Positions 1-64,000 of a DNA stretch of 64,000 bases are shown piece after piece. The notes under the pieces were generated by a model. It was not told the DNA's origin. It worked only from the letters and a program-made list of their open reading frames with translations, and made no database searches. Positions within the stretch are counted from its first letter, which is position 1. Each line of letters begins with the position of its first letter. The stretch is taken from IMG/VR virus record IMGVR_UViG_3300043570_001741, positions 1 to 64,000 of that record; one strand, written 5' to 3'. A program made the translations under genes and the position numbers. Source of the stretch: a virus.

Positions 1-2
1 CG

Positions 3-92
3 TTTGAAGATGTGGTTGACAATGCAAGAATTGAATCTGAAGCTGATGGAATTATAGACTTCACAGAACATAATCCTTTTGGTGAACCATAA
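3..92 (+). CDS. 3' end of an unknown acidic protein (partial)
   Basis: An open frame enters from the left edge and stops at TAA 90-92. The visible 29 residues are acidic and end in NPFGEP. A good ribosome-binding site (AAGGAG) for the next gene follows the stop, so this is probably the upstream cistron of the adhesin/tail operon. Too little is visible to assign a function. Confidence 0.5.
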   Translation, partial: FEDVVDNARIESEADGIIDFTEHNPFGEP

Positions 93-103
93 GGAGTTTT
101 AAT

Positions 104-832
104 ATGGGTGTTGGATATAATCCAAAAATAGTAAAGAGTGGATTGATGCTTCATCTTGATGCTGCTAACTTACGATCCTATCCCGGATCAGGTAACACAT
201 GGTTTGATATAAGCGGCAATGGTCGTAACGCTACGTTACTTAACGGAGTAGCGTATAGCTCAGAAAAAAGTGGTTGTTTAGATTTTAACAGAACAACCGA
301 TAGTTATGCTACGATTCCTCATGATGCAGCAATCTCAAGCCAAGTGTTTGGAGCTTCAACAACATTCACCCTAAGTGGATGGTTTGTTGTAGATGAATAT
401 GTAGATTATGCTACACTCATACAAAAAGCAAATGGAGGGTCGTATTCAAATTCCACCAATGGCATTTGGATGGAGGCAACAAATGAAATTCTAGGAATAT
501 CAGCATCCAACGTTGGTAGTAATCCAGCCGGAAGCACTGCAAGAGTATATTACAATGCTACTCCAGGGCAATGGTATAACGTTGTGTGGACTGGAGATGG
601 AACAACCGCAAGCTTGTATATAAATGGAGTTTTTATAAATTCTATTTTATTTTCTTCTTTAACAGTGGCCAGAAGTGAGAATAGTTCTCCCATTACAATA
701 GGAACTAGATCCACCATTAGTACGCCTGAGTTAGATGGTAGGATTGCAGTAGTCACAGCTTATAATATAGGATTTACTCAAAATCAAGTGTCACAGAATT
801 TTAATGCTATGCGTGGAAGGTTTAACATATAA
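104..832 (+). CDS. LamG/concanavalin-like virion adhesin, copy 1
   Basis: The 242-residue protein has the layout of a LamG-type jelly-roll: an N-terminal GLMLHLDAANLRSYPGSGNT block, a central 'TLSGWF...' strand, 'GQWYNVVWTGDGTTASLYIN' and a C-terminal YN-[7]-QVSQNF segment. Such domains in phage virions usually bind glycans; that role here is inference. It is the first of three tandem paralogues joined by TAATG and ATGA overlaps, directly upstream of tail genes, so it is most likely a tail or capsid decoration protein. The start follows AAGGAG by seven bases. Confidence 0.8.
   Translation: MGVGYNPKIVKSGLMLHLDAANLRSYPGSGNTWFDISGNGRNATLLNGVAYSSEKSGCLDFNRTTDSYATIPHDAAISSQVFGASTTFTLSGWFVVDEYVDYATLIQKANGGSYSNSTNGIWMEATNEILGISASNVGSNPAGSTARVYYNATPGQWYNVVWTGDGTTASLYINGVFINSILFSSLTVARSENSSPITIGTRSTISTPELDGRIAVVTAYNIGFTQNQVSQNFNAMRGRFNI
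794..826 (+). repeat. 33-nt exact repeat, copy 1 (end of LamG gene 1)
   Basis: The 33 bases are identical to 1483-1515. They encode the shared C-terminal residues QNFNAMRGRFN. Identity at third codon positions contrasts with the divergence of the gene bodies. Confidence 0.9.
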
Positions 833-1521
833 TGGCATTAGCACATTCACCCTCAATCACAACTAAGGGTTTAGTATTATATTTGGATGCGGCTAATTCC
901 AAAAGTTATTCTGGAACAGGTAACACGTGGACTGATATGATTGGTGGCGGATCTTCTGTCGCTACCAACGGTCCTCAATTCAGTAGTAATAATGGTGGCT
1001 ATTTTAATATGGCTTCTGCGAGCTCGCAGTTTTTTCAGCATCCTGTTTATAGTGCGCTAAATATTACAAACAACCTTACATTAGAAGCATGGGTATATCC
1101 AACTACATGGAATAACATTGGGGGTGTGCTAACATACGGTACTGATGCTGCCGAACAATATGCATTATGGACCTCAAGTGGTAACCAGTTCGTATTCAGT
1201 AGTAACTGGCCAGGAACGTGGTATCAACTTTACAATGGATCTACTCTTAGTGCAGGAAATTGGTATCATGTGGTTGTTACGTTTGCTAGCGGTACAGCAA
1301 AAATGTATATCAATGGTGTGCTTGTAAATAGCACGAATGCATTTGGAATAACTACATTGCCGGCCGTTGCTAGTGCCTACCTAACAATTGGTAACAACCA
1401 TCCTGGTGGTGATGAAATGTTAAATGGTAGAGTTGGACTTACTAGAATCTACAATAGAGAATTATCATTACAAGAAGTTCAGCAGAATTTTAATGCTATG
1501 CGTGGAAGGTTTAACGTATGA
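832..1521 (+). CDS. LamG/concanavalin-like virion adhesin, copy 2
   Basis: This 229-residue paralogue of the flanking genes has the same blocks: GLVLYLDAANSKSYSGTGNT, LTLEAWVYP, 'NWYHVVVTF..GTAKMYINGV' and a C-terminal 'YNRELSLQEVQQNFNAMRGR'. Its ATG overlaps the stop of copy 1 (TAATG), implying translational coupling. The last 33 nucleotides of the homologous C-terminal region match copy 1 exactly, although the rest has diverged. The probable role is a carbohydrate-binding structural protein; the ligand is unknown. Confidence 0.8.
   Translation: MALAHSPSITTKGLVLYLDAANSKSYSGTGNTWTDMIGGGSSVATNGPQFSSNNGGYFNMASASSQFFQHPVYSALNITNNLTLEAWVYPTTWNNIGGVLTYGTDAAEQYALWTSSGNQFVFSSNWPGTWYQLYNGSTLSAGNWYHVVVTFASGTAKMYINGVLVNSTNAFGITTLPAVASAYLTIGNNHPGGDEMLNGRVGLTRIYNRELSLQEVQQNFNAMRGRFNV
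1483..1515 (+). repeat. 33-nt exact repeat, copy 2 (end of LamG gene 2)
   Basis: This is the second copy of the repeat at 794-826. It sits at the same position, at the 3' end of the next paralogue. It could mark recent duplication or a site of recombination between cassettes. Confidence 0.9.
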
Positions 1522-2234
1522 GTGTACAATCAGGACCTAATGGCATCGAGAGTGGGTTAGTATTTTACCTAGATGCGGCTAATAGTAAGAGTTTTGCCAA
1601 TACTGGAAATACTTGGACCGACATGAGTGGCCTTGGAAATAATGGTACATTAGTAGGTGGTGCAGCTTATAACTCTGGTAATGCAGGCACGTTTTCTTTT
1701 GATGGAGTAAATGATTGTGTGAATTGTGGGAATGCAGCATCTTTAGACATTAGACGGACTATGACTTTAGAAGCATGGTTTAAAGTAAATTCCTTTAGTT
1801 TTTCTAGCGGGTGGAGCAATATTATCAATAAAATGAATGCGGCTGGAGACCAAAATACAAGAACGTATGCTGCATGGTTAAATTCATCACAATATGTCCA
1901 CCTTACAACAGCAGATTCTACTGGCCAAGAAGCCTTTAATACATCAGCCATTCTTGTTGCTAATCGATGGCATCATTGGGTAGGAATAATTGATAGAACA
2001 AATGGAAATGTTTTTCAATACATTGATGGCAATTTAAATACTAATGGCAGCGGTACTGTGAGAACAACCGATACTGTAACTCATTCCAATCCATTGTTTT
2101 TAAATATTCCAACGGGTAGTTGGGCTAATCACTTTCCAGGAAATATTGCAATTGCTAAAGTGTATAACCGTTGCTTAACCGCAAGTGAGGTTGTTCAAAA
2201 CTTTGCTGCTCACAGGGGTCGGTTTGGAATATAA
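1518..2234 (+). CDS. LamG/concanavalin-like virion adhesin, copy 3
   Basis: The third tandem member (238 residues) starts at an ATGA overlap with copy 2. It shares 'GLVFYLDAANSKSF', 'MTLEAWFKV', 'NRWHHWVGIIDRTNG' and ends 'VVQNFAAHRGRFGI', which is a diverged form of the C-terminus of copies 1 and 2. The triplication with divergent central loops suggests several binding specificities or a hetero-oligomer. It lies immediately before the gp15-like tail gene. Confidence 0.8.
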   Translation: MSVQSGPNGIESGLVFYLDAANSKSFANTGNTWTDMSGLGNNGTLVGGAAYNSGNAGTFSFDGVNDCVNCGNAASLDIRRTMTLEAWFKVNSFSFSSGWSNIINKMNAAGDQNTRTYAAWLNSSQYVHLTTADSTGQEAFNTSAILVANRWHHWVGIIDRTNGNVFQYIDGNLNTNGSGTVRTTDTVTHSNPLFLNIPTGSWANHFPGNIAIAKVYNRCLTASEVVQNFAAHRGRFGI

Positions 2235-2240
2235 TAAATA
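2233..2240 (+). promoter_or_regulatory. late-promoter-like box AATAAATA before gp15
   Basis: The box matches the NATAAATA late element of T4-like phages in seven of eight positions of T4 TATAAATA. It overlaps the stop region of LamG copy 3. The gp15 ATG lies only seven bases downstream and has no clear Shine-Dalgarno sequence. Confidence 0.5.
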
Positions 2241-2247
2241 AGCGACT

Positions 2248-3279
2248 ATGCTAGGAAACCAACACTTTTACAACAGAACCATACGTAAAATCGTAGTGGC
2301 TTTTGGCACTTTGTTTAATGACATTCAAATTGTTCGTTACAACAAAGACGTTAATCAATCTTATGAGACATATAAAGTACCTCTTTCATATGGACCAAAA
2401 GAACAATACATCACACGTATTACAAGTGACCCCGATTTAACAAGGTCTATTGCCACTCATGTGCCACGCATTTCATTTGAGATGACTGGTATGGCATATG
2501 ACTCAAGTAGAAAAAAAGTATCTACGTTACAGAATTTTGCTCTTGATGCTAACAATGGCCTAAAGACACAATATGCACCTGTACCATATGACTATGAGTT
2601 TTCTTTATCAATCTATGTGCGAAACACAGAAGATGGTACACAAATCATAGAACAGATTTTGCCATTCTTTACACCTGATTTTAATGTTACAGTTGATTTT
2701 ATTCCTGGCATGAATCAGAAGTATGACCTTCCAATTAAATTAGAGTCAGTAGCTACTAACGTTGAATATGAAGGTGACTTTTCTACAACCAGATTGATTG
2801 TTTGGGACTTGACATTCACAGTCAAAGGTTACATTTGGCCACCAGTCAAATCTGGTGGTGGTTTAATTGGTGCCTACAGTACAACTGCTAGTGCATATGG
2901 TTACACAAAGACTAATATCTTTATCGATACACAAGGCCGTGATGCTCAACGAATGTATGTTGACTATGCCAATGGTAACAATGTGTTCACCACAGGCGAA
3001 ACAATCAGAGTTGAAAATAAAGACGTTACTGGTAAGGTTGTTTACTTCAGTAACACAGAAAACGGTGTTCTAGTCCTTGGCGAACTAAGTAGTTTGGTAA
3101 CTGCTAACGACTTTGTTCTTGGTGATTACACCAATTCAAGGTACAAAGTAATCAGTTTAGATTTGACGCCGTTGAATGCAGCTGAGGTTATTGTTAGACC
3201 TGATCCTGCTAATACAGCACCAGATGACCAATTTGGATTTATTGATGAAATTACTGAATGGCCTGACACATTGATATGA
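2248..3279 (+). CDS. 15: tail sheath stabilizer and completion protein, gp15-like
   Basis: The N-terminus HFYNRTIRKIVVAFGTLFND aligns with the start of T4 gp15 (YFYNSSIRR..ATLMGDLFSN). Further shared blocks are 'EQILPFFTPDFNVTVD' and 'LTFTVKGYIWPPVKSGGGLI'. In T4 gp15 caps the top of the tail tube and sheath and connects the tail to the head. At 343 residues it is longer than T4 gp15 (272), with the extra length in the C-terminal third. Its place before the small terminase matches T4 gene order. Confidence 0.88.
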   Translation: MLGNQHFYNRTIRKIVVAFGTLFNDIQIVRYNKDVNQSYETYKVPLSYGPKEQYITRITSDPDLTRSIATHVPRISFEMTGMAYDSSRKKVSTLQNFALDANNGLKTQYAPVPYDYEFSLSIYVRNTEDGTQIIEQILPFFTPDFNVTVDFIPGMNQKYDLPIKLESVATNVEYEGDFSTTRLIVWDLTFTVKGYIWPPVKSGGGLIGAYSTTASAYGYTKTNIFIDTQGRDAQRMYVDYANGNNVFTTGETIRVENKDVTGKVVYFSNTENGVLVLGELSSLVTANDFVLGDYTNSRYKVISLDLTPLNAAEVIVRPDPANTAPDDQFGFIDEITEWPDTLI

Positions 3280-3668
3280 AAAAACTAAATGAAACTTTAT
3301 CGGAGGTTTTAGATTTAGAACCTATCGAAACAATTGCAACAGAGATTGTACCAGTTACAAACACTGTGGTAAATGATGATGCTGATTTTGCTAGACAAAA
3401 TATCCGTGAGTTGATTGAAAAGGGTAATTTAGCAGTTGATGGCATTCTGAATGTTGCCAAAGAGTCAGAACATCCAAGGGCATATGAAGTTGCCGCCAAT
3501 TTGATTAAGAACCTATCAGACTTGAATAAAGATTTGATGGAGATTCAGAAGCGCAAAAAAGATTTAGACCCACAGGCCGCTAAAAGAAGTGGTGATGTGA
3601 ATGTAGATAAGGCAGTATTTGTTGGTTCAACCACAGAACTGGTCAAGTTTTTAAAGAACAATAAATAA
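3276..3668 (+). CDS. 16: small terminase subunit, gp16-like
   Basis: The 130-residue, helix-rich protein contains 'FARQNIRELIEKGNLAVDGI' followed by 'SEHPRAYEVAANLIKNLSDL', the typical core of T4 gp16. It is shorter than the T4 protein (164). In T4 gp16 forms a ring that regulates gp17 ATPase and nuclease during headful packaging. Its ATG overlaps the gp15 stop. Its large-subunit partner lies 1 kb downstream, separated by a Dps gene and a homing endonuclease. Confidence 0.85.
   Translation: MKKLNETLSEVLDLEPIETIATEIVPVTNTVVNDDADFARQNIRELIEKGNLAVDGILNVAKESEHPRAYEVAANLIKNLSDLNKDLMEIQKRKKDLDPQAAKRSGDVNVDKAVFVGSTTELVKFLKNNK
3660..3667 (+). promoter_or_regulatory. late-promoter-like box AATAAATA before the Dps gene
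   Basis: The NATAAATA match lies over the terS stop codon, eight bases before the Dps ATG. An AGG follows the box and may serve as a weak ribosome-binding site. Confidence 0.45.
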
Positions 3669-3675
3669 GGATACT

Positions 3676-4110
3676 ATGGAACAATTAATCGAACAACTAA
3701 AAGTTATTCTAGGCACCAACTTTGGCCTGTATTTGAAAGCACACAACTATCATTGGAATGTTGAAGGTAATGATTTTCCACAATTCCATGGTTTTCTTGA
3801 TACATTTTATACTGAAGTGTTTGCTCAGAATGATCCGATTGCCGAACACATTCGTTATTTAAATGCATATGCACCAGGTTCTTTCAGTAGATTCTTAGAA
3901 CTATCTGCTGTAGAAGAAGCAACTACTGTGCCTGATGCATTGACCATGATGACCACTTTAAAGATGGATAATGATAGATACATTATGCAACTTCGTGCAG
4001 GTATTGTTTTGGCAGATGAGGCTGGTGAACCTGCGGTTGGCAACTTCTTGCAAGACCTATTAGGTGCTCATCAGAAGAAATCATGGATGCTTCGTAGTAT
4101 CACGAAATAA
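3676..4110 (+). CDS. dps: Dps/ferritin-like DNA-protection protein
   Basis: The 144-residue protein has the Dps signature 'AHNYHWNVEGNDFPQFHGFL' (residues 22-41) and 'NDPIAEHIRYL'. The five ferroxidase ligands of E. coli Dps (H51, H63, D67, D78, E82) are matched at identical spacing by H26, H38, D42, D53 and E57. Dps dodecamers oxidise iron with peroxide and shield DNA. It lacks the long lysine-rich N-tail of E. coli Dps, so direct DNA binding is uncertain. A cargo or anti-oxidant role in infected cells is inference; its position between the terminase genes is unusual. Confidence 0.9.
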   Translation: MEQLIEQLKVILGTNFGLYLKAHNYHWNVEGNDFPQFHGFLDTFYTEVFAQNDPIAEHIRYLNAYAPGSFSRFLELSAVEEATTVPDALTMMTTLKMDNDRYIMQLRAGIVLADEAGEPAVGNFLQDLLGAHQKKSWMLRSITK

Positions 4111-4112
4111 TT

Positions 4113-4691
4113 ATGGATTTATATTATGTATATCAACATACTCGATTAGATGAAAATCTGATATTTTATGTTGGCAAAGGAAAAAATAATAGGCATTCCG
4201 AAAAAAATAACCGAAATCGATATTGGCACAATGTTGTTAATAAAGCTGGTTTTTCATCTCAAATTTTATATAGTAATTTAGATGAAGAACTTTCTTTGTT
4301 GATAGAAATAGAACTTATTGATAAGTATAAAAAACTTGGTATAAAATTGGTAAATATTACAAGTGGTGGTGAAGGTGTGTCTGGATTAAAACACACACCT
4401 GATTCTAAAAAGAAAATGTCAGAAAAAGCAAAAGGTAAAATAATTACCAATGATACAAGAATAAAATTATCTAAAGCATTAATTGGTATTAAAAGAAAAC
4501 CTTTTACGGCCGAACATAAAGCTAAAATTTCTGAAGCTTCAAAAAAACAAAAACGTACCATTACAGAAGAAACAAAAACAAAAATATCAAAATCCAACTC
4601 AGGTAAAAAAAGAACTTTAGAACAAAAATTAAAAATTTCTGAAGCAACAAAATTAGCTTACCAAAAAAGAATGGGTTTAAATAATGGTTGA
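4113..4691 (+). CDS. GIY-YIG homing endonuclease with NUMOD3 repeats
   Basis: The N-terminus 'YYVYQHTRLDENLIFYVGKG' has the GIY-YIG arrangement in the variant YVYQH...FYVGKG, followed by a catalytic-type E in 'LIEIELIDKYKK'. The C-terminal half has tandem NUMOD3-type DNA-binding repeats (HTPDSKKKMSEKAKG, FTAEHKAKISEASK, ITEETKTKISKSNSG, RTLEQKLKISEATK). It is a free-standing Seg-type element inserted between dps and terL, and it is markedly lysine- and AT-rich compared with neighbours. It overlaps the first eight bases of terL. Probably it cuts a homologous uninvaded locus. Confidence 0.88.
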   Translation: MDLYYVYQHTRLDENLIFYVGKGKNNRHSEKNNRNRYWHNVVNKAGFSSQILYSNLDEELSLLIEIELIDKYKKLGIKLVNITSGGEGVSGLKHTPDSKKKMSEKAKGKIITNDTRIKLSKALIGIKRKPFTAEHKAKISEASKKQKRTITEETKTKISKSNSGKKRTLEQKLKISEATKLAYQKRMGLNNG

Positions 4692-6312
4692 TGCTGGCGG
4701 GTATCTGGGAAATTCCAACCTCAAAAGGACAGGCGTTGAACTGTCCTATACTGAGGAACAAGTTGCTGAAATTATAAAATGTACTGAAGACCCGGTCTAC
4801 TTCATTAAGACTTATGTTAAGATTGTTAACGTTGACCGTGGTTTAATTCCATTTGAGATGTGGCCGTTCCAAGAGGACATGGTCAGAACATTTCACAACA
4901 ATCGTTTTTGTATTGCAAAGATGCCTCGACAGGTTGGTAAAACAACTACAACTGTCGGTTATATGCTTTGGTCAGTTTTGTTCCAAGATGACTACAGTAT
5001 TGCCATTTTGGCCAACAAAGGTTCTCTTGCTCGTGACATTCTAGGCCGCATTCAATATGCGTATGAGTATTTGCCTCTATGGTTGCAACAAGGTATTATT
5101 GTTTGGAACAAAGGTAACATTGAACTAGAAAACAAATCTAAGATTGCTGCATTTGCAACATCAGCATCTGGTGTTCGTGGAGGCTCATACAACTTAATTT
5201 TCTTGGACGAATTTGCTTTCGTTCCTAAGAATATGGCTGATGAGTTCTTTACATCTACCTACCCTGTGATTTCATCTGGTAAAACGACAAAAGTTATTAT
5301 CGTTTCTACACCTTATGGTTTGAACCACTTCTATAAGATGTGGGTAGATGCTGAAGAAGGCCGTTCAACTTACAAACCACTTGAAGTCCATTGGTCACAA
5401 GTACCTGGCCGAGATGCGGCATGGAAAGAAGAAACTGTCCGTAACACCTCTGAAGAACAATTCAGACAAGAGTTTGAAACAGAGTTTATTGGTTCATCTG
5501 CAACTCTCATCTCTGGTTCTAAACTCCGTTCTATGGCGTTCTTTAACCCTATTCACCAAGAAGAAGGTTTGGACATATATGTACAACCAAAACCAGGTCG
5601 AATGTACATCGGTACAGTTGACTGTTCGGAGGGTGTTGAACAAGACTATTCTACCATTAATATTATTGATGTAACTGAGGTGCCTTATAAACAGGTTGCT
5701 AAATACCGCAATAACAAGTTGCCTCTGTTGTTCTTTCCAACTATCATTTATTCGCTATGTAAGAAGTATAATGAAGCATATGCTCTCATCGAAACGAATA
5801 ACGTGGGCCAGCAGGTCGTGGACATTCTCCATTACGATTTGGAGTATGAGAACATATATAAGCTAGAACACCACCACATCAAAGGGCAGGCAATTTCAGG
5901 TGGATTTAAACGTTCAACCTCTTTCGGTATTAAAACAACCAAGACAGTTAAGAAAATTGGTTGTGCCAACTTGAAGACTTTAATTGAAGGTGACAAACTG
6001 ATTGTCAATGACTTTGATACTATTGCAGAGCTTAATACCTTTGTCAGAGTTCGAGACAGTTATGAGGCAGAAGAAGGCAATAATGATGACTTGGCTATGG
6101 GGCTGGTACTATTTGCGTGGTTGGCTGCACAAAATTATTTCAAAGAAGCCACTAACATTGATATCCGTAGATACATGTTAGAGGAAAGAAATATGCTTGT
6201 GGAAGAAGATTTGGTACCAGTGGGAATTATTGATGATGGTCGCAAAGAAGAATATGTGCATGATGGTGCAGATGTTTGGTCAGAAAAAGGCTATCTATCC
6301 TCAAGATTCTAA
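4684..6312 (+). CDS. 17: large terminase subunit, gp17
   Basis: The 542-residue packaging motor has a Walker A-like PRQVGKTT (81-88), Walker B LIFLDE (171-176) and coupling motif 'IIVSTPYGLNHFYKMW'. The C-terminal nuclease domain starts at 'GTVDCSEGVEQDYSTINIID' with D313, and 'NDDLAMGLVLFAWL' carries a later acidic residue. These match T4 gp17. It translocates DNA into the prohead and cuts the concatemer. The ATG overlaps the end of the homing endonuclease, so insertion of that element preserved the frame; the upstream Shine-Dalgarno is weak. Confidence 0.95.
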   Translation: MVDAGGYLGNSNLKRTGVELSYTEEQVAEIIKCTEDPVYFIKTYVKIVNVDRGLIPFEMWPFQEDMVRTFHNNRFCIAKMPRQVGKTTTTVGYMLWSVLFQDDYSIAILANKGSLARDILGRIQYAYEYLPLWLQQGIIVWNKGNIELENKSKIAAFATSASGVRGGSYNLIFLDEFAFVPKNMADEFFTSTYPVISSGKTTKVIIVSTPYGLNHFYKMWVDAEEGRSTYKPLEVHWSQVPGRDAAWKEETVRNTSEEQFRQEFETEFIGSSATLISGSKLRSMAFFNPIHQEEGLDIYVQPKPGRMYIGTVDCSEGVEQDYSTINIIDVTEVPYKQVAKYRNNKLPLLFFPTIIYSLCKKYNEAYALIETNNVGQQVVDILHYDLEYENIYKLEHHHIKGQAISGGFKRSTSFGIKTTKTVKKIGCANLKTLIEGDKLIVNDFDTIAELNTFVRVRDSYEAEEGNNDDLAMGLVLFAWLAAQNYFKEATNIDIRRYMLEERNMLVEEDLVPVGIIDDGRKEEYVHDGADVWSEKGYLSSRF

Positions 6313-6335
6313 AAAACTAAATACTACATTAAGTA

Positions 6336-6343
6336 TATAAATA
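6336..6343 (+). promoter_or_regulatory. T4-type late promoter TATAAATA before gp18
   Basis: This is an exact match to the T4 late -10 consensus in the gap between gp17 and gp18. A strong AAGGAG ribosome-binding site and the gp18 ATG follow 32 bases downstream. It is expected to be read by RNA polymerase carrying gp55, with gp45 as activator. Confidence 0.8.
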
Positions 6344-6374
6344 CAATTGACCCAATAACAAAAAGGAGAAATCC

Positions 6375-8297
6375 ATGGCATTTCAGCTATCACCTGGGGT
6401 AAATGTGTCAGAAATCGACCTGACAACAGTAGTCCCATCAGTAGCCACATCAGTTGGCGCATTTGCAGGTCCGTTTTCGTGGGGTCCAGTCGGTGAAGTC
6501 GTTACCATTTCGGATGAGGTTCGCCTCGTTGAACGATTTGGTAAACCAGACAGTACAAATTATGAAAACTGGTTCTCAGCCGCAAACTTTCTTGCATATT
6601 CTAATAATCTTAAAGTTGTCCGTGCTTCTGGCACTGGTACATTAAACGCTTCTGCTAACGGCGCTGGCGTATTGATTAAAAATGAAGACGATTATACAGA
6701 CAATTATTCTACAGCAAACACATCACTTGGACCAGTAGCAGCACGTTATGCTGGTGCATTTGGTAACAGTCTTCGTGTTTCTATTTGCCCATCACCTGCG
6801 GCATTTTCTTCTAACTTGACCGTTACAGACTCTATGAGAGCTAACGCTCTTAACACTTTGGTTGATAACCAATTTGTTATTAATGTTAATGGTACTGCTA
6901 ACGCAGCTGCAAACGTTCAAGCTGGTGACCAAATTTCAGTTGATGCTGGAGTATCTTATATTCGTGTTGCTTCTGTTAATGCAACTGCGATTGTTGTTGC
7001 ATCTGCTTTGACTGCTAACGTTGCCGTTAATACTGCTATTCTTCGTAGATGGCAATATGCTGACCAGTTTGGTGTTGCACCAGGTACTTCTGACTACGCT
7101 ACAGCAGCCGGTGGTTCTAATGACGAATTGCACGTTATTGTTGTTGATGAAGATGGTAAGTTCTCTAATGGTATTGCTAATACAGTCCTTGAGAAGTTTG
7201 GTTTTGTTTCTAAAGCATCTGATGCTAAGACAAACGATGGTTCTTCCAACTACTATGTTAACGCATTGAATGACCGTTCACGTTATGTATGGTGGACTTC
7301 ACATATTTCTGGTAACTCAAGTTGGGGTAGCGCTGCTGCAGGCACAACATTTGATGCCGCAAACGGTACAAGAAACCCAGTTTATGCTTCTCTTGCAGGT
7401 GGTGCTGATGGTACTATTACTGCTGCTAGTACAATTACTGCATACGGACTGTTTGTTAATCCAGATTCCGTTGATATTTCATTAGTTGTTTCTGGTAGTG
7501 CTGATGCTACTGTTGAGGCATACTTGATTTCAAGTCTTGCTGAAGTGCGTAAAGACTGCTTGGTGTTCTTGTCACCATCTAAAGCTTCTGTTGTAGATAA
7601 CGCTGGTTCAGAATTGACTTCAGTAATTGCTTACCGTGATGCATTGACTTCAACTTCATATGCAGTTATGGACTCTGGTTACAAATACCAATTCGACAAG
7701 TACAATGACGTATACCGCTGGGTTCCATTGAATGGTGACATTGCAGGTATCTGTGCTCGTACAGACCTAGAGCGTGACCCATGGTTCTCTCCAGGTGGTG
7801 TTAACCGTGGTATCGTTAAGAACGTTATCAAATTGGCATGGAATCCAACTAAGGCTGAACGTGATAGCTTGTATGTTAAAGGCGTTAACCCAGTTGTTAC
7901 ATTCCCAGGTGAAGGTACTATCTTGTTTGGTGACAAGACAATGTTGGCTCGTCCATCAGTATTTGACCGAATCAATGTTCGCCGTTTGTTCGTTGTGCTT
8001 GAAAAGTCTATTGCTCGTGCAGCTCGTTCTTCAATGTTCGAATTCAACGACCAATTCACAAGAGCTCAGTTTGTAAACTTGGTTGAACCATACCTCCGTG
8101 ATATTCAGGGTCGCCGTGGTATTACTGACTTCCGTGTTGTTTGTGATGAAACAAATAACACAGCAAACGTAATTGATTCAAACCAATTCGTTGGCGATAT
8201 CTATATTAAACCTGCCCGTTCAATTAACTTTATTCAACTTAACTTTGTTGCAGTTCGCACAGGCGTTACATTTGAAGAAGTTGTTGGCCGCTTCTAA
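6375..8297 (+). CDS. 18: tail sheath protein, gp18
   Basis: The N-terminus 'SPGVNVSEIDLTTVVPSVAT' and the following 'GAFAGPFSWGPVGE' are hallmark sheath sequences. The C-terminal part ('FTRAQFVNLVEPYLRDIQGR' and 'GDIYIKPARSINFIQLNFVA') matches the conserved sheath C-domain that interlocks neighbouring subunits. The 640-residue length is close to T4 gp18 (659). Contraction of this sheath drives the tail tube through the host envelope. It has its own exact late promoter and AAGGAG. Confidence 0.96.
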   Translation: MAFQLSPGVNVSEIDLTTVVPSVATSVGAFAGPFSWGPVGEVVTISDEVRLVERFGKPDSTNYENWFSAANFLAYSNNLKVVRASGTGTLNASANGAGVLIKNEDDYTDNYSTANTSLGPVAARYAGAFGNSLRVSICPSPAAFSSNLTVTDSMRANALNTLVDNQFVINVNGTANAAANVQAGDQISVDAGVSYIRVASVNATAIVVASALTANVAVNTAILRRWQYADQFGVAPGTSDYATAAGGSNDELHVIVVDEDGKFSNGIANTVLEKFGFVSKASDAKTNDGSSNYYVNALNDRSRYVWWTSHISGNSSWGSAAAGTTFDAANGTRNPVYASLAGGADGTITAASTITAYGLFVNPDSVDISLVVSGSADATVEAYLISSLAEVRKDCLVFLSPSKASVVDNAGSELTSVIAYRDALTSTSYAVMDSGYKYQFDKYNDVYRWVPLNGDIAGICARTDLERDPWFSPGGVNRGIVKNVIKLAWNPTKAERDSLYVKGVNPVVTFPGEGTILFGDKTMLARPSVFDRINVRRLFVVLEKSIARAARSSMFEFNDQFTRAQFVNLVEPYLRDIQGRRGITDFRVVCDETNNTANVIDSNQFVGDIYIKPARSINFIQLNFVAVRTGVTFEEVVGRF

Positions 8298-8303
8298 TAA
8301 ATA
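8296..8303 (+). promoter_or_regulatory. late-promoter-like box AATAAATA before gp19
   Basis: The NATAAATA match begins at the gp18 stop and lies 20 bases before the gp19 ATG. A good AGGAG lies between box and start, so initiation here would give a short, translatable leader. Confidence 0.5.
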
Positions 8304-8323
8304 GAGAAACAGGAGAATATTAA

Positions 8324-8869
8324 ATGGCTTTTAATGTAAACGAATTCCGCTCACAGTTAACTGGAGACGGTGCCCGTCCAAATTTATTTGAAGTTTCGTT
8401 GCCGTTCCCTGCGTTCTCTGTTCCAGGAAACGCACAAGCAAAAACAACTTTCATGTGTAAATCAGCACAATTGCCTGGCTCAACGCTAGGTGTTGTGCCT
8501 ATGAATTACTTTGGTAGAGAGTTGAAGTTTGTAGGTAACAGAACTTTCGCAGATTGGACAATCACAATTATCAATGATGAAGATTTCGTCATTCGTAATG
8601 CTTTCGAACGCTGGATGGCTGGTATCAATTCACATGGTACTAATGTCCGTAACCCAGCTGCTTTGACACCAGGCGGTTATACTGTAGATGGTACAGTTAC
8701 ACAGTATGGTAAAAAAGGCGACTCTCTGAAGAAGTACAAGTTTATTGGCTTGTTCCCTTCAGACATTACTCCAATCGATGTTGATTGGGGTTCTAATGAT
8801 ACGATTGAGGAGTTTTCCGTGTCTCTCACCTATCAATGGTGGGAATCAGTATCAGACAATGTGATTTAA
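8324..8869 (+). CDS. 19: tail tube protein, gp19
   Basis: The 181-residue protein matches T4 gp19 (163 residues) in 'GARPNLFEVSLPFPAF', 'CKSAQLPGSTLGVVPMNYFG', 'DWTITIINDEDFVIRNAFER' and the terminal beta strand 'EEFSVSLTYQWWES'. It polymerises into the inner tube that carries DNA. It follows the sheath gene as in T4 and is closed by a hairpin terminator. Confidence 0.95.
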   Translation: MAFNVNEFRSQLTGDGARPNLFEVSLPFPAFSVPGNAQAKTTFMCKSAQLPGSTLGVVPMNYFGRELKFVGNRTFADWTITIINDEDFVIRNAFERWMAGINSHGTNVRNPAALTPGGYTVDGTVTQYGKKGDSLKKYKFIGLFPSDITPIDVDWGSNDTIEEFSVSLTYQWWESVSDNVI

Positions 8870-8870
8870 G

Positions 8871-8901
8871 GAGAAGGACTTCGGTCCTTTTCCATTTTTT
8901 A
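8871..8901 (+). terminator. rho-independent terminator after gp19
   Basis: AAGGAC (8874-8879) and GTCCTT (8884-8889) pair around a TTCG tetraloop, extended by outer weak pairs, followed by a T-rich run to 8900. It separates tail tube and portal transcription. Confidence 0.8.
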
Positions 8902-8914
8902 GAATGGATATAAT

Positions 8915-10573
8915 ATGGCAATAAAATTATTCGGGTTTACACTCGGAGAAAAGGACATTGTTCAGGAACAAAAACCTGAACAAGCTTCCTTTACGCTTCC
9001 AACAAGTGCAATGGATGATGGTGCAGTTACCATTACCCAGAATGCTTACTATGGAACATACGTAGATTTAGAAGGTGCAGTTCGTAATGAACTGGAACTA
9101 ATTACCCGCTATCGTGAGATGGCAAACCACCCTGAGTTAGAAATGGCCATTGATGATATCGTCAATGAAGCTATCACTCATGATGTTACTGGTCGTACTG
9201 TTGACATTGTTTTAGATAAACTAAAGCAACCAGAATCAATTAAGAAAAAGATTATTGAAGAATTCAATACTGTTCTTAAACTTTTAAACTTCAATAACCT
9301 TTCTGATGACTTGTTCAAACGTTGGTATATTGATGGTAGAATTTATTACCATGTTGTGGTCGATGAGAGTCAACCTAAACAAGGTATCCAAGAGTTAAGA
9401 TATATTGATCCACGTAAGATTCGTAAAGTACGTGAGATTAAAAAAGATAGAGACCCTAAAACAGGTACTCAAATTATTAAGTCTATTGCCGAATACTATG
9501 TCTATAATGACAAGGGTACTACGACACAACAATATAGCGCACAAGTATCTCAAGGTATTCGTATTGCGCCTGAGTCCATTCTAAATGTGACTTCTGGTTT
9601 GATGGATGCTAAGAATACATTTGTGATTTCTTATTTACATAAGGCTATTAAGCCTCTGAATCAGTTGCGTATGATTGAAGATGCGGTTGTTATTTACCGT
9701 ATTTCAAGAGCACCTGAACGCCGCATTTTCTACATTGACGTTGGTAACTTACCAAAAGGTAAGGCTGAACAATACTTGCGTGATGTTATGGTTAAGTATC
9801 GTAACAAGATGGTGTATGATGCTCAGACTGGTGAGTTGCGTGATGACCGTAAACACATGTCTATGCTTGAAGACTTCTGGTTGCCTCGCCGTGAAGGTGG
9901 TAAAGGTACAGAGATTACTACACTACCTGCTGGCCAAAACCTTGGTGAGTTGGAAGATGTTAAGTATTTCAGACAGAAACTTCTTCAGTCATTGAATGTG
10001 CCTATCAGCCGTTTAGAACCACAACAAGGTGGTATGATTGGTGTTGGTCGTACAACAGAAGTTACCCGTGATGAAGTTAAGTTCACTAAGTTTATTATTA
10101 GATTGCGTAATAAATTCTCTCAAATCTTTGACCATGCTTTGCGAACACAGTTGGTACTGAAAGGTATCTGTACTGCTGACGAATGGGATGAATTCAGAGA
10201 AGTAATCTATTATGATTACAAGAAAGATAATAACTTTACCGAAATGCGTGATGCAGAGTTGTTGCAAACTAGAGTACAACTGTTGCAAGTGGTTGACCCA
10301 TATATTGGTCGTTACTACTCCGCTGATTGGGTTAGAAGAAACATTCTACAAATGTCTGATGAAACCATTGATGAAATGGACAAACAGATTGCTGTAGAAG
10401 AAAAAGATGGAACTGGCGGACCGACAATGCCTATTCCTGGCCAAGAACAACAGGCCACTAATGAAGATTATCCTCCAGAGGATAATACAATTGATGATAA
10501 ATCCGCAGAATCTAAAACACCAACTTTAGATGCTGAAGTGGATAAATTTTCATCGAGACTAAATAGAAAATAA
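8915..10573 (+). CDS. 20: portal vertex protein, gp20
   Basis: The 552-residue protein matches T4 gp20 (524): 'NELELITRYREMANHPELEM', 'IDDIVNEAITHD', 'LRYIDPRKIRKVREIKK', 'IYRISRAPERRIFYIDVGNL' and 'SRLEPQQGG'. It forms the dodecameric channel at one capsid vertex for DNA entry and exit and nucleates prohead assembly. The C-terminal 50 residues are acidic and low-complexity. It starts the prohead operon 20-67-68-21. Confidence 0.95.
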   Translation: MAIKLFGFTLGEKDIVQEQKPEQASFTLPTSAMDDGAVTITQNAYYGTYVDLEGAVRNELELITRYREMANHPELEMAIDDIVNEAITHDVTGRTVDIVLDKLKQPESIKKKIIEEFNTVLKLLNFNNLSDDLFKRWYIDGRIYYHVVVDESQPKQGIQELRYIDPRKIRKVREIKKDRDPKTGTQIIKSIAEYYVYNDKGTTTQQYSAQVSQGIRIAPESILNVTSGLMDAKNTFVISYLHKAIKPLNQLRMIEDAVVIYRISRAPERRIFYIDVGNLPKGKAEQYLRDVMVKYRNKMVYDAQTGELRDDRKHMSMLEDFWLPRREGGKGTEITTLPAGQNLGELEDVKYFRQKLLQSLNVPISRLEPQQGGMIGVGRTTEVTRDEVKFTKFIIRLRNKFSQIFDHALRTQLVLKGICTADEWDEFREVIYYDYKKDNNFTEMRDAELLQTRVQLLQVVDPYIGRYYSADWVRRNILQMSDETIDEMDKQIAVEEKDGTGGPTMPIPGQEQQATNEDYPPEDNTIDDKSAESKTPTLDAEVDKFSSRLNRK

Positions 10574-10584
10574 TGGAGATTAAA

Positions 10585-10767
10585 ATGGAAGTTCAAGATT
10601 TTATTAATAGTGTTGCCACAGGCAATGCATCTGAAGCAAAAGACACTTTGAATGATTTGCTATCAGCACGAGCCTTTGATGCTTTGGCAGCAAAGAAAAT
10701 TGAAATTGCTCAATCTTTGTTCAATGATAAGCAAGCAGAGACACCAGAAACTACAGAAGCAGAATGA
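10585..10767 (+). CDS. 67: prohead core protein, gp67-like
   Basis: The 60-residue protein 'VQDFINSVATGNASEAKDTL..LLSARAFDAL' resembles the N-terminal half of T4 gp67, a small scaffold core protein encoded right after portal. It lacks the long acidic tail of T4 gp67. An ATG at 10573 in the same frame overlaps the portal stop, but GGAG at 10575-10578 is placed for the ATG at 10585, which is preferred. Assignment rests on position plus short similarity. Confidence 0.65.
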   Translation: MEVQDFINSVATGNASEAKDTLNDLLSARAFDALAAKKIEIAQSLFNDKQAETPETTEAE

Positions 10768-11543
10768 AATCGTTAAACGAATTTAAGTCTATTGTTGAAG
10801 AAGAAAAGTCGGACTATTCCAAGTTCGATGTTTTAGTTCGTGCTGGTCTGGCCAATAAGGCACAGATGCAACGAATTCATGCCGTGTTGGATAAAATGAA
10901 AGAAGAAAGACCTACTTTCAATAATGCAGACCGCATGATTGTCCAAAACCTTTTCAATAAAATGGTAGACTTAATTTCGAATAACAAACAGATTAACCAA
11001 CAAGCTCGCCGTTCAATTAAAGAAGTTACTGACGTAATTGACACGGCAGACTTTAAGGTTAGTCCAAGTGGTCGTAAATTAAAAGCACACAAGGTTGAAT
11101 TTGATACTGAAGTTAAAGAGTCTATTCAACTTGAAGGTGTAGATACACCACGTGACCCTCCTGCTGTTCTTGTACTAAAGCGCAAATCTATTCGTATGTA
11201 TCCAGACAATACTAGAATTGCCCTTTATTATAACAATACATTGGACAAATACTTTTCGATCCCTTATGGACCAAAAATTGATGCACCAATCCAATCTGAA
11301 GAAACTCAGATTCAAGAATCAGTTATGGATGCTTTGCATAGAATTGTAAAGACCAAACAACACGAACCAGTTCAATTTGCCGATGGTACAAAGATGAAAG
11401 TTGACCACTATACTGCGTCAGCAATTACTCAAGTACATAAAGCTTTGAACGATGATAATAAAAAGAAGTATGAGTCGATGGTAAATAAGTCTAAAGAACA
11501 TTTAGGCCGTGCTTCTGATTTTGCATTTAGGCATATGAAATGA
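10764..11543 (+). CDS. unknown protein of the prohead operon
   Basis: The 259-residue protein begins MKSLNEFKSIVEEE, similar to the capsid-targeting-like N-termini seen elsewhere in this window. Its middle contains 'LVLKRKSIRMYPDNTRIALY', and the C-terminus has 'VMDALHRIVKTKQHEPVQFA' followed by a charged helix. It lies between gp67-like and gp68-like genes and overlaps both by four bases, so a scaffold-core or internal-head role is inferred. No catalytic motif was recognised. Confidence 0.75.
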   Translation: MKSLNEFKSIVEEEKSDYSKFDVLVRAGLANKAQMQRIHAVLDKMKEERPTFNNADRMIVQNLFNKMVDLISNNKQINQQARRSIKEVTDVIDTADFKVSPSGRKLKAHKVEFDTEVKESIQLEGVDTPRDPPAVLVLKRKSIRMYPDNTRIALYYNNTLDKYFSIPYGPKIDAPIQSEETQIQESVMDALHRIVKTKQHEPVQFADGTKMKVDHYTASAITQVHKALNDDNKKKYESMVNKSKEHLGRASDFAFRHMK

Positions 11544-11974
11544 CCTTTGTGGAATCTATTATACATAGAAAGTTGGATGAAGCAAGAGAAACAATTCATG
11601 CTCGTCTTAATGAAATCGTGTCTCAACGTCTTGAAGAAGCAAAGCGTTATATTGCAGCCGACATGTTTGAAGAAGTTATTTTAGATGAAGCAAGTTCAAA
11701 CATTATTAAAATGGGTAGAATTCAAAAGATTCGCCGTAGAATTAGAAGAAATGCTAAAGGTCGTATTGTCGTTCAAAAGAATGTTAAACGTTCAGGCATT
11801 AAAGGTTACAGAATTTCGGGCAATACACTTAAACGTATATCTGCTACATCACGCCTTCATAAAGCGAGAATGTTAAAGCGTTCTTGGAAAACAACACGTA
11901 AAGCTAAATTGCGCCGTTCATTGTTAAAAAGAAAAATGTCAATGCGTAGGCGCTCATCCATGGGAATAAAATAA
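11540..11974 (+). CDS. 68: prohead core protein, gp68-like
   Basis: The N-terminal 55 residues form a charged helix ('LDEARETIHARLNEIVSQRL'). From residue 58 the protein becomes extremely basic, full of RR/RK clusters, ending RRRSSMGIK. It stands where T4 encodes gp68, and a basic tail of this type is my recollection of gp68 homologues. The basic tail could neutralise the acidic gp22/gp67 core or bind DNA. The name is mainly positional. Confidence 0.6.
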   Translation: MTFVESIIHRKLDEARETIHARLNEIVSQRLEEAKRYIAADMFEEVILDEASSNIIKMGRIQKIRRRIRRNAKGRIVVQKNVKRSGIKGYRISGNTLKRISATSRLHKARMLKRSWKTTRKAKLRRSLLKRKMSMRRRSSMGIK

Positions 11975-11975
11975 A

Positions 11976-12332
11976 ATGGCACTAGAAGTTACAAACTCAC
12001 TAAGAGGTCCATCTGTTATCAGATGCGTTGAACCTGGAACATACACTATCAATCTTACAGATTTGAGAAAAAATACAGTTATAGAAACAGTAACATCTGC
12101 CGATATTAAGCGTGTTACATGGTCAACGAATGGCAGTATTACTATTGTTCGTAATATTACTCCAGTCTTGTCACTACAAGGTTCTGGTGAAATGAGATTT
12201 GATGAATTTGGCCACTCGATTGCAAATAACAATACAGCTAATGTTGTTGTTACGATTGCAACTGGCGGCACTTTGGTTATGGAATTAAGTAAGCAAGCTA
12301 CATTCTCTGTAGATGTTAATACTGGAGCATAA
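11976..12332 (+). CDS. unknown small beta-rich protein
   Basis: The 118-residue protein is rich in V, T and I with alternating hydrophobic stretches ('VIRCVEPGTYTINLTDLR', 'NVVVTIATGGTLVMELSKQA'), suggesting a beta-sandwich. It sits between gp68-like and gp21 genes in the late operon, so a head component is possible. No family was recognised. Confidence 0.7.
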   Translation: MALEVTNSLRGPSVIRCVEPGTYTINLTDLRKNTVIETVTSADIKRVTWSTNGSITIVRNITPVLSLQGSGEMRFDEFGHSIANNNTANVVVTIATGGTLVMELSKQATFSVDVNTGA

Positions 12333-12336
12333 CCCA

Positions 12337-12987
12337 ATGAAATTAATTACCGAAACAATTGAAAGTGTTAAGTACCTATCAGAAGCTTCTGAGAATGGTA
12401 AAAAACACTTGTACATTGAAGGCACATTCCTAGTTGGCGATAAAGTAAATCGTAACAATAGAATGTATAAAATGAACACGTTACGTGAAGAAGTAAAGAG
12501 ATATAATGAAGAATACATTAAAACAAACCGTGCTTTAGGTGAACTAGGCCACCCTGACACACCATCTATTAACTTAGAACGTGTGTCACATAAGATTGTG
12601 TCCTTAGATGAAGATGGCAACACCTTCTATGGTAAAGCATTAATTCTAGAAACTCCTTACGGTCAAATCGTAAAGAATTTTATTGAGAACAATATTCAAG
12701 TTGGAGTGTCATCGAGAGCTATGGGTTCTGTTGTGCAAACAAGAGAAGGATACAACCTAGTTCAAGACGACCTTAAACTTGCCACGGCAGCTGACATTGT
12801 TGCCGACCCATCAGCCCCTGGCGCTTTCGTCAATGGTATTATGGAGAATAAAGAATGGATGTTTGTTGAAGGCCGTTTCGTAGAAATGGACTTTGATGAT
12901 GCTAAAAAACAAATAAGAGCGGCTTCTTCCAAACAAATAGAGGAAGTTGCGCTAAAATTATTTGAAAATTACTTACGAAAACTTTAA
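12337..12987 (+). CDS. 21: prohead protease, gp21
   Basis: The protein matches T4 gp21 (212 residues): 'KKHLYIEGTFLVGDKVNRNN', catalytic-His motif 'ALGELGHP' and catalytic-Ser motif 'VGVSSRAMGS', followed by 'DIVADPSAPGAFV'. It is the assembly-activated serine protease that degrades the scaffold and trims the capsid protein, in T4 after [L/I]-x-E. An in-frame ATG exists at 12313 inside the upstream gene, but the ATG at 12337 has GGAG at 12324-12327 and gives the expected N-terminus. Confidence 0.93.
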   Translation: MKLITETIESVKYLSEASENGKKHLYIEGTFLVGDKVNRNNRMYKMNTLREEVKRYNEEYIKTNRALGELGHPDTPSINLERVSHKIVSLDEDGNTFYGKALILETPYGQIVKNFIENNIQVGVSSRAMGSVVQTREGYNLVQDDLKLATAADIVADPSAPGAFVNGIMENKEWMFVEGRFVEMDFDDAKKQIRAASSKQIEEVALKLFENYLRKL

Positions 12988-12990
12988 TTT

Positions 12991-12998
12991 TATAAATA
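12991..12998 (+). promoter_or_regulatory. T4-type late promoter TATAAATA before gp22
   Basis: This exact late consensus lies in the 33-base gap between gp21 and gp22. An AAAAGGAG ribosome-binding site and the gp22 ATG follow 23 bases later. It would boost scaffold and capsid protein over the upstream core genes. Confidence 0.8.
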
Positions 12999-13020
12999 AG
13001 AAATCAAAAGGAGATTCCTA

Positions 13021-14019
13021 ATGGCAAACAGTAAACTAATGGAAGCCGCAGCCGATATTCTTGCAGGAAGCAAGAAGACAGCCTCAAGCATGCCAGCCCA
13101 AAAACTGCCTGGTGAGGTTCAAGACCTCGGTGGCCCAACTAATACAGATGCTCATCCAATGGGTGACTCTGAGAAGATTGATGCTACCAAAGGTGCTAAG
13201 AGCGCTACACCACCAGCTACAAAACCATCAGCAGCTTCTGCTGACACTCAGAACAAGCCAGTTGGTGGCAAAAAAACTATGAGTGAAGAAGAAATAACAC
13301 ATGACATGAATTCGTTGTTCTCAGATGACGATACCATTTCAGAAGATTTTAAATCCAAAGCTGCAACAATTTTTGAAGCTCGTGTCTTTGACCGTGTATC
13401 TCAAATTGAAGAAGAAACAGAAGAACGATATGCCGGCATGCTTGAAGAAGCAGTTGAGACTATCAAGGCCGACTTGACCGAAAAGGTTGATGACTACCTT
13501 TCTTATGTTGTTGAGCAATGGATGGCAGACAATGAAATTGCAGTTGAATCCGGTCTTCGTGCCGAATTGACTGAAGACTTCATTGGCGGCTTGAAGAATT
13601 TGTTCACAGAACATTACATCGATGTTCCTGCTGACAAAGTGGACCTAGTTGAAGAACTTTCTACTAAAGTGGAAGAACTAGAGTCTAAACTTAATGAAGA
13701 AATTGAAACAGGTATTCAATTGAAGAAATCGCTCATTGAATCCCATAAAGCAGAAATTGCACATGAAGTCTGTGATGGACTTGCAGCTACTCAAGCTGAA
13801 AAAGTAAAAGCACTTGCAGAGAGTGTTGATTTTTCTACAGAGGAAGAATACAAAGAAAAGCTTGAGACAATCCGTGAGAACTATTTCCCATCTGGCACTA
13901 AAAAGGCTGATGTGAGAGACCTACATGAGCAAGTAGAAGATGGTAGCGAGAAACAAGTAACCGCTGCTGATCCATACGTTGCTTCTGTCATGCAAGCAAT
14001 TTCGAAAACTAAAATTTAA
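13021..14019 (+). CDS. 22: prohead scaffold core protein, gp22
   Basis: The 332-residue acidic protein is dominated by long helices and coiled coil ('LVEELSTKVEELESKLNEEI'), the usual character of T4 gp22 (269 residues). It contains 'FEARVFDRVSQIEEETEERY' and 'VVEQWMADNEIAVESGLRAE', which are conserved gp22 blocks. An N-terminal 80-residue A/P/T-rich stretch is additional. It forms the prohead core and is destroyed by gp21. It lies between the protease and major capsid genes as in T4. Confidence 0.92.
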   Translation: MANSKLMEAAADILAGSKKTASSMPAQKLPGEVQDLGGPTNTDAHPMGDSEKIDATKGAKSATPPATKPSAASADTQNKPVGGKKTMSEEEITHDMNSLFSDDDTISEDFKSKAATIFEARVFDRVSQIEEETEERYAGMLEEAVETIKADLTEKVDDYLSYVVEQWMADNEIAVESGLRAELTEDFIGGLKNLFTEHYIDVPADKVDLVEELSTKVEELESKLNEEIETGIQLKKSLIESHKAEIAHEVCDGLAATQAEKVKALAESVDFSTEEEYKEKLETIRENYFPSGTKKADVRDLHEQVEDGSEKQVTAADPYVASVMQAISKTKI

Positions 14020-14045
14020 TTAAACAAATCCACAAGGAGAATTAT

Positions 14046-15386
14046 ATGTATTTGTCAGAAAGTCTACAAAAGAAATGGGAAGGCGTACTGGAGCACCCAG
14101 ACCTCCCAGCTATTAAAGATCCATACCGTAAGGCCGTTACTGCTGTCGTGCTTGAGAACCAAGCCGTTGAAATGCAGAAATCTGCTGGTATGTTGTATGA
14201 AACAGCACCAACGAACTCTATGGGTTCTACAAACGGTGGTTTCCAAGGCGGTTCAGCTGCTGCAGGTCCTGTTGCCGGTTTCGATCCAATCCTTATCAGC
14301 TTGGTTCGCCGTTCATTGCCTAACCTGATTGCTTATGATATCTGCGGCGTTCAGCCAATGACTGGACCTACAGGTCTTATCTTCGCAATGCGTACTAAGT
14401 ATGCAGGTCAATCCGGTACTGAAGCCTTCTTCAACGAAGCTAACACTGGTTTCTCTGGTTTGGGTACCTCTGGTAACCAAGCATTTGCAGAAGGCACATT
14501 GCCAACAGAAATCTTCACAGGTAATGCCGCTGCTGTTGGTGCTATGTCAACAGCTCGTGCTGAAGCCTTGGGTGATGGCGCTGCTGCTAACGCATTCCAA
14601 GAAATGGCATTCTCTATTGAGAAAGTTACTGTTACTGCAAAGACTCGTGCTTTGAAGGCAGAATACTCAATGGAACTTGCACAAGACTTGAAAGCAGTCC
14701 ACGGTTTGGACGCAGAAACAGAATTGGCAAACATCTTGTCTTCTGAAATTCTTGCTGAAATTAACCGTGAAGTGGTTCGTACAGTTTATGCATCTGCTAA
14801 AATCGGTGCACAAGTTGGTACAACTACTGCTGGTGTGTTCAACCTTGACACAGACTCTAATGGTCGTTGGATGGTCGAAAAAGTTAAAGGTTTGGCATTC
14901 CAAATCGAGCGTGAAGCTAATACTATTGCCAAGACTACTCGTAGAGGCAAAGGTAACATCATGATTTGTTCATCTGATGTTGCTTCCGCTTTGGCAATGG
15001 CTGGTATCCTTGATTATCAATCTGCTCTCAGCTCACAAGTTAGCTTGACAGTTGATGACACAGGTAACACATTCGCTGGTACCATCTTCGGTCGTATCAA
15101 GGTCTATATTGACCCATACTTCCCAGCTAACTTCTCTAGCGAATTCGCTGTTGTTGGTTACAAAGGTACTAATGCCTATGACGCTGGTCTGTTCTACTGC
15201 CCATACGTACCGTTGCAAATGGTTCGTGCAGTTGATACGGGTACATTCCAACCAAAAATTGGTTTCAAAACTCGTTACGGATTGGTTGCAAACCCATTCG
15301 CAGAAGGTACTAACCAAGGTTTGGGTGCATTGAACACTCAAGCTAACAACTACTACCGTGCATTCCGCATCAGCAACTTGATGTAA
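14046..15386 (+). CDS. 23: major capsid protein precursor, gp23
   Basis: The 446-residue protein carries gp23 blocks 'FDPILISLVRRSLPNLIAYD', 'GVQPMTGPTGLIFAMRTKY', 'ALKAEYSMELAQDLKAVHGL' and C-terminal 'FKTRYGLVANPFAEG'. In T4 gp21 removes the N-terminal 65 residues; here L50-Y51-E52 fits the [L/I]-x-E cleavage rule. The strong AAGGAG and a following terminator suit very high expression. No gp24 vertex paralogue follows. Confidence 0.97.
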   Translation: MYLSESLQKKWEGVLEHPDLPAIKDPYRKAVTAVVLENQAVEMQKSAGMLYETAPTNSMGSTNGGFQGGSAAAGPVAGFDPILISLVRRSLPNLIAYDICGVQPMTGPTGLIFAMRTKYAGQSGTEAFFNEANTGFSGLGTSGNQAFAEGTLPTEIFTGNAAAVGAMSTARAEALGDGAAANAFQEMAFSIEKVTVTAKTRALKAEYSMELAQDLKAVHGLDAETELANILSSEILAEINREVVRTVYASAKIGAQVGTTTAGVFNLDTDSNGRWMVEKVKGLAFQIEREANTIAKTTRRGKGNIMICSSDVASALAMAGILDYQSALSSQVSLTVDDTGNTFAGTIFGRIKVYIDPYFPANFSSEFAVVGYKGTNAYDAGLFYCPYVPLQMVRAVDTGTFQPKIGFKTRYGLVANPFAEGTNQGLGALNTQANNYYRAFRISNLM

Positions 15387-15413
15387 TCTAAACCTCCGTT
15401 AAGAGAGGTACTT

Positions 15414-15445
15414 AAAAGAGGGACAGAAATGTTCCTCTTTTTTTT
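15414..15445 (+). terminator. strong rho-independent terminator after gp23
   Basis: A twelve-pair stem (15414-15425 with 15430-15441, one G-T wobble) is closed by a GAAA tetraloop and runs into a T tract. It ends the head operon. Confidence 0.9.
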
Positions 15446-15449
15446 GCTT

Positions 15450-15457
15450 TATAAATA
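15450..15457 (+). promoter_or_regulatory. T4-type late promoter TATAAATA immediately before an ATG
   Basis: This exact late consensus follows the gp23 terminator by four bases and ends five bases before the ATG at 15463. With normal -10 to +1 spacing, transcription would start at or next to the start codon, giving a leaderless or near-leaderless mRNA. No Shine-Dalgarno is present. Confidence 0.75.
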
Positions 15458-15462
15458 ACCAT

Positions 15463-16002
15463 ATGACAGCAATAACAAGAGCCCCAACTAATCCAAACTT
15501 TCTTCAACCGAATAAGTTTCAGTTGAACTTCTCACGCACACCTAATGTACAATACTTTGTGCAATCACTAGGCGTACCTGGTATATCATTGTCTGAAATC
15601 CCTACGACCAATCCTTTCCTTGACATATTCTCACCGGGCGAAAAGGCCATTTATGATTTGTTAAGTGTTACCTTTTTGATTGATGAGGAAATGAAATCGT
15701 GGTTGGAGATACACGATTGGATCCGTGCAATGACCTTCCCTAAAGAGTTTGAAGAATACCAAAAGTTGCCTAGACTTAATAAGTATGCGAGTATGGCTAA
15801 TCAAAAAATGCCACAATTCTCTGATGCAACTATTACCTTGTTGTCTTCAAGTAATAAACCTTATTACAGGTTTAAATTCCATGATGTTTTCCCAACATCT
15901 ATTTCTACCTTTGTTATGGCGGCAACTGATGACCCATCCAACCCAATGACGGCCGATGCCACATTCAGGTATAGTTATTACGATATTGAAAAACTATACT
16001 AA
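15463..16002 (+). CDS. virion structural protein with tail-tube-like features
   Basis: The 179-residue protein begins with 'NFLQPNKFQLNFSRTPNVQY' and 'VQSLGVPGISLSEIPTTNPF', then 'LLSVTFLIDEEMKSWLEIHD' and ends 'DATFRYSYYDIEKLY'. This order (ligand strand, GIS loop, mid-protein helix, terminal beta strand) resembles gp19/gp54-fold tail proteins. A homologue is commonly found after gp23 in aquatic T4-like phages, as I recall. The exact role is unknown; late expression is supported by the exact promoter. Confidence 0.7.
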   Translation: MTAITRAPTNPNFLQPNKFQLNFSRTPNVQYFVQSLGVPGISLSEIPTTNPFLDIFSPGEKAIYDLLSVTFLIDEEMKSWLEIHDWIRAMTFPKEFEEYQKLPRLNKYASMANQKMPQFSDATITLLSSSNKPYYRFKFHDVFPTSISTFVMAATDDPSNPMTADATFRYSYYDIEKLY

Positions 16003-16008
16003 AAACAC

Positions 16009-16037
16009 TTGACATTTAGTTACACTTAGTGTAACCT
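16009..16037 (+). promoter_or_regulatory. host-type promoter with operator-like palindrome, before uvsY
   Basis: TTGACA (16009-16014) is followed after 17 bases by TAACCT (16032-16037). Its spacer holds a perfect inverted repeat GTTACAC-TTA-GTGTAAC (16019-16035) that also covers part of the -10. It fits a repressor or activator site controlling the uvsY-uvsW unit. Confidence 0.55.
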
Positions 16038-16058
16038 TCCGATAAGAGGAATTTTATT

Positions 16059-16496
16059 ATGAAACAGTTAGATGAGTTACTAGAAACATGGCGGCAAGAT
16101 TGTGATATCGACCGCACAGAGCCTGCTAGGGCATTGTTAGATATCCCCAAACTACACAGTAAGTATTTGAATATACTTTCAAGGCATCGTTTGCTTTCAA
16201 AAGAATCTGAGTTTAAGTATAACAAGATGAAGAAGTTGAAGTGGGAATACTACACAGGTAAGTTAGACGATGACGACCTTGCTAAGTATGGATGGAAACC
16301 ATTTCCATTTCTACTTAAATCCGACATCACTACATATATGGATAGTGATGAGGATATGAACAAACACTTGGCACACAAGGCGATGCATGATGAAATCGTT
16401 GACGTATGTACATCTATTCTCAAAGAGCTAAATAGTAGAACGTTCCAATTAAGGGACTTTATAGCATGGGAAAGATTCATACAAGGTGTCGGTTGA
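16059..16496 (+). CDS. uvsY: UvsY-like recombination mediator
   Basis: The 145-residue protein shows the UvsY pattern: 'LHSKYLNILSRHRLLSKESE' then 'KLKWEYYTGKLDDDDLAKYG' (T4: ..LKARLDYYSGRGDG..), and 'RTFQLRDFIAWERFIQG' near the end. UvsY loads UvsX on gp32-coated single-stranded DNA. T4 UvsY is 137 residues. It begins after AAGAGGAA and overlaps uvsW by eleven bases, the same functional pairing as in T4. Confidence 0.85.
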   Translation: MKQLDELLETWRQDCDIDRTEPARALLDIPKLHSKYLNILSRHRLLSKESEFKYNKMKKLKWEYYTGKLDDDDLAKYGWKPFPFLLKSDITTYMDSDEDMNKHLAHKAMHDEIVDVCTSILKELNSRTFQLRDFIAWERFIQGVG

Positions 16497-17955
16497 TTTA
16501 ATATTACATCATAAGGATGAGGCATTCATCCGTTTTGAGTGTGACAGAAACATAGCTCAAGAGTTATCAGACTATTTCACATTTCATGTTCCAGGTTACC
16601 AGTTTGTTCCTGCCTATAAGAATAGGCTTTGGGACGGGAAAATTAGGCTGGCAGACCTGAGAACATTTTTAATCTATCGTGGATTAATTCCTTACATTGA
16701 GAAGTTTTGTGAGGAACGAGAATACAAACTCGCATTAGACCCTATCATTAGTGTCACAGAAAACTTCTCCGCAATTGAGGCAGAACAATTTGCCAAGTCT
16801 TTGAATCTACCACATGAGGTTAGAGACTATCAATTGAAATCTTTTATTCAAGCAGTCCGTAATAAGAGGTTGTTATTATTATCACCAACTGCATCAGGTA
16901 AGTCTCTTATACTTTACCTTATCATTCGTTATTTGCAAATGGCGGATTACAAACGTGGCCTGTTAATCGTACCAACTACATCACTAGTTGAACAGATGTA
17001 TTCTGATTTTGCATCTTATGGTTATGATTCAGACCAGTATTGCCACAGACAGTATGCAGGTAAAGACAAACACACAAATAAGTTTTTGACCATTACAACA
17101 TGGCAATCAATATACAAAAACGAAAAAGATTACTTTGAACAATTTGATTTTGTTCTTGGTGATGAAGCACACCAGTTCAAAGCTAAATCTTTAACAACAA
17201 TTTTATCTGGTTGTACCAACACAAAATATAGAATCGGTACAACTGGTACACTAGATGGCACACAGACACACAGACTGGTACTAGAAGGTCTATTTGGTCC
17301 TGTTTACAAAGCAACTACAACTGCTGAGTTGATTGATAAAGGACAACTTGCCTCATTTAAAATTAAGTGTTTGATTTTAAAATATCCAGATGCAATTTGT
17401 AAAGAGGCTAGGTCTTGGGATTATAACCAAGAAATGGAATACATTGTAAAGAATAATGCACGTAATGAATTTATTAAGAACCTTGTTATGTCATTGAAAG
17501 GCAACTCTCTTGTTTTATTTCAGTTCGTAGAGAAACATGGTAAGAATTTATATGAGATTATCAAACAAGAAGCTGGTGATAGAAAAGTATTCTTTGTTCA
17601 CGGTGGTACAGACGTAGATATTAGAGAATCAATAAGGGCGATTACAGAGAAAGAAATAGACGCAATCATTGTGGCTTCATATGGTACTTTCTCCACAGGC
17701 GTGAATATTCGCAACCTACATAATATTATATTCGCATCACCTTCAAAGTCGAGAGTTAGAAACTTACAATCGATTGGTCGTGGTCTTCGTTTAGGTGAAA
17801 ATAAAGAACAAGCAGTTTTGTTCGATGTGGCTGATGACTTTAGAATAGGCAAATTTGCCAATTTTACATTGAAACATTTTGCCGAACGTGTTAAAATATA
17901 TGATGAAGAAAAATTTAATTACAAATTTTACAATATAGAGTTAAAAAATGCCTAA
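16486..17955 (+). CDS. uvsW: UvsW-like DNA/RNA helicase
   Basis: The 489-residue SF2 helicase has SPTASGKS (133-140), DEAH (226-229), 'GTTGTLDG' and 'LQSIGRGLR'. The N-terminal domain before residue 110 corresponds to the UvsW accessory domain. UvsW drives branch migration, dissolves R-loops and shifts T4 from origin- to recombination-dependent replication. The frame starts at GTG inside the end of uvsY; no ATG gives a full-length protein. Confidence 0.92.
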   Translation: MSVDLILHHKDEAFIRFECDRNIAQELSDYFTFHVPGYQFVPAYKNRLWDGKIRLADLRTFLIYRGLIPYIEKFCEEREYKLALDPIISVTENFSAIEAEQFAKSLNLPHEVRDYQLKSFIQAVRNKRLLLLSPTASGKSLILYLIIRYLQMADYKRGLLIVPTTSLVEQMYSDFASYGYDSDQYCHRQYAGKDKHTNKFLTITTWQSIYKNEKDYFEQFDFVLGDEAHQFKAKSLTTILSGCTNTKYRIGTTGTLDGTQTHRLVLEGLFGPVYKATTTAELIDKGQLASFKIKCLILKYPDAICKEARSWDYNQEMEYIVKNNARNEFIKNLVMSLKGNSLVLFQFVEKHGKNLYEIIKQEAGDRKVFFVHGGTDVDIRESIRAITEKEIDAIIVASYGTFSTGVNIRNLHNIIFASPSKSRVRNLQSIGRGLRLGENKEQAVLFDVADDFRIGKFANFTLKHFAERVKIYDEEKFNYKFYNIELKNA

Positions 17956-18382
17956 CCTTTTAGAAACAAATATCAAAATCGTAAGATTACAAAGTGGTGA
18001 GGACATTATAGCTGATTGCATGGCAACAGAAGATGAAGAAATTATTTCACTAAAACAACCAATGCATATCATATTCAAAAGAATTGCATCTGGTAGAAGT
18101 GTTATGATGATGATGCCTTGGTTGCCTATTGAATTGATTAAAGAGAATGTGGCCAACGTATATGGTGCAGACATTCTAACCATGATAGACCCTAAAGATG
18201 ATTTGATTGAGTATTATCATAACTCAGTTAATGATGAAGACATGACAAAAGCTACAAGTGCTTCTATTCGCCCACAACTATTTGACGAGTATGATGATGA
18301 TGAAGAACCAACTGACGAAGAATTAGATGAAGAAGAACTCGAAGAATTGTTAGAAGAAAAGAAACAAAGTAAAATACATTAA
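17948..18382 (+). CDS. acidic protein with an Sm-like pattern
   Basis: The first 75 residues show a beta-strand pattern reminiscent of Sm/LSm folds ('NIKIVRLQSGEDIIADCMAT', then 'IISLKQPMHIIFKRI'). The C-terminal 40 residues are almost all D and E ('EELDEEELEELLEEK'). A shorter protein at 40691 has a similar opening. The acidic tail could mimic nucleic acid or mediate partner binding. Function unknown; the Sm resemblance is a weak pattern call. Confidence 0.7.
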   Translation: MPNLLETNIKIVRLQSGEDIIADCMATEDEEIISLKQPMHIIFKRIASGRSVMMMMPWLPIELIKENVANVYGADILTMIDPKDDLIEYYHNSVNDEDMTKATSASIRPQLFDEYDDDEEPTDEELDEEELEELLEEKKQSKIH

Positions 18383-18399
18383 GTTATTGAGGACATATT

Positions 18400-19914
18400 A
18401 TGGCAAACGTGACATTCGTGGTACCAAGTAGTGCTAAAAAGGCCTATCAGGATTTAGCAAACTACCACTCAGCAATTGAACCACCAACATGGGCGTGTTT
18501 ACTTGCTCAATCAGTTAGAGCAAAAGGACATGAGCCTTGTATTCTGGACTTTGATGCAACACCAAAGACAGACGAAGATGCGGCAGAATCAATTGCCGAT
18601 ACAAAACCAAAGTTGGTAGTATTTGTTCTCTACGGACAAAATCCAAACTCAGGCACCACAATGATGATTGGTGCCACATCATTAGCAAAACAATTACGTA
18701 TTAGTCATCCAAATCTAAAGATTGCTTTTGTTGGCTCACATGTGTCTGCATTACCACATGAAGTAATTAAATATAACTTTGTTGACTTTGCTTTTATTAA
18801 TGAAGGTGTTCATGCCCTCCACGCATTGTTACAAACAGATTTAGTTAATGAGTTGGATAAAGTTCCAGGTATTTGGTACAAACAACATTCATTACATAGA
18901 CCATCAGCGCCTGCTAAAGTTGTTGAAACTAGAGACATGGACATTATGATGCCGGGTTATGCATGGGACTTATTACCTAAAAGAGAAAACCTATTAGACA
19001 CATATCGTGCTCACTATTGGCATACAAACTTCTTAGATGAAGGAAGAACACCATTTGCGGCAATTTACACATCATTAGGTTGCCAATTTGCATGTAACTT
19101 CTGTATGATTAACATTGTCAACAGAACTTCTTATGATATGGGAACAACATCGGCTGATTCTAAAGGTATGAGATTTTGGTCTCCAGAATTGGTATTAAAA
19201 GAATTCGAAGCCTTGTACAATTCAGGTGTTAGAACAATTCGTATTACAGATGAAATGTTTTTTCTTAATAAGAAGTTCTATGTGCCGATTCTACAAGGCA
19301 TTATTGACCGTGGTTTAAAATTTAATATGTGGGCATATGCTCGTGTTGATTCTATTCGTAAAGACCAACTTGCATTATTTAAAAAGGCTGGTGTAAATTG
19401 GTTAGCATTAGGCATCGAAGCAGGTAATCAAAACGTTAGACTTGAGATTGATAAAGGTCGTTTTGAACAAGTTGATATCCGCCAAGTTGTGAGTGATATC
19501 AAAGATGCTGGCATCAATGTACTTGGTAACTATATGTTTGGTTTTCCAACAGACACATATGAAACAATGCAAGAGACATTAGACCTTGCGCTTGAGTTGA
19601 ATTGTGAACATGCCAACTTCTATGCAGCTATGGCTTTGCCTGGTAGTCCATTGTATATGCATGCTAAAAGTAATAACTGGGAATTGCCGCAATCATTTGA
19701 AGAATATGCCTTCTTATCATATGATTGTAAACCAATGCGTACTAACACATTGACAGGTGCGGAAGTATTGAAGTTTCGTGATGATGCATGGCACACATAC
19801 TTCTCTAATGAAAACTTTATTAATTTGGTAGATGATAAATTTGGTGCTCAGTCTAAACAAAATGTAGAAAATATGGCCCAAATTCGTTTGAAAAGGAAAA
19901 TTCTAGGTGACTAA
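18400..19914 (+). CDS. radical SAM enzyme with N-terminal B12-binding-like domain
   Basis: The 504-residue protein has the cluster motif CX3CX2C as C228, C232, C235 in 'GCQFACNFCMI', followed by 'IRITDEMFFLNKKFY' and 'GVNWLALGIEAGNQNVR', typical of the radical SAM barrel. Residues 1-160 look like the Rossmann-type cobalamin domain, but the DxHxxG cobalamin-ligand motif is not seen. It opens a sugar-modification cassette and overlaps the next gene. A methyl transfer or carbon rearrangement on a sugar is inferred from context only. Confidence 0.85.
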   Translation: MANVTFVVPSSAKKAYQDLANYHSAIEPPTWACLLAQSVRAKGHEPCILDFDATPKTDEDAAESIADTKPKLVVFVLYGQNPNSGTTMMIGATSLAKQLRISHPNLKIAFVGSHVSALPHEVIKYNFVDFAFINEGVHALHALLQTDLVNELDKVPGIWYKQHSLHRPSAPAKVVETRDMDIMMPGYAWDLLPKRENLLDTYRAHYWHTNFLDEGRTPFAAIYTSLGCQFACNFCMINIVNRTSYDMGTTSADSKGMRFWSPELVLKEFEALYNSGVRTIRITDEMFFLNKKFYVPILQGIIDRGLKFNMWAYARVDSIRKDQLALFKKAGVNWLALGIEAGNQNVRLEIDKGRFEQVDIRQVVSDIKDAGINVLGNYMFGFPTDTYETMQETLDLALELNCEHANFYAAMALPGSPLYMHAKSNNWELPQSFEEYAFLSYDCKPMRTNTLTGAEVLKFRDDAWHTYFSNENFINLVDDKFGAQSKQNVENMAQIRLKRKILGD

Positions 19915-20506
19915 AGATGATTTAATTAATTTCGAGAACCGAATTGCCGATAGATTCAACAATGGTGATATTAGAGCACCAGTTCATCTTTATTCTGGCA
20001 ATGAGGAACAAATGATTGAGATAATGAAAGACGTTAGACCTGATGATTGGGTATTCTGTTCTTGGCGCTCACACTATCAATGCCTTCTAAAAGGTGTTCC
20101 AATGAATAAAGTGGAAGAAGAAATCGTAAAAGGCCACTCTATTACATTGTGTTTTACCGATTACAATATTTACTCCTCTGCTATTGTTGGTGGTGTTTTA
20201 CCAATTGCGGTGGGTACTGCTATGTCACTTAAACGTGATAAGAAAGATGCAATGGTATATTGTTTCTTAGGTGATATGACTTCTGAAACAGGTATTGCTC
20301 ATGAGTCTATTAAGTATGCCTTGAACCATAATTTGCCAATTAAGTTTATCATTGAAGATAATAGTAAGTCTGTATGTACCGACACAAGAGATGCTTGGGG
20401 TTTTAAAGAATTAACTTTCGAAAATGCTATTAATGATAAAATTGTTTATTACAAATATGATAACAAGTACCCACATGCAGGTGCTGGAAAGAGAGTGCAG
20501 TTTTGA
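19907..20506 (+). CDS. TPP-dependent enzyme, cofactor-binding (alpha) half
   Basis: The 199-residue protein matches E1-alpha or transketolase N-halves: 'HSITLCFTDYNIYSSAIVGG', 'LPIAVGTAMSLKRDKKDA' and the TPP-Mg segment GDMTSETG..HESIKYAL...IIEDN, a variant of GDG-x26-NN. It is much shorter than E1-alpha (about 330). The partner half is the next gene. The GTG start overlaps the radical SAM stop and follows AAGGA. The pair likely moves a two-carbon unit or oxidises a ketoacid; substrate unknown. Confidence 0.8.
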   Translation: MTKDDLINFENRIADRFNNGDIRAPVHLYSGNEEQMIEIMKDVRPDDWVFCSWRSHYQCLLKGVPMNKVEEEIVKGHSITLCFTDYNIYSSAIVGGVLPIAVGTAMSLKRDKKDAMVYCFLGDMTSETGIAHESIKYALNHNLPIKFIIEDNSKSVCTDTRDAWGFKELTFENAINDKIVYYKYDNKYPHAGAGKRVQF

Positions 20507-21033
20507 AATACTTTGATGAATTAAAACGTAGCATGGAATGGCTTGCGACACATGAACGTGTGTTGTTTATGGGTCAGGCAGTAGCAGAACCAGGTACAGG
20601 CATGTCAAACACTTTGAAAGATATTGACCGCAGTAAGCTATTAGAGTTACCTGTTGCAGAAGATATGCAGATGGGTATGACTTTAGGTATGGCATTGAGT
20701 GGTCATATTCCAGTTAGCATCTATCCAAGATGGAACTTTCTATTATGTGCGACCAATCAGTTGGTGAGTCACCTAGATAAAGTGTCAGCAATGTCTGATT
20801 ATAAAGTAAAGACTATTATTCGTACAAGTATTGGTTCAGAAAGGCCATTACATCCACAGGCACAACACGTTGGTGATTTTACTGATGCATTTAAATTGAT
20901 GTGTAAAACGGTAGATATTATTAAACTTGAAAATCCTAAGGATATATTCCCTGCTTATGAACTTGCGTTATTGAGAGATGATAACCGTTCTACAATTATT
21001 GTTGAGTACGGAGATTATTATAATGAAAAATGA
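20503..21033 (+). CDS. TPP-dependent enzyme, pyrimidine-binding (beta) half
   Basis: The 176-residue protein resembles E1-beta or transketolase central domains: 'LFMGQAVAEPGTGMSNTL', 'LLELPVAEDMQMGMTLGMAL' with the catalytic-type Glu in PVAED, and 'IIRTSIGSERPLHPQAQHVG'. The C-terminal E1-beta domain is missing. It begins at TTG overlapping the alpha stop, indicating tight coupling; an ATG ten codons later is the alternative. Together with the alpha half it forms a minimal split transketolase-like enzyme. Confidence 0.78.
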   Translation: MKYFDELKRSMEWLATHERVLFMGQAVAEPGTGMSNTLKDIDRSKLLELPVAEDMQMGMTLGMALSGHIPVSIYPRWNFLLCATNQLVSHLDKVSAMSDYKVKTIIRTSIGSERPLHPQAQHVGDFTDAFKLMCKTVDIIKLENPKDIFPAYELALLRDDNRSTIIVEYGDYYNEK

Positions 21034-22013
21034 TTATCACTAAAACACCATATCGTTTATCTCTATTTGGTGGCGGCACAGATTATCCTGCATGGTATAG
21101 TAAACATCCATGCAGGATTTTATCAGCTGCAATGGCAAACTATTGTTATATTACTGTTAAAGAGTTACCGCCATTCTTTGAACATAAAACAAGAGTGGTT
21201 TACTCCAAAATTGAAAGCGTTAACACAGTAGATGAGATAGACCATCCTTCTGTTAGAGCATGTTTACAACACATGGGGATTACAGGAGACATTTCTATTG
21301 TGCATGATGGAGACTTACCTGCACGTTCTGGCATAGGCTCCAGTTCTTCATTCACAGTTGGTCTATTGAATGCTCTACATGAATATAAGAATAAACCTTT
21401 TGGGTCTTTAAATTGCCTGGCAAAAGAAGCCATACACATTGAACAGAATGTTCTAGGTGAGAATGTAGGCATACAAGACCAAATCATGGCTGCATATGGC
21501 GGTATTCGTGTTATTAAAATGAATGAAAATGGTTGGTCAACAGAAGAATTAAAATTAGATTCTAATTACATTAAAAATCTAGAGTCTCATATCATGCTTG
21601 GGTTTTCTGGAGTAAGTAGATTTTCAGGAGAACATTCTTGTAAAGTTGTTACCAAAATTAAAGAAGATAAAATTCATAGTCAACTGACAGATATGGCAGC
21701 ACTTGCGGACAGCGCCATAAATAGTATTACCAGACATTGTAGTGTAGAAGAAATTGGAAAGTTACTACACGAAGGGTTTACTATCAAACAATCCATTGGT
21801 ACAGAACCATGGATTGATGATATCTACCAACATTCTTTACAATGTGGCTCATTAGGTGGCAAACTAATGGGTGCTGGCGGTGGTGGTTTTTTTATGTTTT
21901 TAGTACCACCTGAGAGACAAGGAGAATTTAAAAAACAAATGAGTTCTATTAAAGTGTGGGTGCCATTTAAATTTGATACAAATGGTAGCCAAATTATACA
22001 TCAATCAAACTGA
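21030..22013 (+). CDS. GHMP-family sugar kinase, HddA-like
   Basis: The 327-residue protein has the three GHMP motifs: 'TPYRLSLFGGGTDYPAWY' at the N-terminus, 'LPARSGIGSSSSFTVGLLNA' (about residues 96-115) and C-terminal 'LMGAGGGGFFMFLVPP'. The FGGGTDYP opening is typical of D-glycero-D-manno-heptose-7-phosphate kinase and fucokinase-like enzymes. It would phosphorylate a sugar for activation. It overlaps the TPP beta gene by ATGA. Confidence 0.88.
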   Translation: MIITKTPYRLSLFGGGTDYPAWYSKHPCRILSAAMANYCYITVKELPPFFEHKTRVVYSKIESVNTVDEIDHPSVRACLQHMGITGDISIVHDGDLPARSGIGSSSSFTVGLLNALHEYKNKPFGSLNCLAKEAIHIEQNVLGENVGIQDQIMAAYGGIRVIKMNENGWSTEELKLDSNYIKNLESHIMLGFSGVSRFSGEHSCKVVTKIKEDKIHSQLTDMAALADSAINSITRHCSVEEIGKLLHEGFTIKQSIGTEPWIDDIYQHSLQCGSLGGKLMGAGGGGFFMFLVPPERQGEFKKQMSSIKVWVPFKFDTNGSQIIHQSN

Positions 22014-22021
22014 GGTTTATT

Positions 22022-23191
22022 ATGAAATTTCCATTAATGCGAAATAATATTTTGAGAAGTGAGTTAGATGCCGTCATTGAGCATTTGAAACAAGATGATC
22101 CAATTCTAACCAATGGCCCTAATTGCCGAGCATTCGAAGAAGAATGGTCTAAGTGGTTAGGCGTTAAGTATTCTGTTTTTGTTAACTCAGGTGCTTCTGC
22201 CAATCTGTTGTCAATGACCTTATTGAAGATTCAACACCCATTTGGTGGTGAAATCATTGTACCACCTTTGACATGGGTATCAGATATAGCTTCTGTATTG
22301 CAATGCGGATTCACACCAGTGTTTGTTGATATTGACCCAAGAACATTGGCAATGGATACAAAAGGTATTATTAATGCCATCACACCAAACACTAAGGCAG
22401 TTTTCTTATCACATATCCAAGGTTTTAATGGCCTTACTGATGAATTGTTGGATGAATTAAAGAAACGAGATATTCCTTTAATTGAAGATGTGTGTGAATC
22501 ACATGGTGCAACACATAAAGGTAAGAAACTAGGGTCTTTTGGTTGGACTTCTAATTTCTCATTCTACTATGCTCATCACATGACCACAATTGAAGGCGGT
22601 ATGGTTTGTACCAATGATGAAGAAACTTATCAGACCTTGAGAATGTTAAGGTCACATGGTATGGTTCGTGAGCTATCTAACCAAGACTATAAAGATTGTT
22701 GGATTGAAGATAATCCCGGTTGTAATCCAGAATTCATTTTTGCTTACCCGGCTTACAATATGCGTAACAACGAAATAGGCGGCATACTTGGTCGAAAACA
22801 GTTGCCAAACTTAGATGAAAATGTTAAAATAAGGAACTTTAACAATGAAAGGTTCTTACGTAACATAGATTCAAACAAATACTTTACTGATTTTGAGCTA
22901 GAAGGTGCTAGTAACTATGCATTCAACCTAGTGTTAAAAGATAAAGATAATGTTCGTTTGGCTAATCTTATGAAGACCTTGAAAGAATCTGGAGTTGAAT
23001 TCAGAAGAGGCAGTGCTGGTGGTGGTAATCAATTAAGACAACCTTATTTGAAAAACTTAATGCCTCCTGCACACTACGAAGAATTTAAAAACACGGAACA
23101 TATTCACTTCTATGGATTCTACATTGGTAATTTTCCATCAATGACAGTAAATGAAATTGATGAGATTTGTGAAATAATTAATAAGGTATAA
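22022..23191 (+). CDS. PLP-dependent sugar 3-dehydratase-like (ColD/RfbH type)
   Basis: The 389-residue DegT/DnrJ-family protein has 'NSGASANLLSMTLL', 'WVSDIASVLQCGFTPVFVDI' and 'IEDVCESHGA'. At the usual PLP-lysine site (SFxxxK..TTGEGG) it has SFYYAHHMTTIEGG, with His185 in place of Lys. This substitution is characteristic of GDP-4-keto-6-deoxymannose 3-dehydratase (ColD, about 388 residues) and RfbH, which remove the 3-hydroxyl rather than aminate. A 3-deoxysugar product is therefore predicted; the nucleotide is unknown. Confidence 0.87.
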   Translation: MKFPLMRNNILRSELDAVIEHLKQDDPILTNGPNCRAFEEEWSKWLGVKYSVFVNSGASANLLSMTLLKIQHPFGGEIIVPPLTWVSDIASVLQCGFTPVFVDIDPRTLAMDTKGIINAITPNTKAVFLSHIQGFNGLTDELLDELKKRDIPLIEDVCESHGATHKGKKLGSFGWTSNFSFYYAHHMTTIEGGMVCTNDEETYQTLRMLRSHGMVRELSNQDYKDCWIEDNPGCNPEFIFAYPAYNMRNNEIGGILGRKQLPNLDENVKIRNFNNERFLRNIDSNKYFTDFELEGASNYAFNLVLKDKDNVRLANLMKTLKESGVEFRRGSAGGGNQLRQPYLKNLMPPAHYEEFKNTEHIHFYGFYIGNFPSMTVNEIDEICEIINKV

Positions 23192-23192
23192 A

Positions 23193-24119
23193 ATGGCAAA
23201 TATTTTAGTGACAGGCGGTGCAGGGTATATTGGTTCTACACTTGTACCAATTCTTTTAAGTAAAGGACATAACGTAACTGTACTTGATAACTTTATGTAT
23301 GGCCAAACGTCTTTGAACCAATTGGCACACTTGAAAAACTTTAATGTGTTTAGTGGTGATGTTCGTATTAAATCTGACATTGCACCAATGTTAAAACAAG
23401 CTGATGTTATTATTCCATTGGCTGCATATGTTGGTGCACCATTGTGTAACAAGGATCCAATTGGTGCATCTTCTACCAATAAAGATGCCATCTTTTTGAT
23501 GCTTGATAACTTGTCACAGAATCAAGTCGTATTGATGCCTACAACTAATAGTGCCTATGGTACAGGTACATATTGTACCGAAGAATCATCATTGAATCCT
23601 ATTTCACTTTATGCCAAAGATAAAGTTGAAGTCGAGAAACGTTTGATGGATCATCCTAACTCCATTAGTTACCGATTGGCAACAGTATTTGGTATGTCAC
23701 CACGTATGAGAATTGATTTGCTTGTCAACGATTTTGTACACCGAGCCGTTAATGATGGATGTGCTGTGTTATTTGAAGGCCATTTCAAACGTAACTATGT
23801 TCATGTACGTGATGTTTCTAATGCATTTGTACATGCGCTAAATAACTTTGAAGACATGAAAGATGAAATCTACAATGTGGGTTTATCAGAGGCTAATGTT
23901 TCTAAATGGGAACTGTGTGAAGTGATTAAGAAATATATTCCTAGTTTCACATTTTTGGAAGCTGAAGTTGGTAAAGACCCTGACCAACGAAACTATATTG
24001 TATCTAATGAAAAGATTGAGGCAACTGGTTTCAAAACTCAACACACATTAGATTCAGGTGTTGAAGAACTCATTAAGGGTTATCGTATGATTAACAACCG
24101 TAAATATGGTAATGTTTAA
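23193..24119 (+). CDS. NAD-dependent sugar epimerase/dehydratase (extended SDR)
   Basis: The 308-residue protein has the nucleotide-binding GGAGYIG (8-14), catalytic YAKDK (Y140-K144) preceded by 'TTNSAYGTGTYCTEES', and 'NYVHVRDVSNAFVHALNNF'. It resembles UDP-glucose 4-epimerase-type enzymes that epimerise, dehydrate or reduce nucleotide sugars. It closes the sugar cassette and overlaps the next gene by TAATG. In the cassette it could reduce or epimerise the 4-keto intermediate. Confidence 0.9.
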   Translation: MANILVTGGAGYIGSTLVPILLSKGHNVTVLDNFMYGQTSLNQLAHLKNFNVFSGDVRIKSDIAPMLKQADVIIPLAAYVGAPLCNKDPIGASSTNKDAIFLMLDNLSQNQVVLMPTTNSAYGTGTYCTEESSLNPISLYAKDKVEVEKRLMDHPNSISYRLATVFGMSPRMRIDLLVNDFVHRAVNDGCAVLFEGHFKRNYVHVRDVSNAFVHALNNFEDMKDEIYNVGLSEANVSKWELCEVIKKYIPSFTFLEAEVGKDPDQRNYIVSNEKIEATGFKTQHTLDSGVEELIKGYRMINNRKYGNV

Positions 24120-24517
24120 TGGAATACAATAAGAAGAATTTAAAATTGGTGTCAGATATCATTATTAGAAATCTATCACCAGACTTATTACCTAAGAAAT
24201 GGGTTGAACGTAATTCAAACAACCCAATGTTTGGCCATTGTCATACCGCTTCTGGTTGCCTACAGAAAGTATTTGGTACAAAGAATATTAAACTATACCG
24301 TGCTTTAGATGATGAACAAATCTGGCATTGGTGGGTAGTAGATGTTAACGGAGATTTGATTGACCTGACTGCCGAACAATACTATTCTCAAGGGAGAAAC
24401 CCACCCTACAATGATGGGACCAAGGCATCGATACTAGGATTTGACTATCGTAAACGTGTCTTGAGGTTACTGGAAAAGGTAACTAAAGAATTATCTGAAA
24501 ACGGAACACCGCTATGA
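24119..24517 (+). CDS. unknown protein with Cys-His-Asp hydrolase-like pattern
   Basis: The 132-residue protein has 'MFGHCHTASGCLQKVFG', then 'IWHWWVVDVNGDLIDLTAEQ'. The order Cys on a helix start, His in a WHWW strand and Asp in IDLT is like papain/transglutaminase-fold hydrolases, where H-W-W-[VL] and D follow the nucleophile. The nucleophile could be either Cys. No specific family was recognised; catalysis is a hypothesis. Confidence 0.7.
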   Translation: MEYNKKNLKLVSDIIIRNLSPDLLPKKWVERNSNNPMFGHCHTASGCLQKVFGTKNIKLYRALDDEQIWHWWVVDVNGDLIDLTAEQYYSQGRNPPYNDGTKASILGFDYRKRVLRLLEKVTKELSENGTPL

Positions 24518-24576
24518 TATGCTTATTTGAAGTTGTTGTCAAGCGCTAATACAGGCAAATGTGAAAGAATATTATT

Positions 24577-25116
24577 ATGACTGAAAAGAAACCTAAACAC
24601 TATATTAACAACCCAGACTTCCTTGCCGCCTTGGTAAAGTATAGAAGTCAATGTGATGAGGCTAAGACTTTAGGTAAAGAAGACCCCAAGATACCAAACT
24701 ATATTGGTGAATGTTTCTTAAAGATTGCAGAACACCTATCACGTAAGCCAAACTTCATCTCCTATTCCTTCCGTGATGAGATGATTGCCGATGGTATTGA
24801 AAACTGCCTGATGTACTTCAGAAACTTTGACCCGGTAAAGAGTAACAATCCATTTGCTTATTTCACTCAAATAGTGTATTATGCTTTCTTACGCCGTATT
24901 ATGAAAGAGAAAAAACAGCTCTATGTCAAATACAAGGCAACACAACAGATTGGTATACTAGACGAATTTGAAATGTTTGAAGATGCAGATGGGCATCAGA
25001 AACAGTTCCAATTATATGACAATATCTCCGAATTCATTTTCAACTTTGAAGAAAGTAAGAGAAAGAAGAAAGAGGGTAAAGCTAAAGGTCTGGAAAAGTT
25101 TATTGAAGAAATATGA
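24577..25116 (+). CDS. 55: late-transcription sigma factor, gp55
   Basis: The 179-residue protein aligns with T4 gp55 (185): 'YINNPDFLAALVKY', 'IGECFLKIAEHLSRKPNF', 'FRDEMIADGIENCLMYFRNF' and 'NPFAYFTQIVYYAFLRRI'. This is the minimal sigma region 2 that reads TATAAATA. The C-terminus LEKFIEEI is a hydrophobic-acidic tail like the T4 clamp-binding tail (LDFLYEA). It explains the NATAAATA boxes in this window. A leader of 59 bases without gene precedes it. Confidence 0.92.
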   Translation: MTEKKPKHYINNPDFLAALVKYRSQCDEAKTLGKEDPKIPNYIGECFLKIAEHLSRKPNFISYSFRDEMIADGIENCLMYFRNFDPVKSNNPFAYFTQIVYYAFLRRIMKEKKQLYVKYKATQQIGILDEFEMFEDADGHQKQFQLYDNISEFIFNFEESKRKKKEGKAKGLEKFIEEI

Positions 25117-26183
25117 AATTAGTTATTCTTGGTGACACACACTTTGGTGCTCGTGGTGATTCGTTAGATTTCCACAGATTCTTCCAAAGATTTTATGATG
25201 AGGTATTTTTCCCATACCTATTAGAGAATGATATTAAGGTAGTTGTACAGTTGGGTGATTTGTTTGATAGACGCAAGTTTATTAATTTCAATTCACTCTA
25301 TCTTGCTCGCAAATACTTTTTTAATAAGCTCAAAGAACACAACATTACAATGTACACTCTATTAGGTAACCATGATGTTGCCTATAAGAATACACTTGAA
25401 GTTAATTCATCAAGTATGTTATTGAAAGAGTATGATAATGTCACGGTGTTCGATGAGTTCGCCACAATCGATTTTGGTGGTGTTCCTATCGATGTGATAC
25501 CATGGCTATGCGATGACAATGAAGATGAAATCTTTACCAAAATCAAAGAATCGAAATCACAAATTTGTTTTGGGCATTTTGAGATTTCAGGCTTTGAGAT
25601 GGATAGAGGCAATGTTAGCGATGTAGGTATTGACAAGAAGACATTAAACAAGTATGATATGGTCATTACTGGTCACTTTCATCACAAATCGGATGATGGG
25701 AATATCTTCTACACAGGCACTCCTTATGAGATGACTTGGGCAGACTATCAGGATGATAAAGGCTTTCATGTCTTTGATACTGATACTAGAAATATGGAGT
25801 TCATAGTAAATCCAAATCGTATGTTCCGAAAGGTAATGTATGATGATTCAAAACAAGACTTTGAATCTTGGAAACAATATGACTACCCATCTTTGAAAGA
25901 CTGTTATGTGAAAGTTGTTGTTATCAATAAACAAAATCCATATTTGTTTGATAATGTATTAGACAACCTATACAAAGCAGGCCTATCTGATATTTCTATC
26001 GTAGAAGATTTTACTGATACCGCATTTGATACTGACCAAGATATTATTGACCAAGCGGAAGATACAATGACAATACTTTCAAAGTACATTGATAACCTTC
26101 AATTGCAGGTTGAACCAGAGAAATTAAAAAACATAATGCGTGAACTCTATGTTGAGGCATTGAATACAGAAGTAGCTGAATGA
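25113..26183 (+). CDS. 47: recombination nuclease subunit, gp47 (SbcD/Mre11-like)
   Basis: The 356-residue metallophosphoesterase has the full motif set: GDTHFG (N-terminus), GDLFDRR, GNHD, GHFE and GHFHH. T4 gp47 is 339 residues. With gp46 it resects double-strand breaks to prime recombination-dependent replication and degrades host DNA. It overlaps gp55 by four bases and gp46 by four, giving a coupled 55-47-46 unit. Confidence 0.95.
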   Translation: MKLVILGDTHFGARGDSLDFHRFFQRFYDEVFFPYLLENDIKVVVQLGDLFDRRKFINFNSLYLARKYFFNKLKEHNITMYTLLGNHDVAYKNTLEVNSSSMLLKEYDNVTVFDEFATIDFGGVPIDVIPWLCDDNEDEIFTKIKESKSQICFGHFEISGFEMDRGNVSDVGIDKKTLNKYDMVITGHFHHKSDDGNIFYTGTPYEMTWADYQDDKGFHVFDTDTRNMEFIVNPNRMFRKVMYDDSKQDFESWKQYDYPSLKDCYVKVVVINKQNPYLFDNVLDNLYKAGLSDISIVEDFTDTAFDTDQDIIDQAEDTMTILSKYIDNLQLQVEPEKLKNIMRELYVEALNTEVAE

Positions 26184-27892
26184 TTATTTTTCGTAAGGTT
26201 CGTTGGAAGAATTTACTTTCAACGGGCAACCACTTTACTGAGATACAACTTGATGGTAACTCCAACACATTAGTTGTTGGTGAAAATGGATCAGGTAAAA
26301 GTACAATGCTTGATGCATTGTGTTTCGGCCTGTTTGGCAAAGCATTTCGTAATGTTAACAAGCCACAATTGTTGAATTCAATCAATCAAAAAGATTGTGT
26401 CGTTGAAGTTGAGTTTGATGCCAATAATAAATCATATAAGATTATTCGTGGTATTAAACCAAATGTGTTTGAGATTCAACAGAATGGTGACTTGTTAAAC
26501 CAAGATGCGGCTGCAAGAGACTACCAAGAATTCTTAGAGAAGTTCATTCTCAAAATGAATTACAAATCTTTCACACAGATTGTTATTCTTGGTTCGGCAT
26601 CATTCACGCCATTCATGCAGCTATCATCTTCTGACCGCAGAACTATTATTGAAGACTTACTTGACATTCAAATCTTCTCTACAATGAATGGGTTGGTAAA
26701 AGGTAGATTATCAGCCAATAAAGATTCAACTTCAAATAAGAAGTATGATATTGATTTGACAAAACAAAAATATGATTTAGAAAAGAAACATATTGATGAG
26801 TTGAAACAGAACAATGATGAGAAAGTGAAACAATATGAAGGTGAGATTGAACGTAATAATCAAACCATACAAACCTTACATGCAGAAATTGCTAATGCCT
26901 CAACATACGTTGCAGACTACTCTACCAAGGTGGCATTACAGGTTGAAACTGAGAATAAGGTTAAAAAACTTGGTAAGCTTGAATCACAAATTGAAAGCAA
27001 CTTATCCAAATTTCAGAAAGATATCAGTTTCTTTTCACACAATGATGATTGTCCAACGTGTAGGCAATCCATTGCCGCCGAGTTTAAAGAAGGACAAATA
27101 CAGTCCCTACAAACCAAGACTGAACAATGTGAACACGGGTTAAAAGAACTAGAAACGAAACTGTTAGAAGAACAGTCTAAGTTGAATGAGATTGCTGAAG
27201 TACAGAGAGCTATTCAGAAGTTACAAATTGATATTGCAACAAAGAACACTACCATTGTAGAAGTTAACAAGTATATTGTTAAGATGCAAAAAGAGGTAGA
27301 GTTATTGAAAGAGACAAAAGGTTCAACACAGCTACAAGAAACACAGCTGCAAGAACTCGCAAGTCAGTTGAAACAACTAGAATCAGACTTAAAAGAATTG
27401 ATAGAAGAAAAAACATATTATGAAACGGCAACGTCATTGTTAAGAGATACTGGTATTAAGACCAAGATTATCAAACAGTATTTGCCTATCATCAATAAGT
27501 TGGTCAACAAATATTTATCATCACTAGATTTCTTTGTAAACTTTAACCTAGATGAATCATTTAAAGAAACAATCAAATCAAGGCATCGTGATGACTTTTC
27601 TTACCACAACTTTTCTGAAGGTGAGAAACAACGTATTGATATGGCCTTGATGTTAACATGGCGTGCTGTTGCTAAGTTAAAGAACTCATCTAATACCAAC
27701 TTGTTGATTTTGGATGAAACATTTGATTCTTCATTAGACACTACTGGTACGGAAGAATTGATGAAGATTCTACACATGCTTGAGGGTGTTAACCTATTTG
27801 TTATTAGCCACAAGGGTGACATTCTACAAGATAAGTTTGCTAACGTAATTAGATTCGGTAAAGAAAAGAATTTTTCAAGGATAATAAAATGA
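26180..27892 (+). CDS. 46: recombination ATPase subunit, gp46 (SbcC/Rad50-like)
   Basis: The 570-residue protein has Walker A GENGSGKS (34-41), two coiled-coil arms around a zinc hook CPTC (about 290-293), ABC signature FSEGEKQR (about 478) and Walker B 'LLILDETFDSSLD' (about 509). T4 gp46 is 560 residues. It forms the ATP-driven clamp that feeds DNA to gp47. The next gene overlaps by four bases. Confidence 0.95.
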   Translation: MIIFRKVRWKNLLSTGNHFTEIQLDGNSNTLVVGENGSGKSTMLDALCFGLFGKAFRNVNKPQLLNSINQKDCVVEVEFDANNKSYKIIRGIKPNVFEIQQNGDLLNQDAAARDYQEFLEKFILKMNYKSFTQIVILGSASFTPFMQLSSSDRRTIIEDLLDIQIFSTMNGLVKGRLSANKDSTSNKKYDIDLTKQKYDLEKKHIDELKQNNDEKVKQYEGEIERNNQTIQTLHAEIANASTYVADYSTKVALQVETENKVKKLGKLESQIESNLSKFQKDISFFSHNDDCPTCRQSIAAEFKEGQIQSLQTKTEQCEHGLKELETKLLEEQSKLNEIAEVQRAIQKLQIDIATKNTTIVEVNKYIVKMQKEVELLKETKGSTQLQETQLQELASQLKQLESDLKELIEEKTYYETATSLLRDTGIKTKIIKQYLPIINKLVNKYLSSLDFFVNFNLDESFKETIKSRHRDDFSYHNFSEGEKQRIDMALMLTWRAVAKLKNSSNTNLLILDETFDSSLDTTGTEELMKILHMLEGVNLFVISHKGDILQDKFANVIRFGKEKNFSRIIK

Positions 27893-28464
27893 GTGAAATA
27901 CTAAGAATTGATACTAGTGCTGGTGTAACAAAAGCAACAGACACTATTGAAGACCTGCCTTTATATAATGATAATCATCCTATGTTAAAGGCTGTTATTC
28001 CAGAATATAGAATACAGTTGCCTAACCCATTGATGACCAAATTGGTTAAAAGGTTGAAACAAACAAAACTAAAATATGGCGGCATTGGCCTTTCTGCAAA
28101 CCAATGTGGTGTTATGGAAAGAGTATTCGTTATTGGGTATGAAGAAACTAATATGGTTTGTATCAACCCTAAAATCATTGATGCTTCGGCAGACTTGATT
28201 AAAGACAATGAAGGTTGCCTCTCTTTCCCTGGTTTATATGTTAAGATATCAAGGCCTAGTTGGTTGGAAGTAGAGTACGTTACTGAAAATGGCGAACTAA
28301 TACGACAAAGAATTGAAGGTCTGACTGCAAGATGTTTTGCACATGAATTGGATCATATGAATGGTACTAAGTTTACCGAACATGTTGGTCCAGTTGCACT
28401 CAGACTGGCTAAAGATAAACAAGAAAAACGCATTAAGAAACATGTGCGAAATAGAAAGAAATAA
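27889..28464 (+). CDS. def: peptide deformylase
   Basis: The 191-residue protein has all three deformylase motifs: GIGLSANQCG (about 65-74, consensus GxGLAAxQ), EGCLSFP (about 108) and HELDHMNG (about 152, metal-binding HExDH). It removes N-formyl groups from nascent peptides; the basic C-terminal tail could contact the ribosome. Phage deformylases are known from aquatic T4-like phages. It overlaps gp46 and the next gene. Confidence 0.95.
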   Translation: MSEILRIDTSAGVTKATDTIEDLPLYNDNHPMLKAVIPEYRIQLPNPLMTKLVKRLKQTKLKYGGIGLSANQCGVMERVFVIGYEETNMVCINPKIIDASADLIKDNEGCLSFPGLYVKISRPSWLEVEYVTENGELIRQRIEGLTARCFAHELDHMNGTKFTEHVGPVALRLAKDKQEKRIKKHVRNRKK

Positions 28465-29741
28465 TGGCATACGGATTTGACCCAAAAGATGATGTAGATA
28501 CGCAATGGACAAAATGGCATGCAGACTTTAAAGAGCCTGCTGTTTTGACTGATGAGACTTTACGTGAGAAAATCATTAGTGACCTTACATTTGTATCAAA
28601 GATGGATGTCAAAGAATATACATTATACCAAAAATGGTGTGAAGTGCAAGACAGATATCCTACAATGACTGTTAATGATTTGTGGGAAGGTGAGAAGGTT
28701 GTATTACAGAGTGATGTTCAACGTGATGCTATTGATGACATTAAGAACAACTTTTGGATTCCAGAAACACTTGAAGATTATCTGAAACTTGAACCTGAAA
28801 TGATTTACACAAACAAAGGTGAGAACTTGCCTGAATTGTGGAATTGTATTCGCACCTTTTCTTCTACAATGAAGAACAACTCTAACATTGGCCGCAATCT
28901 AAACTTCATCATTCGTGATAAGGTAACAAAGAAGTATCTTGGTGTTATTTGTATTTCATCAGACTTTCTTGATTTGACACCAAGAGATAATCACATTGGT
29001 TGGCCAAGAGAACTTAAAACACAAGGCGGTATGATTAACCATACTGCAATTGGTTCTACAATTGTTCCATTGCAGCCACTTGGTTTTAATTATGTTGGTG
29101 GTAAATTACTGGCACTTCTATGTCTTGCCGATCCTGTACAAGAATTGTGGAAGAAATTATATGGCGACACATTAGTTTCTGTAACTACAACTTCATTGTA
29201 TGGTAGAACTAAGGCTGATGGACTTTCTCAGTATGATGGTCTAGACCACTGGCAGAAAATGGGATTTACGGCAGGTTCGGTATCATTTGAACCAGAAAAA
29301 GAAACACGATATGATATTCGTGATTGGTTGAAAACAAAACATACACGTAAATACTTTGAATGGTATGTTGCAAAGAAGCCAAGCGGACAACCACATAAGC
29401 GTGACCATAAGAATCGTTCACTTCAGTTTGTTTATTCTAAATTGAATATTCCTAAAGAGTTGATTCGTACAGACCATGCTCGAGGCATTTATTGGTCGCC
29501 ACTATACGATAACTCTATTGATTACCTTAATAAGAAAATTGGTGATGATGACTTGGTTAAATCATTTGATACAAGCGTTGAAGCCTTAGTTGATATTTGG
29601 AGAACTAAACATGCCAAACCACGTATCAAACAATTGGCCAAAAAAGGCCGTAACAATAACGAAACCTTGTTCTATGACGACCTCTGTTATCTAACATGGG
29701 AACAGGCAAAAGAGAAGTATCTTTGCCAAGTTGGTCGTTAA
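28464..29741 (+). CDS. DruA-like (DUF4338-like) protein, paralogue 1
   Basis: The 425-residue protein has a central block resembling DruA/DUF4338: 'KKYLGVICISSDFLDLTPRD' then HIGW, 'GSTIVPLQPLGFNYVGGKLL', 'VQELWKKLYGD', 'TTTSLYGR' and 'GLDHWQKMGFTAGS'. DruA proteins show the parallel series RD.FIGW, Ntrf.ILP, DW..YG, ETFVD..., W..lG.T.GR. A second copy lies at 46245. DruA belongs to the Druantia defence system, but no DruBCDE partners are here. A nucleic-acid role is likely but unproven. Confidence 0.65.
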   Translation: MAYGFDPKDDVDTQWTKWHADFKEPAVLTDETLREKIISDLTFVSKMDVKEYTLYQKWCEVQDRYPTMTVNDLWEGEKVVLQSDVQRDAIDDIKNNFWIPETLEDYLKLEPEMIYTNKGENLPELWNCIRTFSSTMKNNSNIGRNLNFIIRDKVTKKYLGVICISSDFLDLTPRDNHIGWPRELKTQGGMINHTAIGSTIVPLQPLGFNYVGGKLLALLCLADPVQELWKKLYGDTLVSVTTTSLYGRTKADGLSQYDGLDHWQKMGFTAGSVSFEPEKETRYDIRDWLKTKHTRKYFEWYVAKKPSGQPHKRDHKNRSLQFVYSKLNIPKELIRTDHARGIYWSPLYDNSIDYLNKKIGDDDLVKSFDTSVEALVDIWRTKHAKPRIKQLAKKGRNNNETLFYDDLCYLTWEQAKEKYLCQVGR

Positions 29742-29746
29742 AACGC

Positions 29747-29775
29747 TTGACAAACAGCCTATATAATTATATAAT
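29747..29775 (+). promoter_or_regulatory. perfect host-type promoter for a small RNA
   Basis: TTGACA (29747-29752), a 17-base spacer and TATAAT (29770-29775) match the sigma-70 consensus exactly. Transcription should start near 29782, a few bases before a compact cloverleaf-like RNA and with no coding sequence for 170 bases. Confidence 0.88.
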
Positions 29776-29781
29776 AGACAC

Positions 29782-29894
29782 AAATGCGGAGAGTCCGAGA
29801 CAGCCCGTCCCAACGGGCAGACAGGTTTAACTCCTGTTATCCGCTCCATTCCTAAGTCCCATGCGACTTCCCAACTGTTGTTTTTACGCAACAG
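29782..29894 (+). ncRNA. tRNA-like small RNA with 3' CCA
   Basis: Positions 29786-29848 fold as a 63-base mini-cloverleaf. GCGGA pairs with TCCGC, GTC-CGA-GAC forms a stunted D-arm, and GCCCG/CGGGC closes the loop TCCCAA. ACAGG/CCTGT closes a T-loop-like TTTAACT, and the end is a T discriminator plus CCA. It resembles a glycine tRNA (U73, CCC within the anticodon loop), but the D-arm, variable loop and anticodon loop are too short for a normal tRNA. Two further hairpins follow (29854-29869 and 29875-29894). It is the largest gap without a gene (29742-29953). Confidence 0.6.
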
Positions 29895-29898
29895 GCTC

Positions 29899-29926
29899 TT
29901 GACAAATCCTCCAGTTTTGATATAAT
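29899..29926 (+). promoter_or_regulatory. consensus host-type promoter before the zincin-VWA gene
   Basis: TTGACA (29899-29904) and TATAAT (29921-29926) have a 16-base spacer. The context CAACAGG-N3-TTGACA-N4-CCTCC is shared with the promoter at 32283, and a CTGTTG/CAACAG hairpin (29875-29894) abuts the -35 box. Confidence 0.85.
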
Positions 29927-29953
29927 GGTTAGATAAATTCAAAAAGGTTTTGC

Positions 29954-32257
29954 ATGACAGCATTTACAGTAGAACAAAAATCTCAGCTTGCCAAGTTGAT
30001 GGCAACTGAGAACCTTACCATTCAACATTCAAAAATCCATACTGCCAAATTTGACCCAACTAAACGGATTCTTTATCTTCCTATGTGGAAAGATATGTCA
30101 AGTTTCATGTATGATTTGCTTGGCGGCCATGAGGTCGGTCATGCTCTTTATACTCCTGCGGATGGTTGGCATGATGTTGTTACCGATAAAAACAGAGGTA
30201 AGAATTATAAAGCTTTCCTTAATGTGATTGAAGATGCTCGCATTGAGAAAAAAGTTATTCGTAAATATCCAGGCCTTAAATCATCATTCCGTAAAGCATA
30301 TGCTGAATTAAGTGACCGTGATTTCTTTGGCATCCAACATCGTGACATTAACCATATGTCATTCATTGACCGATTGAATATCTATACCAAGAGCCAATAC
30401 AGCGAAAACATTAGATTTTCTGTTGAAGAAATGCAAATGATTGGTGAAGTTCAAATGCTTGAAACATGGAATGATGTGCTTCGGGTAACTGAAAAGATTT
30501 ATGGTTATTGTAAGAATGAACAATTTGAATTATCAATTGGTGATGATTTTGAATATGACGCTGAAGGCAATCCCTTAGATGAAGATGATACCAATTCCGA
30601 TTATGATTATGATACTGAATTGGATAATGGTGAATCTGGCGACAGCGAAGATTCGGATGAAACCTCAGATGAAACTACCGATGAAGAAACCGATGGTAAC
30701 TCTGATGGTGAAGGTGACGATTCCGATTCTGATGATGACGGCAACAATGTGAATCGTGATAAAGATTCGCAAATGTCCAATTTCGATTCAGAAGATTTTG
30801 ATCCAGAATGTGTAACTGACGATAACTACCGCAAAAACGAAGTGACATTGCTTGATGAAAAATGCAAGCCTTATGTGTACGCTAATATGCCTACACCTAT
30901 TTTGTCTAAAATTATCACACCTGCAAAACGGGTTCAAGAGTTGTTGACATTAGATTTTGCAAATCAGGTTAAAGATGGTTATATAACAGATGAAAGAATC
31001 AATGGTTTTGTACAAGAATTTCGTAATAGAAATGAACGTTACATTGCATTGCTTGCCAAAGAGTTTGAAATGCGTAAGGCTGCCAAATCATTCAGTAAGG
31101 CAAAGCAATCGGATACTGGTGATGTTGATGTTAACAAACTGGCTTCATACCGTTTTGATGACAATATCTTCCGTAAAATCATGCAAGTGCCAAAAGGCAA
31201 ATCACATGGTTTGATTCTGTTGCTTGATTATTCTGGTTCTATGTCAGATAACATGGCAGGTTCTATTGAACAAATCTTGGTTCTTTCCATGTTCTGCCGT
31301 AAAGTAAACATTCCATTCCATGTTTATGCATTCAGTAATGATTCTTCCACATGGTCAATTGATAATCCCAAGACTACTGCTGTACCACTTAGCGTTCTTG
31401 GAAATCCTATGGAAGTTCGTCAATGTTTTATGTACCAATCTGGTGAATTAAAATTTGAAGCTATTTCATTGCGTGAATATTTAAATTCTAAAATGACAAA
31501 TGCTGAATTTACCAAGGCCTTGCGTAACATGGTATTGTTGAAAAAGTCCTATGAAGGCGGTCGTTATGCTCGTGTTGTGCAAAGACCACATTCTGAAAGA
31601 CTTTCAAATACTCCTTTGACAGAAGCTTTGGTTGCAACACAAGCAATTATGAAAAACTTTAAACGTAGCAACAATTTGGATATTACAAACTTGGTAATTA
31701 TCCATGACGGTGATGCTGACTCCACTAATTGTGTGGCAAATGATGAAGGTGGTTACAATTGGTTTCATCCATTGTATGAGAATGTTATCCTTCAAGATAA
31801 CAAATTAAAATACCAGAAGCTAGTTAAGTCTAACAACTTAAGCAATGAAATGTTTGTTTCGGTTGCTGAGTGGTTTACCGCTACAACCAACTCTAAGATT
31901 TTTGGTTTCTTTATTGTTCCTCCTCATCGTTCAAAGGGCATCATTAGACATTACTACCATAATGAAAATAGATTACCTCTATACACTAAGCGTTCTGATG
32001 CTAACATAGATGCTGAGTTGATTAAACAACTGAAGCGTAAATTGGATACTCAGAAGTTTTTACATTCATTCAATCCTGGTTATGATTCGTTCTTCCTAAT
32101 TTCTGGTGGAAATGATTTAATGACCAATGATGGTGAAATTGAGGTTGATGGTAAACTTACAGCATCTAAGCTCAAGAATGCTTTTATGAAGTTCAATAAA
32201 GGCAAACAGATTAACCGAGTGTTAGTCTCCAAGTTCATTCAAGGCATTGCTGCCTGA
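29954..32257 (+). CDS. zincin-like plus von Willebrand A domain protein (CobT-like)
   Basis: The 767-residue protein combines three parts. The N-terminal region has GHEVGHALYT with a gluzincin HExxH (H59-H63) and a later E93 in 'NVIEDAR' as possible third ligand. Residues 200-290 are an acidic D/E/S/T-rich linker. The C-terminal part is a VWA domain with MIDAS DYSGS (425-429). The layout resembles CobT of the CobS-CobT cobaltochelatase and VWA partners of MoxR ATPases. The AAA+ partner follows. The cobalamin role is doubtful; metal-dependent remodelling or proteolysis is more likely. Confidence 0.82.
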   Translation: MTAFTVEQKSQLAKLMATENLTIQHSKIHTAKFDPTKRILYLPMWKDMSSFMYDLLGGHEVGHALYTPADGWHDVVTDKNRGKNYKAFLNVIEDARIEKKVIRKYPGLKSSFRKAYAELSDRDFFGIQHRDINHMSFIDRLNIYTKSQYSENIRFSVEEMQMIGEVQMLETWNDVLRVTEKIYGYCKNEQFELSIGDDFEYDAEGNPLDEDDTNSDYDYDTELDNGESGDSEDSDETSDETTDEETDGNSDGEGDDSDSDDDGNNVNRDKDSQMSNFDSEDFDPECVTDDNYRKNEVTLLDEKCKPYVYANMPTPILSKIITPAKRVQELLTLDFANQVKDGYITDERINGFVQEFRNRNERYIALLAKEFEMRKAAKSFSKAKQSDTGDVDVNKLASYRFDDNIFRKIMQVPKGKSHGLILLLDYSGSMSDNMAGSIEQILVLSMFCRKVNIPFHVYAFSNDSSTWSIDNPKTTAVPLSVLGNPMEVRQCFMYQSGELKFEAISLREYLNSKMTNAEFTKALRNMVLLKKSYEGGRYARVVQRPHSERLSNTPLTEALVATQAIMKNFKRSNNLDITNLVIIHDGDADSTNCVANDEGGYNWFHPLYENVILQDNKLKYQKLVKSNNLSNEMFVSVAEWFTATTNSKIFGFFIVPPHRSKGIIRHYYHNENRLPLYTKRSDANIDAELIKQLKRKLDTQKFLHSFNPGYDSFFLISGGNDLMTNDGEIEVDGKLTASKLKNAFMKFNKGKQINRVLVSKFIQGIAA

Positions 32258-32259
32258 GT

Positions 32260-32275
32260 GTTGTATTAATACAAC
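32260..32275 (+). repeat. 16-bp perfect palindrome downstream of the VWA gene
   Basis: GTTGTATTAATACAAC is fully self-complementary. It lies between the VWA stop and the next promoter and partly overlaps a second inverted repeat (ACAACAGG 32271-32278 with CCTGTTGT 32295-32302) that brackets the -35 box. It could be an operator or an mRNA 3' hairpin. Confidence 0.7.
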
Positions 32276-32282
32276 AGGGTGG

Positions 32283-32310
32283 TTGACAATACCTCCTGTT
32301 GTGTTATAAT
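32283..32310 (+). promoter_or_regulatory. consensus host-type promoter before cobS-like gene
   Basis: TTGACA (32283-32288) and TATAAT (32305-32310) have a 16-base spacer. An eight-base inverted repeat (32271-32278/32295-32302) flanks the -35 box, so a dimeric regulator could occlude it. Confidence 0.85.
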
Positions 32311-32336
32311 ATACCCTATATTATGAAAGATTTATT

Positions 32337-33503
32337 ATGACAGCTCGTACTGAAATCCGTGAAAAGTTTATGTCCACTCTGCAAGCACTTGGCAAAGCCG
32401 AAGTGACTAAAGCAGAAATCAAATCCATTTGTGCAACTCTTGGCATTTCTGGTGCTCAATGGTTTACCAAAGAAGAATCGAACCGTGTTGGTCGTGGTAA
32501 ATACCTTGTACCTAATCCCGCATTAATATCAATGCAAGCCAATGTTGTGCCTATGAAAAAACCAGTTGAACAATCAAATCATAGAATTGTTAATGTAGTT
32601 ACTGACCTTGATACTACAAACTTAATTCCAACACCATATCGCAATTATGTCCCATTCGGTGACTTTGACGATATTGTTTCAATCGTGAAATCAAATCGAT
32701 TCTTTCCAGTATTCATTACTGGTCATTCAGGTAATGGTAAAACAATGTCTATTGAACAGGCCTGTGCAAAGGCTCGCCGTAAATTCATTTGCGTATCAAT
32801 GACACCTGAAACTGATGAAGGTGATTTGCTTGGTAACTATGTGTTGATTGATGGTAATATGGAATGGCGTGATGGTCCTGTAACAACAGCGGCTCGTCAA
32901 GGCGCTGTGTTATGTATTGATGAAATCGATTATGGTGCTCAGAACCTTTCCTCTTTGCAACGTGTACTTGAAGGCAAACCTTTCATGTTGAAAAAGAAAG
33001 GTGAATTGATTACACCTGCTGAAGGTTTCACCGTGTTTGCTACTGCAAATACTAAAGGTAAAGGTTCAGATGATGGTCGTTACATGTTCACCAATGTTTT
33101 GAACGAAGCGTTCCTTGAGCGTTTCCCCAATACATACGAACAACAATGGCCACCAACTAATATTGAAAAGAAAATCATTAAGAAAGAATTGGTTTCTGTT
33201 GGTCGTGATGATGAAGACTTTGCCGACAAACTGGTAATGTGGGCAGATACCATTCGTAAAACATTCTTGGATGGTGGTTGTGATGAAGTGATTTCCACTC
33301 GCCGTTTGGTACACATTGTGAATACATTTGGTATTCATGGTGATAAAATGAAATCTATTGGCTTGTGCTTAAACCGTTTTGATGATGACACAAAGGCAAG
33401 TTTTGTTGATTTGTATACCAAGATTGATGCAGGTATTAATCCTGATGCGCCACCTGTTATTGTGCCTGAAACCACACAACAATCGGAAGAAATTCCATTC
33501 TAA
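32337..33503 (+). CDS. cobS: MoxR/CobS-type AAA+ ATPase
   Basis: The 388-residue protein has an N-terminal 80-residue helical region, Walker A GHSGNGKT (129-136), Walker B CIDEID (193-198), sensor 'TVFATANTKGKGSD' and an arginine-finger-type FLERF. This matches CobS-like ATPases, a recurrent gene of T4-like cyanophages. MoxR-type rings act with VWA-domain partners to insert metals or remodel proteins; the VWA gene is directly upstream. Specific cobalamin involvement is unproven because no other cobalamin genes are present. Confidence 0.87.
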   Translation: MTARTEIREKFMSTLQALGKAEVTKAEIKSICATLGISGAQWFTKEESNRVGRGKYLVPNPALISMQANVVPMKKPVEQSNHRIVNVVTDLDTTNLIPTPYRNYVPFGDFDDIVSIVKSNRFFPVFITGHSGNGKTMSIEQACAKARRKFICVSMTPETDEGDLLGNYVLIDGNMEWRDGPVTTAARQGAVLCIDEIDYGAQNLSSLQRVLEGKPFMLKKKGELITPAEGFTVFATANTKGKGSDDGRYMFTNVLNEAFLERFPNTYEQQWPPTNIEKKIIKKELVSVGRDDEDFADKLVMWADTIRKTFLDGGCDEVISTRRLVHIVNTFGIHGDKMKSIGLCLNRFDDDTKASFVDLYTKIDAGINPDAPPVIVPETTQQSEEIPF

Positions 33504-33540
33504 TAAATGCGGCAGAGATTATTCTTTGCCGTAAAAAGTG

Positions 33541-33569
33541 TTGACACACTCACTTAAACGTGTTATAAT
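33541..33569 (+). promoter_or_regulatory. perfect host-type promoter before the winged-helix gene
   Basis: TTGACA (33541-33546), 17 bases, TATAAT (33564-33569) match the consensus exactly. A leader of about 70 bases with GAGAG...CTCTC complementarity precedes the coding start. Confidence 0.88.
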
Positions 33570-33647
33570 ATATCATATTTTGAGAGAATGAATCTCCTCT
33601 CAAATACTTCCCCTCAATTGAGATTCGTTTTTATTATGGAGACTACT

Positions 33648-33920
33648 ATGTCCGCTAAATCTAAAGTCCTCGCCTATCTTTCCAAGACTGGTTCTTACAA
33701 CACATTGACACCTACCAAGATGCAATCTGTTTTCGGTGTTGCAAATCCTTCCGCAACCATCAATGAATTGCGTAACGAAGGCTATGCAATCTACTTGAAC
33801 AGCCGTGTTACACCATCTGGTGACAAGGTTTCGTTCTATCGTTTGGGCACACCAACTAAACGTGTAGTTGCTGCTGGCATCGCCGCAATTCGTTCACAAG
33901 GAACACGTGCTTTTGCCTAA
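33648..33920 (+). CDS. small winged-helix DNA-binding protein
   Basis: The 90-residue protein reads as a winged helix-turn-helix: 'KSKVLAYLSKTGSYNTLTPT' then 'MQSVFGVANPSATINELRNE' and a wing 'YAIYLNSRVTPSGDKVSFYR'. It has its own consensus promoter and a strong terminator, so it is made as a single-gene transcript, as expected for an abundant early regulator or DNA-binding protein. An upstream in-frame ATG at 33588 exists, but GGAG at 33638-33641 fits the ATG at 33648. Confidence 0.82.
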   Translation: MSAKSKVLAYLSKTGSYNTLTPTKMQSVFGVANPSATINELRNEGYAIYLNSRVTPSGDKVSFYRLGTPTKRVVAAGIAAIRSQGTRAFA

Positions 33921-33940
33921 TTCTTTATAGAATAACACTC

Positions 33941-33978
33941 AGAGGAGGGATATATAATAGTATCCCTCCTCTTTTTTA
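33941..33978 (+). terminator. strong rho-independent terminator
   Basis: Twelve perfect pairs (33941-33952 with 33961-33972), an eight-base loop and a T tract end the winged-helix transcript. Confidence 0.95.
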
Positions 33979-33993
33979 TTTTATGGATACATT

Positions 33994-34809
33994 ATGGAAA
34001 TTGAAGTTAAACTTGAAGAACTAAAAAAGGCAAAGTTGTTTATTGCTACACCAATGTATGGTGGCATGTCACACGGCCTTTATGTTAAGTCTTGCTTAGA
34101 CTTACAAACTACAATGGCGAAATACGGAGTTGAAACTAAGTTTTCATTCCTGTTTAATGAATCGCTAATCACTCGAGCTAGAAATTATTTGGTTGACGAA
34201 TTCTTGCGCTCTGGTTTTACACACTTATTGTTTATCGATTCTGATATTCATTACAGTCCGCAAGATGTGTTAGCACTTCTAGCACTTGATAAGGATGTTA
34301 TTGGTGGTCCTTATCCTAAGAAATCTATCAACTGGGGTAATATCGCTTCTGCGGCACGTACACATCCAGGTTTGGAACCTAGAGAGCTTGAGAACCTTGT
34401 TGGCGAATATGTCTTCAACGTTGTTAAAGGCACATCACAATTTACTGTAACAGAACCACTTGAAGTTATGGAAATTGGTACAGGTTTCATGTTGGTTAAG
34501 AGTGAAGTGTTTGAGAAAATGGAAAAACAATATCCAACTATCAAATACAAACCAGACCATGTTGGCCAAGCAAACTTTGATGGCTCACGATACATCCATG
34601 CTTTCTTTGATACAGTAATTGATACCAAAGATAGTATTACAGGCGGTGGTTCTGAACGTTATCTAAGTGAAGACTATATGTTCTGCCAAATGTGGCGCAA
34701 GATGGGTGGTAAAATCTTCTTGTGTCCATGGATGAGAACACAACACATTGGTACATATGCCTTTACTGGTAATATGCCTGCTGTTGCACAGTACACAGGA
34801 AAACTATGA
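33994..34809 (+). CDS. glycosyltransferase-like protein (GT-A fold)
   Basis: The 271-residue protein has 'KLFIATPMYGGMSHGLYVKS', 'NESLITRARNYLVDEFL' and the DxD-type 'HLLFIDSDIHYSPQDVLALL', which place it with GT-A sugar transferases common in aquatic T4-like phages. The DxD binds nucleotide-sugar and metal. The acceptor could be phage DNA, virion protein or host glycan. It overlaps the next gene by four bases. Confidence 0.8.
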   Translation: MEIEVKLEELKKAKLFIATPMYGGMSHGLYVKSCLDLQTTMAKYGVETKFSFLFNESLITRARNYLVDEFLRSGFTHLLFIDSDIHYSPQDVLALLALDKDVIGGPYPKKSINWGNIASAARTHPGLEPRELENLVGEYVFNVVKGTSQFTVTEPLEVMEIGTGFMLVKSEVFEKMEKQYPTIKYKPDHVGQANFDGSRYIHAFFDTVIDTKDSITGGGSERYLSEDYMFCQMWRKMGGKIFLCPWMRTQHIGTYAFTGNMPAVAQYTGKL

Positions 34810-35159
34810 CGCCAAGGTTTGATGAAGAAGATACGGATGTAGTAAAAGCTTCTCAAACCGCCACTACTGGTGGTCGCAAATTCGATGGTAACAAGCTAGA
34901 ATACGGCTTGTTACCGCCGAAGGCATTAGAAGCTACTGTTGACGTTCTTACATTTGGTGCCCAAAAGTATGAGCGTGATAATTGGAAAAAAGTACCTGAT
35001 TCAAAACGCAGGTATTTTGATGCCCTACAGAGGCATTTATGGGCTTGGAAAACGGGTGAAATTGAAGATGTTGAATCTGGCAAACATCACCTTGCTCATG
35101 CTATGTGTTGCCTCATGTTTCTATATGAACATGATACAATCCATTCTGTGAATGATTAA
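34806..35159 (+). CDS. dATP/dGTP diphosphohydrolase-like (MazG-superfamily) protein
   Basis: The 117-residue protein has the pattern of the phage dATP/dGTP diphosphohydrolase N-terminal family: 'GRKFDGNKLEYGLLPPKALE', 'VLTFGAQKYERDNWKKVP' and 'RYFDALQRHLWAWKTGE', 'SGKHHLAHAMCCLMFLYE'. The all-alpha fold hydrolyses deoxynucleoside triphosphates. A relative (MazZ) helps Z-DNA phages cleanse pools, but no PurZ is in this window. It lies just before the sliding clamp gene. Confidence 0.8.
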   Translation: MTPRFDEEDTDVVKASQTATTGGRKFDGNKLEYGLLPPKALEATVDVLTFGAQKYERDNWKKVPDSKRRYFDALQRHLWAWKTGEIEDVESGKHHLAHAMCCLMFLYEHDTIHSVND

Positions 35160-35176
35160 TTTTTTTGGAGTATATT

Positions 35177-35863
35177 ATGAAACTATCGAGTGAAACCCTT
35201 TCCGTCTTAAAGAATTTTGGTACTATTAACCAAGGTCTGTTCTTTAAAACTGGTAAAACCCTAAAGACCGTATCGTCACACAAGAACATTCTTGCACAAG
35301 TGACAATCAATGAAGAAGTGCCTACAGATTTTGGTGTTTATGACCTAAACAACTTTTTGTCGGTTGTTTCTTTACACAAAGATGACCCATCATTTGAGTT
35401 TGATGAAAAACATGTTGTAATCGTTGGCAACAAAGGCCGTTCTAAGATTAAGTACCGCTTCTGTGACCCTACAATGATTAACACGCCACCAGAAAAAGAA
35501 CTGACAATGCCTGAGGCTGAAATTACTTTCAACCTAACGTCAGAAGATTTTGATTGGATTCTCCGTGCGGCATCTGTGTTGTCTTCACCACAAATTGCTA
35601 TTGAATCTGATGGTACAGAAGTAAACATTGTGACATTAGACACACAAAATGATTCTGCTCATACTGATGCATTGAAACTTGATACTGTTGGTAATGGTAG
35701 TAAGTATCGTATGATTTTCAAAACAGAAAATGTTAGCAAGATTTTGCCTGGAACATATGATGTATCCATTTCATCAAAAGGCATCTCACATTTCAAAAAC
35801 AAAAATGTAACATTGCAATACTGGATTACTACAGAACAAGGTAGTAAATTCTCCAAAGAATAA
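35177..35863 (+). CDS. 45: sliding clamp, gp45
   Basis: The protein is 228 residues, the same length as T4 gp45. It has 'LKNFGTINQGLFFKTGKTLK', 'DFGVYDLNNFLSVVSLH', 'FDWILRAASVLSSPQIAIES' and terminal 'VTLQYWITTEQGSKF'. The trimeric ring tethers polymerase and activates gp55-dependent late promoters. A TTG at 35165 would add four residues, but GGAG at 35167-35170 serves the ATG at 35177. It starts the 45-44-62-regA replication block. Confidence 0.94.
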   Translation: MKLSSETLSVLKNFGTINQGLFFKTGKTLKTVSSHKNILAQVTINEEVPTDFGVYDLNNFLSVVSLHKDDPSFEFDEKHVVIVGNKGRSKIKYRFCDPTMINTPPEKELTMPEAEITFNLTSEDFDWILRAASVLSSPQIAIESDGTEVNIVTLDTQNDSAHTDALKLDTVGNGSKYRMIFKTENVSKILPGTYDVSISSKGISHFKNKNVTLQYWITTEQGSKFSKE

Positions 35864-35878
35864 TTGTTCTTTTTTTTA
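35854..35878 (+). terminator. possible weak terminator after gp45
   Basis: AAAGAA (35855-35860) and TTCTTT (35867-35872) pair around the stop codon and run into seven Ts. The stem is almost all A-T, so it may only attenuate, lowering clamp loader relative to clamp. Confidence 0.3.
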
Positions 35879-35902
35879 TTATGATTTATGTGAAAGGTTC
35901 CT

Positions 35903-36835
35903 ATGGAACATCTATTGTGGACAGAGAAGTATCGGCCTCAAACAATCGAGGATTGTATTCTACCAGAAAGGTTGAAAAAACCATTCCAAGAATACGTGAA
36001 TCAGAAAAACATTCCCAATCTTCTGCTGGCTGGTGGGGCAGGAGTAGGGAAGACAACAGTAGCGAAAGCCATGTGCAACGAAATCGGTTGCGACTACATG
36101 GTAATCAATGGTTCTGACGAATCAGGTATTGACACATTCAGAACCAAGATTAAGAATTATGCCTCGTCAATGAGTTTAACTGGTGGCCGCAAGGTCATCA
36201 TCATTGACGAAGCTGATTATTTGAATCCTAATTCTACACAACCAGCCTTACGTAATGCTATTGAAGAATTTGCAAGCAATTGTTCATTCATTTTCACATG
36301 TAATTACAAGAATCGTATCATTGAACCATTGCATTCACGTTGTGCAGTTATTGAATTCTCGTTGAAGAATGGTGAGAAAGCCAAGATGGCCTCTGCGTTC
36401 TTTAAGAGAGTTCAGAATGTTTTGCAAAGTGAAAATGTTGAGTATGAAGACAAGGTTATTGCTGAGTTAACAAAGAAACACTTTCCAGATTTTCGCCGTA
36501 TTCTAAATGAGTTACAGCGTTACTCACAGTTTGGTAAAATCGATACAGGCATTCTTGCTCAAATCGGTGATGTTTCTATTGATGAAGTTGTAAAGTTTAT
36601 CCGTGATAAGGACTTTGGTGCTATTCGTAAATGGGTTGCAACCAATGAAGTGGATTCTGGTACATTATTCCGTAAGATTTACGATTCGATGTATGATGTA
36701 ATGAAACCTCAATCTATTCCACAAGCAGTATTGATTCTTGCTGACTACCAGTACAAGTCTGCTTTTGTGGCCGACCATGAGATTAATACAGTTGCTTGCT
36801 TGACAGAAATCATGGTGAATTGTGAGTTTGTATGA
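35903..36835 (+). CDS. 44: clamp loader ATPase subunit, gp44
   Basis: The 310-residue AAA+ protein has 'WTEKYRPQTIEDCILPERLK', Walker A GGAGVGKT (44-51), Walker B IIIDEAD (99-105) and the SRC arginine-finger motif in 'PLHSRCAVIEF'. T4 gp44 is 319 residues. Four copies with gp62 open and load the gp45 ring. It follows AAAGG and overlaps the next small gene. Confidence 0.95.
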   Translation: MEHLLWTEKYRPQTIEDCILPERLKKPFQEYVNQKNIPNLLLAGGAGVGKTTVAKAMCNEIGCDYMVINGSDESGIDTFRTKIKNYASSMSLTGGRKVIIIDEADYLNPNSTQPALRNAIEEFASNCSFIFTCNYKNRIIEPLHSRCAVIEFSLKNGEKAKMASAFFKRVQNVLQSENVEYEDKVIAELTKKHFPDFRRILNELQRYSQFGKIDTGILAQIGDVSIDEVVKFIRDKDFGAIRKWVATNEVDSGTLFRKIYDSMYDVMKPQSIPQAVLILADYQYKSAFVADHEINTVACLTEIMVNCEFV

Positions 36836-37122
36836 TTTTAGATTTATTCAAACCTACAGTAGAATGGATTAAAAATGACTGGTACAGTAATCGTTTTCGT
36901 TTTGGCGTTGAGCTTATTGCTTGGGGTATCAGTATTGGGTGTTCTATTACCATGGCTCTCACAGTCCCGAATCCTCCCCTACTATATCTTTACCCTATTT
37001 GGATTGTCGGCTGTGGTCTCTACGCTTGGGCTGCTTGGACTCGCAAATCTTTTGGCATGTTGGCTAACTACATGCTTTTGGTAACAATTGATTCTGTTGG
37101 ATTGATTAGGATGCTAACATGA
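36832..37122 (+). CDS. small membrane protein between clamp loader genes
   Basis: The 96-residue protein has about three hydrophobic segments ('FGVELIAWGISIGCSITMAL', 'LLYLYPIWIVGCGLYAWAAW', 'NYMLLVTIDSVGLIRML'), giving a likely inner-membrane protein. It overlaps gp44 and gp62 by four bases on each side, so it is part of the coupled unit. Function is unknown; a similar small membrane gene at this position is, from memory, found in other aquatic T4-like phages. Confidence 0.75.
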   Translation: MILDLFKPTVEWIKNDWYSNRFRFGVELIAWGISIGCSITMALTVPNPPLLYLYPIWIVGCGLYAWAAWTRKSFGMLANYMLLVTIDSVGLIRMLT

Positions 37123-37502
37123 GTCCATTTGATTATGTCAATTCAATCCTACAAAACAAGAAACAGTTAATTGTAGATGAGGCTACAGAAAAGGAATATG
37201 CACCTTTTCTAGTCAATCGCAGTCTTTCCTATCATAAAGACTGTATCATGTATGCAAATGAGATGAACCGGAGGCACTTCCTCGATAAAAAACTACAGAA
37301 TGATTTCCTTCTAAATACGGTAAGGTCACAGAAAAGACCATTTGCTAAGTGGGCTAAAGTTGAAAAAAGTGAAGATTTAGAATGTATAAAGCAAGTCTAT
37401 AATTTCTCCAATTCTAAAGCTCGTGACGCCTTGCGTCTCCTTAGCAAAGAACAAATCCAAGAATTAAAAGAAAAAACCGACACCGGTGGATTAAGGAAAT
37501 GA
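37119..37502 (+). CDS. 62: clamp loader small subunit, gp62
   Basis: The 127-residue protein has 'SPFDYVNSILQNKKQLI', 'APFLVNRSLSYHKDCIMYAN' and 'LLNTVRSQKRPFAKWAKVEK', the typical short gp62 seen in aquatic T4-like phages. T4 gp62 is 187 residues, so this is a reduced form. It joins gp44 in the clamp loader. RegA follows directly as in T4. Confidence 0.88.
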   Translation: MSPFDYVNSILQNKKQLIVDEATEKEYAPFLVNRSLSYHKDCIMYANEMNRRHFLDKKLQNDFLLNTVRSQKRPFAKWAKVEKSEDLECIKQVYNFSNSKARDALRLLSKEQIQELKEKTDTGGLRK

Positions 37503-37503
37503 T

Positions 37504-37908
37504 ATGGTTGATTTATCAAAGTTCGTTGAGGTTATTCTTAACGAACAGGATGATTTTTTAAAGGTTCGTGAAACCCTAACAAGAATTGGTGTATCCTCTC
37601 GCAAAGAGAAAGTGTTATACCAATCTTGCCATATTCTGCATAAGCAGGGTAAGTATTATATTGTACACTTTAAAGAATTGTTTGCATTAGACGGAAAACC
37701 ATCTAATATTTCTGAGAATGATATTCAAAGACGTAATGCTATTGCCAATTTATTAGAAGAATGGGGTCTGATTAAAATCTTGAATAAAGAAATTATGACT
37801 GACAACATTGCACCATTACATCAAATTAAAATTATAGCTTTCAAAGAGAAAGACCAATGGGAACTTATTGCTAAGTATAACATTGGTAAGAAAACTCAGG
37901 ATTATTGA
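37504..37908 (+). CDS. regA: translational repressor RegA
   Basis: The 134-residue protein closely matches T4 RegA (122): 'DDFLKVRETLTRIGVSSRKE', 'KVLYQSCHILHKQGKYYIVH', 'RRNAIANLLEEWGLIKIL' and 'WELIAKYNIG'. RegA binds translation initiation regions of early mRNAs and represses them. AAGGA precedes the ATG. Confidence 0.93.
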   Translation: MVDLSKFVEVILNEQDDFLKVRETLTRIGVSSRKEKVLYQSCHILHKQGKYYIVHFKELFALDGKPSNISENDIQRRNAIANLLEEWGLIKILNKEIMTDNIAPLHQIKIIAFKEKDQWELIAKYNIGKKTQDY

Positions 37909-37922
37909 TATGGTGATACATT

Positions 37923-38105
37923 ATGAAAACAGAACCAAAAAAAGTACAATTGAAAAACCTCTACACGGGTGATATTGTGTGGACGGATAATTATAATGAT
38001 GTTAACAAAATAAATGAAGTTGAGTTTATACTTGTCTATAAAGAGAGTAACCCACAACGAAAGTATTTTGTTAACCGCTTGGCATTCGAAACGCTAACTA
38101 AATAA
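37923..38105 (+). CDS. unknown 60-residue protein
   Basis: The short protein 'VQLKNLYTGDIVWTDNYNDV' ends 'RKYFVNRLAFETLTK' and looks like a compact beta-rich domain. It follows regA after 14 bases and precedes a 202-base structured leader. No function was recognised. Coding is supported by typical codon use and position in the operon. Confidence 0.6.
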   Translation: MKTEPKKVQLKNLYTGDIVWTDNYNDVNKINEVEFILVYKESNPQRKYFVNRLAFETLTK

Positions 38106-38307
38106 TTAAACCCACTCGGGATGGGACAAGGTGGGAGGTAACCTTGTTAAACACCTTCAACGAACCCACCTTAGGGCCGTTTGATGCTACGGTAACAAGG
38201 CGTCCGTGCAATTGAACTGCCACACGTTAGTTGGTCCAGTATAAAGTAAGCTGGATGATATGCCTTCGGGGTATCAATTTTATCAACTCGCTTAATAGGA
38301 GAAAACT
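38106..38307 (+). ncRNA. structured leader RNA with predicted pseudoknot, before hsp20
   Basis: The 202 non-coding bases hold nested complementarity. AAGGTGGG (38128-38135) pairs with CCCACCTT (38165-38172). CCTTGTTA (38142-38149), in the loop of that stem, pairs with TAACAAGG (38193-38200), giving an H-type pseudoknot. CCGT/ACGG (38177-38180/38189-38192) forms a hairpin between them. A CCAG/CTGG hairpin and a TTCG-capped hairpin ending TATC follow before the AGGAG of hsp20. A cis-regulatory role is inferred. Similarity to known phage leader motifs was not tested. Confidence 0.6.
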
Positions 38308-38778
38308 ATGACTCGCTTTACAACATTGTATCCTCAGTTTGTTGGATTTGACCAATTGTTTAATGAGCTCGAAAGACTCGTTGAAGGTCAAGCACCGACA
38401 CGCAACACTTCTTTTCCACCACATAACGTAATCAAAGTAGATGACAGTCATTATGTCGTTGAACTGGCCGTTGCTGGTTTTGCCAAGGATGAAATCGACA
38501 TTGAGTTGGACGATGGACTTCTTGTTGTCAAAGGTGAAAAGAAAGATAAGGACACCGAAGTAACATATATCCATCGTGGTATTGGTACTCGTTCGTTCAC
38601 AAAATCTTTAACAATTGCTGATACAGTTGAAGTCCGTGGTGCAGAATTCAAGGATGGAATTTTGCGAATTGGTTTGGAGAATGTAATTCCTGAACACAAG
38701 AAACCACGTAAAATTGAAATCGGTAATGGATTAAAGTTACCTAAACCACAACTGCTTCAAGAAAAAGAAACAGTTTAA
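38308..38778 (+). CDS. hsp20: small heat shock protein, Hsp20/IbpA family
   Basis: The 156-residue protein has an alpha-crystallin domain: 'FPPHNVIKVDDSHYVVELAV' then 'AGFAKDEIDIELDDGLLVVK', 'GERK'-type GEKKDK and the terminal 'DGILRIGLENVIPE'. It prevents aggregation of unfolded proteins and is a known core gene of aquatic T4-like phages. It has AGGAG before the ATG, a long structured leader upstream and a terminator downstream, so it may be independently controlled. Confidence 0.93.
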   Translation: MTRFTTLYPQFVGFDQLFNELERLVEGQAPTRNTSFPPHNVIKVDDSHYVVELAVAGFAKDEIDIELDDGLLVVKGEKKDKDTEVTYIHRGIGTRSFTKSLTIADTVEVRGAEFKDGILRIGLENVIPEHKKPRKIEIGNGLKLPKPQLLQEKETV

Positions 38779-38781
38779 TTG

Positions 38782-38803
38782 ATGGAGCTTCGGCTCCATT
38801 TTA
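38782..38803 (+). terminator. rho-independent terminator after hsp20
   Basis: ATGGAGC (38782-38788) and GCTCCAT (38793-38799) pair around TTCG and are followed by four Ts. Confidence 0.8.
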
Positions 38804-38810
38804 ATATATT

Positions 38811-39599
38811 ATGTCATTACTTGTTCTCAGTCATTTCCATAAAGATTTTCCAATTAACCTCAATTCGTCTTGGTTGATTCCATCCTTTGCGGGTGATAAA
38901 CTATCAATTAAGGCAGTTGATGCTACAGAAGAAATCAAAGACTTCCGACACTACTATGTTGGTGTAAGTGACGAACAATTTTATCGTGCAATGGGTGCTC
39001 AAGCAACTGAGTATATGATGTTAAAGTCTTCAACAAATCTTCCTGATTATGTTGGATGTTTAACCTATCGTAGATATCTTTTGCTGAACGACCAGATACC
39101 ACAAGATAAAGTCAATATGCCTCCGACACAAGAGGTTGCTGACCAATTTGGTACAAAAGAAGAAAAAGATTTGATTGAAGAACTATTCAAGTCATATGAT
39201 GTAATCACCAATAAGAATGTTACCTTTAATTGTTCAATCGAGCAACAATACTTAATGTATGAACTGCCTGAACATTGGTTCCTATTCAAAGAGGCTATTA
39301 CAAAATTATGTCCTGAATATGTAAATGATATGTCGTGGTTTACAGAGAACAACTCAATGCACGCTGAAACATCCTATATTATGAAACGTGAATGCTTTGT
39401 TAAGTATGCTACTGAGTTGTTCCAAATATTAAAGTATGTTTTCGATAATTGTAGTGAAGTTTATCCAGTACAAGATGGAAGATGTAGTGAAATATATCCT
39501 TGGAGATATCCTGGTTATTTGGGTGAAAGGTTTTTACCTTTCTTTGTTTATGCAAATAAATTGAAAGCGAAGCAATTTCCACTTGCTATTTTAATATGA
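38811..39599 (+). CDS. DUF4422-like glycosyltransferase
   Basis: The 262-residue protein has the DUF4422 pattern: 'YYVGVSDEQFYRAMGAQATE' for substrate entry, 'LPDYVGCLTYRRYLLLN' (family motif YVGL.HYRRY) and C-terminal 'PGYLGERFLPFFVYANKLK'. Such proteins occur in capsule and lipopolysaccharide clusters and are presumed glycosyltransferases. It begins after the hsp20 terminator and overlaps the dCMP deaminase gene. Confidence 0.75.
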   Translation: MSLLVLSHFHKDFPINLNSSWLIPSFAGDKLSIKAVDATEEIKDFRHYYVGVSDEQFYRAMGAQATEYMMLKSSTNLPDYVGCLTYRRYLLLNDQIPQDKVNMPPTQEVADQFGTKEEKDLIEELFKSYDVITNKNVTFNCSIEQQYLMYELPEHWFLFKEAITKLCPEYVNDMSWFTENNSMHAETSYIMKRECFVKYATELFQILKYVFDNCSEVYPVQDGRCSEIYPWRYPGYLGERFLPFFVYANKLKAKQFPLAILI

Positions 39600-40054
39600 A
39601 ACAGAAATTTATAGATGCACACATGAAAGTGGCTGAAGTATATGCAGGATTATCTTCAGCAAAGAGACTTCAAGTTGGTGCAATTATTGTAAAAGATGAC
39701 CGCATCATTTCTATTGGCTACAATGGTATGCCAAGTGGATGGGATAACAACTGTGAATATGTTGCTGATGTTCATCCTAGTGATCCTAGATATGATTACA
39801 ATAATTTTAGCAAAGAACTTAAAACCAAACCAGAGGTACTACATGCCGAAACCAATGCAATCGCTAAATTGGCTAGGACTACTGAGAGTGGTTTAGGTGC
39901 TACTATGTTTGTAACTCATGCGCCTTGTATTGATTGTGCCAAGTTGGTTTTCCAAAGTGGTATCAATAGTGTTTATTATCGGAATAGTTATCGTGATGAT
40001 GACGGAATTGAATTTTTAAAGAAGTGTAACGTAGAGGTAATTAAATATGACTAG
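39596..40054 (+). CDS. cd: deoxycytidylate deaminase
   Basis: The 152-residue zinc enzyme has HAE in 'VLHAETNAIAKLA' and PCIDC in 'THAPCIDCAKLVFQSG', plus 'AKRLQVGAIIVKDDRIISIG'. It converts dCMP to dUMP for thymidylate synthesis. T4 Cd is 193 residues. It sits with two nucleotide-pool hydrolases, one overlapping it directly. Confidence 0.93.
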   Translation: MKQKFIDAHMKVAEVYAGLSSAKRLQVGAIIVKDDRIISIGYNGMPSGWDNNCEYVADVHPSDPRYDYNNFSKELKTKPEVLHAETNAIAKLARTTESGLGATMFVTHAPCIDCAKLVFQSGINSVYYRNSYRDDDGIEFLKKCNVEVIKYD

Positions 40055-40412
40055 TGTTTTTAAAGATGTTGAAACGTTTATGACGGCTGCAGGCCAAACT
40101 ACAGATACGGATAATGGTGAACAAGCATTGTTGTACCGAAGGCTAATCAATGAAGAATACCACGAATTCATTGATGCTGTTAGTAAGAATGATGATGTTG
40201 AAACCATCGATGCCTGTTTTGATACTATGTGGGTAATCATTGGGTATATGAAGTCTCGTGGTTGGGACACAAAGGGTGTTTGGGATGAAGGTTCCCTTAG
40301 TAACCTAAAGAAGATTGATAGCAAAACTAAAACGGTAATCAAACGTGAAGACGGCAAAGTTCTTAAACCTGAAGGTTGGAAGAAGCCAGATTTCACCAAG
40401 TTTGCCAAGTAA
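40047..40412 (+). CDS. MazG/HisE-like nucleotide pyrophosphohydrolase
   Basis: The 121-residue protein has the all-alpha NTP-pyrophosphohydrolase motif EExxE...ExxD as 'LINEEYHEFIDAV' and 'ETIDACFDTMWVIIGYM'. It would hydrolyse nucleoside triphosphates or lower ppGpp-like signals. Its ATG overlaps the dCMP deaminase end. Together with the enzyme at 34806 this gives two pool-sanitising hydrolases. Confidence 0.85.
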   Translation: MTSVFKDVETFMTAAGQTTDTDNGEQALLYRRLINEEYHEFIDAVSKNDDVETIDACFDTMWVIIGYMKSRGWDTKGVWDEGSLSNLKKIDSKTKTVIKREDGKVLKPEGWKKPDFTKFAK

Positions 40413-40416
40413 AAGC

Positions 40417-40445
40417 TTGCAATTTATTAAGAAGTCTGTTATAAT
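40417..40445 (+). promoter_or_regulatory. host-type promoter before small genes and DNA polymerase
   Basis: TTGCAA (40417-40422), 17 bases and TATAAT (40440-40445) precede an AAGAGG ribosome-binding site and the ATG at 40476. It likely drives the 40476-40691-gp43 unit. Confidence 0.7.
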
Positions 40446-40475
40446 ACATTATCGTATATTTTTTAAGAGGTAAAT

Positions 40476-40694
40476 ATGAATTTACGTGAAGTGGCCAAAA
40501 GGTTGGTCAATGAGTACAAAATGCCTCATGCGGACAGATATGAACTGTTCTTGCGTGAGTTTGATAACAAGGTCGAGGTTGTTGGTTGGATGCAAGACCC
40601 AACCATTGATGCTCACAAGTTTAACGGCCGTGAGATGCTTATCCCAAAACGTTGGGTTACCATTGGTGTAGTTGATGCGGAGGTTCGTGTATGA
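40476..40694 (+). CDS. unknown 72-residue protein
   Basis: The small protein 'NLREVAKRLVNEYKMPHADR' continues 'KVEVVGWMQDPTIDAHKFNG' and ends 'KRWVTIGVVDAEVRV'. It is the first gene after a TATAAT promoter and overlaps the next gene by ATGA. A pattern of helix plus beta strands is visible; no family was recognised. Confidence 0.65.
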   Translation: MNLREVAKRLVNEYKMPHADRYELFLREFDNKVEVVGWMQDPTIDAHKFNGREMLIPKRWVTIGVVDAEVRV

Positions 40695-40987
40695 ATCTCC
40701 AATTAATTACTTTCAAAACAAACCACACCCTTTTGGCTGAGGTTGTGGAAGAATCAGGTTATATTCTGGTAAAGAAACCTGTTCAATGCATCATGCAACC
40801 AACTAAAGATGGCCCTATGATGGCATTCTCTCCTTTTATCCAATTCTGTGAAGAATTTGAAACTGGTATCAGAATCAATAATGAGGACATTCTTTGTACC
40901 ACAACTCCTTTACGGGAATTGATGAATCAGTATAGTGAAATGTTTGGGTCTGGCATTCAAATTGCCACATCTATTCCAAAATTCTGA
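40691..40987 (+). CDS. unknown 98-residue protein with Sm-like opening
   Basis: The sequence 'LQLITFKTNHTLLAEVVEES' followed by 'ILVKKPVQCIMQPTKDGPMM' resembles the opening of the protein at 17948 (strand, polar turn, strand, KxPxxI). An Sm/LSm-like barrel is possible in both. It lies 12 bases before the DNA polymerase gene, so it is co-transcribed with it. Function unknown. Confidence 0.65.
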   Translation: MNLQLITFKTNHTLLAEVVEESGYILVKKPVQCIMQPTKDGPMMAFSPFIQFCEEFETGIRINNEDILCTTTPLRELMNQYSEMFGSGIQIATSIPKF

Positions 40988-40999
40988 TATAATGTATGA

Positions 41000-43540
41000 A
41001 TGACTAATCAATATTACACTAACGTTGTCGGTGTTGGCAACAATATTTTCTATCGTGGTGTAAAAGACGGCCGGCGTGTTAAGTATAAAATTGCTTACAC
41101 GCCGACTTTGTTTTTACGCTCTAATAAAACCACTAACTTCAAAACACTTGAAGGTGAATATCTTGAGCCTATGAAGTTCGAAGGTATGCGTGAGGCTCGT
41201 GATTTCGTTAAACGTTATGATGGTGTTCAAGGCTTTGATGTATTTGGTAATGCCAACTTTCAATATGCTTTCATTGCTGACCAACACAAAGGTATGATTG
41301 ATTGGGACATTAACCATGTTTCAATTGCAGTTATCGATATTGAAGTTGGTTCTGAAAATGGTTTCCCTGACCCATATCAAGCAAATGAACCTATCACAGC
41401 TATTTGTGTCAAGTATTTGAATGGTGTTGCAACTGTATTTGGTTGTGGTGAGTTTAGAAATGACCGTGAAGATGTTATCTACACCAAGTGTGATGATGAA
41501 TATGACCTGTGTAAAAAGTTTTTGGCCTTTTGGTCAGAAAATTGTCCAGATGTAATTTCTGGTTGGAATGTTAAGTTCTTTGATATTCCATATCTTGTGA
41601 ATCGTATCACTAAAATTCTCGGTGATGACGATGTTAAGAAACTATCACCATGGAATTATATCAATAGTCGTAAGGCTGTTGTGAACAATCGTGAGCTAAT
41701 TGCATATGAATTCACAGGTGTTTCCACATTAGATTATATTGAATTGTACAGATGGTATGCGCCAGGTGGTAAATCACAAGAGTCATATCGTTTGGATAAT
41801 ATTTCACAAGTTGAATTGGGTGAAGGTAAGATTTCATATGATGAGTTCGATAACTTGCATCAGTTGTATCGTTTAGATTACCAAAAGTTTATTGAGTACA
41901 ACATCAAAGACGTAGAGTTGATTTTCAAACTAGAGAACAAGTTGAAGTTGATTGAGTTGGGCTTGACTCTTGCTTATGATACCAAAACAAACTACGAAGA
42001 TATCTTTGCACAAACTCGTATGTGGGATTCTTTGATTTACAATTACTTGTTGGACAAAAAGATTATTGTTCCTCCTAAAGTTGTAAAGAGTAAGACTGCG
42101 GCCTTTGAAGGTGCCTATGTTAAAGACCCACAAGTCGGTATGCATAACTATGTGGCATCATTTGACTTGAACAGTTTGTATCCTCACCTGATGATGCAAT
42201 ATAACATTTCACCTGAAACATTGGTTGAGCCACATGATTATACTCCTGAGATGAGACAAATCATTTCTTCTGGTGTAAGCGTTGATAAATTGTTGCTTAA
42301 AGAAGTTAATCTATCAAATATGAGTGGTGTAACTATTACTCCAAATGGTCAATTCTTCTCAACAACTAAAAAAGGTTTCTTACCTCAGATGCTAGAAGAA
42401 ATGTATGTGGATCGTTCAAAGTTTAAGAAAATGATGATTCAAGCTAAGAAAGATTATGAAGTTGAGACTGATCCTAATAAAAAGTATGAACTGAAAAACA
42501 AGATTGCTCGTTATGATAACCTGCAATTGGCCAAGAAAGTCTCTCTCAATAGTGCTTACGGTGCTCTAGGTTCCCAGTATTTCAGATTCTATGACCTTAG
42601 AATGGCCTTGGGTGTTACTACTGCTGGTCAATTTTCTATTCGTTGGATCGAAGCTAAAATTAACCAGTACATGAACAAGTTGCTAGATAGTGATAAAGAC
42701 TATGTGATTGCTTCTGATACTGATTCGATTTACCTCCGTCTTGGTGAATTGGTTGAAAAAGTTTATGGTAAGAAAAGTGGTGTGCCTGAACAAAAGATTA
42801 TTGAATTCATGGACAAAGTTTGTGAAGAAAAACTTCAACCACACATAGATAAATCTTATACAGAGTTGGCTGATTATGTTCATGCCTATGCTCAGAAGAT
42901 GCAGATGAAACGTGAAGGTTTGGCTAACAAAGGTATTTGGACTGCCAAGAAACGTTACATTCTAAATGTGTTTAATAATGAAGGTGTGCAGTACAAAGAA
43001 CCTAAGATGAAAGTCATGGGCCTTGAGATGATTAAGTCATCTACACCTGCTGCCATCCGTGAGAAGATGAGAAAATCAATTGACATTATGATTAACGGCA
43101 CCGAATCCGATATTCATAAATTCATTGAAGATTTCAGAAATGAATTTAAGCAGTTGCCGGCTGAAGATATTTCTTTCCCCCGTGGTCTGAATGGTCTGAA
43201 AGAATACTCTGACAATGTGACTCTATATAAGAAGGGTACACCAATCCATGTGAAGGGTGCTATTCTTTATAACACCAAACTGAAAGCAATGAAACTTGAT
43301 AAAAAGTATGCATTGATTCAAGAAGGTGAGAAGATTAAATTCACATATTTGAAACAACCAAATCCCATGAAAGATACGGTTATTTCATACCCAAATAGAT
43401 TGCCAGTGGAGTTTGGCTTGCAAGAGTTTATTGATTATGATATGCAATTCAATAAGGCATTCCTTGAACCAATTAAAGTAATTTTAGATTGCATGAATTG
43501 GACAACAGAACAACAGAATTCCTTAGAGAGTTTTTTTTAA
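41000..43540 (+). CDS. 43: DNA polymerase, gp43 (family B)
   Basis: The 846-residue polymerase has exonuclease motif I VIDIEVGSENG (D113, E115), palm motif A DLNSLYPH (about 389), motif B 'KKVSLNSAYGALGSQYFRFY' (about 515) and motif C ASDTDSIYL (about 570). T4 gp43 is 898 residues. The C-terminus LESFF is a clamp-binding peptide like that of T4 gp43. No intein or frameshift is seen. There is no obvious Shine-Dalgarno, and TATAAT stands seven bases before the ATG. Confidence 0.97.
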   Translation: MTNQYYTNVVGVGNNIFYRGVKDGRRVKYKIAYTPTLFLRSNKTTNFKTLEGEYLEPMKFEGMREARDFVKRYDGVQGFDVFGNANFQYAFIADQHKGMIDWDINHVSIAVIDIEVGSENGFPDPYQANEPITAICVKYLNGVATVFGCGEFRNDREDVIYTKCDDEYDLCKKFLAFWSENCPDVISGWNVKFFDIPYLVNRITKILGDDDVKKLSPWNYINSRKAVVNNRELIAYEFTGVSTLDYIELYRWYAPGGKSQESYRLDNISQVELGEGKISYDEFDNLHQLYRLDYQKFIEYNIKDVELIFKLENKLKLIELGLTLAYDTKTNYEDIFAQTRMWDSLIYNYLLDKKIIVPPKVVKSKTAAFEGAYVKDPQVGMHNYVASFDLNSLYPHLMMQYNISPETLVEPHDYTPEMRQIISSGVSVDKLLLKEVNLSNMSGVTITPNGQFFSTTKKGFLPQMLEEMYVDRSKFKKMMIQAKKDYEVETDPNKKYELKNKIARYDNLQLAKKVSLNSAYGALGSQYFRFYDLRMALGVTTAGQFSIRWIEAKINQYMNKLLDSDKDYVIASDTDSIYLRLGELVEKVYGKKSGVPEQKIIEFMDKVCEEKLQPHIDKSYTELADYVHAYAQKMQMKREGLANKGIWTAKKRYILNVFNNEGVQYKEPKMKVMGLEMIKSSTPAAIREKMRKSIDIMINGTESDIHKFIEDFRNEFKQLPAEDISFPRGLNGLKEYSDNVTLYKKGTPIHVKGAILYNTKLKAMKLDKKYALIQEGEKIKFTYLKQPNPMKDTVISYPNRLPVEFGLQEFIDYDMQFNKAFLEPIKVILDCMNWTTEQQNSLESFF

Positions 43541-43552
43541 AAAGAGGTTAAA

Positions 43553-44608
43553 ATGAGTTTACTTGAGAAATTGAAAAAGAATTCGACAATTAAAGATAGT
43601 GCAATTCTATCTAAGTCTAAATTCTTCACAGAAAAAGATATGATTCCGACTGCCGTGCCAATGATTAACGTTGCACTATCTGGTCGGTTAGATGGCGGCA
43701 TTACACCAGGCCTTACAATGTGGGCAGGTCCATCTAAACACTTCAAGACAGCGTTTAGTTTGTTGATGGCTAAATCTTACATGGACAAATATCCAGAAGC
43801 AATTCTATTGTTCTATGATTCAGAGTTTGGTACACCAGTTAAATACTTTGAAACATTTGGTATTGATATGGATCGTGTGTTGCATACACCATTGACCAAT
43901 ATTGAACAGTTGAAGTTTGATATTATGCAACAGTTTGAAAACATTGAACGTGGTGATAAACTTATGGTTATCCTCGATTCAATTGGCAATTTGGCTTCGA
44001 AGAAAGAAGTTGAAGATGCTCTTGAAGGCAAATCAGTTGCAGATATGTCTAGAGCAAAACAAGTTAAGAGTTTGTTCCGTATGGTAACACCACACTTAAC
44101 CATTAAAGATATTCCTATGGTTGTTGTGAATCACACATACAAAGAAATTGGAATGTTCCCTAAAGATATTGTTGGTGGTGGTACAGGTTCATATTACTCA
44201 GCTGACAACATTTATATTCTCGGTCGTCAACAAGACAAAGAAGGTACTGAAATTGTTGGTTATCATTTTATTATCAATGTCGAAAAATCACGTTATGTTA
44301 AAGAAAAATCTAAAATTCCTATCTCTGTATCTTTTGACGGTGGCATCAGCCGTTACTCTGGTCTGCTTGACCTTGCTATTGAATCCGGACATGTGGTTAA
44401 ACCTGCCAATGGTTGGTATGCAAAAGTAGACCAAGCAACTGGTGAAGTTGGTGACAAGAAACGAATTGCTGACACAACGTCAGCTGAATTCATGGAACCA
44501 ATTTTAAAAGATCCGAAATTTAAACAATTCATTAAACACAAATATGAAATCGCTTATGGCAGCATTATGGGAGAAACTCCCGTGGTCGAAGAAACCGAAG
44601 AAAGTTGA
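43553..44608 (+). CDS. uvsX: RecA-like recombinase, UvsX
   Basis: The 351-residue recombinase has the modified Walker A GPSKHFKT (59-66, T4: GPSKSFKS), 'ILLFYDSEFGTPVKYFETFG' and Walker B-type 'LMVILDSIGNLASKKE'. T4 UvsX is 391 residues. It catalyses strand exchange for recombination-dependent replication with UvsY and UvsW encoded at 16059-17955. AAAGAGG precedes the ATG. Confidence 0.95.
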   Translation: MSLLEKLKKNSTIKDSAILSKSKFFTEKDMIPTAVPMINVALSGRLDGGITPGLTMWAGPSKHFKTAFSLLMAKSYMDKYPEAILLFYDSEFGTPVKYFETFGIDMDRVLHTPLTNIEQLKFDIMQQFENIERGDKLMVILDSIGNLASKKEVEDALEGKSVADMSRAKQVKSLFRMVTPHLTIKDIPMVVVNHTYKEIGMFPKDIVGGGTGSYYSADNIYILGRQQDKEGTEIVGYHFIINVEKSRYVKEKSKIPISVSFDGGISRYSGLLDLAIESGHVVKPANGWYAKVDQATGEVGDKKRIADTTSAEFMEPILKDPKFKQFIKHKYEIAYGSIMGETPVVEETEES

Positions 44609-44894
44609 GTATCGGTTCCAACAAAGTGAGTCTGATGACTCAACTTTGGTAGAAATCACATCGGGTGAATACACCGGTGTGGTTTACTCTTATGGTATGG
44701 TTAAATTGAAGCCCGAATCGGTGATACCGATACTTCAGTTTAACTATAACATTTATCATTCAGGTCAACATGACAAGCAGGCCTTGCAAAATAATGATAA
44801 TTTTGTTACAATCATAGGTGACATACTTACAGAAATTATTATACAAAATGAATCGACTAGAACAAACGATACTGAAGAATCTGATATACAATGA
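44544..44894 (+). CDS. unknown protein overlapping uvsX
   Basis: The 116-residue protein starts inside the last 65 bases of uvsX and overlaps the start of the helicase gene. 'LVEITSGEYTGVVYSYGMVK' followed by 'LKPESVIPILQFNYNIYHSG' reads as a compact beta domain. Similar genes between uvsX and gp41 are known to me from aquatic T4-like phages without assigned function. The long overlaps make the exact start uncertain. Confidence 0.65.
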   Translation: MKSLMAALWEKLPWSKKPKKVEYRFQQSESDDSTLVEITSGEYTGVVYSYGMVKLKPESVIPILQFNYNIYHSGQHDKQALQNNDNFVTIIGDILTEIIIQNESTRTNDTEESDIQ

Positions 44895-46248
44895 GGACTT
44901 TACCCGTAAAGTTTTGCCATTCATCAAGTCGGATTACTTTGCCGACAATACAGAGAAGGTAGTATTCAAAGAAATCTTTGAGTTTGTAAACAAATACAAA
45001 AATCTACCGACTCATGAATCTCTCATCATTAATTTCACCGAGAGTAAAAAACTAACTGAACCTGAAGTAAGACAATCAATTGAACTTCTTAAAGAATTAC
45101 ATTCAAGTAAAGAAGAAAAGGTTGAGAGTAAATGGTTAATTGAGCAAACTGAGAAGTTCTGCCAAGATAAAGCCATCTACAATGCCATCATGGAATCAGT
45201 ATCAATCCTTGATGACAAACACGGAGATAAACCTAAGGGTGAGATTCCAAAACTACTGAGTGATGCTCTTGGTGTTTCTTTTGACCAACACATTGGCCAT
45301 GATTACATGGCAGATTATGATTCTCGTTTTGATTTCTATCACAAGGTAGAATCTCGTATCAAGTTTGACCTTGATATCTTCAATAAGATTACAAAAGGCG
45401 GACTGCCGACCAAGACCTTGAACATTGCACTTGCAGGTACTGGTGTTGGTAAATCATTGTTCATGTGTCACGTTGCCGCTGGTTGCTTGAATCAAGGTCA
45501 TAATGTTTTGTACATTACAATGGAAATGGCCGAAGAACGTATTGCAGAACGTATCGATGCTAATTTGCTAAATATTGATTTGAATGAACTTCACACAATC
45601 AGTAAAGAAGACTATGAACGTAAATTCAAGGTGTTACAAAACAAGGCTCATGGTAAATTGATTATCAAAGAATATCCAACTGCTAGTGCTTCATCACTAC
45701 ATTTCAGAGCATTGTTAAGTGAATTGCATCTGAAGAAGAACTTTGTTCCACATATTATCTTTATTGATTATTTGAACATTTGTGCATCTTCACGTATCAA
45801 GGCAGGTGGTTCTGTTAACTCTTATACTTACATCAAGTCTATCGCTGAAGAACTGCGTGGTTTGGCTGTTGAACACAATGTGCCAATTGTTTCTGCAACA
45901 CAAACAACTCGTAGTGGTTTCAGCAATTCGGATCCAGGCCTTGAAGATACTTCAGAATCATTTGGTTTGCCTGCAACTGCCGACTTTATGTTTGCATTGG
46001 TGACTAATGAAGAATTGCAACAATTAAACCAAATCTTGGTGAAACAATTGAAGAATCGATACTCTGACCCTAACAACTTCAAACGATTCGTTGTTGGTGT
46101 TGATAGAGCAAAGATGCGGCTGTATGATGCAGAAGATTCAGCACAGGCAGATATTGTTGATGCAGGTCAAGTTGAAGATAAACCTTTGAATACATTTGGA
46201 AACCGTGAGAAGAAATTCAGTAAGAATTTTGGTGGACTTAAAGTATGA
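44848..46248 (+). CDS. 41: replicative DNA helicase, gp41 (DnaB-like)
   Basis: The 466-residue protein matches T4 gp41 (475): Walker A 'LAGTGVGKSLFMC' (about 195-207), 'NVLYITMEMAEERIAERIDA', Walker B 'HIIFIDYLNICAS' and 'ESFGLPATADFMFAL'. It unwinds DNA 5'-3' and activates primase. A GTG at 44818 would add ten residues, but the ATG at 44848 gives the family N-terminus. It overlaps the DruA-like gene. Confidence 0.94.
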   Translation: MNRLEQTILKNLIYNEDFTRKVLPFIKSDYFADNTEKVVFKEIFEFVNKYKNLPTHESLIINFTESKKLTEPEVRQSIELLKELHSSKEEKVESKWLIEQTEKFCQDKAIYNAIMESVSILDDKHGDKPKGEIPKLLSDALGVSFDQHIGHDYMADYDSRFDFYHKVESRIKFDLDIFNKITKGGLPTKTLNIALAGTGVGKSLFMCHVAAGCLNQGHNVLYITMEMAEERIAERIDANLLNIDLNELHTISKEDYERKFKVLQNKAHGKLIIKEYPTASASSLHFRALLSELHLKKNFVPHIIFIDYLNICASSRIKAGGSVNSYTYIKSIAEELRGLAVEHNVPIVSATQTTRSGFSNSDPGLEDTSESFGLPATADFMFALVTNEELQQLNQILVKQLKNRYSDPNNFKRFVVGVDRAKMRLYDAEDSAQADIVDAGQVEDKPLNTFGNREKKFSKNFGGLKV

Positions 46249-47360
46249 CATTAACTAAAGAACAAGCCGTACATTGTGCAAATGTATTCTCCAACTACTT
46301 TGATAAGTTTGGTCGTATTGATGAATACATGAGAGAACAGAAACTAAATTCAATGGCCGAAAGACCATTTACTTTGCCTGGCATGGGACCAGAAGAAGAT
46401 TTGTTTTCTGATTTCACTATGTCACCTGCTGATATGGAATTTGAAATCATGGAGTTACCACAAGATAGGTGGGACATTTATCTCAATATGATTTCAAGTC
46501 ACTCAAACATGACCAGTATTCCTGGTCGGTGTTTAAGATTGGCAATTTGGGAAAAGAAATCACAGAAGTGGGTTGGTTTTATTCGTCTTGGTTCTCCTGT
46601 TATCAATTGTAAACCACGCAACGAAATGCTTGGCCAAGTATTCACGCAACATGAAGGTGGTGCTCAATTGTTCAATCAATGTGCCGCTATGGGTTTTGTG
46701 ATTGTACCTGCACAACCATTTGGTTTCAATTATCTCGGTGGTAAATTACTTGCAGCCATTTGTACAACACATGAAGTACGTAGAATGTTGGATGAAAAGT
46801 ATAAGATGACCACCTGCTTGTTTGAAACAACCAGTTTGTATGGTTCTTCAAAGGCAGTATCACAGTATGATGGTATGAAACCTCTGATTCGTTTCAAAGG
46901 TTTAACTGATAGTGATTTCTTGCCGATGTTACATGGTAAAACTTATAGTGACCTCAAAGAATACATTGAGAATATCATTGGTGAACCACTTGCACCAGAA
47001 GGTGCTTCTTCACGCAAGTTGAAGATTTCTAATGCAATGGTGTCTATGATTAAGATTGGCCTCAAAGGCACACCAGAGGCTACTAAGTTTGCACAGACGA
47101 TTGAGAATGCCAAGAATCTGAATGAACAGAAACGTTACTTCATTTCAGACTATGGTTTTAAGAACATGGTTGATTTTGTAAATGGAAAGACTGACAAGTT
47201 AATTCCAGGTGAGAACTATGAGAAACATAATCTGGCCAATATTACAGAGTGGTGGCGTAAGAAGGCTATCAATCGATTTGAGACCTTGAAGACAGAAGGT
47301 CGTATTCGTACAGAACAAGAAGTCTGGACTGGTGATAAAGTGCTTGACATAATTCGGTAA
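46245..47360 (+). CDS. DruA-like (DUF4338-like) protein, paralogue 2
   Basis: The 371-residue protein shares with the protein at 28464 the series 'RLAIWEKKSQKWVGFIRLGS', 'GFVIVPAQPFGFNYLGGKLL', 'VRRMLDEKYKMTT', 'ETTSLYGSSKAVSQYDG' and 'IRFKGLTDSDFLP'. The RDxxIGW element of paralogue 1 is replaced here by 'CKPRNEMLGQVF'. It overlaps gp41 by four bases, which places it in the replication operon. Paralogy is clear; the DruA link is a pattern-based call. Confidence 0.65.
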   Translation: MTLTKEQAVHCANVFSNYFDKFGRIDEYMREQKLNSMAERPFTLPGMGPEEDLFSDFTMSPADMEFEIMELPQDRWDIYLNMISSHSNMTSIPGRCLRLAIWEKKSQKWVGFIRLGSPVINCKPRNEMLGQVFTQHEGGAQLFNQCAAMGFVIVPAQPFGFNYLGGKLLAAICTTHEVRRMLDEKYKMTTCLFETTSLYGSSKAVSQYDGMKPLIRFKGLTDSDFLPMLHGKTYSDLKEYIENIIGEPLAPEGASSRKLKISNAMVSMIKIGLKGTPEATKFAQTIENAKNLNEQKRYFISDYGFKNMVDFVNGKTDKLIPGENYEKHNLANITEWWRKKAINRFETLKTEGRIRTEQEVWTGDKVLDIIR

Positions 47361-47372
47361 TTCTGGTAGGAT
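47344..47372 (+). promoter_or_regulatory. possible host-type promoter TTGACA-17-TAGGAT
   Basis: TTGACA (47344-47349) and TAGGAT (47367-47372) lie at 17-base spacing inside the end of the DruA-like gene. Its start site would fall near 47379, within the hairpin at 47374-47394. Confidence 0.4.
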
Positions 47373-47377
47373 AAATA
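47370..47377 (+). promoter_or_regulatory. late-promoter-like box GATAAATA overlapping a hairpin
   Basis: The NATAAATA match ends 18 bases before the ATG at 47396. Transcription from it should begin near 47384, inside the loop of the hairpin at 47374-47394. Confidence 0.6.
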
Positions 47378-47394
47378 CTCCAAAAAGGAGTATT
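47374..47394 (+). promoter_or_regulatory. hairpin sequestering the ribosome-binding site
   Basis: AATACTCC (47374-47381) and GGAGTATT (47387-47394) pair perfectly around AAAAA. The GGAG of the gene at 47396 lies in the right arm, so read-through mRNA should block translation, while late mRNA starting in the loop should not. Confidence 0.75.
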
Positions 47395-47395
47395 G

Positions 47396-48727
47396 ATGAC
47401 ACCAGCAGATTTAAAGAAAGAAGCCGGCAAAGGTCCATATAAAGGAATTGCACGTAGTCAAATTATTAAATTGAAAATTGCTGACGGAAAAGAGTTTACT
47501 TTAAACAATGGAGCTAAAGTAAAAGGCACCAATTGGGATGAGAAAACCTATACTCTATTTGTCGGCACTCGTAAAATTTCTTTGAAAGAGGTTAAGAAAG
47601 ACCCCGACTTTGGCGGTGGTGGTTCTGGTGCTGGTGCTGATGTTACTGCTATCGTTGAATGTGGTCAAGCATTAGTTTGTTCCTTGATTTATAATGTGAT
47701 AAAAAAAGAAATTAAATGGGAAGATTTGACGTATGATGGCCTACAAAAGGCAATGCAATATTGCGATTTGTCTGAAACCTTTGATACAATCATAGACCGT
47801 TCACCTCCAGAGTGGGTACAATCATATGTAAAATCAGCAAACATATTGTATAGAAATTATAAAATGTCTGGAACACCTGTGTATTTTCATAGAGGTTCTA
47901 AATTTATGAACGAAGTATATTCTGGAAAAAAGATTGTATTTGATGCTGATAAAAAATCAGATAACCCACAAGCACCAGGTTCTTTTTCTGATGACAAATG
48001 GAATCCAGGAGATATTTGGATGACCACTTTAAAAACTGTGCCAAAAATTAGTACCGATTCTTGGGCTTCATTGAACAAAGACATTTATGACTTAGCTAGA
48101 GCCAAAAAATTAGTTGGTGTGTCTTTAAAAAAGGTTGGCGCTTCAGCACACATTGAAGAATATAACGCATTATCGGCTAAACAAACAAAAGAATATCGAT
48201 ATGCCAGTTTCAGAGTAACATCTGCTTCAGAACGTGGCCCATTACCTCCATTCTTCAATTCTATTGACTTGTACATGTCCATTGGCGATAGAGAAGTACA
48301 GTTTCGAGCTACATCTGGTGAAGCCAGCTGGCAAGGAGAAATTAAAGGAGCAACAGCTGCCGGTGGTAAAATTGGTGGTGGTAATGTCAACTTCTATTTG
48401 AAAAAATATGTTGGTAAAGGTTTATTTGATAAGAGTGAAGATGAAGTTTTAAAATTCGTTAAGACAAAAGACTTTTTTCCAGAATTTTATGCACTATATA
48501 AAAAACACTTTGATGGCAAAATATTACCATATGAAGAATTTGTTATGAATGCTAATAATAAACAAAAAGATTCAAAAGGATATCTGTTCTCTAAATATAT
48601 GAACATGAAATTTATTGATATATTCCTAAGTGCAAACACGGCTACTCGTAATAAAATTGCTACCGACTTTGTGAGATATGCTGCTTCGAATACAGACCAA
48701 AGTTCCTTTTTCGTAAAAATATCCTAA
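47396..48727 (+). CDS. unknown late protein
   Basis: The 443-residue protein has an N-terminal 'AGKGPYKGIARSQIIKLKIA', a glycine hinge 'GGGGSGAGADVTAIVECGQA' and a long C-terminal region with 'GTPVYFHRGSKFMNEVYSGK' and 'MSIGDREVQFRATSGEASWQ'. No family was recognised. It is closely followed by the ligase-like gene, and its late promoter plus hidden ribosome-binding site imply strictly late synthesis. A virion or packaging role is inferred. A TTG three bases upstream is less likely as start. Confidence 0.75.
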   Translation: MTPADLKKEAGKGPYKGIARSQIIKLKIADGKEFTLNNGAKVKGTNWDEKTYTLFVGTRKISLKEVKKDPDFGGGGSGAGADVTAIVECGQALVCSLIYNVIKKEIKWEDLTYDGLQKAMQYCDLSETFDTIIDRSPPEWVQSYVKSANILYRNYKMSGTPVYFHRGSKFMNEVYSGKKIVFDADKKSDNPQAPGSFSDDKWNPGDIWMTTLKTVPKISTDSWASLNKDIYDLARAKKLVGVSLKKVGASAHIEEYNALSAKQTKEYRYASFRVTSASERGPLPPFFNSIDLYMSIGDREVQFRATSGEASWQGEIKGATAAGGKIGGGNVNFYLKKYVGKGLFDKSEDEVLKFVKTKDFFPEFYALYKKHFDGKILPYEEFVMNANNKQKDSKGYLFSKYMNMKFIDIFLSANTATRNKIATDFVRYAASNTDQSSFFVKIS

Positions 48728-48728
48728 A

Positions 48729-49961
48729 ATGAAATTCACACAATTTTTAACCGAATCAAAAAAAGAAGGTGCTAACCTTCACCTAGAACACATTGAAGAT
48801 GAAGTTCTGAATCGTGGTGTATCTGGTGTTAGAGATGCAATCAACTTCTTGCAATCTCTCCGTGACATGCTCGCAGGCCATTCTAATTCTAAAGTGAACC
48901 TAACTACAAAATGGGATGGTGCACCTGCTATTTTCTGTGGTATTAATCCAGACAATGGCAAATTCTTTGTTGGTACTAAAGGTGTATTCAATGCCAATCC
49001 TAAGTTAAACTACACCGATGCAGACATTGATGCAAACCATGCTTCAGAAGGATTAAACTCCAAACTTAAAGTTGCATTACGTTATTTGCCAAAATTAGGC
49101 ATTAAGGGTGTATTACAAGGCGACATGATGTTTGCTAAAGGTGATATACAGAACAAAACAATTGATGGTGAAGACTACATCACATTTCAACCAAATACAA
49201 TTGTCTATGCTGTGCCTGCTGATTCTAAGTTAGCACAAATGATGTTGGCTGCTCAGATGGGTGTGGTGTTTCATACTTCATATACAGGTAAAACATTCTC
49301 TGATATGAAAGCCTCATTCAACATTGATATTAAGAATCTTACAACAACCAAAGATGTTTGGTTCCGTGATGCTTACTTTGTTGATGCTTCAGGCACTGCC
49401 TCATTTACCGAAGAAGAAACAAGAACTGTCACATCTATTCTGTCTCAAGCAGGCAGAACTTTTCAAACAATCAATTCATTAAACTTGAATCGTATTTCAA
49501 CAAGTGATGTTATTCTTACATACATTAAAACATTCAATAACACCAAAGTGCGTGAAGGTCTGAAGATTAAAGACACAAGAGCTCACACACTAGAGTTGAT
49601 TCGTTGGGTTGAGGCTAAATTGAACAAAGACATTATTGATGCCAAGAAGGAAGAAACCAGACAGAAACGTATCAAAGAGAAAACAGAGATTATGCGTTTC
49701 TTCCGTAATGCGTCAACAGACTTGAAAAACATTTTTGATTTGATGAATCAGTTGGTTGATGTTAAGAATATGATTGTTAAGAAGTTGCAACAAATGAAAC
49801 AAGTAACCAATACATTCTTACGTACTGATGATGGTTTCAAAGTTACCAATCCAGAAGGTTTTGTGGCAGTTGATAGGTTAAAAGGTAATGCTGTTAAGTT
49901 GATTGATAGACTGGAATTTGCTCATGCTAACTTTAATGCCGCTAAGAATTGGAGCAAGTAA
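48729..49961 (+). CDS. ligase-like nucleotidyltransferase with capsid-targeting-like N-terminus
   Basis: The 410-residue protein has KWDGAPAIF (K61-x-D63-G64), the nucleotidyl-lysine motif KxDG of ATP-dependent ligases and capping enzymes. Near the C-terminus EGFVAVD (E376) and 'GNAVKLIDR' (K390) resemble motifs IV and V. 'GVLQGDMMFAKGDI' lies between. The N-terminus MKFTQFLTES resembles the T4 internal-protein signal (MKTYQEFIAEA) with an L-T-E cleavage site. It may be a nucleic-acid-modifying enzyme packaged in the head; the ligation activity is unproven. Confidence 0.72.
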   Translation: MKFTQFLTESKKEGANLHLEHIEDEVLNRGVSGVRDAINFLQSLRDMLAGHSNSKVNLTTKWDGAPAIFCGINPDNGKFFVGTKGVFNANPKLNYTDADIDANHASEGLNSKLKVALRYLPKLGIKGVLQGDMMFAKGDIQNKTIDGEDYITFQPNTIVYAVPADSKLAQMMLAAQMGVVFHTSYTGKTFSDMKASFNIDIKNLTTTKDVWFRDAYFVDASGTASFTEEETRTVTSILSQAGRTFQTINSLNLNRISTSDVILTYIKTFNNTKVREGLKIKDTRAHTLELIRWVEAKLNKDIIDAKKEETRQKRIKEKTEIMRFFRNASTDLKNIFDLMNQLVDVKNMIVKKLQQMKQVTNTFLRTDDGFKVTNPEGFVAVDRLKGNAVKLIDRLEFAHANFNAAKNWSK

Positions 49962-50239
49962 TGGATAAGAAATTTGATTTAACCGAAATCTTAGCCGAGT
50001 ATGGTGAAGACGACTTTGGATTTACGGCAACTGACGAAGAAGAATACAATGCGGTTATTGCGGAAAAAGATGAAACAGTTGAAGAATACAAAGCAAGATT
50101 AGAAGCAGTTGAAAAGTTGATTCTGCCTTTCTTAACTAGGTTGTTAAAGACTGCTGACCAACCGATTATTAAGTGGCCTAACCGCAAGCCGGCATTAGAG
50201 GCACAAATTCAAAAGATATTAAACCTAACACGAGGTTGA
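49961..50239 (+). CDS. unknown 92-residue acidic protein
   Basis: The protein 'MDKKFDLTEILAEYGEDDFG' continues with a helical region 'DETVEEYKARLEAVEKLILP' and ends 'PALEAQIQKILNLTRG'. It is probably a small helical adaptor. The ATG overlaps the stop of the ligase-like gene and uses GGAG at 49951-49954. No function was recognised. Confidence 0.7.
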   Translation: MDKKFDLTEILAEYGEDDFGFTATDEEEYNAVIAEKDETVEEYKARLEAVEKLILPFLTRLLKTADQPIIKWPNRKPALEAQIQKILNLTRG

Positions 50240-50240
50240 A

Positions 50241-50576
50241 ATGAAATTTACCGAATTCGATGAACTAATGGAAGCAGCCTATGCAGGCAATATCGGTATC
50301 ATGGAACTGATTAAGTTTAAAAGTAATGCTAGTCCAGAACAGAAAAAACAGTTTGATGACCATGTGAAGAACAAGCGCCACAAAGACGCATGGAAGATGG
50401 TCCAAGACGTTACAGGAGTCAAACTACATAAGAGTGTGCATGAAGAAATTAAACCTGATATCCTGCCTAAATCTGGCGCAGGTGCATGGGGAACAGATAC
50501 TCTGGCAAACAACTATAAAAAAGGCACGCCTGGCCAAAACATTACCTCATTTAAAGACTACAAAACAACTAAGTAA
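50241..50576 (+). CDS. small protein with capsid-targeting-like N-terminus
   Basis: The 111-residue protein starts MKFTEFDELMEAAYAGN, similar to MKFTQFLTES of the gene at 48729 and with an L-M-E gp21-type site. The remainder is basic and helical ('LIKFKSNASPEQKKQFDDHV', 'AWKMVQDVTGVKLHK') with a flexible C-terminus. A small internal head protein is a plausible role. GAGG precedes the ATG. Confidence 0.68.
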   Translation: MKFTEFDELMEAAYAGNIGIMELIKFKSNASPEQKKQFDDHVKNKRHKDAWKMVQDVTGVKLHKSVHEEIKPDILPKSGAGAWGTDTLANNYKKGTPGQNITSFKDYKTTK

Positions 50577-50593
50577 ACCAACTGGAGTATATT

Positions 50594-51430
50594 ATGAAAG
50601 ATTTGATAATCGGTGCAAGTACCAACTATGATTGGGACAAATTAAAATATTGGATTAATTCCATTAATAAATCGGGATTTGAAGGTGATAAAGTCCTGAT
50701 TCTAATGAACTGTGATGCAGCCACAGTTAAAAAAGTTAACGCAGCAGGTTTTAAAGTTATTGGATTCAACCAAGATTCCGATGGTAACTTGACCTACAAA
50801 TCAGAAATGCCAATCCACGTTGAGCGATTTGGCCATATCTACGAATATCTCCGCAAAAATGAATATCGTTACGTCATTACGACAGACGTAAAGGATGTTA
50901 TTTTCCAATCCAACCCTATTGACTTCTTAGAAGCAAATTGCCTTAGACATAATCTGGTGTTTTCTTCTGAGAGCATGTTATACAAAGACGAACCTTGGGG
51001 CAACCAAAACCTGTTGGAGACTTTTGGCCCTTATGTACACGGAATTTACAAAGAAAATGAAATCTATAATGTTGGTGTTCTTGCTGGTACTGGCTCTGCG
51101 GTGCGTGATTTGGCAATTAACATCTTCACCATGGCAGCAAACTGTCCGATACCAATTTGCGACCAATCAACATTTAACTTCATGGTCTCTATGAGTCCTT
51201 ATAAAGAAACTTCTCTTTATACTCAATCAGAAACAGGTTGGGCTTGCCAGTTGGGCACAACAGCAGACCCTAGTAAGATTAATCAATTTAAACCACATCT
51301 GTTAGAACCATCTCCTTCTATGTACCGAGGTATTGTGACCACATCAAAAGGAATTCCATACCATATTGTTCATCAATATGATAGAGTGCCTGAAATGCGC
51401 CGGATGATTGAGGAGAAATACGGTGAGTAA
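50594..51430 (+). CDS. glycosyltransferase-like protein
   Basis: The 278-residue protein opens 'DLIIGASTNYDWDKLKYWIN' and has 'KNEYRYVITTDVKDVIFQSN' with a DxxD-type nucleotide-sugar site, then 'NQNLLETFGPYVHGIYKENE' and 'YNVGVLAGTG'. This is the pattern of GT-A-like transferases found in phage and cyanobacterial glycan clusters. It opens a cluster of eight overlapping or closely spaced glycan-related genes. Start follows GGAG. Confidence 0.75.
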   Translation: MKDLIIGASTNYDWDKLKYWINSINKSGFEGDKVLILMNCDAATVKKVNAAGFKVIGFNQDSDGNLTYKSEMPIHVERFGHIYEYLRKNEYRYVITTDVKDVIFQSNPIDFLEANCLRHNLVFSSESMLYKDEPWGNQNLLETFGPYVHGIYKENEIYNVGVLAGTGSAVRDLAINIFTMAANCPIPICDQSTFNFMVSMSPYKETSLYTQSETGWACQLGTTADPSKINQFKPHLLEPSPSMYRGIVTTSKGIPYHIVHQYDRVPEMRRMIEEKYGE

Positions 51431-52133
51431 CGCATTAGTAATGGCAGGTCATGTAAGAACCTTTAAAAGTATCGCAGAAGAACTAACACATTTTATTCGC
51501 TTCAATGAATTGGATGTGTATCTGTATATTTGGGATGAAGGCAACCAAGATGAAATTGATTTTGTTGTTAAGACTTTGAAGCCAATTAAATGGAAGGCAG
51601 AGAAGAATGAAATTTATCTGCCAGAATTCCTTGAGGCTGAACAAAGAATCGTAACAAAAAATCCAAAAGAACTTATTACACCAGATAAAAACTTTGCAAC
51701 ACTATCGATGCACTTTGCACGTAGAAAAGCATTTGAGTTGATTGAAAAAGAATATGATAATGTTGTATTCTCCAGATTTGATACACATATGAATGCCTTC
51801 AGAATCAAAGCAATTGTTTCTGAATTTCCTGATGCAGTTGTTACACCAACCAATGAGCAGTATGGTATGGTGTCTGATATCTTTGCTATTGTTCCATGGA
51901 AATATGCAGACAACTACTTCTTCTACCCACGAGCAGAAGATATCTTGTCACGTAGATTCAATAAGAAAATGAAAGAATGGTTATCAGTTAAATTCTATTG
52001 GGAAAATGCTCAAAGAGATATCCGTTTACATGATGAGAATAGATATTGCCCACACATGTTGTGTATGAGAAACTTTTTTGAAACAAACACACCATATACT
52101 GTTGTTGATTTGCCTGTATTTTTAAGAAGATGA
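51423..52133 (+). CDS. glycosyltransferase-like protein, paralogue of next gene
   Basis: The 236-residue protein starts 'SNALVMAGHVRTFKSIAEEL' with 'DVYLYIWDEGN' and has 'NVVFSRFDTHMNAF', paralleling the next gene (LSGQARSFK, DVDIFIHTWE, KSRTDYAL). The conserved [SA]G[QH]xR[ST]F start and R-x-D site suggest a nucleotide-sugar enzyme. The best start is GTG at 51423 with AGGAGA at 51411-51416; an earlier TTG is less likely. It overlaps the upstream stop. Confidence 0.72.
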   Translation: MSNALVMAGHVRTFKSIAEELTHFIRFNELDVYLYIWDEGNQDEIDFVVKTLKPIKWKAEKNEIYLPEFLEAEQRIVTKNPKELITPDKNFATLSMHFARRKAFELIEKEYDNVVFSRFDTHMNAFRIKAIVSEFPDAVVTPTNEQYGMVSDIFAIVPWKYADNYFFYPRAEDILSRRFNKKMKEWLSVKFYWENAQRDIRLHDENRYCPHMLCMRNFFETNTPYTVVDLPVFLRR

Positions 52134-52134
52134 T

Positions 52135-52833
52135 ATGAAAATTGCTTTATGTTTATCTGGCCAAGCCAGAAGTTTCAAACAAGGTTATGAATACTATAAA
52201 AGAAACCTATTAGACAAACACGATGTGGATATATTCATTCACACATGGGAAGCTGAAGGCCTTGAAGAACTCCGTCAGTTGTATAAACCTGTAAAGATGG
52301 TGGTTGAGAAACCATTGGTTGGTGATTTTGATAAGAAGTACACAAACACACCAAATGCACAGGCACACCCATCACGCTTCACGGTGGCTATGTTGTATTC
52401 TATTTTCCAAACTATGTTGTATAAGACAGAACAGGAAATGGATAAAAAGTTTCTGTATGATTGGGTTATCAAGTCACGTACAGATTATGCCTTGAATGTG
52501 GAGATTCCATTTGCAGATTTGGATCCAACTAAGTTGTATATTCCAAATTGCAGAATGGTGCCTGAACGTGATTTTGGTAATGACCAATTTGCATTTGGTA
52601 ATTCAAATGTGATGAATCGTAGAATGTCAATTTACTTGAATATGGAACACTACTATGACCAAGGTGTTCAGATGATTGGTGAAGATATGATGAGAGCTCA
52701 TCTACACCACCACAGTCTTATTGGTGAGAATCTAGTTTATGTGAACATGAACAACCCATTTCCACCTGGCCAATTTAACGGCACTTGGCATAGTTTAATT
52801 AGGGATGATGCTGCCGAATGGAAGAAAAAGTAA
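52135..52833 (+). CDS. glycosyltransferase-like protein
   Basis: The 232-residue protein has 'MKIALCLSGQARSFKQGYEY' and 'LDKHDVDIFIHTWEAEG', a pattern seen in capsule and lipopolysaccharide gene clusters, and 'YDWVIKSRTDYALNVEIPFA' with a probable R-x-D sugar-nucleotide site. Its paralogue precedes it by one base. The sugar and acceptor are unknown. Confidence 0.75.
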   Translation: MKIALCLSGQARSFKQGYEYYKRNLLDKHDVDIFIHTWEAEGLEELRQLYKPVKMVVEKPLVGDFDKKYTNTPNAQAHPSRFTVAMLYSIFQTMLYKTEQEMDKKFLYDWVIKSRTDYALNVEIPFADLDPTKLYIPNCRMVPERDFGNDQFAFGNSNVMNRRMSIYLNMEHYYDQGVQMIGEDMMRAHLHHHSLIGENLVYVNMNNPFPPGQFNGTWHSLIRDDAAEWKKK

Positions 52834-53558
52834 TTAAAGAACTTAAAGGACATTCTGGTAGTAAAATCTATCTAATGTCTGATAAGTATAAAAAATTCAT
52901 TAGAAAAGTTGGTAACACAGAAAGAAACTACGAGAGGTTAATTTCTCTCGCTGGTTATTATCCTGTACCTAACATCTTTGAATACAAAGACCCCGTGTTG
53001 GATATGGAATATATTCATGGCCTAGACATGAAGAACTATTTGTTATCTGGTTCAACACAGAATTTAACCAATTTTCTATTAGATATATTAAGTAGTTTTG
53101 CGGATAGTGTGGTTGACAAAGACTACACAGAAGTGTATAATAAGAAGTTGGAATGGGTTGATAAAGAAGATTTGCCTTTTACCAAAGATGAATTGATTGC
53201 TAAGTTGCCTAAAATTCTACCACAGTCACAGTATCATGGTGATTTGACTTTGGAGAATATACTGCATACAAGCAACGAATTCTATATGATTGACGCAGTT
53301 ACTATTGAATATGATTCATACATATTTGATATTGCTAAACTCAGACAGGATTTAGAATGCAAATGGTTTCTACGTGATACAAACCTGATGTTAGATGTTA
53401 AGTTGTCAAGCATTCAGAAAAGAATTCTAAAAGAGTTTCCATTAGCCAACAATGATTATATTCTAATATTGATGTTGTTGCGAGTATACCTACACACAAA
53501 ACCAGGCGACATGGAAAGACAATTTATAGTGAAAGAGATTAATAGATTATGGAAGTAA
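52818..53558 (+). CDS. choline/aminoglycoside-kinase-like phosphotransferase (LicA-like)
   Basis: The 246-residue protein has the kinase Brenner motif HGDLTLENIL (H140, D142, N147) and a metal-binding D in 'FYMIDAVTIEYDSYIFDIAK'. This is the APH/choline-kinase fold with a short N-lobe. It overlaps the sugar or choline nucleotidyltransferase downstream, a kinase-cytidylyltransferase arrangement like LicA-LicC. The substrate may be choline, another amino-alcohol or a sugar. Confidence 0.78.
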   Translation: MEEKVIKELKGHSGSKIYLMSDKYKKFIRKVGNTERNYERLISLAGYYPVPNIFEYKDPVLDMEYIHGLDMKNYLLSGSTQNLTNFLLDILSSFADSVVDKDYTEVYNKKLEWVDKEDLPFTKDELIAKLPKILPQSQYHGDLTLENILHTSNEFYMIDAVTIEYDSYIFDIAKLRQDLECKWFLRDTNLMLDVKLSSIQKRILKEFPLANNDYILILMLLRVYLHTKPGDMERQFIVKEINRLWK

Positions 53559-54247
53559 TTGTACCGGCCGCAGGCCTATCAACTAGGTTTCCAAATATGA
53601 AACCAAAATATCTTCTGTTAGATAAAAATGACAGAATGATGTTAGCTAAATCCATCAACCCATATTTGTCTGAGGGTCACAATGTTACTGTTGGTATTCT
53701 TCAGGCACACATTGACAAATACGATTCTTACAACCTTTTAAAGGCTCAGTTTGGTGATAAGATTAACATTATTGTTATTCCAAAAGTAACAAGTGGTCCT
53801 GCTGATACTGTTTATCAGATTATTAAGGCTGCAAATATACCTGAAGACTCTGAGTTTTTGATTAAAGACTGTGATAGTTACTTCACACATACCAATACAC
53901 CTGGCAACTATGTCTGTATTAGTAGAATTGCAAACCATTTCATGTTAAGTAATTTGGCTGCCAAGAGTTTCGTGGTTTCAAATGAACAAGGCATTATTAC
54001 TGATATCATTGAGAAGAAAGTGGTATCTGATAAGTTTTGTGTTGGTGGTTATAAGTTTGAATCCATCAAACTCTATGTTGATACATATGAGAAATTAAAT
54101 AGTAATGTACATAATGAAATTTTTGTTTCACACATCATACAAGAATGCCTAATGAACGATTGTATCTTCTTTGAGAAGGATGTACAAGGTTATAATGATG
54201 TTGGAACAATAGAAGATTGGCGAAAATATAATGAGTCTCTTACCTGA
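53549..54247 (+). CDS. nucleotidyltransferase (LicC/NTP-transferase-like)
   Basis: The 232-residue protein begins 'EVIVPAAGLSTRFPNMKPKY', the NTP-binding signature of sugar and choline-phosphate nucleotidyltransferases (GxGxRxxxxxxK), and has 'FLIKDCDSYFTHTN' with a catalytic-type D-x-D. It should activate a phosphorylated substrate made by the overlapping kinase. The C-terminal 'GYNDVGTIEDWRKY' is typical of the family. Confidence 0.82.
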   Translation: MEVIVPAAGLSTRFPNMKPKYLLLDKNDRMMLAKSINPYLSEGHNVTVGILQAHIDKYDSYNLLKAQFGDKINIIVIPKVTSGPADTVYQIIKAANIPEDSEFLIKDCDSYFTHTNTPGNYVCISRIANHFMLSNLAAKSFVVSNEQGIITDIIEKKVVSDKFCVGGYKFESIKLYVDTYEKLNSNVHNEIFVSHIIQECLMNDCIFFEKDVQGYNDVGTIEDWRKYNESLT

Positions 54248-54941
54248 TAAAAACCTAATCATTGTCACATCGGCATTGGCACCAAACATAGGTGTTATTC
54301 CAAATGAAGACAGATATAAACAAACGATTGATTCGTTGGTGTCTCTACGTAAACACTTTCCAAATGATATCATTTTATTTACTGATGGTTCACCAAATGA
54401 AGTTGACCAAAAATGGTTAGAAAACATTTCAAACCATGCCGACATTATGGCAGTGTGGCACCAAGACAAAGATGTGAACCACTATGCAAGCGGTGGTATG
54501 AAAAGTCAGGCTGAACTTGTGTTGTTAATGAAAACAATTAATGTGTTGTACAACAATCCAGACTTGATGAGTATGATGCATAGTGTTAAACGTATCTTTA
54601 AATACTCGGCACGTACAGTATTGCTTGATGAGTTTGATTTAAAAGAGTATGATGGTCTATTTGGAAAGTATGTGTTTAAGAAGGCCATTCCATCTTGGAT
54701 GCCTGATGAAGCTAAGTTGATGTTAACAGACCACTTGTACATCACTAGGATGTATTCATTGTGCCCATCATTGGTGAAGGATTACATGGCAACTTTGATG
54801 GCTTGTTTAGAAAATACTAATCAAGGAATGGATACAGAACACGCACACCACATGAACATAGATAAACGATACGTGATTGAATTTGATAAACTGCATTGTT
54901 CTGGCATAATGGCCAGTACAGGCGCAACTGAGGTATATTAA
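54231..54941 (+). CDS. unknown protein of the glycan cluster
   Basis: The 236-residue protein has 'KNLIIVTSALAPNIGVIPNE', 'TIDSLVSLRKHFPNDIILFT' and 'DGSPNEVDQKWLEN', the early strands and turn of a GT-A-like fold, but no clear DxD. The middle is helical. Context suggests transfer or recognition of a glycan. It overlaps the nucleotidyltransferase by 17 bases. Confidence 0.65.
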   Translation: MSLLPDKNLIIVTSALAPNIGVIPNEDRYKQTIDSLVSLRKHFPNDIILFTDGSPNEVDQKWLENISNHADIMAVWHQDKDVNHYASGGMKSQAELVLLMKTINVLYNNPDLMSMMHSVKRIFKYSARTVLLDEFDLKEYDGLFGKYVFKKAIPSWMPDEAKLMLTDHLYITRMYSLCPSLVKDYMATLMACLENTNQGMDTEHAHHMNIDKRYVIEFDKLHCSGIMASTGATEVY

Positions 54942-54942
54942 T

Positions 54943-55626
54943 ATGGATTTAAAAGAATACTGGCTAAACAACAACGGCAAAAAGATTACAAAGTGGACTC
55001 ATTACTTTTGGGTATATGACCGACACTTTGCGGCACTACGAGATAAACCAATTAAGATGTTGGAGATTGGTGTATTGAATGGTGGTTCATTGGAAATGTG
55101 GAAGAAATACTTCCATCCTGATAGTACAATCGTAGGTATTGATATTACACCTAGTTGTAAAGACTTTGAAGATGCTGAGAATAATGTTCATGTCCGCATC
55201 GGTGACCAATCTGATCCAGAATTCTTACAAAGCCTTGTAGATGAATTTGGTGAGTTTGATTTGGTTTTGGATGATGGCAGTCACCATGTTGACCATGTGA
55301 ACAAAACATTCCAGTCCTTGTATCCAAAGATTGCTAAAGATGGTGTTTACTTCATTGAAGATACACATGCGGCATATTGGAATTCTCATGGAGGTTCTAT
55401 TGACCATCCAGATTCAATCAACAATGTGGCCAAGACCATGATTGATAAGTTGAATGCAGACCACACCAAAGGTCAAATTGCACCAGATTTCTTCACACAT
55501 GAAACAAAGTGCATGTCGTGTTATGATAGTATTGTGGTGTTTGAGCGTGGTAATGTGGGTGCTAAAATTCCACAAGAGTATGGTGGACCAAAATCTGATG
55601 AGGTTTTGATTATCAGAACTCACTAA
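54943..55626 (+). CDS. SAM-dependent methyltransferase
   Basis: The 227-residue class I methyltransferase has motif I MLEIGVLNGGSL (39-50), 'TIVGIDITPSCKDFE' and 'FDLVLDDGSHHVDHVNKTFQ', closest to macrocin/cephalosporin-type O-methyltransferases. It closes the glycan cluster, so O-methylation of a sugar is likely. No target-recognition domain for DNA is seen. Confidence 0.85.
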   Translation: MDLKEYWLNNNGKKITKWTHYFWVYDRHFAALRDKPIKMLEIGVLNGGSLEMWKKYFHPDSTIVGIDITPSCKDFEDAENNVHVRIGDQSDPEFLQSLVDEFGEFDLVLDDGSHHVDHVNKTFQSLYPKIAKDGVYFIEDTHAAYWNSHGGSIDHPDSINNVAKTMIDKLNADHTKGQIAPDFFTHETKCMSCYDSIVVFERGNVGAKIPQEYGGPKSDEVLIIRTH

Positions 55627-55666
55627 ATACTAAATAAGACATTAACAACTGCTGCAGAGGCGGGAC

Positions 55667-57853
55667 ATGAAATTTAGAGAATTTATTACTGAGAATAAAG
55701 AGAAACATGCGGTCATGGCGTTTGGCCGTATGAATCCACCTACAACCGGACATGAAGTCTTGGTCAATAAGGTTAAATCGGTTGCAAAACAAGTTGGTGG
55801 TTCCCATCACATCATTCTGTCTCATTCACAAGATGCCGCTAAGAATCCTCTTACTGCGGCACAAAAAGTAAAACATGCCAAAAGGTTCTTTCCAGATACA
55901 AACATATCTGTTGCAACCAAAGAAGAACCAAACTTCCTAACACAAGCAGCCAAGTTACACAAACAAGGTGTAACACATCTACACATGGTCGCAGGCGCTG
56001 ACCGTACCGCAGAGTACCACAAACTGTTGCACAAATACAACGGGACACATGAAGGTGCTCTTTTCAACTTCAAAAAGATAACTGTACATAACGCAGGTGA
56101 ACGTGACCCTGATGCTGAAGGTACAGAAGGCATGTCCGCTTCAAAGATGCGTAAACATGCAGGCTCTGGTAATTTTGATGACTTTAAACAAGGCATTCCA
56201 AAACATGTGCCAGAACACCATGCGAAAGAATTATTCCGTGATGTTCGTAAAGGCATGAGCATTAAAGAGTCTATTGACCTTAACGAAGAATTTGAAATTC
56301 TTTTGGAAGGCGTACACGACCAATCCATCTTCAAAGCTATCTTCTTAGCAGGTGGTCCTGGTTCTGGTAAAGATTATGTGTTAGACAATACACTTGATGG
56401 TCAAGGTTTAACAGAAATTAATTCAGACAAGGCACTTGAGTTCTTAATGGACAAAGAAGGTCTTGATAAGATGATGCCTGTTGGCGAAACAGAGAAACGT
56501 GACTTTGTTCGTGGTCGTGCAAAGAACATTACAGAGTTGCGTCAACAACTTGCACTATTAGGTCGCAATGGTTTGATTATCAATGGTACAGGTGATGATG
56601 TAGCTAAAACAAAACGCATCAAAGACCAATTAGAAAAACTTGGTTACGATACTGCCATGTTGTTGGTGAATACAAGAGATGATATCTCCGCTCAAAGAAA
56701 TATTGAACGTGGCCAACGTGGTGGTCGTGCGGTACCAGAACCAATTCGTAAAGAAAAGTGGGATAGTGTACAGTTAGCACGTACTGAATATGCTCAAATG
56801 TTTGGTGATAAGTATAAAGAATTTGATAACTCTGAAGACTTGAGGCAAGCTGATCCTGAAACAGTTAAGGCAAAGAAGTCTGAGCTGTTACAATTATATA
56901 CAGGTTTTAAAGAATTCGTTTCTACACCACCACAGTCAGAAGAATCTAAATTTTGGGTTGCTAATGAGTTGGATAAGAAAGACACTTTACCAGTTCAAAC
57001 TGATGGTGCTGAACAACTGCCTGCGTCTGATGATGCAACTGGTGAAGAAGCTAGAAAACTCGGTCTACAATACTATGGTTTTGGTAGATATGGCAGAAAT
57101 GGTAAAGTTACACATCGTTCTGTACATGGTCAATTGGTTTTGGTCAATAAAGAAGAACCAAAACAACCAAAGATTCCTGTGAGTAGTTCATCACAGAAAC
57201 CTGTTAAACCGGTTGTTAAAGAATCATCTGATTTGATATATGAAGATGGTTTGTTACGAGACAAGGCCGGTAAATTGCGTGTCTTCATGCTTAGAAATAC
57301 TGCAGCAAAAGAAGCACACACTAAAAATGGAACCATTATTAAACACAATAATGGTTATGTTGTTAAACTTAATGGAGAAAATAAAAATGCTAAATTATCT
57401 GAAGAAATTATTTCAAACCAAACCAAAAGAACAAGCTCCTTTGGTGAGTCCAGTTCTGGAAGAAATCGTAGTACCGGTGCCAGTGATAGAACCAACACCG
57501 GAACCAGTGCCAGTTCCAGTACAGGAAGTTGTTGTGGAACCAGCACCTGCACCTGTGACACCAAGCCAACCACCGAAGAAACAACCCGTAGCAAAATCAC
57601 ACTTGCAGAAATCCGCACCCGCCAAAAAGAAAAAGTAATTGAGTCTATCAATAATGGTGAATCTGGTCTTTCGATGGCTGCATCTGGTGAGAACCTTGGC
57701 CGTGATACAACAAGAATTAAGACACTAAAGAAACCATTAGAAGAACTGACTGGCGATGAAACAACCATGAGTATCGGTGACCAAAAAGAAGGCGAACTGA
57801 AACGAATTGGTATTAATCTTAAAACATTTAAATCTAAAAAGGTTATAGGATGA
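55667..57853 (+). CDS. bifunctional nucleotidyltransferase and P-loop kinase, capsid-targeting-like N-terminus
   Basis: The 728-residue protein has an N-terminal MKFREFITEN like the T4 internal-protein signal. An HxGH-type nucleotidyltransferase follows ('AFGRMNPPTTGHE' at 18-30, 'MSASKMR' at 156-162), similar to NMN adenylyltransferases. Next comes a P-loop kinase-like domain (AGGPGSGKD, 228-236) and then a linker. Residues from about 590 are S/T/G/C-rich ('SASSSTGSCCGTSTCTC') where a proline-rich frame overlaps. The C-terminal part is charged. NAD-related or RNA-end chemistry in the injected virion is a hypothesis. Confidence 0.8.
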   Translation: MKFREFITENKEKHAVMAFGRMNPPTTGHEVLVNKVKSVAKQVGGSHHIILSHSQDAAKNPLTAAQKVKHAKRFFPDTNISVATKEEPNFLTQAAKLHKQGVTHLHMVAGADRTAEYHKLLHKYNGTHEGALFNFKKITVHNAGERDPDAEGTEGMSASKMRKHAGSGNFDDFKQGIPKHVPEHHAKELFRDVRKGMSIKESIDLNEEFEILLEGVHDQSIFKAIFLAGGPGSGKDYVLDNTLDGQGLTEINSDKALEFLMDKEGLDKMMPVGETEKRDFVRGRAKNITELRQQLALLGRNGLIINGTGDDVAKTKRIKDQLEKLGYDTAMLLVNTRDDISAQRNIERGQRGGRAVPEPIRKEKWDSVQLARTEYAQMFGDKYKEFDNSEDLRQADPETVKAKKSELLQLYTGFKEFVSTPPQSEESKFWVANELDKKDTLPVQTDGAEQLPASDDATGEEARKLGLQYYGFGRYGRNGKVTHRSVHGQLVLVNKEEPKQPKIPVSSSSQKPVKPVVKESSDLIYEDGLLRDKAGKLRVFMLRNTAAKEAHTKNGTIIKHNNGYVVKLNGENKNAKLSEEIISNQTKRTSSFGESSSGRNRSTGASDRTNTGTSASSSTGSCCGTSTCTCDTKPTTEETTRSKITLAEIRTRQKEKVIESINNGESGLSMAASGENLGRDTTRIKTLKKPLEELTGDETTMSIGDQKEGELKRIGINLKTFKSKKVIG
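57387..57638 (+). CDS. overprinted proline-rich ORF inside the kinase gene
   Basis: In the +1 frame, an ATG at 57387 with GGAG at 57374-57377 opens 83 codons: a charged start 'MLNYLKKLFQTKPKEQAPLV', a PV/PE-rich middle ('PTPEPVPVPVQEVVVEPAPA') and a basic end ('SAPAKKKK'). The reading looks protein-like, while the host frame there is low-complexity. It could be a separately translated small protein or the product of frameshifting. No lipobox or signal peptide is visible, so it is not an Rz1-like lipoprotein. Confidence 0.45.
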   Translation: MLNYLKKLFQTKPKEQAPLVSPVLEEIVVPVPVIEPTPEPVPVPVQEVVVEPAPAPVTPSQPPKKQPVAKSHLQKSAPAKKKK

Positions 57854-58143
57854 AATCATTTAAAGCATTCATAACAGAAACGCCTGCTTGGACACGTAAA
57901 GAGGGCAAGAACCCTGAAGGTGGTTTAAACCGCAAGGGTATTGAATCTTATCGCCGTGAAAATCCAGGTTCTAAACTATCGATGGCAGTTACAACTAAGC
58001 CATCAAAATTGAAGCCTGGTTCTAAGGCCGCAAATCGTAGAAAATCATTCTGTGCTCGTATGGGCGGCATGGAAGGCCCAATGAAAAAACCTAATGGTGA
58101 ACCAACTCGCAAAGCCCTTGCACTCAAAAAATGGAATTGCTAA
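57850..58143 (+). CDS. DUF6321-like basic protein with capsid-targeting-like N-terminus
   Basis: The 97-residue protein starts MKSFKAFITETPAW, with an I-T-E gp21-type cleavage site, then 'TRKEGKNPEGGLNRKGIESY' and 'RRKSFCARMGGMEGP' and ends 'ALALKKWNC'. The body matches DUF6321-type phage proteins. It is strongly basic and could bind DNA inside the head. The ATG overlaps the kinase stop. Confidence 0.75.
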   Translation: MKSFKAFITETPAWTRKEGKNPEGGLNRKGIESYRRENPGSKLSMAVTTKPSKLKPGSKAANRRKSFCARMGGMEGPMKKPNGEPTRKALALKKWNC

Positions 58144-58746
58144 ATGTCAACTAACACAACATTCAAAATCTTTACCGACAAAATGGGCGGTACAAGAGCC
58201 AACACATATATTGGTACAACTGGTGAAGTATTTTATGATGTAGACGGCACATCAGCAATGAGGCTATCTAATGGCGTAACACCTGGTGGTATACCATTTG
58301 GCGTTTCTTCTGTTAGTGCATCATATGCTCCTGAATTTAAAACTGTTTCTGGTAATACGTTACCTGGTACCGTAACAACTGGCGCTTATGTTAAACAAGG
58401 TGCAATTGTTCATTTTAGAGTCAATGTTAATTTTGCAAATACATCAGATTTTGGAAGTGCTAGTCAATATAAACTAACATTGCCTTTTCCTGCGGCAGCA
58501 ACAGTAACAATTCGTGGTGGATCATTGCACAGTAAACCTGCTAATCCAGCAAACAATGCAATATATCACATTGCTGGAATTACTGACATTGAAGAACCTG
58601 CTTCTTCAAATACGGAGATGTTACTTTATTATTCTGGTAGTACAACAGACTTAGCATGGAAATCAACTACGCCAGTTAATGCAACATCAAATGTTAGCCA
58701 TTTTGATATTAGTGGTGCTTATGAAACGTCATCACTAACCGTATAA
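58144..58746 (+). CDS. virion structural or fibre-like protein
   Basis: The 200-residue protein begins with a tail-fibre-type repeat 'GTTGEVFYDVDGTSAMRLSN' and 'GVTPGGIPFG', followed by a beta-rich T/S/A-rich domain ('KQGAIVHFRVNVNFANTSDF'). Such repeats occur in trimeric phage fibres and decorations. No adhesin specificity can be assigned. It lies between internal-protein-like genes. Confidence 0.7.
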   Translation: MSTNTTFKIFTDKMGGTRANTYIGTTGEVFYDVDGTSAMRLSNGVTPGGIPFGVSSVSASYAPEFKTVSGNTLPGTVTTGAYVKQGAIVHFRVNVNFANTSDFGSASQYKLTLPFPAAATVTIRGGSLHSKPANPANNAIYHIAGITDIEEPASSNTEMLLYYSGSTTDLAWKSTTPVNATSNVSHFDISGAYETSSLTV

Positions 58747-58775
58747 TTTAATAAAAACAAAAACAGGAGAAACTC

Positions 58776-60317
58776 ATGTATTCAGATAACAAACAAATTC
58801 GTGATGTAGCAGATGTTGCTGCACGAATCATGGCTGGTTTACCACCACTTGAAGAAAAATTGCATCCAAATCAACAAAAGATTGATGTGGTTGACGATGA
58901 AAAGATTGATGGTAAAGATTTTGCCAAACTTCGTAAGATGAAGAAGGAAGAAATCGAGATTGAAGAAGAAAGTCATCAATCTAAGACTACAATGAAACAC
59001 ATTCCAAATCCAACACCTGCACAAAAACAAGCAGCTAAAGATATTAAACCCGGCGTTGGCGGTTATCGTGACCGTATTGATATGCTTAAAAGTGCCGGCG
59101 TTAAAGAGGAAGTTGAAGCAATCGATGAAGTTAAGATGGCTGATTTGCCATCAACTAAAGTTCAAGGTCGTGCATATGGTTCATCTAAACCAGAAGCAAG
59201 TGCATTTGATGTACTAAAAGGACCAAAAGATAAAGAATTGAAATCTATTGAGTCTGAGAAGAAGAAAAAGAAAATGTCTGAAATGGTTGCCACATATAAA
59301 GATGGCGGCATGAAGGCATTCTTTGAGTCTATTGAGAAAGAGGAAATGATTTCTGAAGAACCTGATTCTGCTCAATTTGCAAAAGAATTGGAAGACCAAA
59401 AGAAACGTGCAGCTGGTACTAAACCACAAGCTGAAGTTGCTAAACCATCCGTTCAAGCAGTTCAACAAGAAAGAATTGAAATTACCGATGAAATGATTTT
59501 TGAAGTTCTTGAAAATGCTGGTATTGATTTTGAATCATTGAGTGATGATGAATTGCAAATAGCTGCAAATGAGGCATATGAAGTTCTTCATGAAATTTCA
59601 ACAAAGACTTTAGCTAAAGCCGCTAGTGCTGCTTCTGACCCTGATGCAGACTATCATTATGGTAAGTCACACGACCCGCAAAAGTTTGCAGACCATGCTA
59701 AAAAGACTAAAGATGCAAAATCAGCAGCTGCTGTTCAAGGTGCCGCTGATGCGAAAGGCCACTATACAAGACCAGGGCATAGTCTTGGGTCCTATGATAA
59801 ACTTGCACACAGAACTCCTGCTCGTGTGACTGGTGTTGGAAAAGCAAATAAACAAGATGTTAACAAATTAAAAAAGAGTATAAGTCTAAATGCTGAAGCA
59901 ACTGAACAAGACATTTACGTTATCGATGCAGATTTGGCTAATGGTGTAGATGCTGTTAACATTGAAGAACGTACATTGACTGCCGGTGAGACAAAGAAGA
60001 AAGAAGAAATTGTTAAATCTATGAAAAAAGGTTTGGCAGGTTTCAAAGAGCGTTATGGTGACCGTGCTAAGAATGTCATGTATGCAACCGCCACTAAAAA
60101 TGCCATGAAAGAAGAAAAAGAAGACCATCATCAAAAAGGTTACGACCATGTGCGTGAGCCTATTTCTGATGAACCATATCTCGATAATGCTCGTGTAAGA
60201 TTTAACGAATTAAAAAAACAAAATCCTCATAAAAAAGGATCTCAAGAGCACAAAGATTGGCATTCTGGAGCATCAGCTGCATATGAAGAACATAAAGACA
60301 TATTAAGAGGCAAATAA
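58776..60317 (+). CDS. modular low-complexity protein, probably virion-internal
   Basis: The 513-residue protein is charged and mostly disordered with short modules: 'ISTKTLAKAASAASDPDADY', 'HYGKSHDPQKFADHAKKTKD', 'GETKKKEEIVKSMKKGLAGF' and 'KERYGDRAKNVMYATATKNA'. The last block recurs in structural regions of aquatic T4-like phages. No enzyme motif was seen. Many [L/I]-x-E sites could be cut by gp21. AGGAG precedes the ATG. Confidence 0.72.
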   Translation: MYSDNKQIRDVADVAARIMAGLPPLEEKLHPNQQKIDVVDDEKIDGKDFAKLRKMKKEEIEIEEESHQSKTTMKHIPNPTPAQKQAAKDIKPGVGGYRDRIDMLKSAGVKEEVEAIDEVKMADLPSTKVQGRAYGSSKPEASAFDVLKGPKDKELKSIESEKKKKKMSEMVATYKDGGMKAFFESIEKEEMISEEPDSAQFAKELEDQKKRAAGTKPQAEVAKPSVQAVQQERIEITDEMIFEVLENAGIDFESLSDDELQIAANEAYEVLHEISTKTLAKAASAASDPDADYHYGKSHDPQKFADHAKKTKDAKSAAAVQGAADAKGHYTRPGHSLGSYDKLAHRTPARVTGVGKANKQDVNKLKKSISLNAEATEQDIYVIDADLANGVDAVNIEERTLTAGETKKKEEIVKSMKKGLAGFKERYGDRAKNVMYATATKNAMKEEKEDHHQKGYDHVREPISDEPYLDNARVRFNELKKQNPHKKGSQEHKDWHSGASAAYEEHKDILRGK

Positions 60318-62315
60318 ATGAAAACGTGGTCTGAGTTTCTTACTTTACGTGAAAGGTGTTGGCCTGGTTACAAATCTGTGCCAGGTAAAAAAGCATATTC
60401 ACCTGGTTCTTGCGTAAAAGAATCTCCTACTATTGAAGAAGATTTGCGTAAATGGTTTAGTAAAACGGATCCAAAAGGTGGTTGGAAAAGGATCAATAGT
60501 AAGGGTGAAGCAATTGGCCCTTGTGCAAGAGAACCTGGTGAACCTAAGCCTAAGTGTATGTCTAACGAAAAGAGAGCTTCTTTAAGTAAAAAAGAAAGAG
60601 CATCTGCCGTTGCGTCTAAAAGAAAACATGACCCTAATCCTGAAAGAAAGGGTCCACCAATAAATGTGTCTAACTTTGGAAAAGGAAAGATAAGCGAAGA
60701 TATGGAAAACTTAAACGAAAAAAATGTACCAACAAGTCCAGAAAAATGGGCTCAGGCAAAAGCACAGGCTAAATCTAAGTTTGATGTTTACCCTTCTGCT
60801 TATGCCAATGGTTGGGCTGCAAAGAAATATAAAGCAATGGGTGGCGGTTGGAAATCAGTCAATGAAGTTAAAGAAGTTGGAGATGATCCAACTGGTGATA
60901 TCCCACCTGATAATCTTGTAAGAAAAGGCACTAAGGTTGTTGCTAAGCAGACGCAATTTGAAGAAACAGAGATGCTTGATGAACTATCTAACAATTTGTT
61001 ATCTCGTTACAAATCTGCTGCTACTAAACAATCTTCAAGTCTTGGTAAAGAAATGCAATCTGATTCCAGTAAGACCAAAAAGAATACAGAACTACAGAAC
61101 AAGAGGTTTTCAGGTACTATGAAAGCAACCACTAAACAATTTGCTAACGATATGAAAAACGAAGCTAAGGATCCTGGTGAATATGACCAAGAAGGTGACA
61201 TGGCCATGACACAATTGCGTAGTATTATTTACCACGCACAAGAGTTGCATGACCAATTAGATAAGGATGACAATCTTCCAGAGTGGGTTCAGTCTAAGAT
61301 TACTTTAGCGCAAGATTATATGCAAACTGCCCATGATTACATGTACTCACAGAAGAATGTAACAGAAGAAGTTGAATTGACTGAAGGTCGTCCATCACAA
61401 CGCCATCCATTGGAAGGCCATGAGTATCACAAAAAATCTGATGAGGCTTTGGTTCACATTGCTAAAGATGCACATGCAGCCGCTGAAGCAATGAAGTCAC
61501 ACAATCCAACTGCTGAGAACAAGTATCGTGACCAAGCCAATGATTCTGCAACAGTAAGACACTATCGTAAGACACATGGTATGGCTGATTGGTACAAAAA
61601 GAAGTATGGTCACATAAATGAAAGTGATGCATACGATAAAGATGTTAAACCTTCTGATAAACCACATGATAAAGAAGCCGCTGCAAAGCGTGCTAAAATT
61701 GCCGCAGTAATGGCAAGAAAGAAAATGGCTAAAGAAGAAGTTGAACAATTGGATGAGTTGTCACCTAGTACCTTACAGAGTTACAAAGTTGCTGGCCACA
61801 AGAAGTATGATAGTATTAGAAATAATACTGATGCTGATTCGATGGCTAAGAAATCTAAATTGGAAAAAGGTATTAAAACTGCTCATGCCAAGCAATTTCC
61901 ATCTAAACCTGCAGCACCTGCACCAAAGAAAGACCCTAATAGTCGTGGTTACGAACAAGGTCGTTATATGGGCGACAGCGTTGAACATGATGAATCATTA
62001 ATAGAGGGTGAAAGTTGGAAGGTAGATACAGGTTGGAAAAAATCTAAGTCGGATGAAGTTACAGATAAGTCTGGTGCAAAACATACAGCAATGTCTAGAG
62101 CAAAACATTTGGCCAAAATGGCTGCAAAGAAAAATGCCAATCCAACTAAGTCAATGCGTGAAGATGCAGAACCTGTTGAGAAAGAACCTGAAGAAGCACC
62201 AAAGAAAAGTCGTAAGGCTCAAATTGTTAAAGATGCTAAGAAATCTAAAACCGCATCAGCTGATAAGTTTCAATCGGAACCAGAATTAGGTTCCACTATC
62301 ACTAAAAATTATTGA
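60318..62315 (+). CDS. modular protein with DUF5872-like and repeated LDELS segments
   Basis: The 665-residue protein starts MKTWSEFLTLRERCW, a capsid-targeting-like N-terminus, then 'RCWPGYKSVPGKKAYSPGSC' and 'DLRKWFSKTDPKGGWKRINS', which match the basic DUF5872-type region. Further modules are 'PEKWAQAKAQAKSKFDVYPS', a first 'EETEMLDELSNNLLSRYKSA' and a second 'EEVEQLDELSPSTLQSYKVA'. The alternation of basic modules and acidic cleavage-like sites suggests a processed internal head protein. Confidence 0.72.
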   Translation: MKTWSEFLTLRERCWPGYKSVPGKKAYSPGSCVKESPTIEEDLRKWFSKTDPKGGWKRINSKGEAIGPCAREPGEPKPKCMSNEKRASLSKKERASAVASKRKHDPNPERKGPPINVSNFGKGKISEDMENLNEKNVPTSPEKWAQAKAQAKSKFDVYPSAYANGWAAKKYKAMGGGWKSVNEVKEVGDDPTGDIPPDNLVRKGTKVVAKQTQFEETEMLDELSNNLLSRYKSAATKQSSSLGKEMQSDSSKTKKNTELQNKRFSGTMKATTKQFANDMKNEAKDPGEYDQEGDMAMTQLRSIIYHAQELHDQLDKDDNLPEWVQSKITLAQDYMQTAHDYMYSQKNVTEEVELTEGRPSQRHPLEGHEYHKKSDEALVHIAKDAHAAAEAMKSHNPTAENKYRDQANDSATVRHYRKTHGMADWYKKKYGHINESDAYDKDVKPSDKPHDKEAAAKRAKIAAVMARKKMAKEEVEQLDELSPSTLQSYKVAGHKKYDSIRNNTDADSMAKKSKLEKGIKTAHAKQFPSKPAAPAPKKDPNSRGYEQGRYMGDSVEHDESLIEGESWKVDTGWKKSKSDEVTDKSGAKHTAMSRAKHLAKMAAKKNANPTKSMREDAEPVEKEPEEAPKKSRKAQIVKDAKKSKTASADKFQSEPELGSTITKNY

Positions 62316-62327
62316 GTGGTTGACAGG

Positions 62328-62335
62328 TATAAATA
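62328..62335 (+). promoter_or_regulatory. T4-type late promoter TATAAATA
   Basis: This exact late consensus lies 31 bases before the ATG at 62367, with a TAGGAG ribosome-binding site between them. It drives the 62367 onward unit. Confidence 0.8.
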
Positions 62336-62366
62336 AACAATCAAATCAGACAAATAGGAGAACAAT

Positions 62367-62720
62367 ATGTCTTTATGGGGAAATTTAGATGCCGCTAACA
62401 ATGCGCCAAAGTTTGCTGGCACTGGCGGTATCGGCTTAACAGCCAACACACAACAATTATTTTCAAACACAACATTTGCTACAACAAGCACTTCTTTAGG
62501 TATAGCAGGCCAAGCAACTGGTGTCTTTGGCATTAGTGTTACAGAAACAGCCAACACAGGCGGCGGCAGAGCCAACACAGCTGGCGCTCATGCTGGTTGG
62601 GTAATGCGTAAAGAAGGCACTGGCGGTCGTGCTGGTCGTATTCAAACAGAAACATTGGTTGCTATGGGCTCAATGACTGGTGACTTTGCAACTGCAAACA
62701 CCACTTATCCAGGTATCTAA
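62367..62720 (+). CDS. small glycine/alanine/threonine-rich virion protein
   Basis: The 117-residue protein has 'WGNLDAANNAPKFAGTGGIG' and 'AHAGWVMRKEGTGGRAGRIQ' followed by 'TETLVAMGSMTGDFA'. This block is familiar from structural proteins of aquatic T4-like phages. It has its own exact late promoter and strong ribosome-binding site, indicating high late expression. Precise function is unknown. Confidence 0.75.
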   Translation: MSLWGNLDAANNAPKFAGTGGIGLTANTQQLFSNTTFATTSTSLGIAGQATGVFGISVTETANTGGGRANTAGAHAGWVMRKEGTGGRAGRIQTETLVAMGSMTGDFATANTTYPGI

Positions 62721-63097
62721 TGCGATTCTCTGAATATATCCGTGAGATGGAAATTGGTGCGGTCTCAGGGCCTGCACCAACACCAGCACTCATGGATACA
62801 AATTTAGATAGTCTGAATAAGCGTTTGGATTATGATACTGATGAAAAGTTTTTATCTCCTGAGTCTGGTATACAAAGGATTCGTAGAGTGTTGCACTTGT
62901 ATGGTTATGACATGCCAGCACTTTACGATGCCGATCCAGAAGGAGATGAGGTGGTACTCGACCTAGATACGGATTTAGGCGTGTACATTTTATATACTCT
63001 CACCGATGATAATGATTATGAGTTTTATGCTGAGATTGGCCATGAAAGTCGTATGCAAGAGCTTTTATCGGATGAGGGAGAACCAGAAGAAGAATAA
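62720..63097 (+). CDS. acidic protein with capsid-targeting-like N-terminus
   Basis: The 125-residue protein starts MRFSEYIREMEIGAVSG with an I-R-E gp21-type site. The body is acidic ('GDEVVLDLDTDLGVYILYTL') and ends GEPEEE. It overlaps the upstream stop by one base. A small internal protein is possible; no fold was recognised. Confidence 0.68.
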   Translation: MRFSEYIREMEIGAVSGPAPTPALMDTNLDSLNKRLDYDTDEKFLSPESGIQRIRRVLHLYGYDMPALYDADPEGDEVVLDLDTDLGVYILYTLTDDNDYEFYAEIGHESRMQELLSDEGEPEEE

Positions 63098-63490
63098 ATG
63101 TCCTTTGATGATTTGACAAATGAAAATATAATGATGTATGCAATGAAAGCTTATGATAGGCCTAATTGTATAATGAGTGAGTTTAAAGACGATTTAAAAC
63201 GATTTAATTACCTAAAGAGATTATTCCTTAGGTACCGTAAATATGATGAAATGAGAGAACAACTGGTAATAAACCATCTAGTCGTTCTCTATAACGTTTT
63301 TGGACCAGAAGTTGCAACAAGAATGTTGTTTTTCAAAATGTCAAAAGAAGACTATTCGGCACTTAAAACATACTTGATATTTTTAAGTATTATGCCAGAT
63401 AGAGTGAAAGGTATTAAAGGACATGATATCATATCTTCGGAGATTCCTGTAGACCAAAAAGTTGTGGATGTATTAAGGGATATCAAATGA
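63098..63490 (+). CDS. conserved phage protein of unknown function
   Basis: The 130-residue protein is helical: 'LTNENIMMYAMKAYDRPNCI', 'LKRFNYLKRLFLRYRKYDEM', 'QLVINHLVVLYNVFGPEVAT' and 'MLFFKMSKEDYSALKTYLIF'. I recall the family as common next to late genes of aquatic T4-like phages without known role. It overlaps the next small gene by ATGA. Confidence 0.8.
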   Translation: MSFDDLTNENIMMYAMKAYDRPNCIMSEFKDDLKRFNYLKRLFLRYRKYDEMREQLVINHLVVLYNVFGPEVATRMLFFKMSKEDYSALKTYLIFLSIMPDRVKGIKGHDIISSEIPVDQKVVDVLRDIK

Positions 63491-63660
63491 AACCGGTTAA
63501 AGAAGATGTTGGTGCCGGTGTACCAACAAATAATGTAAGTGGCGGCCAAGTAGCCGCTCTTGGCGTTGGCCCACAAGGTGAACCTGGCGTTAAGAAGAAA
63601 AAGAAGGGTGTTCCTTCTTTCACAACATTCATTAAGAGAAAAGCGAATGTGGCTTCTTAA
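63487..63660 (+). CDS. small conserved phage protein (57 residues)
   Basis: The frame from ATG 63487 to TAA 63658 encodes 57 residues including 'DVGAGVPTNNVSGGQVAALG' and 'VGPQGEPGVKKKKKGVPSFT'. The GVPTNNV-SGG...GVGPQGEPGV block is recurrent in aquatic T4-like phages. It overlaps the upstream stop by four bases and the next gene by fourteen. Function is unknown. Confidence 0.75.
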   Translation: MKPVKEDVGAGVPTNNVSGGQVAALGVGPQGEPGVKKKKKGVPSFTTFIKRKANVAS

Positions 63661-64000
63661 TTGGTTACCAAATTGGATATTCTATGCGATGGGGTTAATC
63701 GGTGTATTAACCTTGGTGGTTACATATTTCATTAAGTTCTTACCAATTCCATTCGTTTACATGTACAAAACTCCATTGCAGTTGTTATCGATTGCAATGA
63801 TTGTTATTGGCACATTCATGGCTGGTGCAATATATGATAATGAAGCATGGCTTGCCCGTGTCAAAGAATTAGAAGCTCAGGTAGCTGAATCTGAAAAGAA
63901 ATCTGTCGAGAAAAATGTAGAGATAGTAGAGAAGATTGTACATAAAGAAAAAGTCATCAAAGAAAAAGGTGACGATATCATTAAGTATATTGACCGAGAA
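63647..64000 (+). CDS. two-TM coiled-coil membrane protein, holin/spanin-like (partial)
   Basis: The frame begins at ATG 63647 inside the preceding gene and runs off the right edge (118 codons seen). 'WLLNWLPNWIFYAMGLIGVL' and 'PLQLLSIAMIVIGTFMAGAI' form two membrane segments. A long charged coiled coil follows ('ARVKELEAQVAESEKKSVEK'). The topology is like phage holins or inner-membrane spanins. The end and any downstream outer-membrane partner are outside the window. Confidence 0.6.
   Translation, partial: MWLLNWLPNWIFYAMGLIGVLTLVVTYFIKFLPIPFVYMYKTPLQLLSIAMIVIGTFMAGAIYDNEAWLARVKELEAQVAESEKKSVEKNVEIVEKIVHKEKVIKEKGDDIIKYIDRE

Follow-up and report, generated by a model that had tools for sequence, protein, structure and literature searches.

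A probable T4-type capsid-targeting sequence recurs on otherwise unrelated proteins, large enzymes among them, of a virus genome

Why would several viral proteins with different bodies start with nearly the same short run of residues? The question is raised by a stretch of 64,000 nucleotides (positions 1 to 64,000 of the IMG/VR record IMGVR_UViG_3300043570_001741, hereafter the window), in which the initial annotation pointed to seven proteins, named here by their start positions, with a recurring capsid-targeting-like N-terminus. Their starts and first residues all check out, and the recurrence itself was confirmed with a regular expression, with shuffled sequences and with a scoring matrix trained outside the window. 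The features at issue are the following:

10764..11543, + strand: weakly tagged protein, MKSLNEFKSIVE, between the portal (gp20) and protease (gp21) genes
47393..48727, + strand: phrog_1462 protein, untagged, with which the gene block opens
48729..49961, + strand: tagged DUF6267 protein (PF19782, E 2e-113), MKFTQFLTE then S
48729..48755, + strand: its predicted capsid-targeting tag, MKFTQFLTE (N-terminus, family conservation, matrix score)
50241..50576, + strand: weakly tagged small basic protein, MKFTEFDELME then AAY
55667..57853, + strand: NMNAT/cytidylyltransferase and PNK/zeta-type P-loop kinase protein, MKFREFITE then N
55667..55693, + strand: its predicted capsid-targeting tag, MKFREFITE (N-terminus, matrix score)
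57850..58143, + strand: tagged DUF6321 protein (PF19846, E 4e-22), MKSFKAFITE then T, with the best tag score of the window (18.0)
58776..60317, + strand: modular linker-rich block protein, no N-terminal tag
60318..62315, + strand: modular tagged protein, MKTWSEFLTLRE then RCWPGYK
62720..63097, + strand: tagged acidic protein, MRFSEYIRE then M

The available text of PMC9026906 indicates that residues 4 and 7 of the T4 internal protein IPIII matter for targeting, and residues 8 and 10 for processing. The regular expression ^M.{1,4}[FWY]..[FWY][ILVM].E was modelled on these key residues and composed once the window N-termini had been seen. It strictly matches 48729, 55667, 57850 and 62720, that is, 4 of the 74 window ORFs (greedily called, at least 60 aa), compared with a mean of 0.045 matches in shuffled sequences, none of whose 5000 rounds attained four; internal methionines taken as pseudo-starts gave no match in 483 cases. 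All four matches fall inside a block of 19 genes (47393-63490, p=0.003) positioned between the gp41 and gp61 genes. The same four proteins strictly carry the residues of a T4-type capsid-targeting sequence (CTS), with aromatics at IPIII positions 4 and 7, I or L at 8 and E at 10. The pattern is weak in 50241 and 10764 and present in 60318 with a shifted site (LRE), the latter protein escaping the regular expression because its E sits two residues further on. Following the predicted cut, the window proteins show S, N, T, R, M or A.

In this line, a matrix trained on 20 tags of other phages and applied to the 74 ORFs placed all seven proteins among its top eight: 57850 (18.0), 48729 (16.9), 62720 (9.6), 55667 (9.4), 60318 (4.8), 10764 (4.3) and 50241 (-0.1), every other ORF scoring -1.2 or less. 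The remaining one, 3276 (9.3), is a false positive that encodes the terminase small subunit, and the matrix is therefore not fully specific. The top eight remained unchanged without four training tags taken from body relatives of 55667, and 50241 fell to rank 10 without the two T4 training tags. The motif was not equally frequent among the non-virion genes of the window, since replication genes score below 0 and the exception, the terminase small subunit, is a packaging protein. Elsewhere, the regular expression found IPII and IPIII and no other among 65 ORFs of a T4 stretch, and it matched none of the 51 CDS of HTVC008M; one of 16 clusters of regex matches is, by eye, a homing-endonuclease-like protein. 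Because the tags of IPII and IPIII were in the training set, the T4 control of the matrix is no independent test of these two; trained without T4 tags, the matrix ranked IPI, IPIII and IPII second to fourth of 65 with low scores, below an ORF at 12272 that lies in the tRNA region and has no annotated CDS.

We consider it quite probable that the repeated N-terminus is a CTS of the T4 internal-protein type, used on large enzymes among other cargo. The phage, a relative of T4, encodes the cognate T4-type machinery, a protease and a scaffold, next to its capsid gene:

12313..12987, + strand: gp21-like prohead protease (Peptidase S77; PF03420, E 1.5e-35; phrog_207, head maturation protease), the predicted tag cutter
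13021..14019, + strand: gp22-like scaffold (PF25623, E 3e-67)
14046..15386, + strand: gp23 major capsid protein (PF07068, E 2e-142)

The tag (aromatic-x-x-aromatic-[I/L]-x-E) would attach to the core of the prohead and thereby bring in proteins that are otherwise unrelated; the gp21-like protease would then cleave after [I/L]-x-E, mostly ahead of A, S or G, with loss of the tag, and the mature proteins would remain in the head, probably to be delivered with the DNA. Core binding, cleavage and injection are what we infer for this phage, the last of them being carried over from T4. Consistent with the observation that gp23 has L50-Y-E52 at the expected cut, the sequence reads so, near the expected end of the propeptide. 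The scaffold has 13 [LI]xE sites against 5.4 expected, and T4 gp22 is enriched likewise. We also considered that 55667, 58776 and 60318 might be polyproteins with numerous cleavages at internal [LI]xE, and rejected it: enrichment was seen in 60318 (10 versus 3.7 expected, P 0.001) and not in 58776 (7 versus 5.1) or 55667 (10 versus 7.4), and the non-virion control gp46 shows enrichment too (16 versus 9.0, P 0.008), albeit not for [LI]xE[AGSN].

Late-promoter expression is expected of T4 internal proteins. One candidate element precedes the last tagged gene of the block:

62328..62335, + strand: T4-type late promoter box TATAAATA, 39 nt ahead of the gene run 62367-62720-63098

In 80 kb this box occurs four times on the + strand, one of them preceding 62367, and never on the - strand, with 3.7 expected per strand. 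TAAATA lies within 60 nt upstream of 9 of 17 structural genes, of 2 of 34 replication genes and of 3 of the 19 genes in the block, and the late-promoter support for the tagged genes is weak.

Published virion data for two cyanophages, S-CREM2 and S-SCSM1, bear on packaging. The regular expression, fixed before the S-CREM2 genome was seen, matches 3 of its 197 CDS (a SAM hydrolase, an APH-like kinase and a cytidylyltransferase), and all three are among the 41 CDS that mass spectrometry detected (p=0.0085); a looser version, drafted after the S-CREM2 list had been seen, gives seven matches, five of them detected. In S-SCSM1 one of two matches is marked as a virion protein (p=0.35). Most detected proteins lack the tag (38 of 41 in S-CREM2; 25 of 26 in S-SCSM1, ORF90 included). 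From the window, 4 of 12 block proteins (47393, 55667, 57850 and 60318) match virion proteins of either phage at E <1e-8, and no virion homologue of 48729, 50241 or 62720 was found among the 27 proteins compared, a selected set that includes three undetected ones. The homologue of 47393 is S-SCSM1 ORF90, an annotated virion protein likewise untagged. A tagged Melnitz protein at the same position (MQGFKTFLSE; L003 12203) was discarded as another homologue of 47393, blastp giving no similarity and PHROG 22045 a weak match instead.

The bodies behind the tags are diverse. For 55667, Pfam places Zeta_toxin over and CTP_transf_like under the cut-off, and Foldseek with the modelled structure returned ATP sulfurylase 1i2d first (E 1.6e-7), NadR 6gyf (E 1.9e-7, TMt 0.31), polynucleotide kinase 4gp6 (TMt 0.69) and NadD 8aih, suggesting an NMNAT fold followed by a P-loop kinase fold, NadR-like, with the corresponding predicted activities. 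Homologues of its N-terminal domain are virion proteins in both S-SCSM1 and S-CREM2. It also carries a second shared module:

57044..57157, + strand: LGL..GxG module, residues 460-497 of the 55667 protein

This module of about 38 residues recurs in the S-CREM2 kinase, in cyanophage cytidylyltransferases and in an S-CREM2 Cas9-annotated protein; the latter has a tag-like stretch at residues 17-25 and no Pfam domain, and therefore its Cas9 name rests on the authors. The 57850 protein is very basic (pI 10.7), with homologous segments within virion proteins of S-SCSM1 and S-CREM2. Segments homologous to 60318 also occur in virion proteins, and its orthologs show five differing leaders ahead of a common RCWPG body. 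An internal motif of the SWR[DE][DE][FLI] type has four matches in the loci. In some relatives the body of 50241 follows a tagged HAD-like domain within one fused protein. The genes of Melnitz and HTVC008M at the position of 62720 begin MKNFKNHIAE and MKSFKDFQNVNE, respectively, the Melnitz body having no detectable similarity to 62720. Finally, for 10764 a place in the prohead core is more likely than a role as cargo, and its neighbour 10573 has a weak match to PHROG 'prohead'.

The initial annotation took these proteins as a set of enzymes and basic proteins packed into the head and injected with the DNA. Packaging is supported for 55667, 57850 and 60318, from the tag together with virion-listed homologues, and for 48729, from tag conservation alone; for 62720 and 50241 it is plausible. 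The description of the cargo needs correction for 62720, which is acidic (pI 4.1), and for 10764 as a likely core protein. The predicted cargo would comprise a ligase-like DUF6267 enzyme, an NMNAT and polynucleotide-kinase-like enzyme and two basic proteins, one with DUF6321 and one modular.

Among close DUF6267 relatives of 48729, 51 of the 53 distinct N-termini retain the tag, with F as the first aromatic and the E in all 51, followed by A (27), S (16) or G (6), whereas the residues downstream differ in sequence and length. Such an invariant E ahead of a small residue would fit a protease site; the other tagged window proteins have N, T, R, M or A next, so this small-residue pattern belongs to the DUF6267 family only. 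The tag is absent from the DUF6267 proteins of six cyanophages and of Syn9. Regarding the body, 48729 shows nucleotidyltransferase-like KxDG motifs (K61-x-D63-G64, Q130-G-D132, E376-G377 and K390), which by eye we take to be motifs I, III, IV and V of KxDG nucleotidyltransferases and RNA ligases; all these residues are invariant in 11 homologues except G131, which is nearly so. The body may be RNA-ligase-like. Its model has a pLDDT of 63, the best Foldseek hit (E 0.33) is not a ligase, and RNA ligases appear at ranks 2, 3, 4, 6 and 9, none significant; in a VIA search the best ligase (Z 5.3) lies under unrelated rows reaching 7.5. Searches of PDB sequences with profiles of DUF6267 and of 55667 brought no useful hit.

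How far do other explanations survive? An unlikely one, yet the strongest of them, is that the tag targets and is cut, the proteins serving head assembly only, as core scaffolding or in DNA condensation, with no delivery of effectors. The position of 10764 within the core gene cluster and the basic character of 57850 speak for it, as does a role in head morphogenesis suggested for T4 IPIII in the available text of PMC9026906. It sits poorly with the NMNAT and kinase folds modelled for 55667, with catalytic-type motifs kept across the DUF6267 homologues, and with the tagged and detected SAM hydrolase of S-CREM2, which matches the S-AdoMet lyase family. We regard as improbable that the common N-terminal stretch forms an amphipathic helix with another use, for instance in docking to membranes or proteins inside infected cells, and that abundant late proteins were detected in virions through carry-over. 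The model of DUF6267 does have a helix at residues 3-12, at low confidence, and the S-CREM2 authors, in the accessible part of their paper, concede possible carry-over in CsCl preparations. However, E followed by A, S or G in 49 of 51 tags speaks for a protease site more than for docking. Within the T4 stretch the only matches are IPII and IPIII, for which experiments have defined the tag type, and in S-CREM2 the tag picks out detected proteins, on small numbers. Chance, or a functionless leader inherited by descent, hardly deserves credit: the tag is short, and the terminase small subunit and a homing-endonuclease-like cluster are also picked up, but no shuffle attained the observed count and the DUF6267 tag is kept while the residues behind it vary.

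The preferred reading, a T4-type CTS, finds its nearest precedent in IPI, IPII and IPIII, which share an N-terminal position, about ten residues, aromatics three apart, [I/L]-x-E often followed by A, S or G, and unrelated bodies behind the tag, in a phage that likewise has an S77 protease and a T4-type scaffold. In contrast to them, several of the bodies here belong to large enzymes or modular proteins, the genes are grouped in a block flanked by those of gp41 and gp61, and one tagged protein (55667) has a second shared module, as do relatives. T4 Alt, in the available text of PMC9026906 a head-packaged ADP-ribosyltransferase with a short cleaved N-terminal propeptide, resembles them as a packaged enzyme with a short cleavable N-terminus (here predicted), but by domain search the enzymes here are of other kinds. 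For the giant phage SPN3US, the available part of PMC5694885 describes ejection proteins whose propeptides are cut off by the prohead protease, with a proposed CTS role; several of those propeptides exceed 100 residues. The virion-associated proteins of S-CREM2 and S-SCSM1 include a homologous NMNAT/cytidylyltransferase, a DUF6321 segment and a 60318-like segment, and in S-CREM2 the tag type stands on the SAM hydrolase, kinase and cytidylyltransferase; the cargo differs in that S-CREM2 has the SAM hydrolase and the Cas9-annotated protein, and the window phage a tagged DUF6267. The accessible parts of the two publications report detection and mention no targeting tag, and no report of a T4-type CTS in cyanophages was found in the literature searched, where most subscription papers were missing.

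A wider proposal, which we hold tentatively and consider somewhat more doubtful than not, is that cargo in Kyanoviridae-type phages is marked by a two-part code, in which a cleavable T4-type tag is in several cases followed by the LGL..GxG module, and that this code brings host-takeover or counter-defence enzymes, made beforehand, into the head. The candidates would then include the SAM hydrolase, the Ser/Thr kinase, the NMNAT-kinase, the ligase-like DUF6267 enzyme, polynucleotide-kinase-like HAD proteins and the Cas9-annotated protein of S-CREM2. If this is true, the tag alone would predict much of the injected enzyme set of each phage. Studies of cyanophage virions have found NMNAT and kinases, with cargo indistinguishable from contaminants; a T4-type tag on such enzymes would provide an independent sequence criterion and a mechanism for cargo. 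The tags may also serve as natural leaders to load large enzymes into T4-like heads, and the repertoire of injected proteins would become a testable prediction in a widespread group of phages.

The window covers 64 kb of a virus record of 157,713 bases, and the nearest named relatives place the source phage as Kyanoviridae-like. Its head genes, named like all genes here by their start coordinates, are of T4 type:

12313, prohead protease (S77)
13021, T4-type scaffold
14046, Gp23

The head genes are followed by replication genes and then by a block that starts at 47393 and continues past the window end up to a primase-like gene. According to annotations, the same helicase-block-primase order is shared by Pelagibacter phage HTVC008M, Methylophilales phage Melnitz-3, Syn9, S-CRM01 and S-SCSM1. 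The block also holds a cassette (50594-55626) in which one gene is glycosyltransferase-like and others look, by eye, like sugar-nucleotide and methyltransferase genes. The block is adjoined by a protein matching Druantia DruA (PF14236; 46245-47360), which the protein at 28464-29741 resembles by eye. Three similar proteins, LamG/concanavalin-like by eye, occur in succession at 104-2234.

Every N-terminus listed in the initial annotation as carrying a tag like that of the T4 internal proteins IPI-III was confirmed. A regular expression (^M.{1,4}[FWY]..[FWY][ILVM].E), built on IPIII residues 4, 7, 8 and 10, whose roles are described in section 2.6 of PMC9026906, and composed after the window N-termini were known, matches 4 of the 74 window ORFs, against a mean of 0.045 when residues 2-24 were shuffled (5000 trials, four never reached) and 0 of 483 internal methionines. 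Because the expression postdated sight of the window, a matrix was trained on 20 tags taken from phages other than this one. The highest ranks went to 57850, 48729 (the DUF6267 protein), 62720, 55667, 3276, 60318, 10764 and 50241, in this order, with 50241 at -0.1 and window ORFs beyond these eight at -1.2 or lower; 3276 is the terminase small subunit, a false positive. The same eight lead once four tags from relatives of the 55667 body are dropped from training, and 50241 falls to rank 10 when the two T4 tags are dropped. IPIII, IPII and IPI top the 65 T4 ORFs, but IPII and IPIII are training members; without their tags an unannotated ORF comes first and the three internal proteins take ranks 2 to 4 with low scores. 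The expression finds only IPII and IPIII in the T4 stretch.

Among DUF6267 relatives (86 homologues, mostly the best 80 of 593 and at least 73% identical; 85 with the HLEH anchor), the tag is kept in 51 of 53 distinct N-termini, its successive key residues being F, F/Y, L/I and E; where several methionines were possible, the one fitting the aromatic pair was used. The residue after the tag E is A, S or G in 49 of these 51, and the residues that come next differ in sequence and length. In 60318 orthologs, a common RCWPG body is preceded by MKSLKEFINE-GG, MKKFSDFLEG, MKKWSELRE, MKRLKDFIAE or MKTWSEFLTLRE, with [LI]xE kept in four of five; such differing leaders on one body are as expected if the leader were exchangeable. 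The gp21 protease rule is given as [LI]xE (PMC9026906, section 2.5), and enrichment of this motif in the scaffold of the source phage (13 vs 5.4 expected) and in T4 gp22 (16 vs 5.7) suggests, at the sequence level, the same protease specificity. The control gp46 is enriched too (16 vs 9.0), though not when A, G, S or N follows. The proposed gp23 site, L50-Y-E52, is present.

Published virion lists provided a further comparison. PMC10665884 reports 52 S-CREM2 virion proteins, 41 of them among the 197 CDS translated from bases 1-150,000 of 174,876. With the expression fixed before this genome was seen, three CDS matched and all were detected (Fisher p=0.0085 over the 197 CDS).

Tagged S-CREM2 proteins
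SAM hydrolase, MKDFDSFLEE, detected in virion
APH-like kinase, MKRFDAFLTE, detected in virion
Cytidylyltransferase, MKNFSSFLTE, detected in virion

The remaining 38 detected proteins, mostly structural, are without the strict tag. A relaxed expression, composed after the detected N-termini were known, gave seven matches, five of them detected (p=0.005; 17943 and 139029 were not). The detected Cas9-annotated protein, in which Pfam found no domain, carries a tag-like LRFASFMAE-A at residues 17-25, and its homologous leaders read SFLKE-A in S-H34 and SFIKE-A in S-CRM01. In S-SCSM1, one of two matching CDS is labelled as virion protein (p=0.35; 135 CDS of bases 30,001-130,000, 26 so labelled in the record; PMC9602691). 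When 12 block proteins were compared with 27 selected proteins of both phages, 24 of them virion-listed, listed matches were found for 47393 (an untagged phrog_1462 protein), 55667, 57850 and 60318; 49949 matched the Cas9-annotated protein weakly over 38 residues, 63098 matched a protein absent from the lists, and 48729, 50241, 58144, 58776, 62367 and 62720 matched none of the 27. This weak match of the small protein 49949-50239 falls in the C-terminal part of the Cas9-annotated protein (E 3e-4). The S-CREM2 authors suggest encapsulation, note carry-over as possible, and mention a kinase detected in S-CRM01 virions (PMC10665884); an S-CRM01 gene annotated as serine/threonine kinase begins MISFDQFLSE. 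For S-CREM1, 14 detected proteins are reported (PMC9964418).

A survey of 1586 ORFs (1.34 Mb), biased to DUF6267 neighbourhoods, including the window and near copies, and accepting any ATG within the first 40 codons, gave 142 matching genes, which fall into 16 body clusters. Among these are a family of ~350 residues (seven genes, resembling PHROG 22045 where there was a match), HAD-like proteins (by eye, with FDIDDT) with a PHROG 'polynucleotide kinase' match, and small basic proteins; one cluster, GIY-YIG-like by eye, is a chance match. An ATP-grasp protein of Melnitz is tagged (MTQKFSQFITE). One presumed tagged homologue proved not to be one. The ~350-residue family, with weak PHROG 22045 likeness in two of three members scanned, adjoins DUF6267 in L003 (Melnitz, 12203-13288), L035 (946), L042 (5081) and L080 (1405), and is not found at window position 47393. 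The HAD-like proteins with the kinase match lie in L064 (2953-3564) and L073 (6746-7360), and in other relatives (e.g., L063, 1857-2747) such a domain is fused to a 50241-like one.

Counter-evidence comes from the untagged DUF6267 proteins of S-PRM1, P-HM2, S-WAM1, DSL-LC02, S-8S53 and S-CRM01, which start near an (N)THLEH or NVHLEH stretch, with an in-frame stop no more than 20 codons upstream in four of five cyanophage cases checked (the exception being S-PRM1). The adjoining cytidylyltransferase of S-WAM1 and DSL-LC02 is tagged, which indicates that gain or loss of the tag depends on the body and the lineage. Cyanophage DUF6267 (L106-L111) begins near the body start of tagged homologues. 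None of the 51 HTVC008M CDS fits the expression.

A second module of ~38 residues (LGL..GxG.W...G....R...G.L) comes after the tag in the Cas9-annotated protein and kinase of S-CREM2 (two copies in the latter), Syn9 gp184 and S-SCSM1 NMNAT, and occupies residues 460-497 of 55667 (57044-57157). Leave-one-out profiles recover each omitted case (sequence E 6e-13 to 5e-6; kinase 6e-15), and three copies gave only sub-threshold, unconvincing Pfam matches. One copy retrieved 38 phage records, whose annotated carriers are cytidylyltransferase/NMNAT, NadR-like, Cas9-annotated and hypothetical proteins, four records being without annotation. The module is common to virion-associated proteins of unrelated kinds, and may bind head or core components.

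Altogether, the best reading, which we consider probable, is a T4-type capsid-targeting system acting on a block of proteins, enzymes included, in a Kyanoviridae-like phage; our confidence was lowered slightly by the weaker T4 control and the wrong homologue. The basic character initially proposed for part of the cargo does not extend to 62720, which is acidic (pI 4.1). DUF6267 keeps nucleotidyltransferase-type motifs; in its low-confidence model (pLDDT 63), RNA ligases are among the top, non-significant fold matches, and unrelated folds score equally or higher. The 55667 protein contains one domain like NMNAT and another of the P-loop kinase type, with significant structural matches including ATP sulfurylase, NadR, and adenylate and polynucleotide kinases. 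Considering also that relatives carry tagged proteins resembling polynucleotide kinases, such putative cargo could possibly serve nucleic-acid end repair or NAD restoration as infection begins. The tag itself is already known in T4, and has been proposed as a route by which T4-like phages gain cargo (PMC9026906); what is new here is its use on the protein families of the block, the way it agrees with the virion lists of cyanophages, and the presence of a second module.
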